This document shows, in pieces, positions 1 to 64,000 of a stretch of 64,000 nt of DNA; position 1 is the first letter of the stretch, and each line of letters begins with the position of its first letter. This DNA comes from Bradyrhizobium prioriisuperbiae (GTDB lineage: Bacteria; Pseudomonadota; Alphaproteobacteria; Rhizobiales; Xanthobacteraceae). A model generated the notes under the pieces. That model ran no database searches. It saw only the letters and a list, made by a program, of their open reading frames with translations, and was not told the DNA's origin. The stretch spans positions 8,854,501 to 8,918,500 of the forward strand of contig NZ_CP135921.1 in assembly GCF_032397745.1 (NCBI RefSeq), in the 5' to 3' direction. The translations under genes were made by a program, and so were the position numbers.

Positions 1-30
1 AAAGATCGCCGGGCCCTTGATCGTTTTCAT
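1..30 (-). CDS. Probable sugar phosphate isomerase/epimerase, 5' end only
   Basis: Only the first ten codons lie in the window (MKTIKGPAIF). A strong GGAGGAG ribosome binding site sits just upstream on the minus strand (about 35-41). The peptide resembles from memory the N-terminus of a rhizobial TIM-barrel sugar phosphate isomerase/epimerase family. Ten residues cannot prove that. The gene is divergent from the LacI-family regulator at 168, and a perfect operator-like palindrome lies in its promoter region, so it is probably the first target of that regulator. Confidence 0.45.
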   Translation of the reverse strand, partial: MKTIKGPAIF

Positions 31-61
31 TGATTGCTCCTCCGGGCATCTCGAACCGATT

Positions 62-75
62 TGTAATCGATTACA
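62..75. promoter_or_regulatory. LacI-family operator (perfect 14-bp palindrome)
   Basis: TGTAATCGATTACA is a perfect palindrome with the central CG typical of LacI/GalR operators. It sits between the minus-strand gene starting at 30 and the LacI regulator starting at 168. The likely role is autoregulation and control of the divergent sugar gene. The palindrome is seen directly; its assignment to this regulator is inferred from position. Confidence 0.72.
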
Positions 76-167
76 TTTTTGCCTAGATTGCCATAGGCAT
101 TGACCGTGTCAATCCTGCCGTGAAGGGATGACAACACGCCAAGAAGGAACCAGGACGATTTCCGTTG

Positions 168-1181
168 ATGGATAAGCGGTTGAACAGGCCAACGATCGGC
201 GATGTCGCGGCACGCGCGGGGGTGTCCACCGCGACGGTCAGCCGCACGCTTGCGACCCCCGAGCAGGTCACGCCCAAAACCCGCGATGCCGTTTTGAAGG
301 CGGTGCGCGAGACCGGCTACGTGCTGAATCTTGCGGCGCGGCATCTGCGCACCAACCGCGCCCATGCGGTGCTAGCGGTTCTGCCCGACGCCTCGAACAT
401 CTTCTTCTCGCAGGTGTTGCGTGGCATTTCCGATACCCTGCACCAGGCCGGCTATAGCCTCGTGATCGCCGACACCGCCAACGACCCGGAGCGCGAACGC
501 GAACACGGCGAGTTCATCCAGGGCGGACGGGTCGATGGTGTGCTCCTGCTCAATGGCAGGCTGCTGCCTTCCCTTTCCGCAAAACGTGGCCGCACCATCC
601 CCACCGTGAGCCTGTGCGAGCGGATCCCCGGCTCGCACCTTCCCCATGTCGAGACTGCCAACCGCGAGGCGGCGCGCGCCATCACCGAATGCCTGATTGC
701 GCAAGGGCATCGCCGGATCGGCTATATCGCGGGGCCACCCACCAACGTGCTCGAGCATGACCGGTTCGCCGGCTATCGCGATGCACTCACGGCGCGCGGC
801 ATCGCATTCGATCCGCAGCTGGTCTGTCCCGGTGACTATTCGATTAGGGCTGGCGAAGCCGCGGCGACGGCCTATCGGGCGCTTCCACAGCTGCCGGACG
901 CGGTGTTCGCCTCCAGTGACACCATGGCGATGGGCCTGATCCGGGGTTTCACCGCTGCGGGACTCTCGATCCCCGACCAGATTTCGATCGCGGGTTTTGA
1001 CGACATCGAATTTGCCGCCGCCTACAATCCCGCCCTGACCACCGTGCACCAGAACCGCCACGACATCGGCGCGCGCGCGGCCGGCATGCTGATCGACCTG
1101 ATGGCGGGCAAAAAGCTCAGCCAGCGCGAGATCCAGCTCCCCGCGGAGATCGTGATGCGCGAGAGTACGCGCGCGCGATAA
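168..1181 (+). CDS. LacI-family transcriptional regulator
   Basis: This 337-residue protein has the usual LacI/GalR length and layout. An N-terminal helix-turn-helix covers about residues 8-30 (TIGDVAARAGVSTATVSRTL) with the hinge helix after it, and a periplasmic-binding-protein-like effector domain fills the rest (motifs FFSQVLRGI, GRVDGVLLL, AGFDDIEFAA). ATG at 168 is preferred over TTG at 165 because AGGACG lies about ten bases upstream. It should bind the palindrome at 62-75 and repress a sugar catabolic unit running off the left edge. The effector is unknown, probably a sugar or sugar acid. Confidence 0.9.
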   Translation: MDKRLNRPTIGDVAARAGVSTATVSRTLATPEQVTPKTRDAVLKAVRETGYVLNLAARHLRTNRAHAVLAVLPDASNIFFSQVLRGISDTLHQAGYSLVIADTANDPEREREHGEFIQGGRVDGVLLLNGRLLPSLSAKRGRTIPTVSLCERIPGSHLPHVETANREAARAITECLIAQGHRRIGYIAGPPTNVLEHDRFAGYRDALTARGIAFDPQLVCPGDYSIRAGEAAATAYRALPQLPDAVFASSDTMAMGLIRGFTAAGLSIPDQISIAGFDDIEFAAAYNPALTTVHQNRHDIGARAAGMLIDLMAGKKLSQREIQLPAEIVMRESTRAR

Positions 1182-1198
1182 GGACAGTGGCTTGCGAC

Positions 1199-1864
1199 TC
1201 ACCGCGGGGGTTCAACCCACACATCGCTCTGCTTGATCCGCTCGATCAGCAGCCGGGGATCGAATTTGCGGAAGGTCGCCGGAATTTCGAACATCTCCGC
1301 CGGCTGCGGCGCTTGCCGGAGATTGGCGGCCGAGATGGTCAAACCGTCGTCCATACGGATCTTCAGCGGAAATCTCAGCTCCGGATCGATCCAGCCCACG
1401 ATGGTTCGATGCGGCGGCACGGTGGCGCGCACGACATCGACGCTGCGGCCATCGATCGTCGCCTGACCGGTCCGTTCACAGTGCCAGCCTTCGCCCTGCT
1501 CTGTTGCGCCTGATAGTTTTGCCATGTCCTGCCATTGCCGGCAGGGATCGGATGGATCAACCGACACGAACATCTGAGTCAACCGGCTCGATTGCCTGGC
1601 ATCCATGAACGTCCGCACCACCGGCCGTGCGAAATAGGCGTGATCGGTCGCCTCGACCAGGAAAAACCCGTCGGCGAAATCCGGTGTCTCGATCCGCACC
1701 TTGTCGCCCGACACCCACAATTTCGCGGTTCGCGACTCCGCGCCGCCGTGATCCGACATGGTGACGAGATCGGCTGAGAATTGCTGAGCCGACGCCGACG
1801 CGCTGAACAAGCCGCCGACAACACCGAACAACACAGCGCAAGCGAGGGTAGGATATCCAGGCAT
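1199..1864 (-). CDS. Secreted protein of unknown function, LolA/DUF4412-like
   Basis: The 221-residue product has a Sec signal peptide ending in ASASA near residue 26, so it is probably periplasmic. The mature part alternates short beta-type stretches (SADLVTMSDHG, AKLWVSGDKVRIETPD, FFLVEATDHAYFARP), which recalls LolA/DUF4412-type lipid-binding-like proteins. I do not recognise a specific family with certainty. Two cysteines (SDPCRQWQ and GWHCERTG) could form a disulfide. It is convergent with the LacI gene (17 bp apart) and lies downstream of a phosphoesterase gene on the same strand, separated by about 90 bp. It could belong to that transcript. Confidence 0.7.
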   Translation of the reverse strand: MPGYPTLACAVLFGVVGGLFSASASAQQFSADLVTMSDHGGAESRTAKLWVSGDKVRIETPDFADGFFLVEATDHAYFARPVVRTFMDARQSSRLTQMFVSVDPSDPCRQWQDMAKLSGATEQGEGWHCERTGQATIDGRSVDVVRATVPPHRTIVGWIDPELRFPLKIRMDDGLTISAANLRQAPQPAEMFEIPATFRKFDPRLLIERIKQSDVWVEPPR

Positions 1865-1951
1865 CGGATCCAGCCTTGATTGACGTTAAGAAAACCGTGA
1901 CGCCGGCCGAGCCGTCAGGCCCGGTCGGCGTCACAAGATCAGGGTCATGCC

Positions 1952-4006
1952 TTATTGAACGAGGGCCTGGGTGACGGCGTGATCGAAGTCGAAGGCGTCG
2001 AACAGATCAGACAGCGCCGGGCTGTTGGTCGGCACGTACGGATTGTTCTTCTTGACGATCGGGTTCGGGAAATTGTCGCGGCTGCGAACGGTCAGCGGCT
2101 GCAGTTTCCAGTTGCGCTCGATGAACTTCAGGATCGACGCGTGGTCCGCGTAACCGTGGTTGACCTTTCCGCCAGTCGAATAAGGCGAAACGATCAGCAG
2201 CGGAATGCGCGGCCCGTCACCGAAGAAGTCCATCGGCTGAACAAAACCCGAGTCCCAGTAACCGCCGGCCTCGTCCCATGCAACGAACACCACGGTTTCC
2301 GCCTTCAGCTTCGGATTGTCGTCCAGCGCCGCGAGCACGTTGAGCACGTAGGCCTCGAACAGATCGACCTTCGAGCTTTGCGGATGACCGTCGAGCAGGC
2401 CATCGGGCTTGCCGAACGACACCGCAGGCAGGGTGCCCTTTCCGATCGACGTGATCAGATCAGCCGTGTCCTTGATATGCTCACTGCGGACCGCGGGGTC
2501 TGCCATGATCGACTTTGCGTACTGGAACGGATTGCAGATCTGGCAATAGGCCACGCCGAGGGCATGGGCCGGGTCCGCAAGCGCTGCCGCACTCAAATTC
2601 GGACTGGTCGGATTCGCCGCGACAGCTGCATTCGAGAGCGCCACGGCGTCATTATACGCACCGCCGTAGTAGGCCCACGAAATCTTCTTCTCGATCAGGG
2701 CGTCACCGATCGTCCGCACGCTCGACGGAGGCAGGTTGCTGCCACCGGCAAGCGCACCGTTCGGCAGGTAGCCGGGATTGGTGTTGTTGAGCATGTAGTA
2801 ATAACGCGGCTTGCAGTTCGGTTCCGCGGCATAGGGCAGATGCGAGAGGAAGTTCACGATCGGCTTGACGCCGGGCTGGAACACGTCGGCGCAAGCGCTG
2901 AAATTGCCGTCGACGGTGTACTGGTTGATGGTGTTCGGCTTCGGATTCGGATTCGCGATCACGTTGGCGGGCGGCGTCACGGCGTTGCCGTTGCCGTCGC
3001 TCCAGAATGCCGCGTCGCCGGTGCCGAGCATGAAGTGGTTGGCACCGGTGCCACCATGGAACGACTGATGGAAGTTGTCGCTCAGGGTGAAGCGGTCAGC
3101 CAGCGACTTCAGGATCGGAGCCTGCTCCTGCTCCGCATTGTAGAAGCCCATCGAGTTCCCGAGGCTCTTGTTGGTCGCGGAATAGGTCGCCATCACGAAC
3201 GGGAACAGATCGTTCTTGCAGCCCGAGGGATTGTCCTTGGATGCGTTGTCGATGCTGCAGTCACCCTGCTGCCAGTCCTGGTAGAAGCGGTGAGTGGTGT
3301 CGGCGGTGTAGTCGTCGTCGGAGAGGATCGGCCCCTGCAGCGGGAACGGACCCGCCAGAGTGCCGGCGCCGGGAACGCGGGTATCCAGCGAGTTCGCCGG
3401 CAGGTTGGTGGCGCCTGTGGTCAGGATATCGAGATCGGACGGATCCATGTCCTTTTCGACGCTGGCTTCGGCGACGGTCTTGAACGGCGGCGAGGTGTCG
3501 CTCTGCTGCGACGGCGTTCCCGACGTGTTGGGCTGCGGCATCAGATTGGCCGGGCTGTACGGGAACTTGGCGACATTCGGCGCGCCGACATAATAGGCGG
3601 ACTGAGCGGCGGCCGAGTACTGCTGCGCCAGCGCATAGTTCGGGCCGGGCGAGCCGTCCTCGTTGACAATGCCCTTCGACAGCAGGTTGGAGATCGTCTG
3701 CCCCTTGCCCTTCGGACGATACACACCGAAGGTGTGATCGAGACCGCGATTTTCGCCGATCAAAACGATAACGTGCTTGATCGGAGTTTCGGTCTTCGCA
3801 TCGGCGTCGCCGCCATGATGGCGATCGTTATCATGATCGCGACCGAAATCCGGCAGCACGCGATGATGCGGATGGTGCGGACGCTTGTCCCAGCTGCTGC
3901 GGCCCCACTCAGCGCCGTAGCTGGCATTGGCAAACGTCATTGTCGAAACGAGACAGAGCGCAGTGGTCGCGCGCAGCCTTCTCTTCACATCGAACGTGAT
4001 TTTCAT
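1952..4006 (-). CDS. Secreted phosphoesterase (PF04185, phospholipase C / acid phosphatase type)
   Basis: The 684-residue protein belongs to the alkaline-phosphatase-superfamily phosphoesterases that include phospholipase C and AcpA. An N-terminal Sec signal precedes a His/Asp-rich segment (about residues 43-66). The family signature follows as PIKHVIVLIGENRGLDHTFG (about 75-94), whose Glu, Asn and Asp/His are metal and catalytic residues. The C-terminal signature is DGPRIPLLIVSPYS. The start at 4006 is chosen because the longer frame to 4156 adds 50 residues before the signal peptide. A paralogue sits divergently at 6780. It is probably exported, perhaps through the nearby type II system. 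The substrate (phospholipid or phosphomonoester) cannot be told from sequence. Confidence 0.88.
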   Translation of the reverse strand: MKITFDVKRRLRATTALCLVSTMTFANASYGAEWGRSSWDKRPHHPHHRVLPDFGRDHDNDRHHGGDADAKTETPIKHVIVLIGENRGLDHTFGVYRPKGKGQTISNLLSKGIVNEDGSPGPNYALAQQYSAAAQSAYYVGAPNVAKFPYSPANLMPQPNTSGTPSQQSDTSPPFKTVAEASVEKDMDPSDLDILTTGATNLPANSLDTRVPGAGTLAGPFPLQGPILSDDDYTADTTHRFYQDWQQGDCSIDNASKDNPSGCKNDLFPFVMATYSATNKSLGNSMGFYNAEQEQAPILKSLADRFTLSDNFHQSFHGGTGANHFMLGTGDAAFWSDGNGNAVTPPANVIANPNPKPNTINQYTVDGNFSACADVFQPGVKPIVNFLSHLPYAAEPNCKPRYYYMLNNTNPGYLPNGALAGGSNLPPSSVRTIGDALIEKKISWAYYGGAYNDAVALSNAAVAANPTSPNLSAAALADPAHALGVAYCQICNPFQYAKSIMADPAVRSEHIKDTADLITSIGKGTLPAVSFGKPDGLLDGHPQSSKVDLFEAYVLNVLAALDDNPKLKAETVVFVAWDEAGGYWDSGFVQPMDFFGDGPRIPLLIVSPYSTGGKVNHGYADHASILKFIERNWKLQPLTVRSRDNFPNPIVKKNNPYVPTNSPALSDLFDAFDFDHAVTQALVQ

Positions 4007-4065
4007 AGGTCGACCCCAAAGGTAAAAGTTAACCTTTGCAGCAGTAATGATCGAACATGACGCGT

Positions 4066-4087
4066 GCGTTTCGTTGCTGTGAAACGC
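4066..4087. promoter_or_regulatory. Inverted repeat upstream of the phosphoesterase gene
   Basis: GCGTTTC and GAAACGC form a perfect 7-bp inverted repeat with an 8-bp spacer, 60-80 bp upstream of the start at 4006. A second repeat, AAAGGT/ACCTTT (4018-4037), lies closer to the start. Either could be an operator or a leader hairpin. No known box is matched. Confidence 0.35.
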
Positions 4088-4161
4088 GATGAAAAACTTA
4101 GAACGATCCCAAAATATTTTTCGTTGAAGACATTCCAACGAACGAGACGTTCGCAAAACAA

Positions 4162-4190
4162 AAATCCGCGCGATTCAATCGCGCGGATTT
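4162..4190 (-). terminator. Rho-independent terminator after the cytochrome peroxidase gene
   Basis: There is a perfect 14-bp inverted repeat (AAATCCGCGCGATT and its complement) around a single central base, followed on the minus strand by a T-rich run (TTTTTGTTTTG). It lies 36 bp beyond the stop at 4226 and separates that operon from the phosphoesterase gene downstream. Confidence 0.85.
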
Positions 4191-4225
4191 AACTCACAAA
4201 ATAAAGGGATAAACGTGATTCTCGA

Positions 4226-5605
4226 TCAGCGCGCGGAATTTTTGCTCTGCAAAATTTCTCGCAACGCAGTGTAGTGCGCGTCGTGCACTTCAGGATTGAA
4301 CAGCGAAAATTTTTCGGCATTGCTCAGCAATGCAGGAACTGCTGCGAACATCAGGTAACGATAGCTTTTGTATTCGGCGGCCGCGTCAGCGAAGCGCCCT
4401 TCGCCGGCGGCAAGATCGATTCGACGCAATGTCAGCACGAGTTCCTTGAGCGACAGGCGCGCAAGCCCGCGCTCGTTCTGTCCTCCCGACACATTGGTGT
4501 TCTTGCGATCCGGATAACGCTCGGTCAATTCGCGCAACTCGTTGCCGAGCGTGTCGACAGCAAGCGAGATGATCTCCTTGTCCTTGGCGGGGATCGCAGT
4601 TTCCAGCACGGTTCCGAAATCGTTGATCTCCTTGAGCACGGCGCCGGCGCCGTCGCGCTCATAAGGCTGCACGCCGTCGCCGACCGCAGTCAGGTAGGCA
4701 ACCAGATCGCGCCGGTCCTGCACCGACAGCCCGAGCTTGAAGATGCGATCGAAATACTCCACGACCTGATCGTAACTGTCGAAGCGGCCGTCATGAAAAT
4801 ACGGCGCATTGAAATCGGCATTGCGCAAGGTCGGCGTCTTGAACAGCCCGCCCGAACCGATGTCGTGCTGCTGATGATCGACAAACGCAGCTGACGGCAC
4901 GTGGCAGCCGGCGCAGCTCAGGCCGGGATTGTGCGGAAACGGCTTCATGAAGAGCGCTTCGCCGCGGCGCTCGGCGTCGCTGATTTGCCCGGTCAATCGA
5001 CCGCCCGGCCCCAGATTGGGGTTGGGCAGGAAATCGATGTCATGGATGTAGGCCACGATGGCATCGAGCACGACCGGCGTCGGCTCCGACCCGGCAAATT
5101 CATTGACGATGACGTTGCGCACGAAATCACGCAGCGATCCCATCCGGCCGTCGTGGCCATAAGGCGCGAGGTAGCGCGCGCCACGCAGCGACGGAATCCT
5201 GATCGGATCGAGCTTCTGGTTGTCGGCCTTCGGATTGAACAGCGGACCGGTGGTGTCGAAATTGCCGGGGCGCGTCGACATATTCGGAACAAAGAGCTTG
5301 GCGTTGCCGGCGCCGTTGACGTGGCAGGTCTCGCAGCTCATGCCGGCCTGCCGCGCGACACCGCCCAGGATCGACGGCGAGCTGAACGCCAGGTTTCCCA
5401 GATTGACCAGGTAAGACCTGCGCGCATCCACCGTATCGGATTTGAACACCTCGCGCGGCTTGTCGAGCGCATCCTCGTTGAGCTCGGTCGATTTCGGCAG
5501 CGTTGTCTGATCGCCATCGACCGGAAATGCGTCGACCTGCTGATGCCATCCAACCAGCATCACGCCGAGCGCAACAACGGACAGCCATGATTTCCGAATC
5601 ATCAT
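4226..5605 (-). CDS. Di-haem c-type cytochrome peroxidase (CcpA/MauG-like)
   Basis: The 459-residue protein has a signal peptide (about residues 1-26) and two haem-binding CxxCH motifs, CETCH at 91-95 and CAGCH at 231-235. This is the arrangement of bacterial di-haem peroxidases and MauG-like enzymes. Further signatures are PSLRGARYLAPYGHDGR (about 138-154) and TPTLRNADFNAPYFHDGRF. It is expected in the periplasm. The start overlaps the stop of the imelysin gene by ATGA (5602-5605), so the two are translationally coupled. M75 proteins and such peroxidases recur together in bacteria, in iron-related loci. Whether this one reduces peroxide, oxidises Fe(II) or modifies a partner is not decidable here. 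Confidence 0.9.
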   Translation of the reverse strand: MMIRKSWLSVVALGVMLVGWHQQVDAFPVDGDQTTLPKSTELNEDALDKPREVFKSDTVDARRSYLVNLGNLAFSSPSILGGVARQAGMSCETCHVNGAGNAKLFVPNMSTRPGNFDTTGPLFNPKADNQKLDPIRIPSLRGARYLAPYGHDGRMGSLRDFVRNVIVNEFAGSEPTPVVLDAIVAYIHDIDFLPNPNLGPGGRLTGQISDAERRGEALFMKPFPHNPGLSCAGCHVPSAAFVDHQQHDIGSGGLFKTPTLRNADFNAPYFHDGRFDSYDQVVEYFDRIFKLGLSVQDRRDLVAYLTAVGDGVQPYERDGAGAVLKEINDFGTVLETAIPAKDKEIISLAVDTLGNELRELTERYPDRKNTNVSGGQNERGLARLSLKELVLTLRRIDLAAGEGRFADAAAEYKSYRYLMFAAVPALLSNAEKFSLFNPEVHDAHYTALREILQSKNSAR

Positions 5606-6393
5606 CGCGACGCAGCCTCCAGGGTCGGCCGGCGCAGTCCGAGCTTTTGCGCGGCCATCTGCAGAGCGACGATCAATTCCTCGGTGGTGCGGCGCAGCTG
5701 CGGGATATCGACATGCTGCAAATCACGCACGACCAGCAAATTCTTCAGATCCGAGATCTTTCCGTCTGCCGTATCGGCCAGCTTGCCGTCGCTGGCCCGC
5801 AACGAGGCGGCAAAGATCGTGTGGTAGGCAAAGTCGATGCCGGCCACGTTGTTGCGCATGTCATCCAGCGATGTGCCGCTGATCCGGGACTCGCCGCCGT
5901 CAGCCTTGCTCTCACCCACCTCGTAGGTCAGCCGCACCGTGCCGTCGAGAAGGCCCTGCGGGGTCAGCGGCATGTCGCGCAGTTTCTTGTGCAGATCGTC
6001 GAGATGCCCGACCAGCGCATCGGTTTCGCTCATCGCGTCCGTGCTCTTTGCGCCAAAAAGCTTGGCCTCGATGGCATGAAAGCCGGTGACGCCGTTCGGC
6101 CAGGCGTCGATCTGCTCGTCCAGCTCGGGAACGAAACCGGCGGTGAACACTTCCGACCGTTCCCAGCCGGCCCGCGCCGAAAGCCAAGCTTTCCTGGCTC
6201 CTGCCAGATCGCTGGCCGCCAATCGCGCACGTAAATCACGCACACCCGCCAGCGCCTGCCCGATTCCCTCGATCATGTAGGGCCGATAGCGCTCCGCCGC
6301 GTCATCAAGCGGCGCCGCACGCACCGGCTGCATGTGTCCCGCAAGCACAACGAACAGGACGCCGGCTAGAAATCCGGGACAACGGCGAATCAT
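5602..6393 (-). CDS. Imelysin-family (peptidase M75 / EfeO-like) protein
   Basis: The 263-residue secreted protein has a clear signal peptide (RCPGFLAGVLFVVLAGH, cleavage after VRAA). The imelysin HxxE signature is seen as GFHAIEAKLFG at about residues 105-115. This four-helix-bundle family includes EfeO, IrpA and insulin-cleaving M75 proteins, many of them iron regulated. ATG at 6393 is preferred to TTG at 6402 because it starts directly at the signal peptide. It is first in a two-gene operon with the di-haem peroxidase. No EfeU permease or EfeB peroxidase lies near, so it is not a canonical Efe system. A proteolytic role is unproven for most of the family. Confidence 0.86.
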   Translation of the reverse strand: MIRRCPGFLAGVLFVVLAGHMQPVRAAPLDDAAERYRPYMIEGIGQALAGVRDLRARLAASDLAGARKAWLSARAGWERSEVFTAGFVPELDEQIDAWPNGVTGFHAIEAKLFGAKSTDAMSETDALVGHLDDLHKKLRDMPLTPQGLLDGTVRLTYEVGESKADGGESRISGTSLDDMRNNVAGIDFAYHTIFAASLRASDGKLADTADGKISDLKNLLVVRDLQHVDIPQLRRTTEELIVALQMAAQKLGLRRPTLEAASR

Positions 6394-6779
6394 GATTCTC
6401 AAAACCCATCGGCAGCGCAGCGCAGGTGCTGCGACTGAGTGTCGCTGATGTGCAATATTGTCGCATTCCTTTGCTGTTTTGTGACGAGACGGTGTGCTCG
6501 ACAGTTTTCACACCACCAAAAATTTTTATTTGACCGTGCTCGCGCAGCACCGAATGACCCGCGCAAGACGTCGCGTGCGCATCTACTTCCCTTATCATTT
6601 CAAACAGAAGGCTGACGCAGCGCGCGGCAACTGCGATTGCGAAATCCAGCGCCACCTCTGACTCACCTACACTGCGTGTCATCGCTCTGAAAAATTTTTC
6701 GCGCATGAGGTCAATGCCTGCGACCAAAAGACCCAAGCACTCAGTTTTCATCAAACCGCAATAAATGGGGCAAATCTCA
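6394..6779. promoter_or_regulatory. Divergent promoter region between M75 operon and second phosphoesterase
   Basis: This 386-bp gap has no convincing gene. It holds two A/T-rich patches (about 6519-6533 and 6687-6699) likely to belong to the two divergent promoters, and a short inverted repeat GCGAC/GTCGC at 6431-6445. A Pho-box-like stretch (GTGTCATCGCTCTGAAA, about 6677-6693) matches the tandem CTGTCAT pattern only partly. No clear Fur, Irr or iron-control element was seen. Confidence 0.45.
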
Positions 6780-8636
6780 ATGCGCTTGCCAACACTTCTC
6801 GGATGCGTGTCGGTTCTGGCACTAGCAGCCGCGACGGCGGCCGTAGCGGCCGACGACTACCGCGGTCATGGTAACAATGACCCGCTCAACAACGACCCGC
6901 GCCGTGTGCACACGGCGACGCCGATCAAGCACCTGGTCATCATCTTCCAGGAGAACATCTCGTTTGACCATTATTTCGGCACCTATCCCAAGGCGCTGAA
7001 CTTGCATGGTGAAACGCGGTTTGTGGCGTCACGCAACACACAGAAAGTCAACAATCTCGTCACGCCGCTGGATGTAAATCACGACTTCCGGCCGCTCAAC
7101 GGCGTCGACCTGCTCAACCACAATCCCAACAATAACGCCGATGGACCTGTCGCGCCCAATAACACCGTGAAGAACGCAGCCGGCGCATCAAACCCGTTCC
7201 GGCTGTCGCCGTCACAAGCCCTCACGGCCGATCAGGGCCACTCCGAAGGTCCCGAGCAGAGCGCCTACAACAACGGCCACATGGACGGCTTCCCAGCCTT
7301 CGTCGGCCGCGGCGGCCCGCCGCCCACCGGAATCGGCACCAAGGCGCTGGTGATGGGTTATTTCGACGGCAACACCGTCACCGCGATGTGGAACTACGCC
7401 CAGAACTACGCCATCAATGACAATCACTACACCTCGCAGTTCGGCCCATCGACGCCCGGCGCTCTCAATCTGATCTCCGGACAGACTGATGGTTTCTCCT
7501 TCACCTTGAACGTGCTCGACGGTTCCGGCGGCATCATCAACGGCAACCAGGTGTATGCCGACACCTCGCATCTGCCGAGCCACCTGACCATGGTGGGTGA
7601 CGACGATCCGATCGACGATGTCTGCTCAAATCCGAAGGGCGCGCAGGTCACGATGGCCGGCCGCAACATCGGCGACATGCTCAATGACCGCGGCCTCACC
7701 TGGGGGGCGTTCATGGGCGGCTTCGACCTGAGCCTCGTCAACGCCAACGGCACCACCGGCTGCCTGCGGCAGACCAACCCGGCAGCGCCCGGCGAGCCAG
7801 CCTCCACCTCGGTCGACTACATCCCGCATCACGCCTGGTTCCAGTATTATGCGTCGACCCGCAATCCCACTCACGCCCGCCCGAGTTCGGTGCAGGCGAT
7901 CGGCCACAGCATGATTCCGAACACCAACAAGGCCGAGCCGGCCAACCACCAGTATGACATCAACGACTTCTTCACGACACTGAAGGCCGGCAATCTCCCG
8001 GCGGTCAGCTTCCTCAAGGCGGCGGCGTTCGAAGATGGCCATGCCGGCTATTCGGATCCCACCGACGAACAGCATTTCATCGTTCGCGTCGTCAATGCCC
8101 TGCAGAAGAGTCCGGAGTGGGAGGACACCGCCGTCGTCATCATGTATGACGATTCCGACGGCTGGTACGATCACCAGATGCCGCCGATCGTGAATCCGTC
8201 GTTTACCACCGGTGACAACCTCAACGGCCTTGGTGTCTGCAAGGACAGCAACGGCTCCCAGCAGGGCATCCGGACTCCGACCACGCCGCTCAACGGCGCG
8301 TTCGGTCAGCCGGCGTACGGCCGCTGCGGCTACGGAACCCGCATGCCGCTGCTGGTGGTGTCGCCGTTCGCCAAACGCAACCATGTCGACCACACCCTGA
8401 CCGACCAGAGCTCCGTGCTCCGCTTCATCGAGGACAACTGGCTCAATGGCGAGCGCATCCAGCCCGCTGGCTCGTTCGACACCATTGCCGGCTCGATCGA
8501 GAACATGTTCGACTTCCATGGCTGGGACGAACGGGGTCCGCGCAAGCTGATCCTGGACGAGAACACCGGCGCGGTGGTCTATGCCTCTCACGGCGACGAC
8601 GATCATGACCATCACGATCATGACGGCCACCGCTAG
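6780..8636 (+). CDS. Secreted phosphoesterase (PF04185) with His/Asp-rich tail
   Basis: The 618-residue product is a PF04185 phosphoesterase. A signal peptide (MRLPTLLGCVSVLALAAATA, cleavage near AVAA) is followed by TPIKHLVIIFQENISFDHYF, the family metal/catalytic signature, and near the C-terminus by TRMPLLVVSPFAKRNHVDHT. The last 20 or so residues are almost all His, Asp and Gly (DDDHDHHDHDGHR), a likely metal-binding tail. ATG at 6780 is preferred over 6765 because GGGG at 6767-6770 gives it a ribosome binding site and it begins the signal peptide. It is a paralogue of the gene at 1952-4006. A hairpin terminator follows. Confidence 0.88.
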   Translation: MRLPTLLGCVSVLALAAATAAVAADDYRGHGNNDPLNNDPRRVHTATPIKHLVIIFQENISFDHYFGTYPKALNLHGETRFVASRNTQKVNNLVTPLDVNHDFRPLNGVDLLNHNPNNNADGPVAPNNTVKNAAGASNPFRLSPSQALTADQGHSEGPEQSAYNNGHMDGFPAFVGRGGPPPTGIGTKALVMGYFDGNTVTAMWNYAQNYAINDNHYTSQFGPSTPGALNLISGQTDGFSFTLNVLDGSGGIINGNQVYADTSHLPSHLTMVGDDDPIDDVCSNPKGAQVTMAGRNIGDMLNDRGLTWGAFMGGFDLSLVNANGTTGCLRQTNPAAPGEPASTSVDYIPHHAWFQYYASTRNPTHARPSSVQAIGHSMIPNTNKAEPANHQYDINDFFTTLKAGNLPAVSFLKAAAFEDGHAGYSDPTDEQHFIVRVVNALQKSPEWEDTAVVIMYDDSDGWYDHQMPPIVNPSFTTGDNLNGLGVCKDSNGSQQGIRTPTTPLNGAFGQPAYGRCGYGTRMPLLVVSPFAKRNHVDHTLTDQSSVLRFIEDNWLNGERIQPAGSFDTIAGSIENMFDFHGWDERGPRKLILDENTGAVVYASHGDDDHDHHDHDGHR

Positions 8637-8653
8637 GCTGTTTGCTTAAATAG

Positions 8654-8684
8654 GGGCTCATCCACGGGACTGGTGGATGGGCCC
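8654..8684 (+). terminator. Hairpin terminator after the phosphoesterase gene
   Basis: GGGC-T-CATCCAC pairs with GTGGATG-G-GCCC (12 pairs including one G-T) around a 7-nt loop, 17 bp after the stop at 8636. The following tract (TCTGTGTT) is only moderately T-rich. Confidence 0.6.
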
Positions 8685-8768
8685 TCTGTGTTCCGGCCGC
8701 CGGGGGCTTGCAATCGGCGGCCGGGCCTGTTTCTGCTGCGGCAGCAACCTGGCCCCGAGCCCGCACGC

Positions 8769-9236
8769 ATGGATATCGCCACCGGATTTTTTGCCGTCCT
8801 CTGCCTGCTGGGCGGCGTGCTCGCCTGGATCGATATCCGCCACGGCATCATTCCGAATGAACTGAACCTGACTATCGCGGCGCTGGGGCTTGCCAAAGCC
8901 GTCCTGCTCGGCGGCTGGCACGCCGGCCTGCTCGCGGTCGTCACCGGCGTGGCCATCGGCGTCATCGTGTGGCTGTTCCGGCGGCTGTATTACGCGCTGC
9001 GCCGCGTGCAGGGCCTCGGGCTCGGCGACGTCAAGTTCCTCGCCGCCGCCGGCACCTGGATCAGTGTCTTCGAACTGCCGATGCTGCTGCTGGTCGCCTC
9101 CCTCGTCGCATTAATCGCGATCGGCGTTTTGCGCCTGACCGGACGATCGATGACACGCCAGACCATGATCCCGTTCGGGCCGTTCCTCGCGCTCGGCCTG
9201 CTGGTCACCGTAGCGCTCCAGCTCTGGCCACGCTGA
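8769..9236 (+). CDS. gspO: Prepilin peptidase (A24), catalytic domain only
   Basis: This 155-residue integral membrane protein carries both catalytic aspartates of type IV prepilin peptidases: Asp in AWIDIRHGIIPNELN (about 19-33) and Asp in GLGLGDVKFLAAAG (about 81-94). IPFGPFLALG follows near the C-terminus. The N-terminal cysteine-rich methyltransferase half found in full-length GspO/PilD (about 280 residues) is absent, as in CpaA-type enzymes. The start is placed at MDIATG; the upstream frame is low-quality sequence. It should cleave the leader peptides of the pseudopilins GspG, H, I, J and K encoded at 13.5-16.5 kb, though it lies about 2 kb outside that operon. Confidence 0.85.
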   Translation: MDIATGFFAVLCLLGGVLAWIDIRHGIIPNELNLTIAALGLAKAVLLGGWHAGLLAVVTGVAIGVIVWLFRRLYYALRRVQGLGLGDVKFLAAAGTWISVFELPMLLLVASLVALIAIGVLRLTGRSMTRQTMIPFGPFLALGLLVTVALQLWPR

Positions 9237-9256
9237 CGAGCGATCCCGTCAGATCT

Positions 9257-10066
9257 TCACAGCGCGAACACGCGACGCGCATTGCCGGACAGAAACGCCT
9301 CCGACTGCTCCGGCGACAATCCCAGGCCACGCAGACCCTCCAGACACTTGCGTGGCGACAGCATCGGCCAGTTGGTGCCGAACATCACGCGCGACCTGCC
9401 TACGCCCTTCATCCAGTCGACGAACGCCGGCGGCAGCCGGTGCAGCGCATAAGCCGATGTGTCGACATGGAAATTGGGAAACTTGATCGTCAGCGTCACC
9501 AGTTCATCCAGCCAGGGGAAGCCGACATGACCGCCGACTACCACAAGCTCGGGAAAATCCAGCAGCACGTCTTCGAGATAGGGAATAAGCCGGCCGGTCT
9601 CCGATCGCTTGAGCGGCCCGGTGTGGCCGATCTGGGTGCAGAATGGCACGCCGGCCTCGATGCAGGCAGCGTAAATCGGATAATAGCGCCGGTCGTTCGG
9701 CGGCAGGTCCCACAGCCAGGGCACCACGCGCACGCCGACGAATGTTTTCCGGTCCACCCAGCGGCGAATCTCCCGCACGGCCGACATCGGGTTGTGGAGA
9801 TCGACGCTGGCGAGGCCGCGAAACCGCGTCGGCGCGGCCGCGATCTGGCGCGCGACCTCCTCATTGCTGATGAGATCGCCCTCAGGGCCATGCCACGCCG
9901 AGAGCAGCGTGATGTCCACGCCGGCGGCGTCCATCGCCTGAAGCGTGCTGTCGACGCTCTCCAGCATCCCCTGCTCGCGTCCGGTCCAGCGCATCAGCGT
10001 CTTCAACCAGGGCCGGTTCGCCATCCGCTCCGTGGTGATCTGCGCCCACACGTCGATCGCACCCAT
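9257..10066 (-). CDS. Amidohydrolase family protein (PF04909)
   Basis: This 269-residue TIM-barrel protein resembles the ACMSD / decarboxylase-like amidohydrolases. Features seen are MGAIDVWAQITTERMA at the start, the strand GHTGPLKRSETGRLI, VVVGGHVGFPWLDELV, and FGTNWPM near the C-terminus. The usual N-terminal HxH metal motif is replaced by DVWAQ, so metal binding may differ. The start at 10066 has a perfect GGAGG site 7 bases upstream; the longer frame to 10120 would read through the operator. It is divergent from a MarR regulator that probably controls it. The substrate is unknown, perhaps an aromatic or 2-pyrone-type carboxylate. Confidence 0.8.
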   Translation of the reverse strand: MGAIDVWAQITTERMANRPWLKTLMRWTGREQGMLESVDSTLQAMDAAGVDITLLSAWHGPEGDLISNEEVARQIAAAPTRFRGLASVDLHNPMSAVREIRRWVDRKTFVGVRVVPWLWDLPPNDRRYYPIYAACIEAGVPFCTQIGHTGPLKRSETGRLIPYLEDVLLDFPELVVVGGHVGFPWLDELVTLTIKFPNFHVDTSAYALHRLPPAFVDWMKGVGRSRVMFGTNWPMLSPRKCLEGLRGLGLSPEQSEAFLSGNARRVFAL

Positions 10067-10082
10067 CGCACACCTCCAAATT

Positions 10083-10098
10083 ACTTCATTAGTGAAGT
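10083..10098. promoter_or_regulatory. Probable MarR operator
   Basis: ACTTCA-TTAG-TGAAGT is a perfect 6-bp inverted repeat with a 4-bp spacer, the size MarR dimers recognise. It sits in the 76-bp gap between the divergent amidohydrolase (start 10066) and marR-type gene (start 10143), overlapping both promoters. Confidence 0.7.
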
Positions 10099-10142
10099 AT
10101 AAGCCGATGGATGCCGACACGCAAGCGGGTTATTGAAGTGGC

Positions 10143-10580
10143 ATGTCCTCCGCTTCGAAGACGCGCGTTTATCACCGCCTGCAGCTCGCGGCGCACCGGG
10201 CGCAGAAGTCAGCCGACCGCGCCCTGATGGCGGCCGCCGACATCACCACGGCGCAGTCCGCGGTGCTGCTGCTGACGTCAGCCAAGGACGGCGGTGTCAC
10301 CCAGCGCGAGGTCGCCGCCCAACTCGGTGTCAATGAATCCGGCATGACCGCCATGGTCCGCCGTTTGCTCGACATGGGCTTGCTGGAGCGCATCCGCGAC
10401 GAGACCGACGCGCGCGCCTGGCGGCTGCAGCCGAGCGACGAGGGGCGCGCGGCGCTGAAGCGGATGGAGCAGCCGTTCCGCCGGATCAATCAGACCATCG
10501 AGGCGGCGCTGAAGCCCGATGAGATCGCGCAACTCGCCGATTACCTGACCCGCATCGCCAGTGCATTCGAGGACGGCTAG
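10143..10580 (+). CDS. MarR-family transcriptional regulator
   Basis: The 145-residue protein has the MarR winged-helix fold: recognition region GGVTQREVAAQLGVNESGMT (about 50-69) and the wing motif RDETDARAWRLQPSDEG (about 85-101), with amphipathic dimer helices at both ends. It is divergent from the amidohydrolase gene with a perfect inverted repeat between them, so mutual regulation is likely. A hairpin with a T-run follows the stop. The ligand is unknown, probably the substrate of the divergent enzyme. Confidence 0.88.
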   Translation: MSSASKTRVYHRLQLAAHRAQKSADRALMAAADITTAQSAVLLLTSAKDGGVTQREVAAQLGVNESGMTAMVRRLLDMGLLERIRDETDARAWRLQPSDEGRAALKRMEQPFRRINQTIEAALKPDEIAQLADYLTRIASAFEDG

Positions 10581-10583
10581 CGG

Positions 10584-10608
10584 CGGACTGCAAGAGTGCA
10601 GCCGTTTT
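10584..10608 (+). terminator. Probable terminator after the MarR gene
   Basis: CGG(A)CTGCA pairs with TGCAGCCG around an AGAG loop, with one bulged A, followed by TTTT. It begins 4 bp after the stop at 10580. Confidence 0.5.
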
Positions 10609-10702
10609 CGGACCTCATCATCGCCGGCAACTCGCGTGATCGCCGCAAGCGGCATATAACGATGCCCGTTCGAGGTTATCTTTCAGCAATGCGGTTGAAA
10701 CC

Positions 10703-11188
10703 ATGCCGGGTGGCATCGCCAGCAAGACATATGGAACCGTCAGCGCCGACCGCCAGAAAGAGATGAGCGGCCTGGAGTTCGTTCGGGGATTGGTCGACGG
10801 CACACTGCCTCTGAACACAATCGCACAGACCCTGGGTTATGATGTGAGCGAGGTGGAGCGTGGGCGCGTCGTGATCACCGCGGAGCCGAGCAACCTCCAT
10901 CTCAATCCAGCCGGCACTGTGCATGGCGGCTTCACCGCCACTTTGCTTGACAGTTGCATGGGGCTCGCTGTCCAGTCGACCCTGGAGAAAGGCATCGGCC
11001 AGACGACGCTTGAGTTCAAGATTTCGCTGGTGCGGCCGATCACGCCTGAGACAGGAACGATCAGGGCCGAGGGTGTTGTGTTGAATTGCGGCCGTCGCGT
11101 CGGCACCGCCGAAGGACGCGTCACCGATGCCAGGGGTCGCCTGCTCGCCCATGGCACGACCACATGCCTGATTTTCGGTAGTACATAG
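10703..11188 (+). CDS. PaaI-family hotdog thioesterase
   Basis: The 161-residue protein carries the PaaI / HGG thioesterase signature HLNPAGTVHGGFTATLLDSC (about 62-81), and the beta strands TLEFKISLVRPITPETG and GRLLAHGTTTCLIF that complete the hotdog fold. It should hydrolyse an acyl-CoA or aroyl-CoA; the substrate is unknown. An internal ATG at 10763 with AAAGAG upstream is an alternative start, but KTYGTVS looks like a real N-terminal motif, so the longer form is kept. It is a single gene between the MarR unit and the convergent end of the type II secretion operon. Confidence 0.85.
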   Translation: MPGGIASKTYGTVSADRQKEMSGLEFVRGLVDGTLPLNTIAQTLGYDVSEVERGRVVITAEPSNLHLNPAGTVHGGFTATLLDSCMGLAVQSTLEKGIGQTTLEFKISLVRPITPETGTIRAEGVVLNCGRRVGTAEGRVTDARGRLLAHGTTTCLIFGST

Positions 11189-11233
11189 CCTGGCGTGGTC
11201 ATATACGCGATCCCAGCCTTGCCACTATGAAGC

Positions 11234-11908
11234 CTAGCGGGCCGGCGCTGCGGATTGTTGCGACGACAGCGGCCTGACCGCGCTCACCGGCATCAAGTGA
11301 ACTTCGCCCTCACCCGTTCCATCGGGTTGCGGCAATGTCATGACGGCTGCCTGCTGATCCCTGACCAGCGTGGCTTCGCGGCCCCGAACGGAACGCAATT
11401 TCCATCCCTGATAGTCCTCGCCGACTTTCAGCCGCAGCGGCGTCTTGGTCGATTGATCGAGAAAAATCCCGAACCCTTCATCGCCGCTGGCAATGGTGCC
11501 GACCAGTTCGAGATCCGGGCGTTCCGGCTCCCGCGGTGGCGGCGGTGGGCGCGGCGCTTCGGCAACGAGGTCGGCGGCGACCGCGGTGGGCGGCGGGCGC
11601 CGCGATGGCGAAAAGATCGGTCGCTCCCGTGTCACCGGCAATTGAGCGAGAGGAAGCGACCACAACGGATTGGCGCTCAGCGGGCGTTGGGGGGCCGGTG
11701 CCAGTGCCGAGGGTCGTGGCATCACCATCGACGGCACGGCCGGCGCGGGATCCGCGGCATCGATCCTGGGCGAAACCGGCAATCCCGAGATCGGCGCATC
11801 GTCGGACAGATCAATGTCCATCGGATTGGTCGATACGGCGAAAGCTGCCTGCGCCCCCAGTGCCGACAGCCCCACAATCACGACATAACGCGCGAGCTTT
11901 CGGATCAT
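11234..11908 (-). CDS. Type II secretion GspC/GspN-like protein with HR-type domain
   Basis: The 224-residue protein is last in the gsp operon. It starts at 11908, overlapping the gspM stop by ATGA. One N-terminal hydrophobic segment (about residues 5-23) is followed by a Pro/Ala-rich linker. The motif RERPIFSPSRRPPP comes next, then a C-terminal beta domain (LVGTIASGDEGFGIF, LKVGEDYQGWKLRSV, REATLVRDQQAAVMTL) that looks like the homology region of GspC. No other gspC is present, so this protein probably links the inner-membrane platform to the secretin. It may be annotated GspN in related genomes. No PDZ domain is present. Confidence 0.7.
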   Translation of the reverse strand: MIRKLARYVVIVGLSALGAQAAFAVSTNPMDIDLSDDAPISGLPVSPRIDAADPAPAVPSMVMPRPSALAPAPQRPLSANPLWSLPLAQLPVTRERPIFSPSRRPPPTAVAADLVAEAPRPPPPPREPERPDLELVGTIASGDEGFGIFLDQSTKTPLRLKVGEDYQGWKLRSVRGREATLVRDQQAAVMTLPQPDGTGEGEVHLMPVSAVRPLSSQQSAAPAR

Positions 11909-12477
11909 TTCGCGCCCCGCCATTGGCCGGACACCGCCAGCAGGATGCGCAGCCGTCCCTCGCCGGCCGATGATGAGGGCGCCTGCACCGTCAATTGATC
12001 GACAAAGAGGAACGGCATCGCAGCCTCCAGATCGTACAGCAGCGGCTGCAGCGCCGGCTGGTCGATTTCGCAACTGGCGATCACGCTGATGAAGCCGGCC
12101 TTGGCCTGACCATTTTGGGACTGGCTGCCTTGCAGGTCGACTTGCGACGACAGCACATTGCCTCCGACCTTGGTCACCGCGCCGGCAACCCGCTGCAGCA
12201 GCGCGGCGCCCGCGACGGTGACCGTCGCGCCTTCCAGGAACGCCGAGCCCGCGGGCATCGCGGCATTGGCGGATCCGCCCGCGACCGCGGGACGGCCATG
12301 CCCTTCGAGCTGCGCCAGCATCGCGGCCGACGACGCGACCGCCGCGCGCTGATCGAGAAGATCGGAGATCGCACCGATAGCCGTCACCAGCAGCAGCACC
12401 ACAACCCCGGCATAAACCGCCACCGCCAGAATTGGCGATGTGGTCAGTGTCTTCCTCATGAGAACGGTCGCGTTCAT
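11905..12477 (-). CDS. gspM: Type II secretion protein GspM (b-type, PilO-like)
   Basis: The 190-residue bitopic membrane protein has one N-terminal membrane helix (about residues 14-36, ILAVAVYAGVVVLLLVTAIG), a coiled segment, and a ferredoxin-like periplasmic domain (VISVIASCEIDQPALQPLLYDLE). This is the layout of the b-type GspM/PilO group. It overlaps gspL upstream (12474-12477) and the GspC/N-like gene downstream by ATGA. It would pair with GspL in the inner-membrane assembly platform. Confidence 0.78.
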   Translation of the reverse strand: MNATVLMRKTLTTSPILAVAVYAGVVVLLLVTAIGAISDLLDQRAAVASSAAMLAQLEGHGRPAVAGGSANAAMPAGSAFLEGATVTVAGAALLQRVAGAVTKVGGNVLSSQVDLQGSQSQNGQAKAGFISVIASCEIDQPALQPLLYDLEAAMPFLFVDQLTVQAPSSSAGEGRLRILLAVSGQWRGAK

Positions 12478-13553
12478 GTGCCGGATCCGAAATAGGGCTT
12501 GAGGCGCGCCTCGATGTGGAAACGCTCGGCGGGATCGTTCTGCGAGCGGGTGGTCGGCGCGAAGAACGTGGCCTGGCTGAACTGCGGCGACTGCTCCATC
12601 AGCCGGACCAGCGACGGCGCATCCTGGGTCAGACCGACGACCTGGACCTTGTCGCCTTCGATGCGGAATTCGGTGACATAGGTGCTGTCGGGCAGCACAC
12701 GCGACATCGCTTCGAGCACGATGACACTGGATGGCGTGGTCTGCTTGCGCTTCGCCAGCAGATCCAGCGCCGATCCACCGTCGGCTCTGTTCAGACGCAA
12801 TGCCGCCCGTCGCTCCGTGATGCGGCGCTGCAATTGCTGCTGCTCGGCGTCGAGCCCGCTGCCGAGATAAGCCGCCACCAGCATCGAGGCGACGGTCGCA
12901 AGACCGCCACCCAGCAGGACGAGACGCAGCAGCCGCGGCACGTCGATCCTCTGTCCGGCGGTCCGCTGCAGCGATGTTTCGAACATCTTGATTCTGGCTG
13001 AACCGCCCTCACCGCCCGCGGGTTCTGCAAATGCCGCAACCGATGCCACGCGAAGACCGGTAGCGAACTGGACAAGCGGCTGTATCCGCGCCTTTGATGT
13101 TGCGGCGAGTTGCAACTGGATGCGCTCGTTGGCAAGCTCAGCCGGCGGACTCCAGCCAAATATCGCATCGCCCGCCGCCCACGGCGTCAGGCGATCGATC
13201 TGCGAGCGGATCATGCCGTCGAGGAAATCGACGGCACGCTTGGGAAAATCGAGCGAGCGCAAGAGCACCTGATCGGGCTTCAGCAGCACATCGAGGCGGC
13301 TGCCACGCAGCGCAGCGTCCCAATCCGCCGATAGCGCCGGTTCGGGGTGGCCGTTCGCCAAACGGAAGACCGCGTCGGGCAACACCGCGCCTTTTGGACC
13401 GGCGGTTGCGGTAGCCGTAAAGGTGTTGTCCTCACCTTCGACCAGTTGCACCTGACGCGGACGCACCACACGACCCACGGCCGTATCGATGGCCGCAGCA
13501 ACGGCGGTGATCCAGTCACCGAACAGGATCTTCGCATCCTCAATTATTGCCAT
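12474..13553 (-). CDS. gspL: Type II secretion protein GspL (PilM/PilN-like)
   Basis: The 359-residue protein has a cytoplasmic actin-like part (about 1-200; VLLKPDQVLLRSLDFPKRAV resembles PilM/GspL), one membrane helix at about 207-231 and a PilN-like periplasmic domain with a coiled coil (AEQQQLQRRITERRAALRL). The start at 13553 has GGAGG upstream and overlaps the gspK stop by 14 bp. The frame extending to 13664 lies inside gspK and is not used. GspL recruits the GspE ATPase to the platform. Confidence 0.82.
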   Translation of the reverse strand: MAIIEDAKILFGDWITAVAAAIDTAVGRVVRPRQVQLVEGEDNTFTATATAGPKGAVLPDAVFRLANGHPEPALSADWDAALRGSRLDVLLKPDQVLLRSLDFPKRAVDFLDGMIRSQIDRLTPWAAGDAIFGWSPPAELANERIQLQLAATSKARIQPLVQFATGLRVASVAAFAEPAGGEGGSARIKMFETSLQRTAGQRIDVPRLLRLVLLGGGLATVASMLVAAYLGSGLDAEQQQLQRRITERRAALRLNRADGGSALDLLAKRKQTTPSSVIVLEAMSRVLPDSTYVTEFRIEGDKVQVVGLTQDAPSLVRLMEQSPQFSQATFFAPTTRSQNDPAERFHIEARLKPYFGSGT

Positions 13554-14484
13554 CAGAAGTCCTCCGGCTTGCGTGAGCGCGTATCGGAACGCCGTCCTGC
13601 CATGCCAGCACGCGATAGGGATCGTCGTCGTTGCCCCGGGTAATGACCGCCTCTGACGCGGCAAGCCGGCCGTCGTCGAACCTGATTGTGGTCAGTACCC
13701 GATAGGCGTCGCTGAGCTGCAGGGGCGTATCCTTCGCCGCATCTGGGTTTGTCGAGGGACCGTTCGGCGAGCCTGAGCGCTGCCTCGGGGCGAAGTCCTG
13801 ATCGGATGGTGTCGCGCCGGACACCGCGGCCACCACCTCCGGCGCCGCAACCGTCTTGTCGACATCACTCACGCCGCTGAACACCGTCACGAAGGACAGC
13901 GCCCGCTCGACCATGGCCGGCGGCAGACCAAGGACCAGATGCAGCTCATTGACGTGAGTAAACAAACTCTGACGTGGCGGATAAGGCAGGCCGGCGGCGG
14001 CATAAAGCGCCGCCTCCTGATTGGCGGTATTGGCAATCGGGCGCGTCCGCCATCCAACGATACGCTCGGCATATTCCTTGGCATCCTCCTTGCGCGCGCC
14101 CAGCACGACGAACAAGCCGGCCAGCGTCTCTTTCGACCCAACGTTGAGGTCGATGCGGGCCGCTTCCGAGGTGAACGCCACCTGGACGCCGGCGCCATTC
14201 ATCCGAAACCGGAATGACCCGCTCGGAGGGCGCTTCTTGTCACCGGCTAACAACAATTGATAGGCGGTGAGTTCGAGGCTCGCCGACACCAGTGCTTCCG
14301 TGCGCAGCCCGCGGTCGCCGACGGCCAAGGCCTGCGCCGAATTGGACATATAGGCGGCGAAGATGCCGGCAAGGCCGGCGAGCGCCGCCAGGATCCACAA
14401 CACAGCGACAATCACAAAGCCCTGCTCCGAAAAGCTCTGTTTAAGAGAGAATCGCCTGGAGATATCTTGCGGGCATCGTGTCAT
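13540..14484 (-). CDS. gspK: Type II secretion minor pseudopilin GspK
   Basis: The 314-residue protein has an N-terminal pseudopilin segment, EQGFVIVAVLWILAALAG (about 20-37). The helix after it and the tract AARIDLNVGSKETLAGLF are typical of the large GspK pseudopilin, whose extra alpha domain contains helix-hairpin-helix-like motifs. It caps the pseudopilus tip with GspI and GspJ. The ATG overlaps the gspJ stop by ATGA (14481-14484). It would be processed at the Gly before Phe by the prepilin peptidase at 8769. Confidence 0.85.
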   Translation of the reverse strand: MTRCPQDISRRFSLKQSFSEQGFVIVAVLWILAALAGLAGIFAAYMSNSAQALAVGDRGLRTEALVSASLELTAYQLLLAGDKKRPPSGSFRFRMNGAGVQVAFTSEAARIDLNVGSKETLAGLFVVLGARKEDAKEYAERIVGWRTRPIANTANQEAALYAAAGLPYPPRQSLFTHVNELHLVLGLPPAMVERALSFVTVFSGVSDVDKTVAAPEVVAAVSGATPSDQDFAPRQRSGSPNGPSTNPDAAKDTPLQLSDAYRVLTTIRFDDGRLAASEAVITRGNDDDPYRVLAWQDGVPIRAHASRRTSDGNN

Positions 14485-15215
14485 AACGATCTCCTCTGCC
14501 CGGTCGTGGCGTCCTCCGCCGAGGGATCACGCTGGCCCGGCACCTTGCCGCAATCGCCGCCGGCCTGTGCGCAATCGCTGCTCGCCGGCGCCTGCACATG
14601 GACCGGCGTCACCGTCGAGACCGAGAGCACCCGCTCGGTCGCGGCATCGCGCACCGTCAGCCGGACCGCGACCGGCAAGCGATTGCTGTCGCGCCAGCTG
14701 CCTTTCCAGACCCGATCCTTGCCGGCATAGGCGAACGACAGGCGGAATGGCGCCCGCAACAGCACGACCGGATCGCCGAAAGTGACCTGCTCGGACAGCG
14801 TCGACGCCGCGGGCAGAGGCCGGAACGGCGTGCGCGAACGCACGGTGGCCAGTCCCTGGCGATCGGAGCCCTCGCCGATCCGCACCACTTCGAGACCCGG
14901 CTTGGTGTTCGGGCCAAGCGCGACACGCACGAAGGTCACCGACAATTCGGTGCCGTCGAACAGCGGGCGCGGCGTGTCGCGATTGGCGGAGACATATTCG
15001 GCCGCCGCGAGATCGGCGCCGATCCGTTGCAGCGCGATGCCGACCGCCTCGCTGCGCTGGATACGGTCGAAACCGCGGTTCCAGTTCGGCAGCCATTGCG
15101 CGGTGATGTGAGCCAGCGCCGAGAGCAGCAGCCCCATCAGCGCCAGAGCCACCAGGGTTTCGATCAGCGTGAAGCCGCTCTCGTCCCTTCCCGCTTGAAT
15201 ACGCACGCCCGTCAT
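14481..15215 (-). CDS. gspJ: Type II secretion minor pseudopilin GspJ
   Basis: The 244-residue product begins with a short basic leader, then ESGFTLIETLVALALMGLLL (about 12-31), the prepilin processing site with Glu at +5. The body (RIGADLAAAEYVSANRDTPR, VTFGDPVVLLRAPFRLSFAYAG) fits GspJ in length and position. The start at 15215 overlaps the gspI stop by ATGA. The frame upstream to 15368 is a shadow of gspI. Confidence 0.84.
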   Translation of the reverse strand: MTGVRIQAGRDESGFTLIETLVALALMGLLLSALAHITAQWLPNWNRGFDRIQRSEAVGIALQRIGADLAAAEYVSANRDTPRPLFDGTELSVTFVRVALGPNTKPGLEVVRIGEGSDRQGLATVRSRTPFRPLPAASTLSEQVTFGDPVVLLRAPFRLSFAYAGKDRVWKGSWRDSNRLPVAVRLTVRDAATERVLSVSTVTPVHVQAPASSDCAQAGGDCGKVPGQRDPSAEDATTGQRRSL

Positions 15216-15625
15216 TGCGTGGGCCTCCGCATTAGGCGAACCGTCGAGACATCGACGGCCGCGCCAGAGGGCGATCGGACCCGAACCTTGACCAGTTCGG
15301 GCATCCAGGCCACGTCCGCGCCCGGCACCACCCAGTCTTCGCCCAGTGGCGAGACGTCGATCTGCCATCGATAATCGCCGGTTCGCCCGGACGACGTGCC
15401 GGAGGCGAGATCGGCGTGGGGTGCAATCTCCGACGTCATCACGGCTCGCGTGGTCTGCATCAGCGCGACATGGCGCTCCATCGACCCGACGCCGCGCATG
15501 TTGGTCGCCATCACCGATCCGATCGCAACAATGCTCACGGCAACGATCGCCAGCGCAATCAGCACCTCGATGATCGTGAAGCCGGCTTCGCTGCCCTCAA
15601 TTGATGGCGGTGTTGCGCGAGACAA
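15212..15625 (-). CDS. gspI: Type II secretion minor pseudopilin GspI
   Basis: The 137-residue pseudopilin has EAGFTIIEVLIALAIVAVSI at about 13-32 and a short C-terminal beta domain (YRWQIDVSPLGEDWV, ELVKVRVRSPSG), matching GspI. It overlaps gspH by 29 bp and gspJ by 4 bp. It should form the GspI-J-K tip complex. Confidence 0.84.
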   Translation of the reverse strand: MSRATPPSIEGSEAGFTIIEVLIALAIVAVSIVAIGSVMATNMRGVGSMERHVALMQTTRAVMTSEIAPHADLASGTSSGRTGDYRWQIDVSPLGEDWVVPGADVAWMPELVKVRVRSPSGAAVDVSTVRLMRRPTQ

Positions 15626-16061
15626 TCTCGATCCTTCCGGTCAGCCAGTTGACGCGCACCTCGTAGCCGGCATCGAACCGCGTCAGCGCGATGGTGCCGC
15701 CGCACGACATGCCGTTGGCGAAAAAATCGATGGTCGACAGCGCCGCACGCCGGTTGCAGGTCTGCGGCAGCAGGGTGTCGAAGCGAACATCGTCGGGAAT
15801 GCGCAGCACCGCCGACGTCGCGCCGGAACGGATCGAGCGCGTGCCGGCGTCGACCAGGGTCGCAACGTCGATCTGGCGCCGGATTGCCGCATTACGATCC
15901 GCCTTCAGCAGTGTCGCGGCTTCCAGCGCATAAGCCTGCAACCGCGAGCGTGAGGTCTGGCGGGGAATGAAGGGCAGCAGCACGGCCGCGAGCATGGCGA
16001 TGATCGCCAGCACGCACACCATTTCAAGCAGGGTGAAGCCCTGCTCTGCCCGGTCACTCAT
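15597..16061 (-). CDS. gspH: Type II secretion minor pseudopilin GspH
   Basis: The 154-residue protein starts at MSDRAEQGFTLLEMVCVLAI, a prepilin leader. The long alpha helix (LQAYALEAATLLKADRNAAI) and the C-terminal GspH-type segment (ALSTIDFFANGMSCGGTIAL, VNWLTGRIEI) follow. The start at 16061 overlaps the gspG stop by 8 bp. The frame to 16190 runs back into gspG and is rejected. Confidence 0.84.
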   Translation of the reverse strand: MSDRAEQGFTLLEMVCVLAIIAMLAAVLLPFIPRQTSRSRLQAYALEAATLLKADRNAAIRRQIDVATLVDAGTRSIRSGATSAVLRIPDDVRFDTLLPQTCNRRAALSTIDFFANGMSCGGTIALTRFDAGYEVRVNWLTGRIEIVSRNTAIN

Positions 16062-16530
16062 TTTTCGCGCTGGTCTGGGTGTCGGAGGAAAGATCCGCCG
16101 CAGTGCCGCTGCCGCCCTCCTGACCGTCCGCTCCGTAGGAGACGATTTCATAGGGCCCGCGCTCTCCGGGCGCGCGATAGACATAGGCATGGTTCCAGGG
16201 GTCGGCGGGCACGTTGCCGCCCTTCAGATAGGGGCCGTTCCAGGCGGCGACGCCGGGTGTCCGTCGCACCAGGGCAGCCAATCCTTCCGAACTCGACGGA
16301 AACCGGCCGGCATCAAGATAGAACAGGTCGAGCGCGCTGCCGAAGCTCTGCAACTGGATCTTGGCCGCCTTGACCTTGGACTCGCTGAGATAGTTGAGCA
16401 CGCGCGGACCGATCAGGCCCATGATCAGGCCGATGATGGTGATTACCACCAGCATCTCGACCAGCGTAAAGCCCTGCTCGCTCTCTCTGCTACGCACCGA
16501 GCGTCTGTCGAATTGACCTGCCGACTTCAT
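16054..16530 (-). CDS. gspG: Type II secretion major pseudopilin GspG
   Basis: The 158-residue protein is the main pseudopilus subunit. EQGFTLVEMLVVITIIGLIM (about 18-37) is the processing and assembly segment. The C-terminal signature GPYLKGGNVPADPWNHAYVYRAPG is typical of GspG, including the Asp/Trp calcium-site region and SYGADGQEGG. It is 33 bp downstream of gspF. It is expected to be cleaved and polymerised in the periplasm. Confidence 0.92.
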   Translation of the reverse strand: MKSAGQFDRRSVRSRESEQGFTLVEMLVVITIIGLIMGLIGPRVLNYLSESKVKAAKIQLQSFGSALDLFYLDAGRFPSSSEGLAALVRRTPGVAAWNGPYLKGGNVPADPWNHAYVYRAPGERGPYEIVSYGADGQEGGSGTAADLSSDTQTSAKNE

Positions 16531-16563
16531 CGCAAACCTACTTTCATGTCGTATAGTCTCGTC

Positions 16564-17778
16564 CTAGCCGACGAGTTGGGTGACTGACAGCAGCGCCGTC
16601 ATGACCGAAACGATCAACCCGCCGACAACCGCACTGATAAAGACGATGGCGAGCGGACCGATGATTCCCACGATGCGGTCGAGATTGCGCTGCAGTTTCG
16701 CTTCATAGAATTCGGCAACTCGTCCGGAGAGAGTCGGCAACTGCCCGGTTTCTTCGCCCAGCCGCAGCATCCGCAGCGCCATCGGCGGCAGGCTGTTCGA
16801 GGCGGATAAAGCATCCGACAGTTTGCCGCCATGCCGCACCCGATCGGCGACGGCCATCCAGGCCGACGCGCTACCGGTCACCGACATGATGTCGACAAGG
16901 ATACGTAGCGTGGCCGTGAGATTGACTCCGCTGCCAAGCAGCACGCCGAGATTGCGGCAAAACAGACTGGTGCGGTAGAACTGGAAGATGCCGGCGATGC
17001 CAGGTATTTGCGAGATCGCATTCACCATCGCCGCGCGGGTGTCTGGCCGGCGCAACAGCCACCACATGGCGGCAATCACCGCGACCGACCCCAGCATCAT
17101 CACGGCGCCGTTGTCGCGAAGAAAATCGGACAGCTTCATGAAGACGCTGAGCGCGGAGTCCGATTTGGAGCCGAAGTCCTGCAGCACCGAGGAGAATTGC
17201 GGCAGCACGAACAGGATGAAAAACAGCATGACGCCGACGGCGGCGACCAGAACGAACGCCGGATATTGCATCGCGTCCGTCAGCTTGCGGCGCATCTGTT
17301 CGGAGCGCGCGCGTTCGGTTCCCAGCATTTCCAGCACCTGGTCGAGAGTGCCTGATACCTCACCGACTTTCACCAGCGCCACATACATCGCGGGAAACAG
17401 CGCCGGATGGGCCGCCACCGCGCTTGCGAAATTCTCGCCACTGAGCAGCGCGGCCCGCAATTTCGCAACCACCGGGCGCAACCGCCCGACATCGGCATCG
17501 CTGGCGAGCAGTTCCAGCGCATCGTCGAGGCGCGCGCCGGCTTTCAACAGCAATGCCAGGTCACGGGTAAATGTCGTCACTTCGGCCGCGGACGGCTTGT
17601 TGAACAAACTGAATCCGCCGGACGACGCCGCAGCTGCGCCCTTCTCCTCGATGGTCTCGATCGGCAGCAGCTTGAGATATTCGATGCGCTGGGCGACCTC
17701 CTTCGCGGTCGGCGCCGACAGCGTGCCGTGCACGATCTCCCCGTTCTGTGTCAGCGCCCGGTAGCGGAAATTTGGCAT
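16564..17778 (-). CDS. gspF: Type II secretion inner-membrane protein GspF
   Basis: The 404-residue protein has two GspF/PilC repeats, each a cytoplasmic helical domain (FTRDLALLLKAGARLDDALE, RTSLFCRNLGVLLGSGVNL) followed by membrane segments, three in all. The start MPNFRYRALTQNGEIVHG at 17778 is typical of the family. The frame reaching 18015 lies inside gspE. It forms the core of the inner-membrane platform next to GspE. gspE ends 8 bp upstream. Confidence 0.92.
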   Translation of the reverse strand: MPNFRYRALTQNGEIVHGTLSAPTAKEVAQRIEYLKLLPIETIEEKGAAAASSGGFSLFNKPSAAEVTTFTRDLALLLKAGARLDDALELLASDADVGRLRPVVAKLRAALLSGENFASAVAAHPALFPAMYVALVKVGEVSGTLDQVLEMLGTERARSEQMRRKLTDAMQYPAFVLVAAVGVMLFFILFVLPQFSSVLQDFGSKSDSALSVFMKLSDFLRDNGAVMMLGSVAVIAAMWWLLRRPDTRAAMVNAISQIPGIAGIFQFYRTSLFCRNLGVLLGSGVNLTATLRILVDIMSVTGSASAWMAVADRVRHGGKLSDALSASNSLPPMALRMLRLGEETGQLPTLSGRVAEFYEAKLQRNLDRIVGIIGPLAIVFISAVVGGLIVSVMTALLSVTQLVG

Positions 17779-17786
17779 GATTGGCC

Positions 17787-19463
17787 TTACCGCACGGTGG
17801 TGACGCGGAGGATTTCCGCAGGCGAAGTCAGACCGGCGCGGCATTTGGCGATGCCGTCGTCGAGCATGGTGGTCATCCCCTCGCGGATCGCGGTCTGGTC
17901 GATCTTCAGGCCGTCGGTCCGCTCGCCGATCAGTTCCCGAATCTCGTTGCTCAGTTCGAGCACCTCGAACACACCGAGCCGGCCGCGATAGCCGGTGCCG
18001 CCGCAGCGCTCGCAACCGCAGGGATCATGCAAGGTTTCGCCGGCCTGAAAGCCGAACGCACTGAGCCGGGGATCTTCGGTGATATCGGCCGCAGTCAGAA
18101 CTCTCGGTGTCTTGCAGCGCTCACACAACTGGCGAACCAGACGCTGGGCGATCACCGCACGCAGGGTGGAGCGCAGCAGATAGCCTTCGACACCGAGATC
18201 GAGCAGGCGGGGCACCGCCGCGGCGGCGGTTTCGGTGTGCAGCGTCGTCAGCACGAGATGCCCGGTCAGCGCGGCGTGAACGGCAACATGGGCGGTCTCG
18301 GTGTCGCGGACTTCGCCGACCATGATTACGTCAGGATCCTGGCGGACGAACGAGCGCAACGCCGCGGCGAACGTCAGCCCGATGGCGGGCTTGATCTGTG
18401 CTTGATTGACGCCGGGAATTTCATACTCGACCGGATCCTCGACGGTGAGGATTTTCCGGGTCGGTTCGTTCAGGATCGACAGGATGGTCGCCAGTGTCGT
18501 GGTCTTGCCGCTGCCGGTCGGACCGGTGATGACGATCAAACCGTGGGGCAGCTTCAGCAGCCGCCGCAGCTTGACGTCGTCGGCCGACGAGAACCCCAGC
18601 TTCTCGACCACCAGCAGGCCACGATCCTTCGGCAACAGGCGGATCACGGCGGATTCGCCGTGCTGCATCGGCATGATCGCAACACGGATATCGATGTCGG
18701 AGCGCCCCGCCCGCAGCCGCGCCGCGCCATCCTGCGGCAAGCGCCGTTCGGCGATATTGAGATTGGCGAGAATCTTGATGCGGGAAATCACCGCCTGCGG
18801 CAACACACCGGCTGGCGCCGCCACCGGCCGCAGCAGGCCATCGATCCGCATGCGAACAACAAGCCCGCTCTGAAAAGGCTCGATGTGAATATCGCTGGCG
18901 CGCAACTCGACAGCTTTTTCCAGGAGATCGCTGACGGCCCGAACCACCGGCGCGCCACTGGCGAGATCGCGCAGGCTCTCGATGTCGTCTTCGCGCGGCT
19001 GATGGGCTTCACCGGCGCCATGGGTCTCGACCGCCTCGTCGCCGAGGCGCTGGTTGAACGCGACGTTGAGATCCTCGACCGACGCCACCTTGATCGCAAT
19101 ATTTGCGCCGAGCACGATTTCAGCCGCCCGTCGCGCCGCCAGATCGGTCGGATCGGCCATGGCCAGCACCGCGCGGCCATCGTCGGATCGATAGGGAAAC
19201 ACCATCATCTCGCGCAGGAAGCGCTGCGAGAACGACGCCGCCAGAGGAGCCGCGGACAGGATGTTTTGCAAAGCGACCCGCTCGAGCTTCAAGAACCGCG
19301 CTGCCTCGTCGGCGAATTCATTCGCGGTCAGGTCGGTCAGTTCCCACAGTTTGCCTGCGAACTGTTCCGCGCCGCCGCGATCCACCGGCGCATCGCCAGC
19401 CGGCGCCAGACGATTGATCTGGCGAAGGTGCGCAACGAATTGCAAGGACTCGTCGCTGGTCAT
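17787..19463 (-). CDS. gspE: Type II secretion ATPase GspE
   Basis: The 558-residue secretion ATPase has an N1/N2 region (about 1-165) and the motor domain. Walker A GPTGSGKTTT is at about 314-323, the Asp box LTVEDPVEYEIPG at about 339-351, Walker B PDVIMVGEVRDTET at about 377-390 and the His box GHLVLTTLHT at about 401-410. A C-terminal zinc site is formed by Cys 447/450 and 484/487 (CERC and CERC). It is the first gene of the minus-strand gsp operon and powers pseudopilus assembly. It is divergent from gspD across a 357-bp gap. Confidence 0.94.
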   Translation of the reverse strand: MTSDESLQFVAHLRQINRLAPAGDAPVDRGGAEQFAGKLWELTDLTANEFADEAARFLKLERVALQNILSAAPLAASFSQRFLREMMVFPYRSDDGRAVLAMADPTDLAARRAAEIVLGANIAIKVASVEDLNVAFNQRLGDEAVETHGAGEAHQPREDDIESLRDLASGAPVVRAVSDLLEKAVELRASDIHIEPFQSGLVVRMRIDGLLRPVAAPAGVLPQAVISRIKILANLNIAERRLPQDGAARLRAGRSDIDIRVAIMPMQHGESAVIRLLPKDRGLLVVEKLGFSSADDVKLRRLLKLPHGLIVITGPTGSGKTTTLATILSILNEPTRKILTVEDPVEYEIPGVNQAQIKPAIGLTFAAALRSFVRQDPDVIMVGEVRDTETAHVAVHAALTGHLVLTTLHTETAAAAVPRLLDLGVEGYLLRSTLRAVIAQRLVRQLCERCKTPRVLTAADITEDPRLSAFGFQAGETLHDPCGCERCGGTGYRGRLGVFEVLELSNEIRELIGERTDGLKIDQTAIREGMTTMLDDGIAKCRAGLTSPAEILRVTTVR

Positions 19464-19820
19464 GCGTCTTTCCAGGCGTAATCGATCGCTCCCGCGCCCA
19501 TGCGTCGGGTCGCGGAGTGTCGGATCGCGAAGCTTCGGCCGGCCATCCTGCCGGTCTCGGTGGAAGGTGTTTTATTGATCCGAAGTGTGACACCTGTACG
19601 AAGCAGGCCACTTGGCGCGTCTTAAAAAAAATTTACCACAGCTCATTGATACGAATTTCTAGCAGGATGTTTGACGCAAATTGCTGGAACCCGGCGAGTG
19701 TAGCCTGCAACCCGCATCACCAATTTATTACTGTCATACTCCATCGCTAAGGATTGCCTACACGTTTGGATCAATCGCTCGCATGATCCGTCAGGCCGAG
19801 CATTAGAGAGCGGCACAAGC
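19464..19820. promoter_or_regulatory. Divergent promoter region between gspE and gspD
   Basis: This 357-bp gap must carry promoters for the two halves of the T2SS locus. The central part (about 19620-19750) is clearly A/T-richer than the surroundings, including an eight-A run followed by TTTA and the stretch CCAATTTATTACTGTCATAC. I see no ORF with coding character and no clean operator. Confidence 0.5.
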
Positions 19821-22136
19821 ATGGTATGCGTCGGCAACCGAAGCCGGTACCCGACGGCGGGTCGAAGCATCTGCACGGCATTCGTGCTGCTGTGTGTCGG
19901 CCTGCTGGCATCCTGCAACTCCGCGACGGTGACGTCGAACACCTCAGGCGATATCGATGTGCTCGACAAGGTGCGCTCGATCGACACCCTGCCCCGCAAT
20001 CCACAGCCGATCGGCAATGACACCACGAACACCGCGTCGCGCAGCCGCGCGGCCGTGTTCGAAGGCACCGAGGTCTCCGAGATTCCCGAGGCGCGACCGC
20101 GGCCGACCGCAAGTGGAAGCGGCTTCGACCTGAATTTCGAGAACACGCCGGTCGCGACCGTGGCAAAGGTGGTGCTGGGCGACATTCTGGGCACCGGCTA
20201 CACCATCGATCCGCGGGTGCAGGGCACCGTGAGCCTAGTGTCGGTCAAACCTGTGCCTAAATCGGACATCCCTTTCGTGCTGGAAAACGCGCTGCGACTC
20301 AGCGGCGTCGTGCTGGTCCGCGACACCGCCGGTTATCGCCTAACGCCGCTCGGTGATGCGGTCGGTGCCGGCCGTGTCGACGGGGTTGCCGCGAACCCGG
20401 AACCCGGCTACGGCGTCTCCGTCGTTCCATTACAATATGTGTCTGCGCCGACGCTGCTGAAGCTGATGGACAGTTTCGCGACCAAGCCCGGCATGGTGCG
20501 CGCCGATTCCACCCGAAACATCCTGCTGATTCAGGGCAGCGGCGCCGAGCGTCGCACCGCAGTGGATACCGCACTGAGCTTCGACGTCGACTGGATGCGT
20601 GGCCAGTCGGTCGGAATCTACCCGATCTCCAGCAGCAGCCCCGAGCCGATCATTGCCGAACTCGAGAAGATCGTGGACTCCGGCGAAAATGGCCTCAGCC
20701 AGAACGTCATCAAATTCCAGCCGGTCAGCCGCCTCAACGCCATCATGGTGGTGAGCCGGAAGCCCGCCCTGCTGCAGACCGCCGCGACCTGGATCAAGCG
20801 GCTCGACCGCTCCGACACCGCCCGCACCAGCGTGCACGTCTACCGGGTAAAATACGGCGACGCCAAGCAGATCGGCAAGGTTCTCTCCGACATGTTCATC
20901 GGTGGATCGTCGTCGGGCTCGCTCGACAGCTCCGATAGCCAGATCGCCCCGGGATCCGGCACGTCGTCGAGTTCCAGCACCGATCGCCTGTCGATGAATC
21001 AGAACTCGCAGTCATCACCCGGTGGATTCGGCGCCCGTGGCGGAGCCGGCGGCAGCGGCACATCGGGCTTCGGGTCAGGCTTCGGCGCCTCGCCGGCAAC
21101 GGTCCCGGCTGCCGCCGCGGCCGGCACGGGAACCGACACCACCGCCCGAAGCTCGGGTTCGGGCTCCCCGATGATGCAGGGCGTGCGGATTACACCTGAC
21201 GTGGTCAACAACACCCTGTTGATCTATGCGGACCAGCAAAACTACCAGATCATCGAAGCGACGCTGCGGCAGGTCGACCAGCCGCAGCTGCAGGTGGCGA
21301 TCGAAGCCACCATCGCCGAGGTCACCCTCACCAACGAGCTGGCCTACGGGGTCCAGTTCTATCTGAGGAACAAAAACGGCTCGCTCCTCAACACTCAAGC
21401 GGCATCCGCGCCGGCCACCACCACCGACCCCGTCACCGGCGTTGTATCGGCCGCGGGATCGCTGACCAATGCGTACATCAACCAGGCCTTTCCGGGATTC
21501 AACTTCCTGGTCGGTTCGGCGACACAGCCCAACGTGATCCTGGATGCCCTGCACACCGTCACCAGTGTCAAGGTGCTGTCCAACCCGTCTCTGGTCGTGG
21601 TCAACAACCAGAAGGCAACGCTGCAGGTCGGCGACGTGGTGCCGGTGTCCACCGGCAGCGCCACGGTGCTGACCACCAGCAACACCGTGGTCAACACCAT
21701 CGACTATCGCAACACCGGCATCATCCTGAACGTGTCGCCCCGCATCAGCGTCAACGGCACCGTGCGGCTCGACGTCGAGCAGGAGATCAGCAACGTCTCC
21801 ACCGCGACCGCCGCCAGCCTGACGCCGACGGTGTCGGAGCGGAAGGTCAAGAGCTCGATCTCGGTCGCGAACGGCCAGACCGTGCTACTGGCAGGCCTGA
21901 TCAGCGAGCAGCAGAACGGCAATCGCAACGGCATTCCCGGGCTGGACCAGATTCCCGGCCTCGGCGACGCCTTCGGCCATCAGGACAAAAAGACCACCCG
22001 CACCGAGCTGATCATCTTCATCCGCCCGCAGATTATCCGGGATGGCACAGACGCTCATTCCGTGGCGGAAGAACTGCGGTCGAAATTGCGCGGCAATATC
22101 GGCGTCAGTTCGGTATCGGGCCCCAGTATTCGCTGA
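19821..22136 (+). CDS. gspD: Type II secretion secretin GspD (lipoprotein)
   Basis: The 771-residue outer-membrane secretin has a lipobox LASC with Cys 32, so it is probably a self-targeting lipoprotein. Periplasmic domains N0 (about 100-170), N1 (195-255), N2 (263-330) and N3 (from 338) are followed by the secretin barrel (about 480-745; VVPVSTGSATVLTTSNTVVN, IDYRNTGIILNVSPRI). N3 is interrupted by a Gly/Ser/Ala-rich loop of about 90 residues (361-450). It is the exit pore for substrates, transcribed divergently from the rest of the apparatus. The Sel1 gene follows 35 bp later. Confidence 0.93.
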   Translation: MVCVGNRSRYPTAGRSICTAFVLLCVGLLASCNSATVTSNTSGDIDVLDKVRSIDTLPRNPQPIGNDTTNTASRSRAAVFEGTEVSEIPEARPRPTASGSGFDLNFENTPVATVAKVVLGDILGTGYTIDPRVQGTVSLVSVKPVPKSDIPFVLENALRLSGVVLVRDTAGYRLTPLGDAVGAGRVDGVAANPEPGYGVSVVPLQYVSAPTLLKLMDSFATKPGMVRADSTRNILLIQGSGAERRTAVDTALSFDVDWMRGQSVGIYPISSSSPEPIIAELEKIVDSGENGLSQNVIKFQPVSRLNAIMVVSRKPALLQTAATWIKRLDRSDTARTSVHVYRVKYGDAKQIGKVLSDMFIGGSSSGSLDSSDSQIAPGSGTSSSSSTDRLSMNQNSQSSPGGFGARGGAGGSGTSGFGSGFGASPATVPAAAAAGTGTDTTARSSGSGSPMMQGVRITPDVVNNTLLIYADQQNYQIIEATLRQVDQPQLQVAIEATIAEVTLTNELAYGVQFYLRNKNGSLLNTQAASAPATTTDPVTGVVSAAGSLTNAYINQAFPGFNFLVGSATQPNVILDALHTVTSVKVLSNPSLVVVNNQKATLQVGDVVPVSTGSATVLTTSNTVVNTIDYRNTGIILNVSPRISVNGTVRLDVEQEISNVSTATAASLTPTVSERKVKSSISVANGQTVLLAGLISEQQNGNRNGIPGLDQIPGLGDAFGHQDKKTTRTELIIFIRPQIIRDGTDAHSVAEELRSKLRGNIGVSSVSGPSIR

Positions 22137-22171
22137 CGTCGCGCACCCCAACGAGTCGAAGGATCAATCCC

Positions 22172-22657
22172 GTGTTACGCGCCGCTTCCGTACTGTTGTT
22201 GGCGATTTGGCTGCTCGGCATTGCGCCGATACAGCCGGCTGGCGCCGGCGGGCTGTCGCGCGGAACCAGCGCTTATGCGCAAGGTGACTATGTCCGTGCT
22301 GCGAAGGAGCTGTCCCCGCTAGCGCGGCGCGGCAATGCGCGAGCACAGGCGATGCTCGGCTTCATGTACGAGCACGGCTTCGGCGTACCTCAGGCCTATG
22401 AGGTGGCCGCCGATCTCTATATGCAGGCGGCACAACGCGGCGATCCGTTTGCGCAATGCGCGATCGGGCTGCTGTACGACAAGGGCCATGGCGTCCCGGA
22501 AAACGTCGAGCTCGCCTACATGTGGCTGTCGCGGGCGACCGCCCACGCACCCAGGCGCCAGCGCGACTATTATCAGCGGCTGCGCGATGCGGTGGCATCC
22601 AAGATGACACCGGGCCAGATTCGCGAGGGGCAGCGGCTGTCCTTGATGGTGTATTGA
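22172..22657 (+). CDS. Secreted Sel1-repeat protein
   Basis: The 161-residue protein starts at GTG with GAAGGATC upstream. A signal peptide (about 1-25) precedes about three Sel1-like repeats of roughly 36 residues (ARAQAMLGFMYEHGFGVPQ, PFAQCAIGLLYDKGHGVPE), which form an alpha-solenoid for protein binding. It is 35 bp after gspD on the same strand, so probably co-transcribed. A role as a periplasmic accessory or pilotin-like partner of the secretin is possible but unproven. Confidence 0.8.
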   Translation: MLRAASVLLLAIWLLGIAPIQPAGAGGLSRGTSAYAQGDYVRAAKELSPLARRGNARAQAMLGFMYEHGFGVPQAYEVAADLYMQAAQRGDPFAQCAIGLLYDKGHGVPENVELAYMWLSRATAHAPRRQRDYYQRLRDAVASKMTPGQIREGQRLSLMVY

Positions 22658-22673
22658 GGCCGGTCAGCCGGCC
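22658..22673. terminator. Small GC hairpin between convergent Sel1 and hutC genes
   Basis: GGCCGG-TCAG-CCGGCC, a perfect 6-bp stem, starts directly after the Sel1 stop and overlaps the last bases of hutC. There is no T-run, so it is at best a weak bidirectional terminator. Confidence 0.35.
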
Positions 22674-23401
22674 GGCGTGAAACGCGCGACCAGATCGTAC
22701 AGATGCCCGGGATGGGTGATGCGCACCGCGGTGATCGGCTCGCCGCCGCGCCAGGTCCGCCGCTCGATCACCAGGCATGCGGCGCCGACATCGATTTTCA
22801 GCGCGGCCGCCAGCCGTTTGTCGGCATTGCCGGCGGTGATCCGGTGCTCGGCTTCGGTCCACGGCACATGGCCGACCAGCCAGGTGTTCGGTGGCGTCAC
22901 CGTAAAATCCTCTTGCTGGGCTTCGGGCACGGCGCGCAGATTGATCAGCCGGTCTTCCAGCGCGAACGGCTGGCCATGCGCATCATGGCGGCACTGCAAC
23001 GCCAGCACCGGCGCACGCACGGCAACGCCGAGCCGGGCCTTGTCATGTGACGAGGCCGGACGCTTGGTAAATTCAAGCAGCCGATAGCCATATTGCTCAC
23101 CACGCTGCTCGACCTCCGCCTTCATATCCGGAATCTGCAGGATGGCGGACTGCACCCGCGGCCGCGCCACGAAACTGCCGGCACGGCGACGCCGCTCGAC
23201 AAGCCCCGCCGCCGCAAGCCCGGACAACACCTTGTTCACGGTCATGCGCGAGCAGGCATAACGCACCATCAGCTCATGCTCGACCGGTACGCGATGTCCC
23301 GGGGGCCACGCGCCGGACAGGATCTTGCCTTCGAGATCGCTGCGAATGCGCTGGTAGAGCGCGGTCACCCCGTTCGTCACCGGCTTCGGTCGCATCGTCA
23401 T
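22664..23401 (-). CDS. hutC: Histidine utilization repressor HutC (GntR/HutC family)
   Basis: The 245-residue regulator has an N-terminal GntR winged helix (ALYQRIRSDLEGKILSGAWP, MVRYACSRMTVNKVLSGL; about 12-70) and a C-terminal UTRA/chorismate-lyase-like effector domain (about 95-240; PFALEDRLINLRAVPE, LVIERRTWRGGEPITAVRI). In known hut systems HutC binds urocanate and releases its operators. The start at 23401 overlaps the hutF stop by ATGA, so hutF-hutC form one operon. The site at 24807-24816 is its likely operator. Confidence 0.92.
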   Translation of the reverse strand: MTMRPKPVTNGVTALYQRIRSDLEGKILSGAWPPGHRVPVEHELMVRYACSRMTVNKVLSGLAAAGLVERRRRAGSFVARPRVQSAILQIPDMKAEVEQRGEQYGYRLLEFTKRPASSHDKARLGVAVRAPVLALQCRHDAHGQPFALEDRLINLRAVPEAQQEDFTVTPPNTWLVGHVPWTEAEHRITAGNADKRLAAALKIDVGAACLVIERRTWRGGEPITAVRITHPGHLYDLVARFTPAG

Positions 23402-24753
23402 GCCGCAAGCAGCCGTTCCAGCCGCTGACGGAAGCGCGCGGCAATCTTGTCCTTGTCGTGATGCCGACCGCCAGCCACGACCTTGCGGCCACCAACCCAA
23501 ACGCAATCCACGGCCGCCCGCCCGGCGGCAAAAATCCAGCTGTCGAGAATCGCATCATGCGTGCGGCCGGCGAAGGCAATATGCCCGGTTTCGAGGCTGG
23601 CGATGTCAGCGAAATGTCCGACGGCCAGTCCCGCCTCAGCGCCGAGCGCCTGCGCCCCACCCGCGAGTGCGCCATCGAACAGCGTGCGGCCGGTCGAGAC
23701 CGACGCTCCGGTGACGACATTGCGCGCCCGGTTCCCGAGACGTTGTGAATATTCCAGTAGCCGCAATTCGTCGGCAGCCCCGATCAGGACATTGGAATCC
23801 GATCCCACGCCATAACGTCCGCCGTGCGCGAGGAACTCGGGTGCATTAAAAATGCCGTCGCCGAGATTGGCCTCGGTGATCGGGCACAGGCCGGCAATGG
23901 CGCCGGCCTCGGCCATGCCGCGCAACTCGTCAGGCGTGGTGTGGGTGGCGTGGATGAAGCACCAGCGACGATCGATCGGTGCGTGATCCATCAGCCAGGC
24001 GACCGGCCGCTGGCCACTCCAGGCCAGGCACTCCTCGACCTCGCGCGTCTGCTCGGCGACATGGATGTGAATCGGGCCGTTCTCGGCCAGCGGCACGATC
24101 GCGATCAGCTCATCGGGCGTGACCGCACGCAGCGAATGCGGCGCGATGCCGACGATGGCGGCCGGCTGTCCGGCAACCGCTTGCCGGCTCTCCTCCATCA
24201 GCCGGGAAAAACGATCGAGATCGTTGATGAAACGCCGCTGGCCAGCATCCGGCGCTCGCCCGCCAAAGCCAGCATGGGCATAAAACACCGGCAGCAACGT
24301 CAAAGCGATGCCGGTGGCCTGTGACGCCGTCGCGATCCGCACCGCGAGCTCGGCGATGTTCTGGTACGGCGTACCGGAAACATCATGGTGTACATAGTGA
24401 AATTCACCGACCCGGGTGAATCCTGATTCCAGCATCTCCACATAGGCCTGCGCGGCAATCGCCTCGATATCGTCCGGCGTCATCCGCTCGACGAACCGGT
24501 ACATCACCTCGCGCCAGGTCCAGAAACTGTCGGACGACGATCCCCGCACCTCCGCGAGGCCGGCCATGCCGCGCTGGAAGGCGTGACTATGAAGATTCGG
24601 CAGCCCCGGCAGCGCGAGCGCGTGATGCTCGTCGCCCGGCTCGGGCCGACTGTCCGGCGCGATATCTGTGATGCGGCCGGCTTCGATACTCAGCCTGACA
24701 TTCCGCGCCCAGCCCTGCGGCAGCAATGCGTCTTTGAAGAACAGCCCTGTCAC
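23398..24753 (-). CDS. hutF: N-formimidoyl-L-glutamate deiminase HutF
   Basis: The 451-residue amidohydrolase-superfamily enzyme converts N-formimino-L-glutamate to N-formyl-L-glutamate and ammonia. Seen are the metal motif LPNLHSHAFQRGMAGL (about 52-67), FHYVHHD, the ligand region IHIHVAEQTREVEEC, and GVGSDSNVLI, all typical of HutF. The start is GTG at 24753 with AGGGAG six bases upstream. This gives the usual family length, and the longer reading frame runs into hutI. It is divergent from hutI and coupled to hutC. Confidence 0.93.
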   Translation of the reverse strand: MTGLFFKDALLPQGWARNVRLSIEAGRITDIAPDSRPEPGDEHHALALPGLPNLHSHAFQRGMAGLAEVRGSSSDSFWTWREVMYRFVERMTPDDIEAIAAQAYVEMLESGFTRVGEFHYVHHDVSGTPYQNIAELAVRIATASQATGIALTLLPVFYAHAGFGGRAPDAGQRRFINDLDRFSRLMEESRQAVAGQPAAIVGIAPHSLRAVTPDELIAIVPLAENGPIHIHVAEQTREVEECLAWSGQRPVAWLMDHAPIDRRWCFIHATHTTPDELRGMAEAGAIAGLCPITEANLGDGIFNAPEFLAHGGRYGVGSDSNVLIGAADELRLLEYSQRLGNRARNVVTGASVSTGRTLFDGALAGGAQALGAEAGLAVGHFADIASLETGHIAFAGRTHDAILDSWIFAAGRAAVDCVWVGGRKVVAGGRHHDKDKIAARFRQRLERLLAA

Positions 24754-24806
24754 GGCAGGCTCCCTATCCCTGGCGAAGCTCTGGACAGCTTTCAGCGGAT
24801 CTAATA

Positions 24807-24816
24807 TGTATAGACA
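24807..24816. promoter_or_regulatory. HutC operator candidate
   Basis: TGTATAGACA is one base away from the palindromic TGTATATACA core of HutC sites described in pseudomonads. It lies in the 102-bp gap between divergent hutF and hutI, in a locally A/T-rich stretch (CTAATATGTATAGACAAATA), so it would control both operons. Confidence 0.68.
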
Positions 24817-24855
24817 AATAGACGGCCTGCCAAGCACCCGTGAGCTTCGACCATC

Positions 24856-26064
24856 ATGACCGTTGTTGATCGCATCTGGCACCGGTGTCGCCTTGCGACG
24901 CTGTCCCCTTCCCGGCAAGGTCTTGGGATCGTCGACGACGGCCTGATCGCCGCGCGCGACGGCCGCATCGTCTATGCCGGCCCGGCCGCGGACGCCCCCG
25001 CATTCGACGCAAAAGAGCGGATCGACTGCGGTGAACGCTGGATCACCCCGGGCTTGATCGATTGCCACACTCATTTGGTCTATGGCGGCAACCGCGCCCA
25101 CGAGTTCGAGCAGCGCCTGGCCGGCGCCAGCTATGAGGAGATTGCCCGCGCCGGCGGCGGCATCGTCTCCACCGTCAAGACGACGCGCGAAGCCAGCGTC
25201 GACGACCTGGTGGCAACAGCCAAGCCGCGACTTGATGCTTTGATCGCGGAAGGGGTCACCACCATCGAAATCAAGTCGGGCTACGGCCTCGAACTCGTAA
25301 CCGAACGCCGGCAGCTTCAGGCCGCACGACGGCTTGGCGAGGAGAACACGGTGTCGGTCCGCACCACGTTTCTCGGGGCGCACACCACCCCGCCCGACAT
25401 GAAGGGCCAAAGCGCCGCCTATATCGATCGCGTCTGCAACGAGATGCTGCCGGCAATTGCTGCGGATGGCCTGGCAGACGCCGTCGACGCCTTCTGCGAG
25501 ACCATTGCGTTCTCGCCGGAAGAAACTGCGCGGGTTTTCACCAAAGCCCGCGAGCTCGGTCTTCCAGTGCGCCTGCATGCGGACCAGCTTTCCAACCTGC
25601 ACGGCGCGGCGCTGGCCGCAAAATTCGGCGCGCTGTCGGCGGACCATCTCGAATATGCCGATGAGGCCGGCGTCGCGGCGATGAAGGCCGCCGGCACCGT
25701 GGCCGTGGTGCTGCCCGGCGCCTACTACTTCATCCGCGAGCATCAGGTGCCGCCGATCGCTCACATGCGCAGCAATGGCGTGCCGATTGCGCTTGCGACC
25801 GATTGCAATCCCGGCACCTCACCGCTGACCTCGATCCTGCTCACCATGAACATGGGCGCCACGCTGTTTCGGCTCACGGTCGACGAATGCATTGCCGCGG
25901 TGACGCGGGAAGCGGCACGCGCGCTCGGCCAATTCGATGAGGTCGGCAGCCTCGAGGCCGGCAAGCGCTGTGATCTCGCGATCTGGGATATCGGACGACC
26001 CGCCGAGCTGGTGTACCGGATGGGGTTCAATCCGCTGCATGCGCGGGTCTACCGCGGCCAATAA
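24856..26064 (+). CDS. hutI: Imidazolonepropionase HutI
   Basis: The 402-residue zinc/iron amidohydrolase opens the ring of 4-imidazolone-5-propanoate to N-formimino-L-glutamate. It shows [20 protein letters not shown] (about 72-91) with the metal-binding Hx[21 protein letters not shown], the SGYGLE motif, and [10 protein letters not shown] near the C-terminus, all family signatures. It is followed 66 bp later by hutU. In many genomes hutH lies here; it does not. Confidence 0.95.
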
Positions 26065-26130
26065 CCATCGACGTTTGCACCGGCGGCGACGCACTGCCGC
26101 AGAGGCCACCGATATCAAGGGATAACCAAC

Positions 26131-27795
26131 ATGACCCGTATCGACAATGCCCGCATCATCCGCGCCCCGCGCGGCAACACCCTCTCCGCCAAATCCTGGC
26201 TCACCGAAGCGCCGATGCGAATGCTGATGAACAACCTCGATCCGGATGTGGCGGAAAAGCCTGGCGAGCTCGTGGTCTATGGCGGCATCGGCCGCGCCGC
26301 GCGCGACTGGGAAAGTTTCGACCGCATTGTCGCGGCGCTGCAGCGGCTGGACGCCGACAAGACCCTGCTGGTGCAGTCCGGCAAGCCGGTCGGCATCTTC
26401 CGCACCCACGCGGACGCGCCGCGGGTGCTGATCGCCAATTCCAACCTGGTGCCGCATTGGGCCAACTGGGAGCACTTCAGCGTACTCGATCGCAAGGGCC
26501 TGATGATGTACGGCCAGATGACCGCCGGCTCCTGGATCTATATCGGCAGCCAGGGCATCGTGCAGGGCACCTACGAAACTTTCGTGGAGCTGGGACGCCG
26601 GCACTATGGCGGCGACCTCTCCGGCAAATGGATTCTCACCGGCGGCCTCGGCGGCATGGGTGGCGCGCAGCCGCTTGCCGCCGTGATGGCCGGCGCATCG
26701 TGCCTGGCCGTCGAGTGCCAGCCGTCGCGCATCGAGATGCGGCTGCGCACACGGTATCTCGACCGGCAGGCCACGAGCCTCGACGAAGCGCTGGCCATCA
26801 TCGCGCAAGCAGGCCGCGACAAAAAACCGGTGTCGGTCGGCCTGCTCGGCAATGCCGCGGAAATTTTCCCCGAGCTGGTGCGCCGCGGCGTGCGGCCGGA
26901 TGCGGTCACCGACCAGACCTCGGCGCACGATCCGGTCAACGGTTATCTGCCGAAGGGCTGGACCATCGCCGAGTGGGAGAGACGCCGCGAGAGCGATCCC
27001 AAGGGCGTCGCGACCGCCGCCCGCGCCTCGATGGCCGAACACGTCCGCGCCATGCTGGACTTCCATCGCATGGGCATTCCCGTGGTCGACTACGGCAACA
27101 ATATCCGCCAGATGGCGCTGGAGGAAGGCGTCAAGGACGCGTTCGACTTCCCGGGCTTTGTGCCGGCCTACATCCGCCCGCTGTTCTGCCGCGGTATCGG
27201 CCCATTCCGCTGGGCGGCGCTGTCAGGCGACCCCGAGGACATCTATCGCACCGATGAGAAGGTGAAGGAGTTGCTGCCCAACCATGCGCATCTGCACCAC
27301 TGGCTCGACATGGCGCGGCAGCGCATTGCGTTCCAGGGCCTGCCGGCGCGAATCTGCTGGGTTGGCCTTGGCGACCGGCATCGTCTCGGCCTCGCCTTCA
27401 ACGAGATGGTGGCGCGCGGGGAATTGAAAGCGCCGATCGTGATTGGCCGCGATCATCTGGATTCCGGCTCGGTCGCCTCGCCCAACCGCGAGACCGAAGC
27501 GATGCAGGACGGCTCCGACGCGGTCTCCGACTGGCCGCTGCTCAACGCGCTGTTGAACTGCGCCAGCGGCGCGACCTGGGTGTCGCTGCATCATGGCGGC
27601 GGCGTCGGCATGGGATTCTCCCAGCACGCCGGCATGGTGATCGTGTGCGACGGCACGAAAGAGGCTTCGGAACGGATCGCGCGCGTGCTGTGGAACGATC
27701 CGGCCACCGGCGTGATGCGCCACGCCGATGCCGGCTACGACATCGCGATCGATTGCGCCAGAGAGAACGGCCTCGACCTGCCGGGCCTCGCCTGA
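26131..27795 (+). CDS. hutU: Urocanate hydratase HutU
   Basis: The 554-residue NAD-dependent enzyme converts urocanate to imidazolonepropionate. The length is normal for urocanase. Signatures seen are the Rossmann-like NAD motif [14 protein letters not shown] (about 170-183), [34 protein letters not shown] (the conserved urocanase active-site Cys segment), and [15 protein letters not shown] near the C-terminus. It lies downstream of hutI, probably in the same transcript. Confidence 0.96.
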
Positions 27796-27802
27796 GACTC
27801 TG

Positions 27803-29089
27803 TTACTTGGTCTCGTCGCTGGAGGTCGCTGGACGCGCCAGCGACCGATCAAGCGCCTTGAGCGCCTGAAGCATCACAGCCGCACCGGCGGCGATTTCAT
27901 CGCGATCCGACCATTCCTCCGGGGCGTGGCTCTTGCCGTTGCGGCACGGCACGAAGATCATCGCGGACGGGCAGATCCGGCTCATGAACGCGGCGTCGTG
28001 GCCGGCGCCGCTGGCGAGATCGGTGGCGCTGAGGCCAAGACTTTGCGCGCCCTGATGCAGGGCATCCCTGAGAACTGGATCGCAGGTCACCGGTGATCCC
28101 TCAGACAAGGTCGTGAGGGCCGCACGTGTCACCTTTGCCGCGACCGCATGTTCTGTGCTGGCGCGATCGATGATCTCGACAAAACGCGCGGTCGTTGCCA
28201 GGTGGGTGGTACGCACATCGATGACCAGGCGGCAGCGGCCGGGGACCACATTGGAGGCATTCGGTTCGACATTGAGAATGCCGACGGTGGCGACGAAATA
28301 GCCCGATGTCTCGGCCGCCAGTTGCTCGGCAACATCGCGCACCGATGCGACGGTGCGGGCCGCCGCCACCAGCGCATCATGCCGCAAGCCAAGCGGTGTG
28401 GTGCCGGCGTGATCGGCGGCGCCATCGAAGATGACCTCGATGCGACGAATGCCGACGATCGAGGTGACAATGCCGAGATCGATGGACTGGGATTCCAGCA
28501 CAATGCCCTGTTCGATGTGCAGCTCCAGGAACGCCCTGATATCGTCCCGCCGGGCGGTATCGAGACGATCGGGATCGCCACCGACACGGCGCAGCGCGTC
28601 GCGCAGCTTTTCGCCACCGGGCTCCGTCAATTCCAGCATCTTGCCGTCGAGCAGGCCAACCATGCCGCGGCTGCCGACACAGGACAGGCCGTATTCGCTC
28701 GGCTCTTCCGCCAGGAAATCGACTACCTCGATACTATGCGCAAGGCGAATGCCGGCGTCACGCAGCGCCCGCACCACTTCCAGACCGGTGGCGACTCCGG
28801 CGATGCCGTCAAAACGGCCACCGGACGGCACGGTGTCGCTATGCGAGCCCAGCGCGATGACACCGAGCGCGGGATTGGTGCCGTCAAGCCGGCCGATCAG
28901 ATTGCCGGCGGTATCGATATGCGTGGTCAGGCCGGCCTCCGCGAAACGCTTCACCAGCAGTTCGCGCCCCTCCAGAAACAGCGCAGTGAATGAGCGCCTC
29001 GTGTAGGGCCGCGCCGGATCGGTGATGTCAGCCAGCGCCATGACATCGCTCCAGAGGCGGTCGGCATCGAGCGGAAGATTGGCCTTCAT
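27803..29089 (-). CDS. M20-family hydantoinase/carbamoylase-type amidase
   Basis: The 428-residue metalloamidase has dinuclear-metal motifs GSHSDTVPSGGRFDGIAGV (about 81-99; His 83, Asp 94), DFLAEEPSEYGLSCVGSRGM (Glu 128-129) and ELHIEQGIVLE, with PNASNVVPGRCRLVIDVR in the dimerisation domain. The family includes N-carbamoyl-L-amino-acid hydrolase and allantoate amidohydrolase. The start has an AGAGGTAACAGG site. It converges on hutU with only 7 bp between stops. With no hutG nearby, action on an N-acyl amino acid such as formylglutamate is conceivable, but this is speculation. Confidence 0.85.
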   Translation of the reverse strand: MKANLPLDADRLWSDVMALADITDPARPYTRRSFTALFLEGRELLVKRFAEAGLTTHIDTAGNLIGRLDGTNPALGVIALGSHSDTVPSGGRFDGIAGVATGLEVVRALRDAGIRLAHSIEVVDFLAEEPSEYGLSCVGSRGMVGLLDGKMLELTEPGGEKLRDALRRVGGDPDRLDTARRDDIRAFLELHIEQGIVLESQSIDLGIVTSIVGIRRIEVIFDGAADHAGTTPLGLRHDALVAAARTVASVRDVAEQLAAETSGYFVATVGILNVEPNASNVVPGRCRLVIDVRTTHLATTARFVEIIDRASTEHAVAAKVTRAALTTLSEGSPVTCDPVLRDALHQGAQSLGLSATDLASGAGHDAAFMSRICPSAMIFVPCRNGKSHAPEEWSDRDEIAAGAAVMLQALKALDRSLARPATSSDETK

Positions 29090-29245
29090 CCTGTTACCTC
29101 TGCAGTTTCATCAACGTGTCATACCCGGCCAGATCGTCACCGGTTTCACGATCGATCACAAACAAATCATCGAAAGCCTGCTGGATACCACCGAAGTGAT
29201 GGGCTAGTCCGGGCCGCCGGCTATTCCCTCCTGCAGGACTTCCTG

Positions 29246-30289
29246 ATGTTCCGTTTTGCTACCCTGTTCGGTCTCGCATTGTCCACCGCTGCGGGCCTGT
29301 GTGCGCCCGCCTTCGCGGCGCCCGCCGACGAGCCGGCCTATGGAGCGGAACTGCAGGGCTTTGAATACCCCTACCCGGTCGCGCGTTACAGCTTCAGCTC
29401 GCAGGGCCAGCAACTGGAGATGGCTTATCTCGACGTCAAGCCGTCGACGCCGAATGGCCGCACCGTGGTGCTGCTGCATGGGAAAAACTTCTGCGCCGCC
29501 ACCTGGGACGGCTCAATCAAGGCGCTGACGGCGGCGGGTTATCGGGTGATCGCGCCCGACCAGATCGGCTTCTGCAAATCGAGCAAGCCGGAGCGTTATC
29601 AATTCACCTTCCAACAGCTCGCCGGCAATACCCGCGCGCTGCTTGCCTCACTCGGGATCGACCATTCGGTGATCATGGGCCACTCGACCGGCGGCATGCT
29701 GGCGATGCGTTATGCGCTGATGTATCCGGCTGATGTCGACCAATTGGTGCTGGTCGATCCGATCGGCCTCGAAGACTGGAAGGCGAAGGGCGTACCGTGG
29801 CTCAGTCTCGACGGCTGGAACGAGCGCGAAAAGCGCGTCACTGCCGACGCCATTCGCGCCTATGAGCGCTCTACTTATTACGCCGACACCTGGGATCCGT
29901 CATACGAGCCCTGGGTGCAGATGCTGGCCGGAATGTATCGCGGTCCCGGGCGCGAAGCCGTGGCGTCGAGCTCGGCGCGGCTCTATGACATGATCGCGAC
30001 CCAGCCGGTGTTCTATGAATTCGAGCGTATCGGCATGCCGGTGCTACTGCTGATCGGCGACAAGGACACCACCGCGATCGGCAAGGACACTGCGCCGCCG
30101 AACGTGCGCCCGACACTCGGCAACTATCCGGTATTGGGCAAGGAGGCGGCCAAGCGTTTCCCGCGCGCGCAACTGATCGAATTTCCCGATCTCGGCCACT
30201 CGCCGCAGATCCAGGCGCCGGCGCGCTTCCATGACGCCGTGCTGGGATGGCTGCAGCACCCGGAAACCGGCGCGACGCTGACAAGATAG
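29246..30289 (+). CDS. Secreted alpha/beta-fold hydrolase
   Basis: The 347-residue protein has a signal peptide (MFRFATLFGLALSTAAG, cleavage near AFAA) and an alpha/beta hydrolase fold. Oxyanion strand VVLLHGKNFCAATW (about 74-87), nucleophile elbow GHSTGG with Ser 147, acid LLIGDKDTT, and catalytic His in FPDLGHSPQIQAP complete the triad. It is expected in the periplasm. The substrate is unknown, an ester or epoxide. It stands alone, divergent from the M20 amidase gene, with AGGA ahead of the ATG. Confidence 0.88.
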   Translation: MFRFATLFGLALSTAAGLCAPAFAAPADEPAYGAELQGFEYPYPVARYSFSSQGQQLEMAYLDVKPSTPNGRTVVLLHGKNFCAATWDGSIKALTAAGYRVIAPDQIGFCKSSKPERYQFTFQQLAGNTRALLASLGIDHSVIMGHSTGGMLAMRYALMYPADVDQLVLVDPIGLEDWKAKGVPWLSLDGWNEREKRVTADAIRAYERSTYYADTWDPSYEPWVQMLAGMYRGPGREAVASSSARLYDMIATQPVFYEFERIGMPVLLLIGDKDTTAIGKDTAPPNVRPTLGNYPVLGKEAAKRFPRAQLIEFPDLGHSPQIQAPARFHDAVLGWLQHPETGATLTR

Positions 30290-30367
30290 AGAACGAGCTT
30301 CGGTCCGAAACAACAAGACAACCGGCAGTCACCTTGCCGGGACATGGCGCATCCGGAGAAAAACGCC

Positions 30368-30386
30368 CCGGAAATATTTCTTAACA
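30368..30386 (+). promoter_or_regulatory. Shared motif copy 1 (upstream of the DUF3313-type gene)
   Basis: CCGGAAATATTTCTTAACA contains the palindrome GAAATATTTC. It matches the copy at 33621-33639 in 17 of 19 positions, with both differences C/T. AAAAAC..GCCC precedes both copies. ATTTC recurs ten bases later (30376 and 30386), the helical spacing used by OmpR-type regulators. It is a likely binding site for the response regulator encoded at 32745-33476. Confidence 0.55.
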
Positions 30387-30495
30387 TTTCGAACATCAAG
30401 ACGCCGCGAGCTGCGGCGAAAGATGACACCGCCTGCTCCGACGAGAGTCCGCAACCGAGACCTCGCGGAGTGGCAACAGGGCGAAGTGTCATCCC

Positions 30496-31365
30496 ATGGC
30501 CAGAGATTTCGAGACCCAGGGCAAGCTGCTCATCGCGCTTGCCGTGCTGCCGTTCGTGGCCAACTGCGCCGCGGTCCCTCTTGAACAGAAGGGCGCCCTC
30601 TCGTCCTATGACCGCCTGGCTGCCAGCAACGGCGTCCTGACCCAGGCGAAGGTCAGCGTCAGCAAGGAGGACGTGCTGGCGGCAAAGACGGTTCGCATCA
30701 TGCCGACCACCTTCGCGCTCTCGGCGCTCGACGCCAAGCTATCGGATACGCAGCGCGCCCTGGTGGCCAATGCGGTCAACCGATCCCTGTGCATCGGCTT
30801 AAGTGACCGGTTCGAGATCGTGGCGCTTGCCCAGCCGGCCGACCTGACGGTACACGCCTCGATCACGCGGATCATTCCGACCGACGAGAACGCCGCCGCC
30901 GCATCGAAAGCGCTGTCGGTCGCCACCACGGTGGCGACAACAGCGCTCTCGGTATCCGTCCCCATTCCATCGGTGCGGGTGCCGATCGGCCTCGGTGGCC
31001 TCGCGCTGGAAGCGGAGGCCGTCGACGCATCACGCACACAAAAAGCGGCGATGATATGGGCCCGTGGAGCGGATTCCTTCACCAGCCAGCCCCGGGTCTC
31101 CCAGGCCGGCGACGCCTATGACCTCGCATCGTCGTTCGGCGAGGACTTCAGCAAACTGCTGGTGACCGGTGCCAGCCCATTCCAGACCTTGCCGTCGCTG
31201 CCGTCCATGCAGCGCATCGGATCGATGCTCGGCACGGCCCCCAAACAGTCCGTGTGCGACGGCTTCGGCCGGTCCGGACTGACAGGCATGGTGGCCGGTC
31301 GACTCGGAATGCCGCCGGAATGGACCGACAAGGGGGCCGAGGTCGCCGTCAGCGAGAGGAAATAG
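30496..31365 (+). CDS. DUF3313-type envelope protein
   Basis: The 289-residue protein begins with a hydrophobic segment ending in VANCAA (about 19-25). It resembles a lipobox, but Asn before Cys is unusual. The body (SYDRLAASNGVLTQAKVSVS, KTVRIMPTTFALSALDAK, RFEIVALAQPADLTVHASIT) matches my memory of DUF3313 lipoproteins, of unknown function. A long Ala/Ser/Val-rich stretch (about 135-175) could be a glycine-zipper-like or membrane-active segment. It is convergent with the two-component system, and its promoter carries the motif also found near the response regulator, suggesting it is a regulon member. Confidence 0.7.
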   Translation: MARDFETQGKLLIALAVLPFVANCAAVPLEQKGALSSYDRLAASNGVLTQAKVSVSKEDVLAAKTVRIMPTTFALSALDAKLSDTQRALVANAVNRSLCIGLSDRFEIVALAQPADLTVHASITRIIPTDENAAAASKALSVATTVATTALSVSVPIPSVRVPIGLGGLALEAEAVDASRTQKAAMIWARGADSFTSQPRVSQAGDAYDLASSFGEDFSKLLVTGASPFQTLPSLPSMQRIGSMLGTAPKQSVCDGFGRSGLTGMVAGRLGMPPEWTDKGAEVAVSERK

Positions 31366-31374
31366 AACTGCAGT

Positions 31375-32748
31375 TCACGCAGCGCTCAATGCGGGCGAGC
31401 AGGCATCACCACACGATGAGTCCTTCAAAGGCGGCAGCACAATCCGCACCATCAGTCCCTGGGGCGCGCGATCATCGAGCGTGATCTCGCCCGCGTGATC
31501 CCGCACCACATCGCGCGCGATCGAAAGCCCGAGTCCGAAGCCGGACTGTCGCGCCGTGGCAGCCCGAGAGGAATCCACCTTGAAGAACGGTTCGAACGCT
31601 TTTTCCCGGAATTCGAGCGGTATGCCCGGCCCGTCATCGGCAACGGCAATCTCGATCTCATCGCTGTCACGGACCCGAAGGCTGACCCACACCTCGGTGC
31701 CGTGCTTGATCCCGTTTTCGATCAGGTTCGTCATCGCCCGTCTCAGCGCATTGGGACGGCAGAGATAAACCACCCGGTCCGGCCCACGGTAAGATACGGG
31801 GTGGCCAACGTCGCTGAATTCAGAACAGATCGTCTGCAGCAGGCTGGGCAGGTCGATTGAAAGCGTGGCTTCGACCCGCCGGTCATCCCGCAGGTAGGTC
31901 AGCGTCTCGCCCAGCATGTTGTCGATGGTTGCGATCTCGCGGATCATGTTCTCCTGCACCGCGGCCGAGCTCGGCCATTCGGCGTACAGCCGCAGCCGGG
32001 TCAGCGGCGTTCGCAGATCGTGGCCGATCGCCGCCAGCATCCGGGTCCTGCTCTCGACGATGGAGCGAATGCGGGTGCGCATGTCGTTCAACGCCTGTGC
32101 CACCTGGACGATCTCGCGTGGCCCCTGTTCGGGCAGCACCTGGTTGTCATTCATGGACAAGCCGAACGCCCGCGCCGCATTCGCAAATGAAGACAGCGGC
32201 GAAATGATCCAGCGCGCGGCGTAGATCGCCGGACCGATCAGCAGGATGACAACGATCATCATGATAACGGCGCCTCGCATGGTCAGCACCTGGAACAGGC
32301 CCATATCCGGCGGCAGCCGAAACACCAGATTGCCTTGCTTGAGCCGAACCAGGATCATGGAGACATCGTCATCCAGCGCCACTGCCGTCCTCAGGATCAC
32401 AGCTTCTTTCGCGTCGCTGAGCCTGTCGAGCATCGCCATCAGTCGCGCCTGCCCGACAGGTGTCGGCGAGGTTGCGAGCTGAGCAGCGGATGCCTTCTCG
32501 ACACGTATTCCGGCATTGCCCGCGGACGTGACGAGCGTATCGATCTCAGCGTCCGGCAGCGCGCTGGCGAGCTGGGAGAAAATCGCGGCCCGCACGATGG
32601 ACGTGGTCTGGATGAAGCGCGGCGACGGCGGAAGAAACTGGACAAGACCGGCAATGATCACACTGACCAGCGCGAGGGAGATGATGATCAGACCGCTGAC
32701 CTGGCCCCGGATGGTTTGCGGCAAGATCCGCCATACCAATCGCGTCAT
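31375..32748 (-). CDS. EnvZ-type sensor histidine kinase
   Basis: The 457-residue inner-membrane kinase has transmembrane helices at about 17-37 and 157-177 enclosing a periplasmic sensor of about 120 residues. HAMP follows at about 178-232, then the HisKA H-box AAIGHDLRTPLTRLRLYAE with His 243, the N-box NALRRAMTNLIENGIKHG, G1 DDGPGI and G2 GFGLGLSIARDV. The start at 32748 overlaps the response regulator stop by ATGA; the frame to 33054 is a shadow of that gene. The signal is unknown. The organisation resembles EnvZ/RstB-type kinases. Confidence 0.92.
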   Translation of the reverse strand: MTRLVWRILPQTIRGQVSGLIIISLALVSVIIAGLVQFLPPSPRFIQTTSIVRAAIFSQLASALPDAEIDTLVTSAGNAGIRVEKASAAQLATSPTPVGQARLMAMLDRLSDAKEAVILRTAVALDDDVSMILVRLKQGNLVFRLPPDMGLFQVLTMRGAVIMMIVVILLIGPAIYAARWIISPLSSFANAARAFGLSMNDNQVLPEQGPREIVQVAQALNDMRTRIRSIVESRTRMLAAIGHDLRTPLTRLRLYAEWPSSAAVQENMIREIATIDNMLGETLTYLRDDRRVEATLSIDLPSLLQTICSEFSDVGHPVSYRGPDRVVYLCRPNALRRAMTNLIENGIKHGTEVWVSLRVRDSDEIEIAVADDGPGIPLEFREKAFEPFFKVDSSRAATARQSGFGLGLSIARDVVRDHAGEITLDDRAPQGLMVRIVLPPLKDSSCGDACSPALSAA

Positions 32749-33476
32749 TGCAGTTCGACTGCCGGCGTAAACAGATAGCCGCCGAGGCGCACGGTCTTGA
32801 TCAGCACCGGATCGCCCGGCTCCGGTTCGATCTTGCGGCGGATCCGGCTGACATGGACATCGATGCTGCGCTCGATCGGACCGGCGAGACCGCCATAAGT
32901 CAATTCGAGCAGTTGCTCGCGGGACAGGATCTTCCCGGGGTTGCGGCAAAATGCGGCCAGCAGATCGAACTCGGCACTTGTCAACGAGACGCGCGCGCCG
33001 GCGGGATTGAGCAATTGGCGCGCGGCGCAATCGACCTTCCAGCCGGAGAAGCACAGCGCTTCCATCTTGTCCGGATGAGCCCGCATGTCGCTCTGGCTGC
33101 GACGCAGCAGCGCACGGATTCGCGCGACGAACTCGCGCGGACTGAACGGCTTGGTCATGTAGTCGTCGGCACCGATCTCAAGTCCGATGATACGGTCGAC
33201 TTCTTCCTTGAGCGCGGTCAGCATGATGATCGGAATTTCGGAGGTATCACGCAGCCGCCTGCAGATGCTGAGCCCATCCTCGCCGGGCAGCATGATGTCG
33301 AGCGCCAGCACATCGACCTGATGCCGCGCCAGGCAGGCATCCATGTCGGCAGCAGACGCCGCCACCAGAACCCTGAATCCGCTCTCGCCGAGCACGTCGG
33401 CGAGCATGCGGGATATCTCCGCGTCGTCCTCGACGAGCAGAACGCAGGCGGGTGGACTTAGGGGTGCCGAGGTCAT
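32745..33476 (-). CDS. OmpR-family response regulator
   Basis: The 243-residue protein has a receiver domain (about 12-125) with the acidic pair ED17-18, phospho-acceptor Asp 60 in VLALDIMLPGEDGL, Thr in IIMLTALKEEVD and Lys in DDYMTKPFSPREF. A winged-helix output domain follows (LTSAEFDLLAAFCRNPGKIL, RSIDVHVSRIRRKIE). Starts at 33509 or 33476 are possible and neither has a strong ribosome site; the shorter fits family length. It is coupled to the kinase. Two near-identical motifs (30368 and 33621) are candidate targets. Confidence 0.92.
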   Translation of the reverse strand: MTSAPLSPPACVLLVEDDAEISRMLADVLGESGFRVLVAASAADMDACLARHQVDVLALDIMLPGEDGLSICRRLRDTSEIPIIMLTALKEEVDRIIGLEIGADDYMTKPFSPREFVARIRALLRRSQSDMRAHPDKMEALCFSGWKVDCAARQLLNPAGARVSLTSAEFDLLAAFCRNPGKILSREQLLELTYGGLAGPIERSIDVHVSRIRRKIEPEPGDPVLIKTVRLGGYLFTPAVELQ

Positions 33477-33620
33477 CGATTTCGAAGTCCAGCGCCGGTG
33501 GTGAGTCATGGTTTGCGAGCCGTTTGTTGATCCCCGGGGATCAGGTCTCGCCTGCCAATATGGCCGAATATGGCCGGGCACAGGGCTCACCGTCCACTCA
33601 ATCAAGGCAAAAACAGCCCT

Positions 33621-33639
33621 CCGGAAACATTTCTTAATA
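33621..33639. promoter_or_regulatory. Shared motif copy 2 (upstream of the response regulator)
   Basis: CCGGAAACATTTCTTAATA matches the copy at 30368-30386 in 17 of 19 positions and has the same AAAAAC.GCCC flank. It lies 145 bp upstream of the response regulator start (minus strand) and 143 bp upstream of the leader ORF at 33782 (plus strand), so it could serve either or both. Confidence 0.55.
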
Positions 33640-33659
33640 CCGCCGAAAGCAGAGACCGA

Positions 33660-33673
33660 CCTGACGCGTCAGG
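33660..33673. promoter_or_regulatory. 14-bp perfect palindrome with partial direct repeat
   Basis: CCTGACGCGTCAGG is a perfect palindrome in the regulator-lpxD intergenic region. ACCTGACGC recurs 30 bases downstream (from 33689) in front of ATTAACCTG. It could be a regulator site for the leader-ORF/lpxD transcript. No known family box is recognised. Confidence 0.4.
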
Positions 33674-33781
33674 CCCTAACCCGCTAAGACCTGACGCATT
33701 AACCTGCTATCCTGGCATCCTGCCCTGAACCGAAGCGGCCTCACTGGCCCGCATTCGGACGCAAGGCAGCTGGAGGTCACT

Positions 33782-33904
33782 ATGCGACGCATTGTCTTTC
33801 GGCATGAATCGAGACTCCTCTCCAAACTCTCTTTGCGGCCGCTCTCGCGGCAAACACGATGTGCCAACCGGGCTCGCACGACGTTTTTGATCGTCGGTCT
33901 CTGA
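33782..33904 (+). CDS. 40-codon leader ORF coupled to the lpxD-like gene
   Basis: This small ORF has a strong GGAGG five bases before its ATG, encodes a basic 40-residue peptide (begins MRRIVFRHES, ends TFLIVGL) and stops at 33902-33904. There TGATG overlaps the ATG of the acyltransferase gene. The acyltransferase has no ribosome site of its own, so the small ORF probably drives its translation by coupling. Whether the peptide itself acts is unknown. It is too short and too basic to assign to a family. Confidence 0.5.
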   Translation: MRRIVFRHESRLLSKLSLRPLSRQTRCANRARTTFLIVGL

Positions 33905-34932
33905 TGGTCATCGCATCGACCGGCAACTCTCGTTTTTATCACCGTGACGGCCCCTACGATCTGGCAACCATCGTACAAGCGGCGCACGGCAGCGCGTTGC
34001 ACAGAGATGTTTGGTTCAGCGGCGTGGCGCCATTGCAGCACGCGACCGTCAATGAGGTGAGTTTCCTGGACAACCGGCGTTATGCGGCCACGCTAACGCA
34101 GACATTGGCGGGTGCGGTCATCGTGCACCCGGACCTGGAACACAAGGTCCCCGACACAACCACCGCAATCGTGACAAGCGAGCCTTACGCTGCGTGGGCG
34201 CGGGTCGCGGCCCTGTTTCATCCGCGTCGCGCCGCGCGACCGGGCATTCATCCCTCGGCGATCGTCTCACCCCAGGCCACCATCGACCTGACAGCCGAGA
34301 TCGGGCCATTGTCGATCATCGAAGACGGCGCCGAGATCGGCCCCGGCTGTCAGATCGGCGCCAATTGCGTCGTCGGCCAAGGCGTCGTCATCGGCCCCGA
34401 TTGCCGAATTGGTGCACAGACCAGCATCAGCCACTGCCTGATGGGAGCCCGGGTGCACGTCTATCCCGGCGCGAAAATCGGCCAGGACGGTTTTGGCTTT
34501 GCGACCGTCGGCAGCGGATTTCTGTCAGTCCCTCAACTGGGGCTCGTCCTCATCGAGGATGACGTCGAGATCGGTGCGAATACGACCATCGATCGCGGAT
34601 CGATACGAGACACCATCATCGGCGCAGGCTCCCGTTTGGATAACCTCGTGCAGATCGGTCACAACGTCACGATCGGCCGATGCTGTGCGATCGCTGCTCA
34701 AGCCGGCATTGCGGGATCGGTGACCATCGAGGACTTCGTCCAGATAGGCGGCCAGGCGGCGATCGCCGGTCATGTACGGATCGGCCGTGGCGCCCGGATC
34801 GCCGCGCAGGCCGGCGTCATGTCCGATGTCGCGCCGGCATCGGCCGTTGTCGGCAGTCCGGCCCAGCCCAGAACCGAATTTTTCCGCCAGGTCGCCACGC
34901 TCAAGAAAATCACACGACGTCGGGAAACCTGA
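33904..34932 (+). CDS. LpxD-like UDP-3-O-acylglucosamine N-acyltransferase
   Basis: The 342-residue left-handed beta-helix acyltransferase has LpxD length (about 340). An N-terminal uridine-binding domain (about 1-100; ATVNEVSFLDNRRYAATL is the LpxD substrate-binding signature) precedes hexapeptide repeats (IGPGCQIGANCVVGQGVVIG, IGANTTIDRGSIRDTIIG). The catalytic His lies in LVQIGHNVTIG. The start at 33904 overlaps the leader ORF stop by TGATG. The housekeeping lpxD normally sits with bamA, fabZ and lpxA; this isolated copy beside a two-component system is probably a second, regulated enzyme that alters lipid A acylation or modifies another sugar nucleotide. Confidence 0.82.
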   Translation: MVIASTGNSRFYHRDGPYDLATIVQAAHGSALHRDVWFSGVAPLQHATVNEVSFLDNRRYAATLTQTLAGAVIVHPDLEHKVPDTTTAIVTSEPYAAWARVAALFHPRRAARPGIHPSAIVSPQATIDLTAEIGPLSIIEDGAEIGPGCQIGANCVVGQGVVIGPDCRIGAQTSISHCLMGARVHVYPGAKIGQDGFGFATVGSGFLSVPQLGLVLIEDDVEIGANTTIDRGSIRDTIIGAGSRLDNLVQIGHNVTIGRCCAIAAQAGIAGSVTIEDFVQIGGQAAIAGHVRIGRGARIAAQAGVMSDVAPASAVVGSPAQPRTEFFRQVATLKKITRRRET

Positions 34933-35063
34933 CGTCACGAGGAGCTGTTATCGCCGCCGATCCCGCTTCGCCGGGCGCGGCTGCTCTGTCGCGCGTTGCC
35001 TTGATCGAACAGGGGTTTTGTGAACAGTATCTGATAACGTCATTCAACGCTTAAGAGACCATC

Positions 35064-35912
35064 ATGGCCATTGAAACTGTCGGCATTATCGGCTCCGGAT
35101 TGATGGGGACCGGCATCGCGCAAATCTGCGCCGTCGCCGGCCTCAAGGTGATTGTCCGCGACATCAACGAGGACGCACTGGCGCGCGCAATCAAGTCGAT
35201 CACGGCCAGCCTGTCCAAGCTTGTCGAAAAGCAGAAGATAGAGGATAGCGTCAAGACCGCGGCGCTGGCCTCGATCACCACCACCACCGAGATGAAAGCG
35301 TTGGCTTCGGCCGATTTCATCATCGAGGCCGCGACCGAAAATCTCGGGTTGAAGCAGACCATTCTCAAGGAGATGGAATCCATCGCGTCTCCGTCCTGCA
35401 TCATCGCAACCAACACCTCCTCGGTCTCGGTCACCAAGCTCGCGGCCACGCTGTCTAAGCCGGATCGTTTTATCGGCATGCACTTCTTCAATCCCGTGCC
35501 AGTCATGAGCCTGGTCGAGATCATTCGTGCGGTGCAGACCAGCGAAGCCACCTTCGCGGAGACCGAGGCATTGGCCCGCCGTGTCGGCAAGACGCCGATT
35601 GGCGTGAAGAACGCGCCCGGCTTCGTCGTCAACCGCATCCTGTGCCCGATGATCAACGAGGCGATCTTCGTGCTGCAGGAAGGACTGGCGTCCCGCGAGG
35701 AGATCGACGCCGGCATGAAGCTCGGCGCCAATCACCCGATCGGACCGCTGGCTCTGGCTGATCTGATTGGCCTGGACACCATGCTCGCGGTCATGAACGT
35801 GTTCTATGCCGACTTCAAGGATCCGAAATACCGTCCGGCGCCGCTGCTGCAGGAAATGGTCGATGCCGGCTACCTCGGCCGGAAAACCGGCCGCGGCTTC
35901 TATCAGTATTGA
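35064..35912 (+). CDS. hbd: 3-hydroxybutyryl-CoA dehydrogenase
   Basis: The 282-residue NAD(P)-dependent enzyme oxidises or reduces 3-hydroxyacyl-CoA. Rossmann motif VGIIGSGLMGTGIAQ (about 6-20), catalytic region ATNTSSVSVTKLA and His in GMHFFNPVPVMSLVE, then NAPGFVVNRILCPMINEA and GADHPIGPL-type helix (GANHPIGPLALADLIGLD), all of the short-chain PaaH/Hbd group. It acts in polyhydroxybutyrate or butyrate metabolism. A leader of about 130 bp upstream holds no gene. Confidence 0.93.
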   Translation: MAIETVGIIGSGLMGTGIAQICAVAGLKVIVRDINEDALARAIKSITASLSKLVEKQKIEDSVKTAALASITTTTEMKALASADFIIEAATENLGLKQTILKEMESIASPSCIIATNTSSVSVTKLAATLSKPDRFIGMHFFNPVPVMSLVEIIRAVQTSEATFAETEALARRVGKTPIGVKNAPGFVVNRILCPMINEAIFVLQEGLASREEIDAGMKLGANHPIGPLALADLIGLDTMLAVMNVFYADFKDPKYRPAPLLQEMVDAGYLGRKTGRGFYQY

Positions 35913-35963
35913 GACGATAACGCCTTCGGTCGTTACGCCTTGTTATCTCCGGAGATCCGGGAC

Positions 35964-37010
35964 GTGAAAACATTTTGCCGCCGCGTCGCTCTCGGCCTCG
36001 TCATGGGCCTTGGTCTCGCTCTGCTCACGGTACCGGCCATCGCACGGACCGTCACCGACTCCGCGGGGCGGCAGGTCGAGGTTCCCGACAAGATCTCAAG
36101 GGTCTTTGCCGCCGGACCGCCGGCTTCCACCCTGCTCTATGTGCTGGCGCCACAAGACATGGTGGGCTGGGTGCGCGCGCCACGGGACACTGAGAAGCCG
36201 TTTCTGCTGCCGGCGACGCGCGAACTCCCAGAACTCGGCCGTCTCACCGGCCGGGGCGACACCCTCAATCTCGAGCGGTTGGTCGCCGAGAAGCCGGACC
36301 TGATCGTCGATTTCGGCAGCATCAACGACACCTATCGATCCCTCGCCGATCGGGTCCAGACACAGGCCGGTATCCCTTATCTCCTGATCGATGGACGCTT
36401 CAGCAACACGGCGGCAGCGCTGCGACTGCTTGCCGATGTACTCGGCGTCAAGGAGCGCGGCGAAACGCTGGCGCGCGCCACTGAAGAAATCTTCGGACAA
36501 GTGGATCGCGTGCTCGCGCAGGTCCCTGCCGACAAACGGCCGCGCGTCTATCTGGCCCGCGGTCCGGAAGGACTCGAGACCGGCTCGCGCGGCTCGATCA
36601 ACACCGAGATCATCGAGCGCGTCGGTGCCATCAATGTGGTCGAAGGCCTGCGCGCGAAGGGCGGCATTACGCCGGTCTCACCGGAGCAGCTGATCGCATG
36701 GGCACCTGACACGCTGATCACGCTCGACCGCGGCTTCCGGCGGAGCGTGGCGCAGAAGGCGGAGTGGCAGCCGGTGCCTGCGGTGGCAGCCGGCCGCGTC
36801 TTCCTGGCGCCAGGTCTGCCCTATGGCTTCATCGACGCGCCACCATCCGTGAACCGGCTGATCGGCCTGACCTGGCTGCTGCATACACTCTATCCGGACA
36901 AGGCACCCGGCGACCTGCGCGAACAGGTGCGGACATTCTATCATGTGTTTTACCAGGTCGATCTGACCGACAGTGATCTCACCCGGCTGCTCGACAATTC
37001 CGGAGGCTGA
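35964..37010 (+). CDS. FecB/BtuF-type ABC transporter substrate-binding protein
   Basis: The 348-residue periplasmic binding protein (PF01497 type) has a signal peptide (VKTFCRRVALGLVMGLGLAL, cleavage near PAIA) and the N-terminal signature RTVTDSAGRQVEVPDKISRV. Cluster motifs LVAEKPDLIVDFG and APDTLITLD follow. GTG at 35964 is used because GGAG lies upstream and the signal starts there; TTG at 35940 is weaker. It is followed by permease and ATPase genes and should bind a metal chelate such as a ferric siderophore. No TonB receptor is adjacent. Confidence 0.87.
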   Translation: MKTFCRRVALGLVMGLGLALLTVPAIARTVTDSAGRQVEVPDKISRVFAAGPPASTLLYVLAPQDMVGWVRAPRDTEKPFLLPATRELPELGRLTGRGDTLNLERLVAEKPDLIVDFGSINDTYRSLADRVQTQAGIPYLLIDGRFSNTAAALRLLADVLGVKERGETLARATEEIFGQVDRVLAQVPADKRPRVYLARGPEGLETGSRGSINTEIIERVGAINVVEGLRAKGGITPVSPEQLIAWAPDTLITLDRGFRRSVAQKAEWQPVPAVAAGRVFLAPGLPYGFIDAPPSVNRLIGLTWLLHTLYPDKAPGDLREQVRTFYHVFYQVDLTDSDLTRLLDNSGG

Positions 37011-37020
37011 GGACCCCGTC

Positions 37021-38022
37021 TTGCGCACGGCAACTGTCTTCGTTCTGCTGACGATCCTTCTTGTCGCGATGGCTGCGATCGCGTCAGGAATTGGCCCCTA
37101 TCATATTTCGCTGCCGACGGTGCTCGATGCTATCCTGCAGCGGCCCTTCGGTGACGGATCGAGCCCCGTCGACACCGTACTCTTCAACATTCGTTTTCCG
37201 CGCGTCGCGGCTGCAGGTTTCGTGGGCGCTGCGCTCGCGGCCGCCGGGGCGGCCTATCAAAGCCTCTTCCGCAATCCGCTGGTCTCTCCCGACATTCTCG
37301 GCGTCTCGACCGGCGCCGGCCTCGGCGCTGTGCTCGGCATCCTGCTTGGCTTGCCTGTGATGGCGATCCAGGTGTTCGGGTTCATTGGCGGTCTGGTGAC
37401 AGTGATGGTTGTCGCGACACTCGCCCGCGCACTGCGCGGCGGAGGCGACGTGCTGGTTCTGGTGCTGGCCGGCATCGTGGTCGGCGCGCTCGCGGGCGCC
37501 GCCATCTCGCTGGTCAAGGTGCTGGCCGATCCCTACAACCAGCTTCCGGCGATCACGTTCTGGCTGCTCGGCAGTCTCGCCGGCATCAAGGCGAGCGACA
37601 TCGCAGCGACCGCTCCGCTGGTGGCGCTTGGGCTGGCACCGCTGCTGCTGCTGCGCTGGCGCATTGGCGTGCTCTCGCTCGGCGACGACGAAGCCCGCGC
37701 ACTGGGCGTCAACGTCAGCGCATTGCGGATCGTGGTGATCGCCGCCGCGACCCTTGTTACCGCAAGCGCGGTGGCGATCTCCGGTGTGATCGGCTGGGTC
37801 GGACTGATGGTGCCGCACATGGCGCGGATGCTGGTCGGGCCGCGCTTCGACCGATTGCTGCCCGCGGCGATCCTGCTCGGCGCGTCCTTCATGATTGGCG
37901 TCGACACGCTAGCGCGCTCGGCCGCGCGCATTGAGATTCCACTCGGTGTGCTGACTGCCGTGATCGGCGGACCGGTGTTCGTCTGGCTGCTCGCCCGACG
38001 CCGCCGGGAATTGTTGCCATGA
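37021..38022 (+). CDS. FecCD-type ABC transporter permease
   Basis: The 333-residue protein has about ten membrane helices and the FecCD signatures RFPRVAAAGFVGAALAAAGA, QSLFRNPLVSPDILGVSTGAGLG and GVIGWVGLMVPHMARMLVG. Translation most likely starts at TTG 37021 (GAGGA seven bases upstream), giving a normal family length. It is 10 bp after the binding-protein gene and overlaps the ATPase gene by ATGA. It forms the transmembrane channel of the importer. Confidence 0.9.
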   Translation: MRTATVFVLLTILLVAMAAIASGIGPYHISLPTVLDAILQRPFGDGSSPVDTVLFNIRFPRVAAAGFVGAALAAAGAAYQSLFRNPLVSPDILGVSTGAGLGAVLGILLGLPVMAIQVFGFIGGLVTVMVVATLARALRGGGDVLVLVLAGIVVGALAGAAISLVKVLADPYNQLPAITFWLLGSLAGIKASDIAATAPLVALGLAPLLLLRWRIGVLSLGDDEARALGVNVSALRIVVIAAATLVTASAVAISGVIGWVGLMVPHMARMLVGPRFDRLLPAAILLGASFMIGVDTLARSAARIEIPLGVLTAVIGGPVFVWLLARRRRELLP

Positions 38023-38816
38023 CGGCGCTGCTTGAGGCCCGCAAACTGTCGATCGGATATGGCGCCACGCGGATCGCCGCCGGCCTCGACCTGTCACTCG
38101 CGGCGGGCACCGTCACCTGCCTGCTGGGGCCGAACGGCATCGGCAAGACCACGCTGTTCAAGACCCTGCTCGGCCTGATCCCGCCCCTCGCAGGCTCGGT
38201 TCAGATCGATGGCAAAAACCTCGAGCAGCTTGATCGCCAGGCCATCGCGCGCCAGGTCGCCTACGTTCCGCAGGCGCGCCCACCCGAGTTCGCCTACACC
38301 GTGCGCGATCTCGTGGTGATGGGACGAACCGCCTATCTCGGTCCGTTCGGCGTGCCCGGGCCGCGCGACCATGACGCAGCGACCACAGCTCTCGAAACAC
38401 TGGGCATCGCAGCGCTGGCGGAACGGGATTCGACACGGATCTCGGGTGGGCAGCAGCAGCTTGCCCTGATCGCCCGGGCGCTGGCGCAGGAGGCCCACGT
38501 CATCGTGATGGACGAGCCGACCGCAAGCCTCGACATCGGCAATCGCAGCCTGGTGCTCGACACGGTGCGCCGGCTAGCGCGCAGCGGTCTTGCGGTGGTG
38601 CTGTCGACCCACGACCCCGAACATGCGTTCGTGGTCGCCGACCATGTCGCGATCCTCGGGCGCAACGACCGCTTCATCACCGGGCCGGTCGAAACCGTCA
38701 TGACCTCGCAGGAGCTGTCGCAGCTTTATGGTTTGGCGTTGCGCGTCGAGCAGACCCCGTCCGGCCGCCATGTGGTCGGCCCCGACCGAACGGAGATGGC
38801 CCCACCAGCAGTGTAG
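38019..38816 (+). CDS. FecE-type ABC transporter ATPase
   Basis: The 265-residue ATPase has Walker A LLGPNGIGKTTL (about 35-46), Q-loop VAYVPQARPPEF, signature ISGGQQQLALIARALAQ (about 141-157), Walker B VIVMDEPTASLD and H-loop STHDPEHA. The signature Gly-Gly-Gln is normal for siderophore and B12 importers. Its ATG overlaps the permease stop. With the upstream two genes it makes a complete importer. Confidence 0.93.
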   Translation: MTALLEARKLSIGYGATRIAAGLDLSLAAGTVTCLLGPNGIGKTTLFKTLLGLIPPLAGSVQIDGKNLEQLDRQAIARQVAYVPQARPPEFAYTVRDLVVMGRTAYLGPFGVPGPRDHDAATTALETLGIAALAERDSTRISGGQQQLALIARALAQEAHVIVMDEPTASLDIGNRSLVLDTVRRLARSGLAVVLSTHDPEHAFVVADHVAILGRNDRFITGPVETVMTSQELSQLYGLALRVEQTPSGRHVVGPDRTEMAPPAV

Positions 38817-38841
38817 GCCGGTTCGCCCAACGCGATCGCGT

Positions 38842-40071
38842 CTACCGCTTCGCCTTCTGCAGGTCCGGAGCGTTCACGGCAGGGATCGCGACACGGCCGG
38901 GGCCCGTCACCGACAGCGCCGCGGCCGCCTTCTCGTTCTCCATGATCTTGGCCATCACCGCCTGTCCGGCGCGCTCGAAGATCGCCCGGTTCTCGATCAC
39001 GAATGTCTGCGACTTGCGCAGGCCATCGATATACCCGTTGATCTCCGGCACCACATAACGCGCCACCATGTCCCAGCTGCGACGGGTGTTTTCCGGATTG
39101 GCCCAGTCGTGGGCGAAGCCGATGACCACGCCAACGCCGCCGCTCGCCTCCATCAGGTTGCGGATCATTGTCACCAGATCATCGGGCGTGCCGATCACCG
39201 AGGCGGCACCTTCGACAAAGGCGGTCTTGTCCACCGCGTCGTCGGGCGAGGCGAATGCTGTGAGCCCGGGCCGCTGCAGGGTGCCAACGTTATACTCATT
39301 GTGCCAGCGCATCAGTCCGGGGCCGGCTTCGCGCCGCGCCTGCTCCCGCGTCTCGGCGACGTGCCAGCTCAAGAGCACGCGCCAGTTGGCGCGGCTCACG
39401 GTCTGGCCATGCTTCTTCGCCGCATCCTCGGCAAAGCCCCATTGCGTCGGCAGCGCCATCAGCCCCTGGGTCGACATCGAGCCCAGCGAGATGATGCCGA
39501 TGCCGTATTTGCCGGCGAGCGTCATGCCCGAGGGAGAGATCTGCGACGCCACCACGAACGGCATGTCTTCCTGCAGCGGCCGCATCTGCAGCGCGGCGTC
39601 GTTCATGGTGAACCAGTCGCTTTTCGCCGTCACGCGCTCGCCATTGAACAGGCGGCGGATGATGGCGATGGCCTCGTCCTGGCGATCACGCTGGGTCATG
39701 GGATCGATGCCCAGGGTGTGCGCATCGGAAGCCAGCGCACCGGGACCGGAGCCGAAGATGGCGCGGCCACCGGTCATGTAGTCGAGCTGCACCATACGCT
39801 GCGCCACATTGAAGGGATGGTGATACGGCAGCGAGATCACGCCGGTGCCAAGCTTGATGCGCTTGGTGCGCTCGCCGGCCGCGGCCAGGAACATTTCCGG
39901 CGACGCGATCATTTCCCAGCCCGAGGAGTGGTGCTCGCCGCACCAGAACTCGTCATAACCGAGCGCATCGAGCTGTTCGACAAAGTCGAGATCGCGGCGG
40001 AACTGGAGCATCGGATGCTCGCCGATCGGATGATGCGGGGCGAGAAAGGCTCCAAACTTGATGCGCGGCAT
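38842..40071 (-). CDS. LLM-class flavin-dependent oxidoreductase
   Basis: The 409-residue luciferase-like monooxygenase (bacterial luciferase fold) shows KFGAFLAPHHPIGEHP at the start, FVEQLDALGYDEFWCGEHHS, KLGTGVISLPYHHPFNVAQR and RAIFGSGPGALASDAHTLG. These are typical of FMN/F420-type LLM enzymes. The start at 40071 has AGGAATCCCC upstream; the very long frame to 40854 is a shadow of htpX. It probably uses reduced flavin to oxidise a small organic compound; the substrate is unknown. It is convergent with the ABC ATPase gene (25 bp) and divergent from htpX. Confidence 0.87.
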   Translation of the reverse strand: MPRIKFGAFLAPHHPIGEHPMLQFRRDLDFVEQLDALGYDEFWCGEHHSSGWEMIASPEMFLAAAGERTKRIKLGTGVISLPYHHPFNVAQRMVQLDYMTGGRAIFGSGPGALASDAHTLGIDPMTQRDRQDEAIAIIRRLFNGERVTAKSDWFTMNDAALQMRPLQEDMPFVVASQISPSGMTLAGKYGIGIISLGSMSTQGLMALPTQWGFAEDAAKKHGQTVSRANWRVLLSWHVAETREQARREAGPGLMRWHNEYNVGTLQRPGLTAFASPDDAVDKTAFVEGAASVIGTPDDLVTMIRNLMEASGGVGVVIGFAHDWANPENTRRSWDMVARYVVPEINGYIDGLRKSQTFVIENRAIFERAGQAVMAKIMENEKAAAALSVTGPGRVAIPAVNAPDLQKAKR

Positions 40072-40228
40072 GACGGGGATTCCTCGTATTTTGTTATTGT
40101 TGCAGAGGTATTCGTAAGCTACCCGCTGCGGCGGCGCAATAAACCCCGATGCGATGCAGGGCGGCATCTGTGTCGGATTGACACGGTGCTGTGAACCGCA
40201 AGCGCGACGCGGCGACGCATCCCAAACC

Positions 40229-40255
40229 CTTGAATCGCCACGGATCGGTCCCAAC
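40229..40255 (+). promoter_or_regulatory. Possible RpoH (heat-shock) promoter of htpX
   Basis: CTTGAA at 40229-40234 and CCCAAC at 40250-40255, 15 bp apart, resemble RpoH -35/-10 elements, and htpX is a classical heat-shock gene. The start codon is 23 bp beyond the -10-like box. Only the -35 part is a strong match. Confidence 0.4.
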
Positions 40256-40278
40256 CTGTTCCGCACGAGGAAAAAATC

Positions 40279-41199
40279 ATGAGTTATCTGCGAACAGCGA
40301 TGCTTTTGGCCGGCCTTACCGCACTTTTCATGGGCGTAGGCTACCTGATCGGCGGCAGCGGCGGCGCGATGATCGCGCTGTTGATCGCGGCTGCGACCAA
40401 TCTTCTCGCCTACTGGAATTCGGACCGCATGGTGCTGTCGACATACGGCGCCCAGGAGGTCGATCAACGCACGGCACCTGACCTCGTGAACATGGTGGCG
40501 GATCTGGCCCGCCGGGCCAAGCTGCCGATGCCGCGGGTCTACCTGATGGACAACCCACAGCCCAATGCGTTCGCCACCGGCCGCAACCCGCAGAATGCGG
40601 CGGTGGCCGTGACCACCGGGCTGATGCAGTCGCTGAGCCGCGAGGAACTCGCCGGCGTGATCGCGCACGAGCTTGCGCACATCAAGCATCATGACACGCT
40701 GCTGATGACCATCACCGCGACCATCGCCGGCGCGATCTCGATGGTGGCGCAGTTCGGCATGTTCTTTGGTGGTAACCGCAACAACAACGGCCCCGGTATC
40801 ATCGGCTCGATCGCGATGATGATCCTTGCGCCGCTCGGCGCCATGCTGGTGCAAATGGCGATCAGCCGCACCCGCGAATATGCGGCCGACAATCTCGGCG
40901 CGCGCATCGTCGGTCAGCCGATGTGGCTGGCATCAGCCCTGGTGAAGATCAGCAATGCCGCCCACGCCGTGCCGAACATGGAGGCCGAGCGCAATCCGGC
41001 CACTGCGCACATGTTCATCATCAATCCGCTGTCCGGGCACGGCGTCGACAACCTGTTTTCGACGCATCCATCAACCGAGAACCGCATCGCCGCGCTGCAG
41101 CAGCTTGCCGCCGAGTTCGGCTCGGTGCCGTCGGCGCGTCCGACGGCCCGTGATTCCCGTGCGGGCGGCTCGTCGCAATCACGCGGCCCCTGGGGTTAA
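40279..41199 (+). CDS. htpX: Membrane zinc metalloprotease HtpX
   Basis: The 306-residue M48 protease has two N-terminal membrane helices (about 5-45), the zinc motif HELAH at 130-134 with third ligand Glu 200 in [13 protein letters not shown], and two further hydrophobic segments (about 143-195). [14 protein letters not shown] is the family substrate-cleft motif. It degrades damaged inner-membrane proteins in quality control. GAGGAAAAAATC lies before the ATG, and an RpoH-like promoter is upstream. The last 20 residues are Ser/Arg-rich, as in relatives. Confidence 0.95.
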
Positions 41200-41225
41200 G
41201 GCACCGGACTATCCCGGCCACGCTA

Positions 41226-42551
41226 TCAGCCATGCCGCATTGATGACCGCTGCGAGCGCTCGTGATGCTTGTCCGCAACCTGCAGCCCGTGATCGAGCGC
41301 ATCCAGAAGCTGTCCAGATTCGTGTTCGGAGATCACCAGCGGCGGCGCCAGAAACAGCGAGGTCTGTTCGCCGCTGGTGCCGATCACCGCGCCGGCCTCC
41401 AGGGCGCGCAGTGCGACCCGCGATGCGATCGGCTGCTCGGTGGTGTCGGCACTCCATAAGCGCCAGTCCGGTCCGTGCAGCTCGACCGTCCAGTGCAGGC
41501 CCTGCCCCGCGACACGGCAAACACTGGGATGCCGCCGCGCGATCTCGAGCAGACGGCGCGCGAACAATGCCTCCAGCGTCCGCACCCGCGACAGGATATC
41601 CTCTTCCACAACAGCACGCAGATAGGCGCTGACGGCGGCCATACTGATGGGATGACCGCGCAGCGTGCCGTAATTCTGCCAGCTCGTGCCCTTGAGCTGT
41701 TCGACGATCGCCTTCGACACCACGACGGCCGCGACGGACGCGGCACCGCCGCCGAGCGATTTGCCCAGTGTCACAATATCCGGTCGGCTGTCAGCGCCCT
41801 GAAACGCAAACCAGCGCCCTGCTCGTCCGGCGCCCGTCACCACCTCGTCGGCGATCCAGATCGAACCGGCCTGGCGTGCATGGCCAGCGACTTCGTCCTG
41901 ATACGCGCCGTCGTAGTAGATGCCGCCCTGGGTATAGTCGATGATCGTCGCCGCGGTCTCCGACAGGGTCTGCGCGGCACCGGCGAGCAATTCCTTTGCG
42001 GACGCGGCATTCGGCGGGGCGCCATAAATCGCGCCCTCCGGAGCCGGCAAAATCCGGACCGGCGCCATGGCCGCGGGCCGGCGCGACCCACCGGCATGCA
42101 CGGCAAGGCCGCCGTGCCACTGCGGCTGCACCGTCATGCTGCGCGACAGGCCGACCAGACCATGATAGGCGCGCTCCCGCGTCGCGAGCGGAGTGCGCTG
42201 GGTCAGAGCCTGGCACAACGACAGCGCCATATCGTTGGCTTCGCTGCCGCTGATGCAGAAACGCACGGCACCGACCCAGTTTTCCTCGCCCTTGAACGCC
42301 GTACCGATCAGATCGTCCGCGGCCTGTTCACGCCCGATCCAGGTCCAGCCTTCGTTGACCACCGGCGTATCCGCGGCGCGGCGGATCGCTTCTACCATCG
42401 CCGGGTGGCGATGGCCGAGACCGCCGCCGGTGTTGCTGCCGTCGATCAGGCGGCGGCCGTCGTCGAGATGGAAATAGACGCCCTCGCCGCCGACCACCGT
42501 CAGCGGCGCGCTGTCGCCGGCATTGAGGCCGGTCCGCAACAGTCTGCTCAT
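41226..42551 (-). CDS. Class-III PLP aminotransferase (glutamate-1-semialdehyde mutase-like)
   Basis: The 441-residue PLP enzyme of fold type I has substrate/PLP motifs RFCISGSEANDMALSLCQAL, WIADEVVTGAGRAGRWFAFQ (Asp for the PLP nitrogen) and the lysine loop VTLGKSLGGGAASVAAVVVS. The N-terminus (GLNAGDSAPLTVVGGEGVYF) resembles the HemL-like group. It ends the minus-strand cluster MocR-SBP-HyuA-HyuB-aminotransferase and overlaps hyuB by ATGA. It probably handles an amino or keto compound released by HyuAB, with regulation by the MocR-type protein. The substrate is unknown. Confidence 0.88.
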   Translation of the reverse strand: MSRLLRTGLNAGDSAPLTVVGGEGVYFHLDDGRRLIDGSNTGGGLGHRHPAMVEAIRRAADTPVVNEGWTWIGREQAADDLIGTAFKGEENWVGAVRFCISGSEANDMALSLCQALTQRTPLATRERAYHGLVGLSRSMTVQPQWHGGLAVHAGGSRRPAAMAPVRILPAPEGAIYGAPPNAASAKELLAGAAQTLSETAATIIDYTQGGIYYDGAYQDEVAGHARQAGSIWIADEVVTGAGRAGRWFAFQGADSRPDIVTLGKSLGGGAASVAAVVVSKAIVEQLKGTSWQNYGTLRGHPISMAAVSAYLRAVVEEDILSRVRTLEALFARRLLEIARRHPSVCRVAGQGLHWTVELHGPDWRLWSADTTEQPIASRVALRALEAGAVIGTSGEQTSLFLAPPLVISEHESGQLLDALDHGLQVADKHHERSQRSSMRHG

Positions 42552-44137
42552 TGCTGTCTTTCCATGTCTGCCACGCGATAACCACCACCGCCGCAGCTCT
42601 CGATGGTGACGAGATCATCCCGCTGCAACACCAGATTCGACTTGCCGTCGATCTCGATATTTTCGCCTTGCCTGACCAGCGAGATCCGGCATGCCTGCCC
42701 CGGCGCGCCACCCTGCAAGCCGAATGGCGCGATCACCATGCGCTCGACACACGTCGTCAGATGCATGGAGGGTGCCAGCACGCGATAGGCGCGCACAACG
42801 CCGTCGCCGCCGCGATGCCGGCCGGCTCCACCGGATTGCCGGCGGATCGCCTGTCGCTCGACACGGATCTTGTAGTTCGCCTCGATCACTTCCACCGGAG
42901 TGTTGGAGGTGTTGGCGAGATGCACGCGGGTCGCGGACACACCGGCGCGATCGTGCCGCGCACCCTCACCACCGCCATGCACTTCGTAGAGCATCTTCCA
43001 GGAACCGTCCGCCCGTGGCTCGGCGAAAAACAGCATGCCGGAGGTGGTGGCGCCGCCGGCCGACAGGCGCTCCGGAATCACGTCCTGCATGGCGCGGAAC
43101 ACTGCGTCGACAATTCGCATCGAGGTCTCGTGGTTGCCGGCCGCAACCGCCGCGGTCCAGCCCGGCTCCAGGATGGAGCCCGGACGGGTGATGATGGTAA
43201 GCGGACGGAGCGCGCCGGCATTCTGCTGCATGTCACGCCCGCTCATGATGCGGGCGGCGTAGGCCACCGCGGAGCGGGCGATGAACGGCGTAGTGTTGCA
43301 GAAATTCGAGACCCGGTCGCAGCTTCCCGACAGGTCGAAGGTGGCCTCATCGCCCGTGATGCTGATCTTGACATGGATGCGTGCGGGCGCGCCGCCGATG
43401 TCGCCGTCGTCGAGAAAATCCTCACCCTGATAGACCCCGTCAGGCAGCTCGCGGATCGCGTCCCGCATCTCGATCTCCGACAGATCGTGCAGGCGCGACA
43501 AGGAAGCAAGGAACATCTCCGTGCCGTGTTGCCGGCAGAGCTCCACAATCCGCTTCTCGCCGGCTCTGGTGGCGGCGATCTGTCCGAGCAGGTCACCTTC
43601 GCAGGCCTGGGGATCACGCACGTTAGCGATCAGCAGCTGCAAAATCGGTGTATTCACGCCGGCCGCGGTCGCAATCAGTACCGGCGGAATCCGGATCGCC
43701 TCCTGAAAGGTATCGATCGCCTTGGCAAAATAACTCCCGGGCCAGGTGCCGCCGACATCGGGCCAGTGCGCAAGGCTGATCGCAAAGGCCACGATGCGGC
43801 CATCGACAAACACCGGCCGCACCACCTTGACGTCGTTGAGATGATTGCCGCCGAGCGCGCCGAGGTTGTAGATCAGCACGTCGCCATCGTTCAGACCGGC
43901 TGATGGGACGACCTTCAGGAGCTCGGGAATGGTATAGGCCATCGCACCGAGATGGATCGGGATATCGCGCCCCTGCCCGACCAGCCCTCCTTTCGCATCG
44001 GTGATCGCCGATGACAGGTCGCCGGCTTCGCGCAGCAGCGGCGAGCGGGCCGAGCGTGTCATCACCAGGCTCATCTCCTCGGCGGCCGCGGACAGGCCGT
44101 GCCGGATCACTTCGACGGCAAACGGATCGAGTTTCAT
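42548..44137 (-). CDS. hyuB: Hydantoinase B / oxoprolinase-type subunit
   Basis: The 529-residue protein is a complete HyuB (PF02538): KLDPFAVEVIRHGLSAAAEE at the start, SAITDAKGGLVGQGRDIPIH, LIYNLGALGGNHLNDVKVVR, HGGGEGARHDRAGVSATRVH and the C-terminal glycine-rich SGGAGRHRGGDGVVRAYRVL. HyuA and HyuB together hydrolyse cyclic amides such as N-methylhydantoin or 5-oxoproline using ATP. The start at 44137 overlaps the hyuA stop by ATGA. The exact ring substrate is unknown here. Confidence 0.9.
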   Translation of the reverse strand: MKLDPFAVEVIRHGLSAAAEEMSLVMTRSARSPLLREAGDLSSAITDAKGGLVGQGRDIPIHLGAMAYTIPELLKVVPSAGLNDGDVLIYNLGALGGNHLNDVKVVRPVFVDGRIVAFAISLAHWPDVGGTWPGSYFAKAIDTFQEAIRIPPVLIATAAGVNTPILQLLIANVRDPQACEGDLLGQIAATRAGEKRIVELCRQHGTEMFLASLSRLHDLSEIEMRDAIRELPDGVYQGEDFLDDGDIGGAPARIHVKISITGDEATFDLSGSCDRVSNFCNTTPFIARSAVAYAARIMSGRDMQQNAGALRPLTIITRPGSILEPGWTAAVAAGNHETSMRIVDAVFRAMQDVIPERLSAGGATTSGMLFFAEPRADGSWKMLYEVHGGGEGARHDRAGVSATRVHLANTSNTPVEVIEANYKIRVERQAIRRQSGGAGRHRGGDGVVRAYRVLAPSMHLTTCVERMVIAPFGLQGGAPGQACRISLVRQGENIEIDGKSNLVLQRDDLVTIESCGGGGYRVADMERQQ

Positions 44138-46134
44138 GTCGCCACCCTGGTGAGGAAGAGGTTTCCAAGAGCATCGGGTTTCGCCTGCCACCCCGGCGGC
44201 ACTACCACCGTTGACCAGGCGTCTTCGATGACTGCCGGCCCGCTGACCATATCCGCAAGCGCCGCCCGGTCCACGATCAGAGTTCGAACCTCCGGTGCAT
44301 TGTCGAACGAGCATGTGCGCCAAACGGCGGAAGCCTGTCGCACCGTGGTCGCCGGCCGACCAATCGCGGTCGTCGACGGCTGGCGTGCCTGCACCCGCAC
44401 TGATTCGATCACACAGCTCTCCCCAGTCGCGTACCCGAACAGCTCGCGATGCCGGGTCAGGAAATCGTCTTGCAGGCGCGCGACGTCGAGCGGCAGTACG
44501 AACGGCACCGGAATGGCATCGTTCTGTGCGGCATAACGCATCAGCGCCACCAGCTCGATGCCGATCGAGGCCTTTGCGATGCCATTGGCGATAAGCGGCT
44601 CCGACGCAAGCCCGATCAATGTGTCGATCCGCATTGACACCTCAGCGAGATCGACGCCGTCCAGCGCCACGCGCAGTGTCTGTTGCTGCAGGAAGCTGAA
44701 GTCGGCCGTGAGGCAGCCAAGTGCGGAAAACGCACTGGAGGCGGCCGGCACCACGATCGCGCCGATGCCGTAGATCTCCGCAAGCCCGGCCGCATGCATC
44801 GGTCCGCCGCCGCCGAAGGCAAGCAGCGTGCAATCGCGCCCATCGATGCCGCGTTCCACCGTCACCCGGCGCAGCGCTCGGGCCATTGTCGCATTGGCAA
44901 CCCGGACAATACCAAGCGCCGTCTCGGTCAGGCCCAACCCGAGCGCCTGGGCGATCGGCGCGATGACACGCTCGGCAGCCGCGACGTCGAGGCCGATCTC
45001 ATCACCGAGCCTGGTCTCCGGATTGAGATAGCCGAGCAGCGCATTGGCATCGGTAATGGTCGGCGCGGTACCACTGCGGCCATAGCAGGCGGGGCCTGGC
45101 TCCGATCCCGCGCTCTCAGGGCCAACCGTCAGTCCGCCGGGGCCGTTGCGCACGATCGAGCCACCACCGGCACCGATCGAATGCACCGCCAGCATCGGTT
45201 GACGCAACGGCCGGTCGCCAAGCATGCGCCCGTCGGCCATCTCGGCCTGGCCATCGACGATCAGGCAGACGTCGGTGGTGGTGCCGCCCATGTCGAAGGT
45301 CAGCATGCGCGCCGTGCCGAGCTGGCGCGCAATGCCGACCGACGCCGATACGCCGGCGGCGGGGCCGGACATCGCCATCACCAGCGGACGGCGTTTCACC
45401 GCGGAAATCGGAATCATGGCGCCGGCGGAATGAAACACCTGCAGTCCCGGCCCGATCGGCAACCGGTGTTCCAACTCGCTGAGGTACTCGACTGCGATCG
45501 GCATCGCCGCCGCATTGAACACGGTCGACGATGTCCGCTCGTATTCGCGCGCCTCCGGGTTGATCTCGTGGGACAGCGAGACGTGCGGCACGATGCCCGC
45601 AAGGCGCTGCGCCAGTTTCTTCTCATGCACCGGATTGGCATAGGCATGAAGCAGGGCCACCGCCACGCTTTGCACACCAGTCGCTTTTAGCCAAACCAGC
45701 AGCCGCTCGATCTCGTTCTCGTCCAGCGGCTTGAGCACCTCGCCGTCATGATCGAGCCGCTCGGCAAGGCCGAAGCACAGGTCGGGCGGCACCAGCGGGG
45801 GCGACTTCGGCGGAATGTCCAGGCGATAAAGATCGCGCCGGCGATAACGCGCGATCTCCAGCACGTCCTCGAAGCCTTCTGTCGCCACCAGCGCAACCTT
45901 CGGCAGCCTGCCTTCCACAATCGCGTTGGTGATCCGGGTGGTGCCGTGGATGAAACGCTTGACCTCGGTCTTGCGCAGCCCGACGGCTTCGATCGCTTCC
46001 AGCATCGCCTGCACTGGCGCATGCGGACGCGACGGCACTTTGGCAATGCGGGTTTCCGCGGTGTCATGCCGGATGGCGATGATGTCCGTGAAAGTGCCGC
46101 CGATGTCGGTGCCGATTTCCCAGAGTCTGTCCAC
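44134..46134 (-). CDS. hyuA: Hydantoinase A / oxoprolinase-type subunit
   Basis: The 666-residue protein has the ASKHA-type nucleotide motif IGTDIGGTFTDIIAI at the N-terminus, FIHGTTRITNAIVEGRLP, LTFDMGGTTTDVCLIVDG, IGAGGGSIVRN and LAFGGGGPMHAAGLAEIYG, all typical of HyuA/oxoprolinase A. The start is GTG at 46134, just after the binding-protein stop at 46151. The ATG at 46179 would lie inside that gene. It is coupled to hyuB. With HyuB it should form the ATP-dependent ring-opening enzyme. Confidence 0.9.
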   Translation of the reverse strand: MDRLWEIGTDIGGTFTDIIAIRHDTAETRIAKVPSRPHAPVQAMLEAIEAVGLRKTEVKRFIHGTTRITNAIVEGRLPKVALVATEGFEDVLEIARYRRRDLYRLDIPPKSPPLVPPDLCFGLAERLDHDGEVLKPLDENEIERLLVWLKATGVQSVAVALLHAYANPVHEKKLAQRLAGIVPHVSLSHEINPEAREYERTSSTVFNAAAMPIAVEYLSELEHRLPIGPGLQVFHSAGAMIPISAVKRRPLVMAMSGPAAGVSASVGIARQLGTARMLTFDMGGTTTDVCLIVDGQAEMADGRMLGDRPLRQPMLAVHSIGAGGGSIVRNGPGGLTVGPESAGSEPGPACYGRSGTAPTITDANALLGYLNPETRLGDEIGLDVAAAERVIAPIAQALGLGLTETALGIVRVANATMARALRRVTVERGIDGRDCTLLAFGGGGPMHAAGLAEIYGIGAIVVPAASSAFSALGCLTADFSFLQQQTLRVALDGVDLAEVSMRIDTLIGLASEPLIANGIAKASIGIELVALMRYAAQNDAIPVPFVLPLDVARLQDDFLTRHRELFGYATGESCVIESVRVQARQPSTTAIGRPATTVRQASAVWRTCSFDNAPEVRTLIVDRAALADMVSGPAVIEDAWSTVVVPPGWQAKPDALGNLFLTRVAT

Positions 46135-46150
46135 GTCGATTGTGCCCCGT

Positions 46151-47755
46151 TTACTTGCGGCTGAGATCGCGAAAATCAACCTGGCGGTGGAACCAGTAGG
46201 TATAGCCCTCCAGGTTCAGCGCCATCACGGCCTCCTGATTGGCCTGCCACAGCAGCACCAGCGGCATCTCCCGGACGTATTCCGCAATCATCTGCCTGCT
46301 CATGTCTTCGTATCTGGCCGCGTCCAGCTCGAAACGTGCCTTGGCGCCGAGGTCAGCGACGGTGGCGTCGTTCCACGAACTGTAGTTCCAGCGCTGGTTG
46401 GCGGTGAAGAAGTTTCGGAAGAAATAATCGGTGGTCGGCAGCCACGCGTTGGAAGACTCCGTGAAGAACGGCAGCTTCTTCTCGGTGATGTTTGTGCTCA
46501 TCTGCGCATCGGGCAGCTTCTGGATTTCCACTTCGACCCCGACTTTGGCCAGCGACTCCTTGATCAGGGCGGCCATTGGTTCCGTGATGGACGCCGAGCC
46601 GACATTGATGGTGAAGGTGGTCTTGAAACCACTGGCGAACCCCGCCTCGGCCAGTAACTGCTTCGCCTTGGCGAGATCGGTCGTCACCGGCATCGGCTGC
46701 GGGAAGTTTCCGCTTGGCGGCTGCGTCCAGGCAGCGTTGAACAGTGGAAAGCCTCGCTTGAAGATCGCGGCGCTGAACATGCCGTCATAGGGCAGCGCGG
46801 CCGCGACCGCCTGGCGCACTTTAACATTATCGAACGGCGGCATCTGCGTGTTGAAGACGATCATGGTGAAGCCGTTGCTCTGCGGCGTCGAATCGACCCG
46901 AAGCTTGCCGCCCGACTGCAGCGACACCACATCGCTGGCCTGCAGATCGATGGCGATATCGGCGTCACCCTTCTCGATCAGGTTGGCGCGGGTGGCGGCT
47001 TCCGGAATCGTCTGCTCGATCACGCGCTTGAAAAACGGCAGCTTGCCGTCGCGCCCGCCGGTCCAATTCTCATTGCGCCGGAGCACGATCTGCTCGCCGG
47101 GCTTGAAGGCTTCGACGGTGTAGGCGCCGCTGCCGGCGGTATTGGTCTTCATCCAGTCCTGCGCCCACGGATCTTCCGCCGTCGCATGCTGCCGGGCGAG
47201 CTTGCTGTTGATGATGGGCGCCAGCGGCGTCGCCAGATTGGCCAGCGCCAGGCGGTCGGGCTTGGGCAGCGTCACCTCGACCGTGCGGTCGTCAACAACC
47301 CTGAACTGCTCCGGCATGGTCAGCGATCCCGTCCCGATCTGCCCCGCGGCAAGCGACTTGGCACTGACGGCGCGATCCAGCGACCATTTGACGTCTTCGG
47401 CGGTGACCGGCGTGCCGTCATGCCATTTCGCAGGACGCAGCTTGAAGGTGATCTTGAGGCCGTCCGGGCTCACCTCGTAGCTTTCGGCGAGTTCGCCGCG
47501 GATCCTGGCGCGATCGAACACCCAGACATTGCCTTCGCGCTTGCGGTCGAACGCGACCAGCCGATCATAGATCGAGACCGACACGCCGAATGCCTCGCGT
47601 GTCGCCCCCAGCATGGTCGGATCCAGGGTGTTGATGGTGTTGCCCGTCACCTGGCGCAACGTCTCCGCGCGCGTCTGGGCCTGCACGGCAGCGGGCGCGG
47701 ACAACAGACATGCCGCGATCAGGATCTTCAAGACGAAACTGCGATCAGCCATCAT
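46151..47755 (-). CDS. Orphan peptide/nickel-type ABC substrate-binding protein
   Basis: The 534-residue SBP family 5 protein has a signal peptide (about 1-27, SAPAAVQAQ) and the family markers NTLDPTMLGATREAFGVSV, YEVSPDGLKITFKLRPAKWH-type core, DGTPVTAEDVKWSLDRAV and KVRQAVAAALPYDGMF. No permease or ATPase genes accompany it, so it must share a transporter encoded elsewhere or act as a periplasmic binding or sensing protein. The start is ATG at 47755 (GGAG upstream); GTG at 47758 is adjacent. It precedes hyuA by 16 bp and probably delivers the compound HyuAB uses. Confidence 0.88.
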   Translation of the reverse strand: MMADRSFVLKILIAACLLSAPAAVQAQTRAETLRQVTGNTINTLDPTMLGATREAFGVSVSIYDRLVAFDRKREGNVWVFDRARIRGELAESYEVSPDGLKITFKLRPAKWHDGTPVTAEDVKWSLDRAVSAKSLAAGQIGTGSLTMPEQFRVVDDRTVEVTLPKPDRLALANLATPLAPIINSKLARQHATAEDPWAQDWMKTNTAGSGAYTVEAFKPGEQIVLRRNENWTGGRDGKLPFFKRVIEQTIPEAATRANLIEKGDADIAIDLQASDVVSLQSGGKLRVDSTPQSNGFTMIVFNTQMPPFDNVKVRQAVAAALPYDGMFSAAIFKRGFPLFNAAWTQPPSGNFPQPMPVTTDLAKAKQLLAEAGFASGFKTTFTINVGSASITEPMAALIKESLAKVGVEVEIQKLPDAQMSTNITEKKLPFFTESSNAWLPTTDYFFRNFFTANQRWNYSSWNDATVADLGAKARFELDAARYEDMSRQMIAEYVREMPLVLLWQANQEAVMALNLEGYTYWFHRQVDFRDLSRK

Positions 47756-47889
47756 CACACTGCTTCTCCTGCTGGATCATCCCGCCTGAATTTCTGACAG
47801 ATCCATTGCGCCGCGGACCAGAGCCAGAGTTGCTGTAAACTCGTAGGCCAGCCGGATAGACATGTCGCCCTGTTCCTGCTCTGGCGACA

Positions 47890-47909
47890 GTTGCACATCT
47901 CGGTGCAAC
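47890..47909. promoter_or_regulatory. Inverted repeat between MocR and SBP genes
   Basis: GTTGCAC-ATCTCG-GTGCAAC is a perfect 7-bp inverted repeat with a 6-bp spacer, 135-154 bp upstream of the SBP start. It probably regulates the SBP-hyuAB-aminotransferase transcript, by the MocR protein or another dimeric regulator. MocR proteins usually bind direct repeats, so another regulator is possible. Confidence 0.5.
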
Positions 47910-47941
47910 ACTGCCTTCAGATACGGCATGCCGTCGCATTA

Positions 47942-49444
47942 TCAGGCATCGCTGCCGAGGCATGTCGCGATCCTGGCGATCAGCCGGAACACATCATCGG
48001 TTTGCAACCGTCCGTAGCCGAAGACCAGGCCTTGCCGGGTCGGCGGCTCCAGATGGTTCTGCGACAGCGGCTGGACGTGAATGCCCACCTGCCGGATCAG
48101 CGTCGCCGCCTCCACGTCGCTCATCCGCGCCCGCATACGATCGGTGAACAGGGCCACCAGGTGCAATCCGGTGGCCGCCGCAGACACGGTCAGGTCGTTT
48201 GGCATCTGCGCGGCGATGGCGTCGATCAGCGCCTGCCGCCGCGCGGCATAAACCTTCCGCATCCGCCGCAAGTGCCGCAGCAGATGTCCCTCGCGCATGA
48301 ACTCCGCCAACGCGAGCTGGCCGATACCGGACGTGTGCACGTCGATCCGCGCCCGGCCCTTGGCGAAGGTGTCGACGAACCGCTTATCTGCGACCATGTA
48401 GCCCAACCGCAGGCTCGGCATCATGATCTTGGAAAAGGTGCCGAGATAGATCACCCGCCCCTCGCGGTCGAGCGACCGCAGCGACGCGATCATGCTGTCC
48501 TGATGCCTGAACTCCGAATTGTAGTCGTCCTCGATGATCCGGAGATCGTTCTTGTTCGCCCAGTCCAGGAGTTCGAGGCGCCGCTCCAGTCCCATGCTGA
48601 CGCCGAGCGGATACTGATGCGATGGCGTCACCACGATCAGCTTTGCCCGTGGCGCACGACGAATGCCTTCGGACACGCGCAGGCCCTGGTCGTCGACCGG
48701 GATCGGCACCAGCCTAGCGCCGGCGGCGGTCAGTGCCCACCGTGCCTCGACAAAACCCGGCTCCTCGACCCAGACCTCGTCGCCAGGATCGAGGATCATC
48801 CGACTGCAGACATCCAGTGCGCCGGAGGTGCCCGAGGTCACCACCACCTCGTCTGGCGTACAGACCAAACCGCGCACCGAACCCAGAAAGTTCGCGATTT
48901 CACGCCGCAGCGACGGATGTCCCTGCGGCGGAAGGTCGAGACAATCTGGATGTCGTGGATTCTGCCAGCTCTGACGCAGCAGCCGGGACCATTCCCTGAA
49001 GGGAAAATGCGAGATATCCGGTGCGCCTGGAGCGAATTCGGACGCCCAGTTGGTCTCGTATTCGGACGCCAGCAGCGACCGCCACCGCGCGGAGATGTGT
49101 GCGGTCGTGCCGCCGGTCGACGCCCCCGCGGCGGACGCGGCTGGAACGGGCCGCGCATGGGCAGCCGTGACCGACGCCACCTTGACGCCGCCGCGTGGCG
49201 TCGATTCCAGATAGCCTTCGGCATAGAGCAGATCCCACGCCGTCAGCACCACCGTTCGCGAACACCCCAGTTCTCGCGCGGTTTCCCGCGACCCGAGAAA
49301 CTGCGTTCCCGCCGGAAAAATACCCTGGAGGATGCAGCTGCGCAGATAGGCGGCGATCTGCAGATGAAGCGGAACCGCCGAGGCGCGCTCGATGTGGATT
49401 CCGGCGATGGATACGCGCTTATTCAGGAGGCGGGACTTTTCCAT
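47942..49444 (-). CDS. MocR/PdxR-type transcriptional regulator (GntR + aminotransferase fusion)
   Basis: The 500-residue protein fuses a GntR winged helix (about 20-90; AVPLHLQIAAYLRSCILQGI, SRETARELGCSRTVVLTAWD) to a fold-type-I aminotransferase-like domain (about 120-490; VVVTSGTSGALDVCSRMILD, IIEDDYNSEFRHQDS). The PLP lysine motif is GTFSKIMMPSLRLGYMV. Such proteins sense an amino compound as PLP adduct. It lies directly upstream of the SBP-hyuAB-aminotransferase genes on the same strand and probably controls them. No ribosome site is visible before its ATG, 38 bp after tRNA-Gln. Confidence 0.9.
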   Translation of the reverse strand: MEKSRLLNKRVSIAGIHIERASAVPLHLQIAAYLRSCILQGIFPAGTQFLGSRETARELGCSRTVVLTAWDLLYAEGYLESTPRGGVKVASVTAAHARPVPAASAAGASTGGTTAHISARWRSLLASEYETNWASEFAPGAPDISHFPFREWSRLLRQSWQNPRHPDCLDLPPQGHPSLRREIANFLGSVRGLVCTPDEVVVTSGTSGALDVCSRMILDPGDEVWVEEPGFVEARWALTAAGARLVPIPVDDQGLRVSEGIRRAPRAKLIVVTPSHQYPLGVSMGLERRLELLDWANKNDLRIIEDDYNSEFRHQDSMIASLRSLDREGRVIYLGTFSKIMMPSLRLGYMVADKRFVDTFAKGRARIDVHTSGIGQLALAEFMREGHLLRHLRRMRKVYAARRQALIDAIAAQMPNDLTVSAAATGLHLVALFTDRMRARMSDVEAATLIRQVGIHVQPLSQNHLEPPTRQGLVFGYGRLQTDDVFRLIARIATCLGSDA

Positions 49445-49482
49445 GTGGGGAGGATTTGGCCTCCGAACGGACCACTAAAACC

Positions 49483-49557
49483 TGGCTGGGGCGGGAGGAT
49501 TCGAACCTCCGCATGGTGGAATCAAAATCCACTGCCTTACCACTTGGCGACGCCCCA
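49483..49557 (-). tRNA. tRNA-Gln (anticodon TTG)
   Basis: The 75-nt gene includes an encoded CCA. The acceptor stem TGGGGCG pairs with CGCCCCA, discriminator G. The anticodon loop TTTTGAT (49527-49521) carries TTG (49525-49523), and the T-loop region GGTTCGAATCC is canonical. It reads CAA, and CAG by wobble. The 3' end is 38 bp upstream of the MocR-type gene on the same strand. Confidence 0.97.
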
Positions 49558-49612
49558 ACGGGCCTGGAGGCGGCGGGGCTTGGGCCGCGCAGATATCCTC
49601 AGGCACCGCCGG

Positions 49613-49639
49613 TGTATAGGGGGAAATCGGCCATTTCAA
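49613..49639 (-). promoter_or_regulatory. Probable promoter of tRNA-Gln
   Basis: On the minus strand TTGAAA (49639-49634) and TATACA (49618-49613) are 15 bp apart (16 if the -35 is read as CTTGAA). They lie about 60 bp before the tRNA 5' end, a plausible sigma-70 promoter. Confidence 0.45.
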
Positions 49640-49722
49640 GCACGCGATCATGGGTTTTACGGACTGAAGGCGGTTGTTCTCGGCTCTCCGTGACAAATCC
49701 GCCCGCGGCCCTGGCTGCCGGG

Positions 49723-49745
49723 GCGGCCTTGGGCCGCTTTTGTTT
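49723..49745 (+). terminator. Orphan rho-independent terminator
   Basis: GCGGCC-TTG-GGCCGC followed by TTTTGTTT is a strong intrinsic terminator on the plus strand. No plus-strand gene precedes it within the 49558-49722 gap, so it ends either an unannotated small RNA or a leader of the acyl-CoA dehydrogenase transcript. Confidence 0.6.
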
Positions 49746-49799
49746 GAAGCGACCCCGCCGGCATGGCAATTTGCGGACAACGGGGACCGTCTGGCCCTT

Positions 49800-49812
49800 C
49801 ACATTATATGTG
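49800..49812. promoter_or_regulatory. Small palindromic element before the acyl-CoA dehydrogenase gene
   Basis: CACAT-TAT-ATGTG lies about 80 bp upstream of the ATG at 49890 in the only A/T-rich part of this gap. It may be an operator or overlap the -10 region (TTATAT). Apart from the tRNA promoter, the terminator and this element, the gap 49558-49889 shows nothing. Confidence 0.35.
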
Positions 49813-49889
49813 GCATACAGGGCACTTATCCCGATAAATGGCACGAAAGAGCCGGCGGTCACCGCCGCCCATCAGGAGAGAACACGCTC

Positions 49890-51671
49890 ATGACCTACCG
49901 CGCACCGATCAACGACATGCTGCTGGCACTCAACCACGGCGCCGGCCTTTCGGCAGCGGTCAAGGGCGGCCATTACGGTGATTTCGACGCCGACATGACG
50001 GCCGCCATTCTCGAGGAGGCCGGCCGCTTCGCAACTGACGTGCTGGCGCCGCTCAATCGCGAAGGCGACAAGGCCGGCATCAAGCTGAACGACGGCAAGG
50101 TGACCACCGCCCCCGGCTGGCCCGACGCCTATCGCCGCTGGACCGAAGCCGGCTGGAACGCGGTGTCCGGCTCCGAGGAATGGGGCGGCCAGGGCCTGCC
50201 ATTGGTCATCAATGCCGCCTGCACCGAAATCTGGAGTGCGTCCAACATCGCCTTCGGCCTTTGCCCGCTGCTCACTGCCAGCGCCATCGAGGCGCTGGAG
50301 GCGCACGGCAGCGAAGAGCTGAAAAAGATCTATCTCGCCAAGCTGGTGTCGGGCGAATGGACCGGCACCATGCAGTTGACCGAGCCGCAGGCCGGCTCCG
50401 ACGTCGGCGCATTGCGCAGCAAGGCCGAGCGTGCTGCCGACGGCAGCTATCGCCTCAGCGGTACAAAGATCTTCATCACCTATGGCGAGCACGATATGAC
50501 CGATAATATCGTGCACTTCGTGCTGGCGCGCCTGCCAGATGCGCCCGCCGGCACCAAGGGGATCTCGCTGTTCCTGGTGCCGAAGTTCATGGTCAATGCC
50601 GACGGCTCGCTCGGTGCCCGCAACGACATCTACGCCAGCGGCGTCGAACACAAGCTCGGCATGCATGCTTCGCCAACCTGCACCATGACCATGGGCGACA
50701 AGGGTGGCGCGATCGGCTACCTGATCGGCGAAGAGAACCGCGGCATGCTCTGCATGTTCACCATGATGAATCAGGCCCGCCTCGGCGTCGGCCTGGAAGG
50801 TGTCGGCATTGCGGACCGCGCATATCAGCAGGCTCTCGCCTTTTCTCACGAGCGCCGCCAAGGCAAGGCTGTCGGCAGCAAGGACGCATCCGATCCGATC
50901 TTCGTTCACCCCGACGTCAAGCGCATGCTGATGCAGATGCGCGCACTGACCGCCGCGGCGCGAACCATCTGCTACGCCACAGCGGTCGCCATCGATGTCT
51001 CGCAGCGCGCGACCGATGCCAAGGTGCGCGAGGCCGCCGCTGCCCGCGCCGCACTGCTGACCCCGATCGCAAAGGCGTTTTCCACCGACATCGGCAATGA
51101 AGTCACTTCGCTCGGTGTGCAGATCCATGGCGGCATGGGCTTCATCGAGGAAACCGGCGCGGCGCAGCACTATCGCGACGCGCGCATCACCTCGATCTAT
51201 GAAGGCACCAACGGCATCCAGTCGATCGATCTCGTCACCCGCAAGCTCGCGGCCCAGGGCGGCGCGGCGGTGTGGGCGCTGATGGACGAGCTCACAAAAA
51301 TCGTCGAACAGATAGAGCGCTCCAACGATCCGGCGTTCGGCACAACTGGGGCGAAACTACGCGATGCGCTGGGTTCCCTCGACCGCGCCAGCCGCTGGCT
51401 GCTGGAGCGCGTGACATCGGCGCCGAACGATGCGCTTGCCGGCGCGACGCCTTATCTGAGGTTGTTCGGATCGACACTTGGCGGCTGCATGCTGGCCAAG
51501 GAAGCGCTGGCCACGCCGACCGACGGCCAGAACCAGTACGACGGCCAACGTTATGCCACGCTCGCACGCTTTTTCGCCGAGAACATCACGGTGCAGGCAG
51601 GAGGACTCGAACGCATGGTGATCGACAGTGCGGACGCGGTGAACGGCGCCGACGCGGTGCTGGTGACATAA
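49890..51671 (+). CDS. Acyl-CoA dehydrogenase (long, DmdC-like)
   Basis: The 593-residue FAD enzyme shows WTGTMQLTEPQAGSDVGALR (FAD and substrate loop), ISLFLVPKF, NQARLGVGLEGVGIADRAYQ, LGVQIHGGMGFIEETGAAQH (catalytic/FAD region) and RITSIYEGTNGIQSIDLVTR. The extended C-terminal domain of about 130 residues puts it in the long group with 3-methylmercaptopropionyl-CoA dehydrogenase DmdC. The ATG at 49890 has AGGAGAG upstream; the longer frame is not credible. It is followed by an enoyl-CoA hydratase, so it acts in fatty or branched acyl-CoA oxidation. Confidence 0.92.
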   Translation: MTYRAPINDMLLALNHGAGLSAAVKGGHYGDFDADMTAAILEEAGRFATDVLAPLNREGDKAGIKLNDGKVTTAPGWPDAYRRWTEAGWNAVSGSEEWGGQGLPLVINAACTEIWSASNIAFGLCPLLTASAIEALEAHGSEELKKIYLAKLVSGEWTGTMQLTEPQAGSDVGALRSKAERAADGSYRLSGTKIFITYGEHDMTDNIVHFVLARLPDAPAGTKGISLFLVPKFMVNADGSLGARNDIYASGVEHKLGMHASPTCTMTMGDKGGAIGYLIGEENRGMLCMFTMMNQARLGVGLEGVGIADRAYQQALAFSHERRQGKAVGSKDASDPIFVHPDVKRMLMQMRALTAAARTICYATAVAIDVSQRATDAKVREAAAARAALLTPIAKAFSTDIGNEVTSLGVQIHGGMGFIEETGAAQHYRDARITSIYEGTNGIQSIDLVTRKLAAQGGAAVWALMDELTKIVEQIERSNDPAFGTTGAKLRDALGSLDRASRWLLERVTSAPNDALAGATPYLRLFGSTLGGCMLAKEALATPTDGQNQYDGQRYATLARFFAENITVQAGGLERMVIDSADAVNGADAVLVT

Positions 51672-51781
51672 GGCTGTCCGCCATCCTTGTGTACACGCAG
51701 ACGCAAATTGGACATGGCCAATCCCGACATCTTGGCCGATGATGGCTCCCGCCCGGCGGATTGCGAAAGACTGGACTGATC

Positions 51782-52537
51782 ATGGCCGACCACATCATTG
51801 TCACCGACGAGGACGCGACCAGGATCATTCGGCTGCGGCGCCCGGAAAAAAAGAATGCGCTGACGCAGGACATGTACAGCGCCATGAGCCGCGCGATCGA
51901 TACTGCGCAGAACAATCCGGCGATCCGCTGCCTGATCATCACCGGCGGTTCCGGCGTGTTCACCGCCGGCAACGATCTGGACGATTTTCTGCAGGCCAGC
52001 CGCGACAAGTCCGAGCGGCCGACCAACGCCATCAAGTTCCTGCATTCGCTGGTGCAGAATGTGAAGCCGCTGGTCGCGGCGGTCGACGGCATCGCGATCG
52101 GCATGGGCACCATCATGCTGTTCCATTGCGACTATGTGCTCGCCAGCACGACCGCCACCTTCTCGACGCCGTTCATCCAGTACGGACTGGTGCCGGAGGG
52201 CGCGTCAAGCCTGCTGATGCCACAGATGATGGGCCATCAGCGTGCCTTCGCCATGCTGGCGATGGGCCGCGCGTTGAATGCTGAGGACGCCCACACCGCG
52301 GGCTTTGTCAACGCGGTGGTCGCACCCGGCCATGCCGAAACCGAGGCCCGGAAAGCCGCGCGCGAGATCTGCGCGCTGTCGCCCGAGGCGGTGGCAATTA
52401 CCCGAAAACTGCTTAAATTACCGCCTGACGAGATGGTGCGCCGGATCGAACACGAAGGTCATCTGTTCGGCGAGCGCATGAGGTCGGACGAAGCCATCGC
52501 AGCTTTTGACGCGTTCTTTGCGCGCAGGAAGACCTGA
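51782..52537 (+). CDS. Enoyl-CoA hydratase/isomerase family protein
   Basis: The 251-residue crotonase-fold protein shows RRPEKKNALTQDMYSAMSRA, the first oxyanion region GGSGVFTAGNDLDDF and VAAVDGIAIGMGTIMLFHCD. The usual second acidic residue region reads TPFIQYGLVPEGASSLLMP (Glu at GLVPEG). This fits a hydratase or isomerase acting on the product of the acyl-CoA dehydrogenase 110 bp upstream. The exact chain-length specificity is unknown. Confidence 0.9.
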   Translation: MADHIIVTDEDATRIIRLRRPEKKNALTQDMYSAMSRAIDTAQNNPAIRCLIITGGSGVFTAGNDLDDFLQASRDKSERPTNAIKFLHSLVQNVKPLVAAVDGIAIGMGTIMLFHCDYVLASTTATFSTPFIQYGLVPEGASSLLMPQMMGHQRAFAMLAMGRALNAEDAHTAGFVNAVVAPGHAETEARKAAREICALSPEAVAITRKLLKLPPDEMVRRIEHEGHLFGERMRSDEAIAAFDAFFARRKT

Positions 52538-52604
52538 TGGGCCAGATGAACGCTGGAACCGGTTCACCTTCTTTTCGACCCCAACCGATGGGATTGACGC
52601 ACTG

Positions 52605-53534
52605 ATGTCCACACTTCTGGTTACACATTCGGCCTGCCTCGATCATGTCGTGCCACACGGCCACCCGGAACGCCCGGACCGGATGCGGGCGATCGAACAG
52701 GCGCTCTCGCCGGACAAGTTCAATTCGCTGCAGCGGATCGAGGCCCCGATCGGATCGCTCGACCATGTCGCGCTCTGCCACAACGAGCACTACGTCAACG
52801 AGCTGCATCACATCGCCCCGTCCGAGGGGCTGGTCTACATCGACGGCGACACCTCGATGTCCCCCGGCACCTGGGAAGCGGCACTGCGCTGCGTCGGCGG
52901 CGCCATTGCCGCGACCGATGCCGTGCTCGGAGGCAAGGCGTCCAACGCCTTCGTTGCGACGCGTCCGCCCGGACATCACGCCGAGGTCGGCAAGCCGATG
53001 GGCTTCTGCTTCTTCGACCATGCCGCGATCGCGGCACGGTATGCCCAGCGCAAACACGGCCTCGGCCGCGTCGCCGTGGTTGATTTCGACGTTCATCACG
53101 GCAACGGAACCCAGGACATTTTCTGGTCGGATCCGACTGTGATGTATTGCTCGACCCACGAAATGCCGCTGTTTCCGGGCACCGGGGCGGCCTCGGAACG
53201 GGGCGAGCACGACACCGTGGTCAATGCGCCGCTGCGCTCCGGCGAGGGCGGCGATAAATTCCGTGAGGCCTTCACCGCGCTGATTCTGCCGCAGTTGAAG
53301 ACGTTTGCCCCGGAACTGATTGTGGTGTCCGCCGGGTTCGACGCCCACTGGCGCGACCCGCTGGCCAATATCCAGCTGCAGGAAAGCGATTATACGTGGG
53401 TAACGCAGCGGCTGATGGATCTCGCATCCGAGACCGCGGGGGGGCGAATTGTCTCGGTGCTCGAGGGAGGATATGACCTTCAGGGTCTGAAAGATTCGGT
53501 GAATGCGCACGTGACGGCATTGATGGGCGCTTGA
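52605..53534 (+). CDS. Histone-deacetylase-like amidohydrolase
   Basis: The 309-residue zinc deacetylase has RPPGHHAEVGKPMGFCFFDH (the tandem active-site His pair), AVVDFDVHHGNGTQDIFW (zinc Asp and His), SAGFDAHWRDPLANIQL (second zinc Asp) and a C-terminal LEGGYD. Bacterial relatives act on acetylpolyamines, acetoin-linked or acyl-lysine substrates. The start at 52605 is used; the upstream frame overlaps the hydratase gene. It lies between beta-oxidation genes and xseB, probably in one transcript with the latter. Confidence 0.93.
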   Translation: MSTLLVTHSACLDHVVPHGHPERPDRMRAIEQALSPDKFNSLQRIEAPIGSLDHVALCHNEHYVNELHHIAPSEGLVYIDGDTSMSPGTWEAALRCVGGAIAATDAVLGGKASNAFVATRPPGHHAEVGKPMGFCFFDHAAIAARYAQRKHGLGRVAVVDFDVHHGNGTQDIFWSDPTVMYCSTHEMPLFPGTGAASERGEHDTVVNAPLRSGEGGDKFREAFTALILPQLKTFAPELIVVSAGFDAHWRDPLANIQLQESDYTWVTQRLMDLASETAGGRIVSVLEGGYDLQGLKDSVNAHVTALMGA

Positions 53535-53601
53535 CAGCCCGTCGCACCCCGCCGTCAAGGATCGCATGGAAGCCGAAGATGAACGGCTCGAGGACACAGG
53601 T

Positions 53602-53853
53602 ATGGCCGAGAATATCAATGCCGACGTCAAGCGTTTGAGCTTCGAGCGCGCGATCGAGGAGCTCGAATCGATTGTGAAGCGACTCGAAGAGGGCAAAGTT
53701 CCACTTGAGGAATCTGTCGCCATTTATGAACGCGGCGAAGCCCTGAAGCGACGCTGCGAGGAACTTCTGCGCCAGGCCGAAGCGCGTGTCGACAAGATTA
53801 CCACTGATGCGTCCGGCCAGGTGGCCGGCACCGAACCGCTGGACGTGCAGTAA
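53602..53853 (+). CDS. xseB: Exodeoxyribonuclease VII small subunit
   Basis: The 83-residue protein matches XseB closely: RLSFERAIEELESIVKRLEE (about 11-30), GKVPLEESVAIYERGEALKR and CEELLRQAEARVDKI, two helices forming the coiled coil that binds XseA. The start at 53602 gives the usual length; ATG at 53566 is possible and also has a ribosome site. XseA is not in the window. The enzyme degrades single-stranded DNA ends. Confidence 0.95.
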   Translation: MAENINADVKRLSFERAIEELESIVKRLEEGKVPLEESVAIYERGEALKRRCEELLRQAEARVDKITTDASGQVAGTEPLDVQ

Positions 53854-53952
53854 GCACAGCCTCCTCGTACGCGAAGGAACATATTATCCTGCCTGGCCCG
53901 CGGCACCATTTCGCTGACAGCCAAACAGACCGCCGCCATTTCGGGGACCTGC

Positions 53953-55221
53953 GTGCGAGTTGAGCGTCGTCACATCATCTACGTGCAAGGCTACGATCCC
54001 CGCGGTCTGGCACAGTACTATCGCATGTTCAGGACCGAGCTGCGGAAATTTACCGCTCTCTCCGGCGTCAAGTCCAATGTCGGCCGGCCCGTTTCGGACG
54101 CCGCCAACCCGATTGCAACCTGGACCATCGACAGCCAGGGCCCCGACTGGCAGACCCGCACACGCTACGATTTCCTGCGCTGGGAAGACCTGATCAAGCC
54201 TGATCTGGAATGGCCGATCTGGCGCACGGTGATCCATGCGGTCGCGATTTACTGCCAGTTGATCGCGGCCGGCACGATCACCAAATTCCGCAAGGCGCAT
54301 TGGCGCTTCGCCTCGTTCATCAGCTATCCGCAATTCATGCTGGTGGTCGAAGCGCTGGCCTGCCTGCTGATCACGCTGCTGTTCGAACAAGCCCTGCGGC
54401 TGGCGGGACTACCGATGCTGATATCGGTGATTGCGGCGGCGGCATGTTTTGTCGCTCTGCTGGGATCGCTGCTCAAGCTGCTCGAGAGCCGGACCTATGT
54501 GCTCTATTTGATGGCCGATACGATTTTCACCTGGCAGTTCGCCCACCGCAGGCGACCGGACTGGGACCAGCGCATCGCGCAATTCGCGCAACGTCTCGTC
54601 ACCACCGTCCGCGGCAGCGACGCCGATGAAATCGTGATCGTGGGCCACAGCTCCGGCTCGTTCCTCGGCGTGGAAATCCTGTCGCAAGCGCTTGCGATCG
54701 ATCCCGATCTCGGGCGCCACGGGCCACGCGTGATGCTGCTCACCCTCGGAGGCAACCTGCCGATCATCGGCTTTCTGCCGGTGTCGCATCGGTTCCGCGA
54801 GGACCTCAAGCGTCTGGCGGTCGAACCGTCGATCGACTGGGTCGATTGCCAGTCACGCAAGGACGTCATGAATTTCTATCCGTTCGATCACGTGACCGGT
54901 CACGGCATCGATGTCGGGGCCGCGAAACGCAACCCGAAAATCATGACGGTGCGTTTTCGCGATATCATTGCGCCGGAAAACTACACCGCATTTCGTCGCC
55001 ATTTTTTCCGCATTCACTTCCAGTTCGTGATGGCGAACGAGCGACCGAACGCCTACGATTTCTTCATGACGGTGTGCGGACCTGTCAGTCTGCGCGATCG
55101 TGCCGACCATCCCGCCGCGGCCCTGGCCATCGCCACCGGCGACGGCGCCGCCCGCAGTGAGGCCTGGCGGCAGTTGCAGGCGTCGCCGACCGACATCGCC
55201 CCGGCAGACGGCGCTAACTAA
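53953..55221 (+). CDS. Membrane protein with serine-hydrolase elbow, unknown function
   Basis: The 422-residue protein is not assigned to a named family by me. It starts at GTG with GGGGACC upstream. The N-terminal part (HIIYVQGYDPRGLAQYYRMF) resembles the first strand of an alpha/beta hydrolase. Two membrane helices lie at about 126-148 and 153-176, and an elbow IVGHSSGSFLGV (Ser 234) follows, with YPFDHVTGHGIDVG later as a possible His region. It is probably a membrane-anchored esterase or lipase-like enzyme. It sits between xseB and dxs and may be conserved in that position in relatives. Confidence 0.75.
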   Translation: MRVERRHIIYVQGYDPRGLAQYYRMFRTELRKFTALSGVKSNVGRPVSDAANPIATWTIDSQGPDWQTRTRYDFLRWEDLIKPDLEWPIWRTVIHAVAIYCQLIAAGTITKFRKAHWRFASFISYPQFMLVVEALACLLITLLFEQALRLAGLPMLISVIAAAACFVALLGSLLKLLESRTYVLYLMADTIFTWQFAHRRRPDWDQRIAQFAQRLVTTVRGSDADEIVIVGHSSGSFLGVEILSQALAIDPDLGRHGPRVMLLTLGGNLPIIGFLPVSHRFREDLKRLAVEPSIDWVDCQSRKDVMNFYPFDHVTGHGIDVGAAKRNPKIMTVRFRDIIAPENYTAFRRHFFRIHFQFVMANERPNAYDFFMTVCGPVSLRDRADHPAAALAIATGDGAARSEAWRQLQASPTDIAPADGAN

Positions 55222-55257
55222 ACAGACACTTTGTGACAGGTCTGCAAACCAGCCATG

Positions 55258-55302
55258 CGGTTCCGGGTAGTCGGCGGTTGCCGCCTGTCGGGCCGGGAAC
55301 CG
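55258..55302. repeat. Nested inverted repeat upstream of dxs
   Basis: The outer arms CGGTTCCGG and CCGGGAACCG (one extra G) enclose an inner perfect hairpin GGCGG-TTG-CCGCC (55273-55285). It lies between the membrane hydrolase stop and dxs. It is probably a transcript-end or leader hairpin. No T-run follows directly. Confidence 0.4.
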
Positions 55303-55490
55303 GCTATCTGTCCGGAATTTGAACCTTTTTTGGCTTTGGCTCGACCAAAGTTCACTCGCCGCGGAACCGGGTTCCCGCCCGCCAGATTGGCATGTTTCCA
55401 AATATTGGTATAAGCCTCTGGATCATCTTGCCATTTCGAGATTTGTCGTGGGTCGACAGGCCCCTCATGACCTTAAGGAAGGCCAACCCA

Positions 55491-57413
55491 TTGTCCACGT
55501 CCAGCTCAACCCCCCTCCTCGATCGCGTCCGAACTCCCGATGAACTGCGGCGGCTGAAGCCCGAGCAGTTGCGCCAGGTCGCCGACGAATTGCGCCACGA
55601 GACCATCAGCGCCGTGTCGGTGACTGGCGGCCATCTCGGCGCCGGCCTTGGCGTCGTCGAGCTCACGGTTGCTCTGCACTATGTTTTCAACACGCCCGCG
55701 GATCGCCTGATCTGGGACGTCGGTCACCAGGCCTATCCGCACAAGATCCTGACCGGCCGCCGCGACCGCATCCGCACGCTGCGCACCGGCGGCGGGCTGT
55801 CCGGCTTCACCAAACGCTCCGAAAGCGAATACGACCCGTTCGGGGCGGCGCACTCGTCGACGTCGATTTCCGCTGGCCTCGGCATGGCCGTGGCGCGTGA
55901 CCTGTCGCACGGCAAGAACAACGTAGTGGCCGTGATCGGCGACGGCTCGATGTCCGCCGGCATGGCCTATGAGGCGATGAACAATGCCGGTGCGATGAAC
56001 TCGCGCCTGGTGGTCATCCTCAACGACAACGACATGTCGATCGCCCCGCCGGTCGGCGCGATGTCGGCCTACCTGGCGCGATTGATGTCCGGCCACACCT
56101 ACCAGTCGATCCGCGAGATCGCCAAGAACATCGCCCACAAGCTGCCGAAATTCTTCGAGGAGCGCGCCATGCGCGCCGAAGAGTACGCCCGCGGCATGGT
56201 CACCGGCGGCACGCTGTTCGAGGAGCTCGGCTTCTTCTATGTCGGCCCGATCGACGGGCACAATCTGGACCACCTGCTGCCCGTGCTGACCAACGTGCGC
56301 GACGCCGTCAACGGGCCGATCCTGGTTCATGTCGTGACGCAGAAAGGCAAGGGCTACGCCCCCGCCGAAGCCGCGGCCGACAAGTATCACGGCGTGGTCA
56401 AGTTCGACGTCCTGACCGGCACCCAGGTCAAGGCAAAGTCCAACGCACCGGCCTATACGTCGGTGTTCGGCCAGAGCCTGATCAAGGAAGCCAAGAAGGA
56501 CGACAAGATCGTCGCCATCACCGCGGCGATGCCGGGCGGTACCGGCGTCGACATGTTCAACAAGGAATTCCCGGAACGCACTTTCGATGTCGGCATCGCG
56601 GAGCAGCACGCTGTGACCTTCGCAGCCGGGCTTGCGACCGAAGGCTACAAGCCGTTCTGCGCGATCTACTCCACGTTCCTGCAGCGCGGCTATGACCAGG
56701 TCGTCCATGACGTGGCGATCCAACGGCTGCCGGTGCGTTTTGCCATCGATCGCGCCGGCCTGGTCGGCGCCGACGGCTCGACCCATGCGGGCTCGTTCGA
56801 CAACGCCTATCTCGGCTGTCTGCCGGGCTTCGTGATCATGGCCGCGGCGGACGAGGCCGAACTGGTCCACATGGTCGCGACGCAGGTCGCCATCAACGAT
56901 GCGCCGAGCGCGCTGCGCTATCCGCGCGGCGAAGGCCGCGGCGTGGAAATGCCGGAATTCGGCGTGCCGCTCGAGATCGGCAAGGGACGTGTACTGCGCG
57001 AGGGCTCCAAGGTAGCGCTGTTGTCGTTCGGCACCCGCCTCGGCGAATGCCTGAAGGCGGCAGACGAACTCGACGCCCATGGCCTCTCGACCACCGTCGC
57101 CGACGCCCGCTTCATGAAGCCACTCGATATCGATCTCGTGCTGCGGCTGGCGCGCGAGCATCAGGTGCTGCTCATCATCGAAGAGGGCTCAGTCGGCGGT
57201 TTCGGCTCGCATGTGCTGCAGGCGCTGTCCGATCACGGCATGATGGACAACGGGCTCCGCGTCCGCATGATGGTGCTGCCGGACGAGTTCCAGGATCACG
57301 ACACACCCGCAGTGATGTATGCAAAAGCCGGCCTCGACGCCAAGGCGATTGTCGCCAAGGCGTTCGAAGCGCTCGGCAAGGACAGCAAGACCGAGACCAT
57401 CAAGCTGGCCTGA
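55491..57413 (+). CDS. dxs: 1-deoxy-D-xylulose-5-phosphate synthase Dxs
   Basis: The 640-residue thiamine-diphosphate enzyme condenses pyruvate and glyceraldehyde 3-phosphate, the first step of the MEP isoprenoid pathway. Seen are [20 protein letters not shown], the ThDP motif [35 protein letters not shown] (catalytic Glu region) and [23 protein letters not shown] at 55491 is preferred because AAGGAAGG lies eight bases upstream and the length becomes 640. ATG at 55467 would add eight residues and has a weaker site. It is followed by a hairpin and tlyA. Confidence 0.95.
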
Positions 57414-57424
57414 CAGGTACGCTC

Positions 57425-57459
57425 CGGAAATTTTCCTCGAATTTCGAGGGAAATTTCCG
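57425..57459. terminator. Strong hairpin between dxs and tlyA
   Basis: CGGAAATTT-T-CCTCGA pairs with TCGAGG-G-AAATTTCCG (16 pairs including one G-T) around a 3-nt loop, 12 bp after the dxs stop. The sequence after it (CCGAACCAG) has no T-run, so it may act as an RNA-stability or attenuation hairpin rather than a full terminator. Confidence 0.6.
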
Positions 57460-57515
57460 AACCAGACGCCACGTCTGACCAGACATCACGCCTGAACGAC
57501 ATTCGGGACACTCAC

Positions 57516-58241
57516 ATGCGACAACGTGCAGACCTCCTGCTGGTGGAGCGGGGTCTGTTCGCAAGCCGTGCGCGTGCGCAGGCCGCGATTGAAGCCGGCC
57601 TCGTCACCGCCGACGGCCGTGCTGTGGCCAGATCGTCCGACATGATTGCCCGCGACGCGGTGCTGGAGGCGGAGCCGGCGCATCCCTGGGTGTCGCGCGG
57701 CGGCACCAAGCTTGCCGGCGCGCTTGACCGCTATCCGATCGCCATCGACGATCATGCCTGCCTCGACGTCGGCGCCTCCACCGGCGGCTTCACCGACGTG
57801 CTGCTGGCGCGCGGAGCACGGGTGGTTTATGCGGTGGACGTCGGTCACGGCCAGTTGCATGACACGTTGCGTGGACACGCCCGGGTCCGTTCCATGGAGA
57901 CCACCGACATCCGCAGCCTCACCCCCGACCATCTGCCGGAGCGGCCCGACGTCGTGGTGATCGACGCGAGTTTCATTTCCCTGAAACACGTGCTGCCGGC
58001 CACGCTGTCGCTCGCGGCAACGCCGACGCACTTGCTCGCGCTGATCAAGCCGCAATTCGAGGCCGATCGGCGGCATTCCAAAAAAGGCATCATCCGCGAC
58101 GCGGCCGTGCACGACGCCGTCTGCGGCGACATCGCCGAGTTCGTGCGATCACTTGGATGCAAAGAGATCGCGGTATTTCCGTCGTCGATCACCGGCGGCG
58201 ACGGCAACAGCGAGTTTTTCATCGGAGCCCGGCATGGCTGA
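57516..58241 (+). CDS. tlyA: TlyA-family rRNA 2'-O-methyltransferase
   Basis: The 241-residue protein has an N-terminal S4 RNA-binding domain ([20 protein letters not shown], about 4-60) and an FtsJ-like methyltransferase domain with [20 protein letters not shown] (S-adenosylmethionine site, about 85-104), [24 protein letters not shown] and LIKPQFEA. Relatives methylate 16S and 23S rRNA and were once called haemolysins. It overlaps the next methyltransferase gene by 8 bp. Confidence 0.92.
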
Positions 58242-59472
58242 GCACCTCCTGATCGACCATGTCGGCCATCGCGGCGACGGCGTCGCCTTCGTAGAGGGGC
58301 AGGCCACCTTCGTTCCCCGCGCGCTTGCCGGCGAAGAGGTGATGGTCGATCCGGCCCCCGGCCAGCCCGACCGCCGTCAGTTGCTCGAAATCACGCGCCC
58401 AAGTCCGGACCGGACCGCTCCGTTCTGCCCACACTTCGGCCACTGCGGCGGCTGCGCGATCCAGCACTGGCAACCGCAGGCCTATCGCGCCTGGAAACGC
58501 CAACTGGTCCTCGACACACTGCGTCAGGCCGGTCTCGACTGCACAGTGAATGAGCTCGTCGATGCGCACGGCGCCGGCCGCCGCCGCCTCGTCGCCCACG
58601 CCCGCCGCGGCCAGCAAGGCCATTTGCGAGTCGGCTTTGCTGCCGGCGGCAGCCACGAGATCGTCGCGATCGAAAAGTGCCCGATTCTCGTTTCCGCGCT
58701 CGACGGTGCATTCGACACGGCGCGTGCGCTCGCGAACGCGCTCGGGTCAGTCGGCAAGCCGCTCGACATCCAGATCACGGCCACATCCAACGGCATGGAC
58801 ATCGATATTCGCGGTTCCGGTCCCCTCGCCGCACCTGCCATGGCGGAGCTGTCCAACCTCGCCGCCCGCCATCGGATCGCTCGCCTCACCCGGCACGGCG
58901 AGCTCGTTGTGATGCACGGTGCCCCCGTGGTTCGCATGGGACTGGCCGACGTCACGCTGCCGCCGGGCTCTTTCCTGCAGGCCACGGTCGCCGGAGAAGA
59001 AGCACTTGCAACCCTTGTTACCGCTCACTGCAAGGGCGCAAAGCACATTGCGGATCTGTTTTGCGGCGTCGGCCCGTTTTCGCTGCGGCTTGCGGAGCGA
59101 GCCCGCGTCACCGCCTGTGACAGCGATGCCGGCGCGGTGGCCGCGCTGCAAAAGTCCGCGCCGGCCACCCGCGGCCTGAAGCCGGTCAAGGCCTCAGTGC
59201 GCGATCTGTTTCGCCGGCCACTGGTGCCACAGGAATTGCGCGAGTTCGACGCGATCGTGTTCGACCCACCGCGGCAGGGCGCCCAGGCCCAGGTGAAGCA
59301 GCTCGCAGCCAGCAAGGTTCCGATGATCGTCGCGGTGTCCTGCAACGCGGCAACGTTTGCGCGCGATGCGCGGGTCCTGATCGACGGTGGCTATCGGTGC
59401 GAGGGCGTTACACCGGTCGACCAGTTCCGTCACACGCCGCATATCGAACTGGTGGCACGCTTTACGCGGTGA
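58234..59472 (+). CDS. TrmA/RlmD-type RNA (uracil-5) methyltransferase with Fe-S cluster
   Basis: The 412-residue protein shows a TRAM-like N-terminus ([20 protein letters not shown]), cysteines [10 protein letters not shown] (about 64-73) plus EKCP for a [4Fe-4S] cluster, and the methyltransferase motifs [32 protein letters not shown] and the catalytic [10 protein letters not shown]. It resembles RlmC/RlmD enzymes forming 5-methyluridine in 23S rRNA. The usual SCNP is SCNA here. ATG at 58234 has GGAG upstream and overlaps the tlyA stop, so the two are coupled. Confidence 0.9.
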
Positions 59473-59499
59473 GTTAGCGCCGCTTGACCGGAAGCAATG

Positions 59500-60339
59500 C
59501 TATCGCCCCCAGCGATCCTGCCAGATCTGCTCGCCGATCATGCAGGTGATCCTCGGCGCATTGGCCGCCGCAGGCACGATCCGGTGCTCGGGAACGCGGT
59601 TGGCCACCTCGAGAACCAGCTTGGTGCGAATCGCTTCCCTGAATTTATCGCGGGTCTTGATCGGCACCACGAACGATCCGGCGCCGCCGATGACACAATC
59701 CTCATAATAGAAATCCAGGTTCTCGATATCCATCGTCGAATAGGACGGCTCCTTCAGCATGATCGGCAAGCCGTTGATGGTGATGCCCTTCTCCAGCGCC
59801 GCATCGCGCGCGATGGTCACCGGCGTGCCGTTGTTGTTCGGCCCGTCTCCGGAGATATCGATCACCCGGCGCAGGCCGCGATGTCCGCTGTCGTCGAACA
59901 GCGGCACGGCAAAATTGATGGCTCCGGAAATCGAGGTGCGGGACGCGCGGCGCAGCGGCGCCTTGAGGATTTCCGCCGCCACCGCATCCGCCGTTTCCGG
60001 ACCGTCGATCACACGCCACGGGATCACGATCTTCTGGTCGGTGGAGGCCGCCCATTCGAAATAGGTCACGACCACCTTGCCATTCGGCCCGGTCTTCAGC
60101 GCCTGCAAGAATTCCTTGGATGTAATGGCCTGCGCATAACCTTCGCGTTGCAGCGCGAGCTCGTCCATGTCCATGGAGTAGGAGACATCCACTGCCAGGA
60201 TCAATTCGACATCGACGGACGGCAGGTCGGCACTCTTGTCGGCGCGCACTCCGGGATTTGGCGCAGCCACACCCGCGACATCCGCGCTCATGACCGCACT
60301 CGCGATCAACGCCGCTCCGATCGAGACACACCAACGCAT
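59500..60339 (-). CDS. Secreted von Willebrand A domain protein (DUF1194-type)
   Basis: The 279-residue protein has a signal peptide (about 1-26) and a vWA domain beginning VDVELILAVDVSYSMDMDEL, with the metal-ion-dependent adhesion site DxSxS (DVSYS). VIDISGDGPNNNGTPVTIAR (DGxNN region) and KEGITINGLPI-like strand (LEKGITINGLPIMLKEP) match DUF1194 as I know it. It would bind a protein partner in the periplasm; its function is unknown. It is convergent with the methyltransferase gene (27 bp). Confidence 0.85.
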   Translation of the reverse strand: MRWCVSIGAALIASAVMSADVAGVAAPNPGVRADKSADLPSVDVELILAVDVSYSMDMDELALQREGYAQAITSKEFLQALKTGPNGKVVVTYFEWAASTDQKIVIPWRVIDGPETADAVAAEILKAPLRRASRTSISGAINFAVPLFDDSGHRGLRRVIDISGDGPNNNGTPVTIARDAALEKGITINGLPIMLKEPSYSTMDIENLDFYYEDCVIGGAGSFVVPIKTRDKFREAIRTKLVLEVANRVPEHRIVPAAANAPRITCMIGEQIWQDRWGR

Positions 60340-60740
60340 CGTGGCCTCCCGTCGTTAACGCCGCAATCGTCGCACGCCGCAGGACAACCGAGAAGCAACA
60401 TTCGCGTGGGCGAGGTTTGTCTCATGTGGATGATGCAATGATATATCTAAATATAAGGTACTATATTACCGCAATGCATTAACGAATTTACGAACAATTC
60501 ATTCAAATTGCTCACAATTTGGGCGCGACCCTGATGTCATGGGACGCGGCAAGGACTTAAGGCCGGCTTGCTTCGGCCACCCGCTTCGCAGCGAAGCCGA
60601 CCGATCCGCATGCCGTCCCACGACCAGCCGGTTCGACTGGAAATTGTTGCCAAACTTTCCGCGCCGATCGCGCTCACACTTGAAGTCGGTCGGCCCCGAA
60701 GCGGCCCGAGCGAGACGTCAGAACGACGAGGACGCCGATA
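60340..60740. promoter_or_regulatory. Intergenic region with A/T-rich island before the first chemoreceptor gene
   Basis: This 401-bp gap separates the divergent vWA gene and the receptor. About 60435-60520 is strikingly A/T-rich (GATATATCTAAATATAAG, ACTATATTACC) against a GC-rich background, likely promoter or UP-element DNA. A perfect hairpin GCTTCGC-A-GCGAAGC lies at 60583-60597 and GGCCG/CGGCC at 60561-60578. Neither has a T-run. No ORF with coding character is seen. Confidence 0.5.
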
Positions 60741-62423
60741 ATGTTTTCCAAGCTATCGATCCGAGCCAAAATCATTGCCGTGGTCTCGTTCCTGTTTGTC
60801 GCGATGACTTTCATGGGCGTCTTCGCCTTCGTTCAGTTGCGGGCGATCAACCAGTCGGCACAGGAAATTCAGACCAACTGGCTGCCGAGCGTTCGCTGGC
60901 TGAGTGAGCTGCGCATCCAGTCGTCGCGCTACCGCGCCATCCTGCGCGACCATCTGCTGATCAGCGACGTCAAGGCCAAGGCCAGCATCGACAAGGCGCT
61001 CGACGATCGCGTCAGGGAATATGAGCGCGCCACCATCAAGTATCAGGCCTTGATCAGTTCGCCGGAAGAAACCGCGCTGTTCAGCGATCTGACCAAGCTG
61101 TGGCAGGACTACCGCACCGCCGCCAATGAAGTGATCGAGCTGTCAAAAAAGGGCGACTTCGCCCAAGCCGTGCTGGTCAACACCGAAAAGGCGACCCCGC
61201 CGGGGCGCGCCATGGATACCGCGCTGTCCAAGCTCGTCGCGATCAACGACAACGCAGCGGAGATCGCCGGCAACAAGGCGAACAGCGACTATGCGTTCTC
61301 GACGCGGGTGCTGCTGGTGACGCTCGGCCTCGCCATTTCGCTGAGCCTGTGGGCGGCCGTCTATCTGGTCCGCGACATCACTCGTGGCATCGGCTCGGTG
61401 ATCAAGCCCATGCAGGCGCTTGCGGACGGCGATCTCACGACTGAGATCCTGCGCCAGGGCGAGCGCACGGAGATCGGCCAGATCGCGGACAAGATTCAGG
61501 TGTTCAAGGACGCGCTGATTGCCAAGAAAGCATCCGACGCCGCGGCGTCGGACGACGACGCGCTGAAAGTCAGCCGCGCCCAGAAGATCGACCAGGTCAC
61601 CCGCAATTTCGAAGCCATGATCGGTGACATGGTTGCAGCGCTGTCGGCGGCCTCCACCGAGCTCGAAGCCTCCGCCGGAACACTGACCCATACATCCGAT
61701 ATCACCCAGCGGTTGTCGGGCTCGGCGGCATCGGCATCCCAGGAAGTGTCGCAAAACGTCCAGTCGGTCGCCGGCGCGACCGAGGAAATCACCTCGTCGG
61801 TGCAGGAAATCAGCCGCCAGGTCCAGGAAGCGAGCCGCGTTGCCGGCGACGCGGTCCGCCAAGTCCAGCAGACCGACGCCAGCATCATGGAACTGTCGAA
61901 CGCGGCGAGCAGGATCGGCGACGTGGTCAAGCTGATCACCGCGGTCGCCGAACAAACCAACCTGCTGGCGCTGAACGCCACGATCGAAGCCGCGCGCGCG
62001 GGCGAGGCCGGCCGTGGCTTCGCCGTGGTGGCATCGGAGGTGAAAGCGCTGGCCTCGCAGACCGCGAAAGCGACCGACGAGATCACCGCCCAGATTGACG
62101 GCATGCAGTCAGCGACAAGGCTGTCCGTCGACAACATCAAGAAGATCAGTGGCACCATCGGTCTGATCTCGGAGATCTCGGCGACCATCGCCGCCGCGGT
62201 CGAGGAACAGGGCGCCGCGACCCAGGAAATCGCACGCAACGTCCAGAACTCCGCGCAACTGAGCGTTCAGGTCGCAAATGACGTCAGCGAAGTCAGCCGC
62301 GGCACCGGCGAAACCGGTTCGGCATCCGCCCAGGTGCTGTCGGCGGCACAATCGCTGTCGGTGGAAAGCACACGGCTGAAGACCGAGGTCGACAAGTTCC
62401 TCGAGGCGGTCCGCGCGGCGTAA
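60741..62423 (+). CDS. Methyl-accepting chemotaxis protein (4HB sensor)
   Basis: The 560-residue transmembrane receptor has TM1 at about 10-31, a four-helix-bundle periplasmic domain (about 35-185), TM2 at about 190-212, HAMP ([20 protein letters not shown] onward) and a cytoplasmic signalling domain whose hairpin tip reads [20 protein letters not shown], then [20 protein letters not shown]. It would report an unknown ligand to CheA/CheW. There is no C-terminal CheR pentapeptide (it ends EAVRAA). A related receptor follows in tandem. Confidence 0.95.
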
Positions 62424-62700
62424 GCACCGCGGGACATTGGCCACTTTCCCACCTTTCGGCCCACCGTCCGACACATGAGTCCGTCATGGCACTTACAGCC
62501 GGGCGGAGGACGAACTTTGCGGTCGGTATGTCTGTGCCGTTTACCAAGATTTTAGCTAATTGATTAACAATCCGATAGCGGATGAGGAAGCCGACGGCTT
62601 CGGAATTCGACTTGAATGCCCAATCACACAATCCCCGCGACGTTCAGCCGCCGGATGCATCCGGCCGTCAACAGGTCAGAACGACCTCAAGGATCTCCCG
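62424..62700. promoter_or_regulatory. Leader region between tandem chemoreceptor genes
   Basis: The gap has an A/T-rich stretch (about 62538-62572, AGATTTTAGCTAATTGATTA) likely to hold the second promoter, and a perfect 16-bp palindrome GCCGGATGCATCCGGC at 62650-62665. GTCAGAACGAC occurs at 62675-62685, 15 bp before the ATG. The same 11 bases occur at 60717-60727, 13 bp before the first receptor's ATG, consistent with an origin by duplication. Confidence 0.5.
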
Positions 62701-64000
62701 ATGCTTTCGAAGTTTTCCATCCGCACCAAGATCACGGCGGTCATCGCTGTGCTGCTGATCCTCATGACAGGCATGGGTGCCTTCGCAATCCGGCAGATGC
62801 ATGCCATCAACGCCAGCACCGTTGATATTCAGACCGTCTGGCTTCCGAGTGTTCGCGTTCTCGGGGAGTTGCGTGCCAATACCATCACCTACCGATCCGT
62901 GGTCCGCGCCCATGTGATGGCAACCGACGAGGCCGGCAAGGCCGCTCAGGAGAAGCGCCTCGCCGCGATGATGGAAGCCATGGACAAATCACGCCGCGCC
63001 TATGAACCCCTCATCGCCTCGCCTGAGGAACAGGCCCTCTACGATGAGTTCAGGAAAACATGGACTGATTTCTCTTCCGGCGTCCAGGATCTGCTGGTCA
63101 TCTCGCGCAAAAGCCAATTTACCGAAGCACGCGATTACAACGACAGCAAGGTCAATCCGCTCGGGCTGAAGGCTGACGAAATCCTGAAGAAGGACATCGA
63201 CCTGAACAATCGCGGCGCCGATACCGCGGCAGCAGAATCCGCCAGTTCGTTCTCGCTCGCCTTCAAGATGGTCGTCGCGATGCTGGTGCTCTCGATCGTC
63301 TTTGGCATCGCGATCGGCTTCTATCTTATCCGCGACGTGTCGCGGGGCATCGCCTCGATCGTGACCCCAATGCGGGCGCTCGGCACCGGTGATCTGACCG
63401 CTGAGGTCCCGCACCAGGGCGAAGCCACCGAAATCGGCCAGATGGCGGATACGCTGCAGGTGTTCAAGGACGCGCTGATCGCCAAACGCGCAGCCGATGC
63501 CGCGGCGGCCGCGGACGCCGAAGCGAAGATCGCCCGCGGGCAGCGGGTCGACGGCATCACCCGGCAGTTCGAAACCCTGATCGGCGAACTGGTCGGCTCG
63601 CTGTCATCCTCATCGACCGAACTGGAAGCCGCCGCCGATACCCTGACGACCACCGCGGAAGCGACCGGCAAGATTTCGAGCGAGGCCGCACTGACCTCGG
63701 AAGAAGTCTCCAGCAACGTGCAGTCGGTTGCCAGCGCCACCGAGGAGATCACCTCGTCGGTGCAGGAAATCGGCCGCCAGGTGCAGGAAGCCAGCCGCGT
63801 TGCCGGGGAAGCGGTCCGGCAGGCGCAAAAAACCAACAGCAGCATCGTCGAACTGACGACAGCTGCGGCCCGCATCGGCGATGTCATCAAGCTGATCAGC
63901 GCGGTGGCGGAGCAAACCAACCTGCTCGCACTCAATGCCACCATCGAAGCCGCACGGGCCGGCGACGCCGGACGTGGCTTCGCGGTCGTCGCATCCGAGG
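62701..64000 (+). CDS. Methyl-accepting chemotaxis protein, cut by window end
   Basis: At least 433 residues are present; the end lies beyond the window. It has the same plan as its neighbour: TM1 at about 9-30, 4HB sensor, TM2 ([20 protein letters not shown]), HAMP ([20 protein letters not shown]) and the signalling domain up to the conserved tip [20 protein letters not shown] and GFAVVASE. The membrane-proximal and cytoplasmic parts are near-copies of the upstream receptor, while the periplasmic sensor has diverged (for example [20 protein letters not shown] against [19 protein letters not shown]). This fits a duplication followed by ligand specialisation. Confidence 0.95.

What the first reader, a model, noticed from the sequence alone, without database searches (positions are those of the whole stretch)
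41226..49444. MocR - orphan SBP - HyuA - HyuB - aminotransferase cluster
All five genes run in one direction; the hyuA-hyuB-aminotransferase junctions overlap by ATGA. A PLP-sensing MocR regulator, a binding protein with no transporter, an ATP-dependent cyclic-amide hydrolase and a HemL-like aminotransferase together look like a dedicated pathway for a cyclic or amino compound that I cannot match to a described one.
Basis: partly seen in the sequence, partly recalled or inferred. Interest (0 to 1): 0.72.

Follow-up and report, generated by a model that had tools for sequence, protein, structure and literature searches.

The report
MocR-controlled cyclic-amide uptake and breakdown operon
Five neighbouring genes form a conserved, jointly controlled set in soil bacteria related to Bradyrhizobium that most likely takes up a ring-shaped amide, opens the ring with ATP and processes the amino product; the exact substrate is unknown.

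Summary
The five genes are real, lie on the minus strand as described, and both ATGA overlaps are there. HyuA, HyuB and the aminotransferase-like gene occur together, in this order, in 63 of 63 related loci (MocR lies between HyuB and that gene in two). The MocR link is firm: two CTGG boxes 24 bp apart (window 47820-47851) are the pattern's only match in the 9.08 Mb genome. Of loci with upstream sequence, 34 of 36 with MocR have the full pattern against 1 of 23 without. The binding protein is an orphan only locally: relatives carry a complete ABC transporter in this operon, and all 10 permease-less genomes examined have a sister binding protein with permeases and ATPase elsewhere. In the window's own genome, and in 2 of those 10 in all, a D-hydantoinase lies beside it. 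Best reading: a catabolic operon for a hydantoin-, dihydropyrimidine- or lactam-like compound, its uptake borrowed from the sister transporter. HyuAB keeps the ATP and metal residues but fails the caprolactamase test. The class III PLP enzyme lacks both arginines that usually hold a carboxylate, so "aminotransferase" is unproven. My searches found no described match.

The parts
47942..49444 (-). MocR-type regulator (GntR DNA-binding domain + aminotransferase class I/II domain)
   Evidence: Pfam GntR and Aminotran_1_2; NCBIfam PdxR-type MocR 400 bits over cut-off 320; found in 37 of 63 loci, in L048 only as a fragment
47820..47851 (-). putative MocR operator: two CTGG boxes 24 bp apart, CTGGCCTA-N15-TCTGGCTCT, about 65 bp before the binding-protein start
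   Evidence: footprint; single match in own genome, reversed control 0; full pattern in 34 of 36 MocR loci and 1 of 23 without MocR
46151..47755 (-). family-5 (Dpp/Opp-type) ABC solute-binding protein, SBP1; no permease beside it
   Evidence: Pfam SBP_bac_5 284 bits; pN/pS 0.18-0.26 against L002, L025, L051
44134..46134 (-). HyuA, ATP-binding subunit of an ATP-dependent cyclic-amide hydrolase (GTG start inferred)
   Evidence: Pfam Hydant_A_N and Hydantoinase_A; DIGGTFTD, DMGGT and GSEPGP motifs align with caprolactamase CapA
42548..44137 (-). HyuB, metal-site subunit of the same enzyme
   Evidence: Pfam Hydantoinase_B 545 bits; D40, H99, D102, H124 align with the CapB metal ligands Asp41, His99, Asp102, His124 (ligands)
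41226..42551 (-). class III PLP enzyme of an uncharacterised subfamily (aminotransferase-like)
   Evidence: Pfam Aminotran_3 176 bits; K264 and D235 kept; F400 and no Arg at 391-393

Best explanation
The window holds a reduced form of a MocR-controlled catabolic operon. Shown by sequence: one set of genes with regulator and a shared candidate operator, kept together in Bradyrhizobium, Tardiphaga, Roseomonas-type and other alphaproteobacteria. Inferred: the binding protein captures a cyclic amide of the hydantoin, dihydropyrimidine or lactam kind; it hands it to the Dpp-type permease and ATPase of a sister transporter, which in this genome lies 2 Mb away beside a D-hydantoinase, because its own were lost; HyuA phosphorylates the ring amide with ATP, HyuB with its metal ion opens the ring; the amino product is deaminated by the class III PLP enzyme, and in relatives the acid is passed to a CoA ligase. 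MocR senses the compound, or an aldimine of it with PLP, and switches the operon.
For: HyuA, HyuB and the PLP enzyme in 63 of 63 loci, with a D-hydantoinase within the stretch in 51 and a carbon-nitrogen hydrolase in 52 (families). Full operon with transporter in L143, L144, L185, L187, L188, L055 and L051. 22 of 23 family genomes with the PLP enzyme have this binding-protein type, against 11 of 273 without (Fisher 4.6e-24). All 11 SBP1 genomes have the PLP enzyme; in 10 HyuA follows SBP1 directly and all 10 have SBP2 with both permeases and ATPase elsewhere; the 11th, G459 (the L051 genome or one like it), keeps its own permeases and gave no SBP2 hit at E 1e-150. Permease-less SBP1 copies are under purifying selection like that of the PLP enzyme and HyuA. 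Operator. ATP and metal residues intact.
Against: No assay, ligand or expression data. Neighbours name a compound class, not a substrate; a D-hydantoinase nearby would make an ATP-dependent hydantoinase redundant. Of the 10 sister transporters only 2 (own L080, and L154) lie with a D-hydantoinase; the other 8 lie with the epimerase, SDR and FAD-oxidoreductase genes, and L149 and L151 have only a 46-52% D-hydantoinase-like match at the edge, so the hydantoin link of that transporter is loose. PLP enzymes at 57-65% identity lack this HyuAB: 3 of 4 examined have none in the stretch held (L145 5.3 kb, L184 29.3 kb, L189 13.6 kb) and L146 has different HyuAB pairs. G412 (L155) has HyuA/HyuB and an SBP without a PLP-enzyme hit. 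The PLP enzyme lacks both usual carboxylate arginines. The operator pattern is not in L080, so co-regulation of the borrowed permease is not shown; sharing rests on co-occurrence alone.
Confidence: 0.5

Rival explanations
1. Lactam pathway of the caprolactam type: HyuAB is a lactamase giving an omega- or beta-amino acid, and the PLP enzyme is an omega-aminotransferase making a semialdehyde or keto acid.
For: Same enzyme pairing as in Pseudomonas jessenii (PMC6061476, passages); CapA/CapB are the best NCBIfam models for HyuA and HyuB (428.6 and 227.8 bits); nearest structures of the PLP enzyme are the S-selective transaminases 5g2p/5g09; CoA ligase in 41 of 63 loci.
Against: CapA/CapB cut-offs (1000 bits each) not met; CapB vicinal Cys410-Cys411 align with V405-H406; no semialdehyde dehydrogenase in the window cluster; no carboxylate arginine of either usual type.
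Confidence: 0.22
2. The PLP enzyme is not an aminotransferase but a racemase, lyase or other class III enzyme acting on an amide, lactam or carboxylate-free amine, feeding or following HyuAB.
For: Both usual carboxylate arginines are absent; after the transaminases 5g2p/5g2q/5g09, Foldseek ranks alpha-amino-epsilon-caprolactam racemase and amino acid amide racemase next; the one racemase alignment shown, 5m4d, also has no arginine at that place.
Against: Closest by score are still transaminases; VIA-align does not separate the families; the family's own invariant arginines such as R74 and R364 could hold a carboxylate; the model is of middling quality, pLDDT 76.6.
Confidence: 0.2
3. The binding protein is a sensor-type protein or a decaying remnant and takes no part in uptake.
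For: No permease in the window cluster; the operator pattern is not found in the sister transporter stretch L080.
Against: Intact frame, pN/pS 0.18-0.26, much as for the PLP enzyme and HyuA; kept in 10 permease-less genomes, all of which also carry a sister permease.
Confidence: 0.12

Closest known systems
Caprolactam degradation cluster of Pseudomonas jessenii (CapAB + omega-aminotransferase)
   Same: ATP-dependent two-subunit cyclic-amide hydrolase with a class III PLP enzyme in one cluster (PMC6061476 passages; PMC8453981 abstract and sections 5 part 1 and 11)
   Different: The regulator named in the passages is CsiR and the induced binding proteins are of other families; CapAB cut-offs and the vicinal disulfide are not met here; the PLP enzyme lacks the usual arginines
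Bradyrhizobium hyuC-hyuH (D-carbamoylase / D-hydantoinase) gene cluster
   Same: A D-hydantoinase lies in the same stretch as HyuA-HyuB-PLP enzyme in 51 of 63 loci; such clusters are mentioned for three Bradyrhizobium strains, two with an opposed racemase, in PMC3546935 (passages)
   Different: D-hydantoinase belongs to another enzyme family than HyuAB and needs no ATP (recalled); the passages shown do not mention HyuAB, MocR or the PLP enzyme; in the window genome it is 2 Mb away
GabR regulons with DppABCD and a GABA aminotransferase; TauR regulons
   Same: MocR regulator with Dpp/Opp transporter and aminotransferase; TauR direct repeats CTGGACYTAA resemble the CTGG boxes here (PMC5320631, passages and section 9)
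   Different: The words hydantoin, oxoprolin and Bradyrhizobi do not occur in its main text; its supplements were not seen
ATP-dependent hydantoinases HyuA/HyuB (Pseudomonas NS671; N-methylhydantoinase 7hk5)
   Same: Same Pfam domains; 7hk5 is the best PDB match by sequence for both subunits
   Different: Substrate not tested; subunits fused in 7hk5; NS671 proteins not compared here

Membership tests
ATP-dependent hydantoinase/oxoprolinase (HyuA + HyuB) | Hydant_A_N + Hydantoinase_A and Hydantoinase_B domains above Pfam cut-off | tested here: met
   165.4, 277.2 and 545.2 bits against 25.2, 22.9, 26.8
ATP-dependent hydantoinase/oxoprolinase (HyuA + HyuB) | ATP motifs and four metal ligands | tested here: met
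   motifs align with CapA; D40/H99/D102/H124 align with the CapB ligands
ATP-dependent hydantoinase/oxoprolinase (HyuA + HyuB) | ATP-dependent ring opening of a hydantoin | not testable with these tools
   needs enzyme assay
Caprolactamase CapAB | NCBIfam equivalog cut-offs | tested here: not met
   428.6 and 227.8 bits, cut-off 1000 each
Caprolactamase CapAB | vicinal disulfide Cys410-Cys411 of CapB (lactamase-specific according to PMC8453981) | tested here: not met
   V405-H406 in the alignment
Acetophenone carboxylase | NCBIfam equivalog cut-offs | tested here: not met
   245.2, 163.9 and 100.2 bits against 1500, 1250, 1500
Class III PLP enzymes (Aminotran_3) | Pfam domain, PLP lysine and aspartate | tested here: met
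   176.4 bits; K264 and D235 invariant in 30 sequences and shared with 12 of 12 own paralogues
Omega- or GABA-type aminotransferase | carboxylate-binding arginine (E. coli GabT R398 type or V. fluvialis R415 type; both recalled) | tested here: not met
   F400 and G391-T392-S393; of 12 own paralogues 5 have Arg and 2 Lys at the first place, 4 others have an Arg a few residues earlier, 1 (L159) has neither (weak alignment for L170)
HemL (glutamate-1-semialdehyde aminomutase) | HemL profile among best matches | tested here: inconclusive
   not among the 25 of 69 models shown; one such structure (2epj) among 60 shown of 185
alpha-Amino-epsilon-caprolactam racemase | racemase activity and its catalytic residues | not tested
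   only overall similarity seen
MocR/GabR regulators | GntR domain fused to aminotransferase I/II domain | tested here: met
MocR/GabR regulators | named subgroup: rhizopine MocR equivalog | tested here: not met
   436.9 bits, cut-off 650; the PdxR-type model passes with 400 over 320
Dpp/Opp-type ABC importer | binding protein with permeases and ATPase in the operon | tested here: not met
   binding protein only in the window; full set in L051, L055 and L143, L144, L185, L187, L188

The most novel reading that the evidence does not exclude
An undescribed cyclic-amide pathway in which a class III PLP enzyme without the usual carboxylate arginine (a racemase, lyase or unusual transaminase) works with ATP-dependent HyuAB under a MocR switch, while its binding protein feeds a permease encoded in a separate operon 2 Mb away, beside a D-hydantoinase.
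Probability: 0.25. Interest if true: 0.62.

Novelty: new variant of a known kind. Interest (0 to 1): 0.45.

Why it matters
It turns a five-gene guess into a set with a candidate operator, a list of genomes and a short substrate list, so the compound can be found by direct tests. It also offers a natural series in which an importer operon seems to have lost its permeases but kept the binding protein under selection, a testable case of transporter sharing. Hydantoins, dihydropyrimidines and lactams are nitrogen compounds of soil and nodules and industrial substrates, so a new ATP-dependent amidohydrolase and a new PLP enzyme subfamily would be of use.

Tried and rejected
Caprolactamase identity: rejected on NCBIfam cut-offs and the missing vicinal cysteines. 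Acetophenone carboxylase: rejected on cut-offs. HemL: not supported, not excluded. Genomic island at tRNA-Gln: the tRNA ends 38 bp before MocR, but I found no empty site; HtpX, which flanks the cluster here, was searched in 6 genomes, found in 4, and in those 4 it lies away from the PLP enzyme; placement differs, nothing more. Structure comparison of the PLP enzyme did not separate transaminase from racemase. Equating the sister D-hydantoinase with B. diazoefficiens Blr3295 (named with dihydrouracil in nodules, PMC4926349 passage): not done, since by name Blr3294 and Blr3295 lie on one strand whereas the racemase-like and D-hydantoinase genes here are opposed. Six locus tags from Blr3287 to Blr3295 searched in print: only Blr3295 found, in one paper. 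Surveys with the PLP enzyme at E 1e-90: genus 1 of 3 genomes, class 3 of 385, order 11 of 397, family 23 of 296; only the best 4-5 candidates per genome were scored in the large ones. Plasmids: 1 record of 72,556.
Full report
Observation. Reading the strand shows ATGA at the HyuA/HyuB and HyuB/PLP-enzyme junctions, a likely GTG start of HyuA at 46134, 16 bases after the binding protein stops, and 186 bases between MocR and a binding-protein start at 47755 (start choices are mine).

Conservation. A scan of species genomes with the PLP enzyme gave 63 loci, mostly Bradyrhizobium and Tardiphaga, with a few Roseomonas-type, Acetobacteraceae and Hyphomicrobiales records. HyuA and HyuB (50% identity or more) precede the PLP enzyme in 63 of 63; in L054 and L055 MocR stands between. 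MocR is within the stretch in 37 (in L048 only a fragment, in L051 cut by the locus edge), the orthologous binding protein SBP1 in 8, an AMP-binding CoA ligase in 41, and genes of a D-hydantoinase operon in most: carbon-nitrogen hydrolase 52, flavin reductase 51, Asp/Glu/hydantoin racemase 52, D-hydantoinase 51, second binding protein SBP2 51 (some loci are cut short). Families of these neighbours: dihydropyrimidinase/D-hydantoinase above cut-off, carbon-nitrogen hydrolase (N-carbamoylputrescine amidase model below cut-off), racemase, flavin reductase, AMP-binding.

Full form of the operon. In more distant relatives (PLP enzyme 66-69% identical) the order is SBP - permease - permease - ATPase - HyuA - HyuB - MocR - PLP enzyme (L143, L144, L185, L187, L188; L055). 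After it L185 has a Lumazine_bd_2 protein, an enoyl-CoA hydratase and the CoA ligase; L187 has the ligase, and L143 and L188 a small protein of similar length that I did not scan. L186 has a D-hydantoinase-type gene (TIGR02033 448.5 over 393.25 bits) upstream of HyuA and no transporter in the 19.9 kb read. L051 has MocR - SBP1 - permeases - ATPase - HyuA - HyuB - PLP enzyme. The window, L002, L025, L037, L046 and L049 have SBP1 without permeases beside it.

The orphan binding protein. In 296 genomes of the family, 23 have the PLP enzyme (E 1e-90) and 33 an SBP1/SBP2-type protein (E 1e-150); 22 have both, 1 the PLP enzyme only, 11 the binding protein only, 262 neither (Fisher 4.6e-24; genomes share ancestry, so the number overstates independence, and only the best few candidates per genome were scored). 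Eleven have SBP1 at 77% identity or more, the window's own included. In 10 of 11 HyuA follows SBP1 directly, and those 10 carry SBP2 with both permeases and ATPase elsewhere; the eleventh, G459 (its permeases are identical to those of L051, so this is one case, not two), keeps permeases beside SBP1 and gave no SBP2 hit. The window's own set is at 6.82-6.83 Mb (L080), permease 74% identical to that of L051, with D-hydantoinase, carbon-nitrogen hydrolase and racemase genes beside it. Only L080 and L154 of the 10 have a D-hydantoinase there; the rest lie with the epimerase, SDR and FAD-oxidoreductase genes, and L149 and L151 have a 46-52% D-hydantoinase-like match at the edge of the stretch. SBP1 is under selection: pN/pS 0.18-0.26 against L002, L025 and L051, like the PLP enzyme (0.15-0.23) and HyuA (0.20-0.23). 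Sharing of the permease is my inference from this pattern.

Regulation. Reading the gaps after MocR and counting shared words gave CTGGYCYA-N15-TCTGGCYCT (11 loci). In the own genome the pattern (spacing 11-15) occurs once, at window 47820-47851, and its reversed control not at all. Over whole loci it is in 34 of 37 with MocR and 1 of 26 without. Counting only the 59 loci with upstream sequence (L050, L055, L056, L062 dropped) and 700 bp before the first gene: full pattern 34 of 36 with MocR against 1 of 23 without; the bare box pair at 24 bp 36 of 36 against 8 of 23, with 206 of 3000 random 700-bp pieces as background. Most of the 8 look like decayed copies of the same site, as if MocR had been lost there first. 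The pattern was built from some of these loci, so the contrast by MocR, not the hit count, is the evidence. The site precedes SBP1 or HyuA, whichever comes first; L051 has a second copy before the PLP enzyme. In L054, L143, L144 and L185 CTGG pairs 22-24 bp apart stand before the binding protein and in L186 before HyuA; in L054, L143 and L185 a pair 24 bp apart also stands before the PLP enzyme (partly read by eye, no statistics). No such pair was found in the 170 bp looked at in L055. So MocR, transporter, HyuAB and the PLP enzyme look like one regulon. TauR of Rhodobacter binds direct repeats CTGGACYTAA, and most MocR motifs hold a conserved TGT or TGG (PMC5320631, passage and section 9). 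The full pattern is absent from the sister stretch L080 and from 12 other fetched stretches tested with it, the distant operons among them.

The hydrolase. HyuA aligns with N-methylhydantoinase 7hk5 and caprolactamase 6yra over nearly its length; HyuB likewise. The four metal ligands of CapB (PMC8453981, section 11) are all kept, the lactamase-specific cysteine pair is not, and caprolactamase and acetophenone carboxylase cut-offs are not met. Hence an ATP-dependent cyclic-amide hydrolase of unknown substrate. The own genome has 5 further HyuA-type genes at 33-39% identity.

The PLP enzyme. K264 and D235 are kept. It has F400 where 5 of 12 own class III paralogues have Arg and 2 have Lys, and G-T-S where 4 others have an arginine nearby; 1 paralogue (L159) has neither (which arginine does what is recalled from GabT and the V. 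fluvialis transaminase). Family-specific invariants include E67, W69, W71, R74, R364, W366, E395 (30 sequences). An AlphaFold model (pLDDT 76.6) is nearest in Foldseek to the S-selective transaminases 5g2p/5g2q/5g09, then to caprolactam and amino acid amide racemases; VIA-align puts many class III families within 3 Z units. Transaminase remains the first guess, not a result.

Against the reading. PLP enzymes at 57-65% identity are found without this HyuAB: on an Ensifer plasmid near a creatininase, arginase-family and amidase genes (L184), in L145 and L189 (short contigs), and in L146 with other HyuA/HyuB pairs, a RidA-type and a beta-keto acid cleavage enzyme. G412 (L155) has HyuA/HyuB and an SBP but no PLP-enzyme hit. 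This points to a PLP enzyme that can work after several kinds of amide or guanidine hydrolases, and to a beta-keto acid as one possible product, but weakly.

Literature. I saw abstract/outline and sections 5 (part 1 of 2) and 11 of PMC8453981; passages of PMC6061476, PMC3546935, PMC6321122, PMC4926349, PMC5979394; abstract/outline, section 9 and passages of PMC5320631. Only search listings otherwise. PMC3546935 notes D-carbamoylase and D-hydantoinase clusters in three Bradyrhizobium strains, two with an opposed racemase between. No paper describing MocR + HyuAB + class III enzyme showed in the listings of searches; only open-licence PMC papers were searched, and supplements were not.

Verdict. 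A real, conserved and apparently co-regulated catabolic operon, reduced in this genome, of unknown substrate; a new variant of known kinds of parts.

Noticed in passing
L184 (Ensifer adhaerens OV14 plasmid pOV14c) 1-15308: Homologue of the PLP enzyme (65%) on a conjugative plasmid near a creatininase, two arginase-family genes (one scanned, one by annotation), an amidase and an amino-acid ABC ATPase, without HyuAB.
   Followed up: partly
L146 6246-13473: PLP-enzyme homologue (61%) beside a different HyuA/HyuB pair, a RidA-type protein and a beta-keto acid cleavage enzyme.
   Followed up: partly
L051 9826-9857: Second copy of the putative MocR operator in the HyuB to PLP-enzyme gap, where the window has overlapping genes.
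   Followed up: partly
L155 (G412) 10632-18152: HyuA/HyuB (69/75%) and an SBP (57%) next to racemase, flavin reductase and carbon-nitrogen hydrolase genes, in a genome without a PLP-enzyme hit.
   Followed up: no
upstream of HyuA in L006, L008, L015, L023, L047, L060: Loci without MocR that keep what look like decaying operator box pairs, a possible series of regulator loss.
   Followed up: no
window 49445-49482: Only 38 bases separate the end of tRNA-Gln (49557-49483) from the MocR start on the same strand; read-through transcription was not examined.
   Followed up: no
window 35940-38816: Plus-strand trio that reads like a siderophore- or vitamin-type ABC importer (binding protein, permease, ATPase); judged from the translation only.
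   Followed up: no
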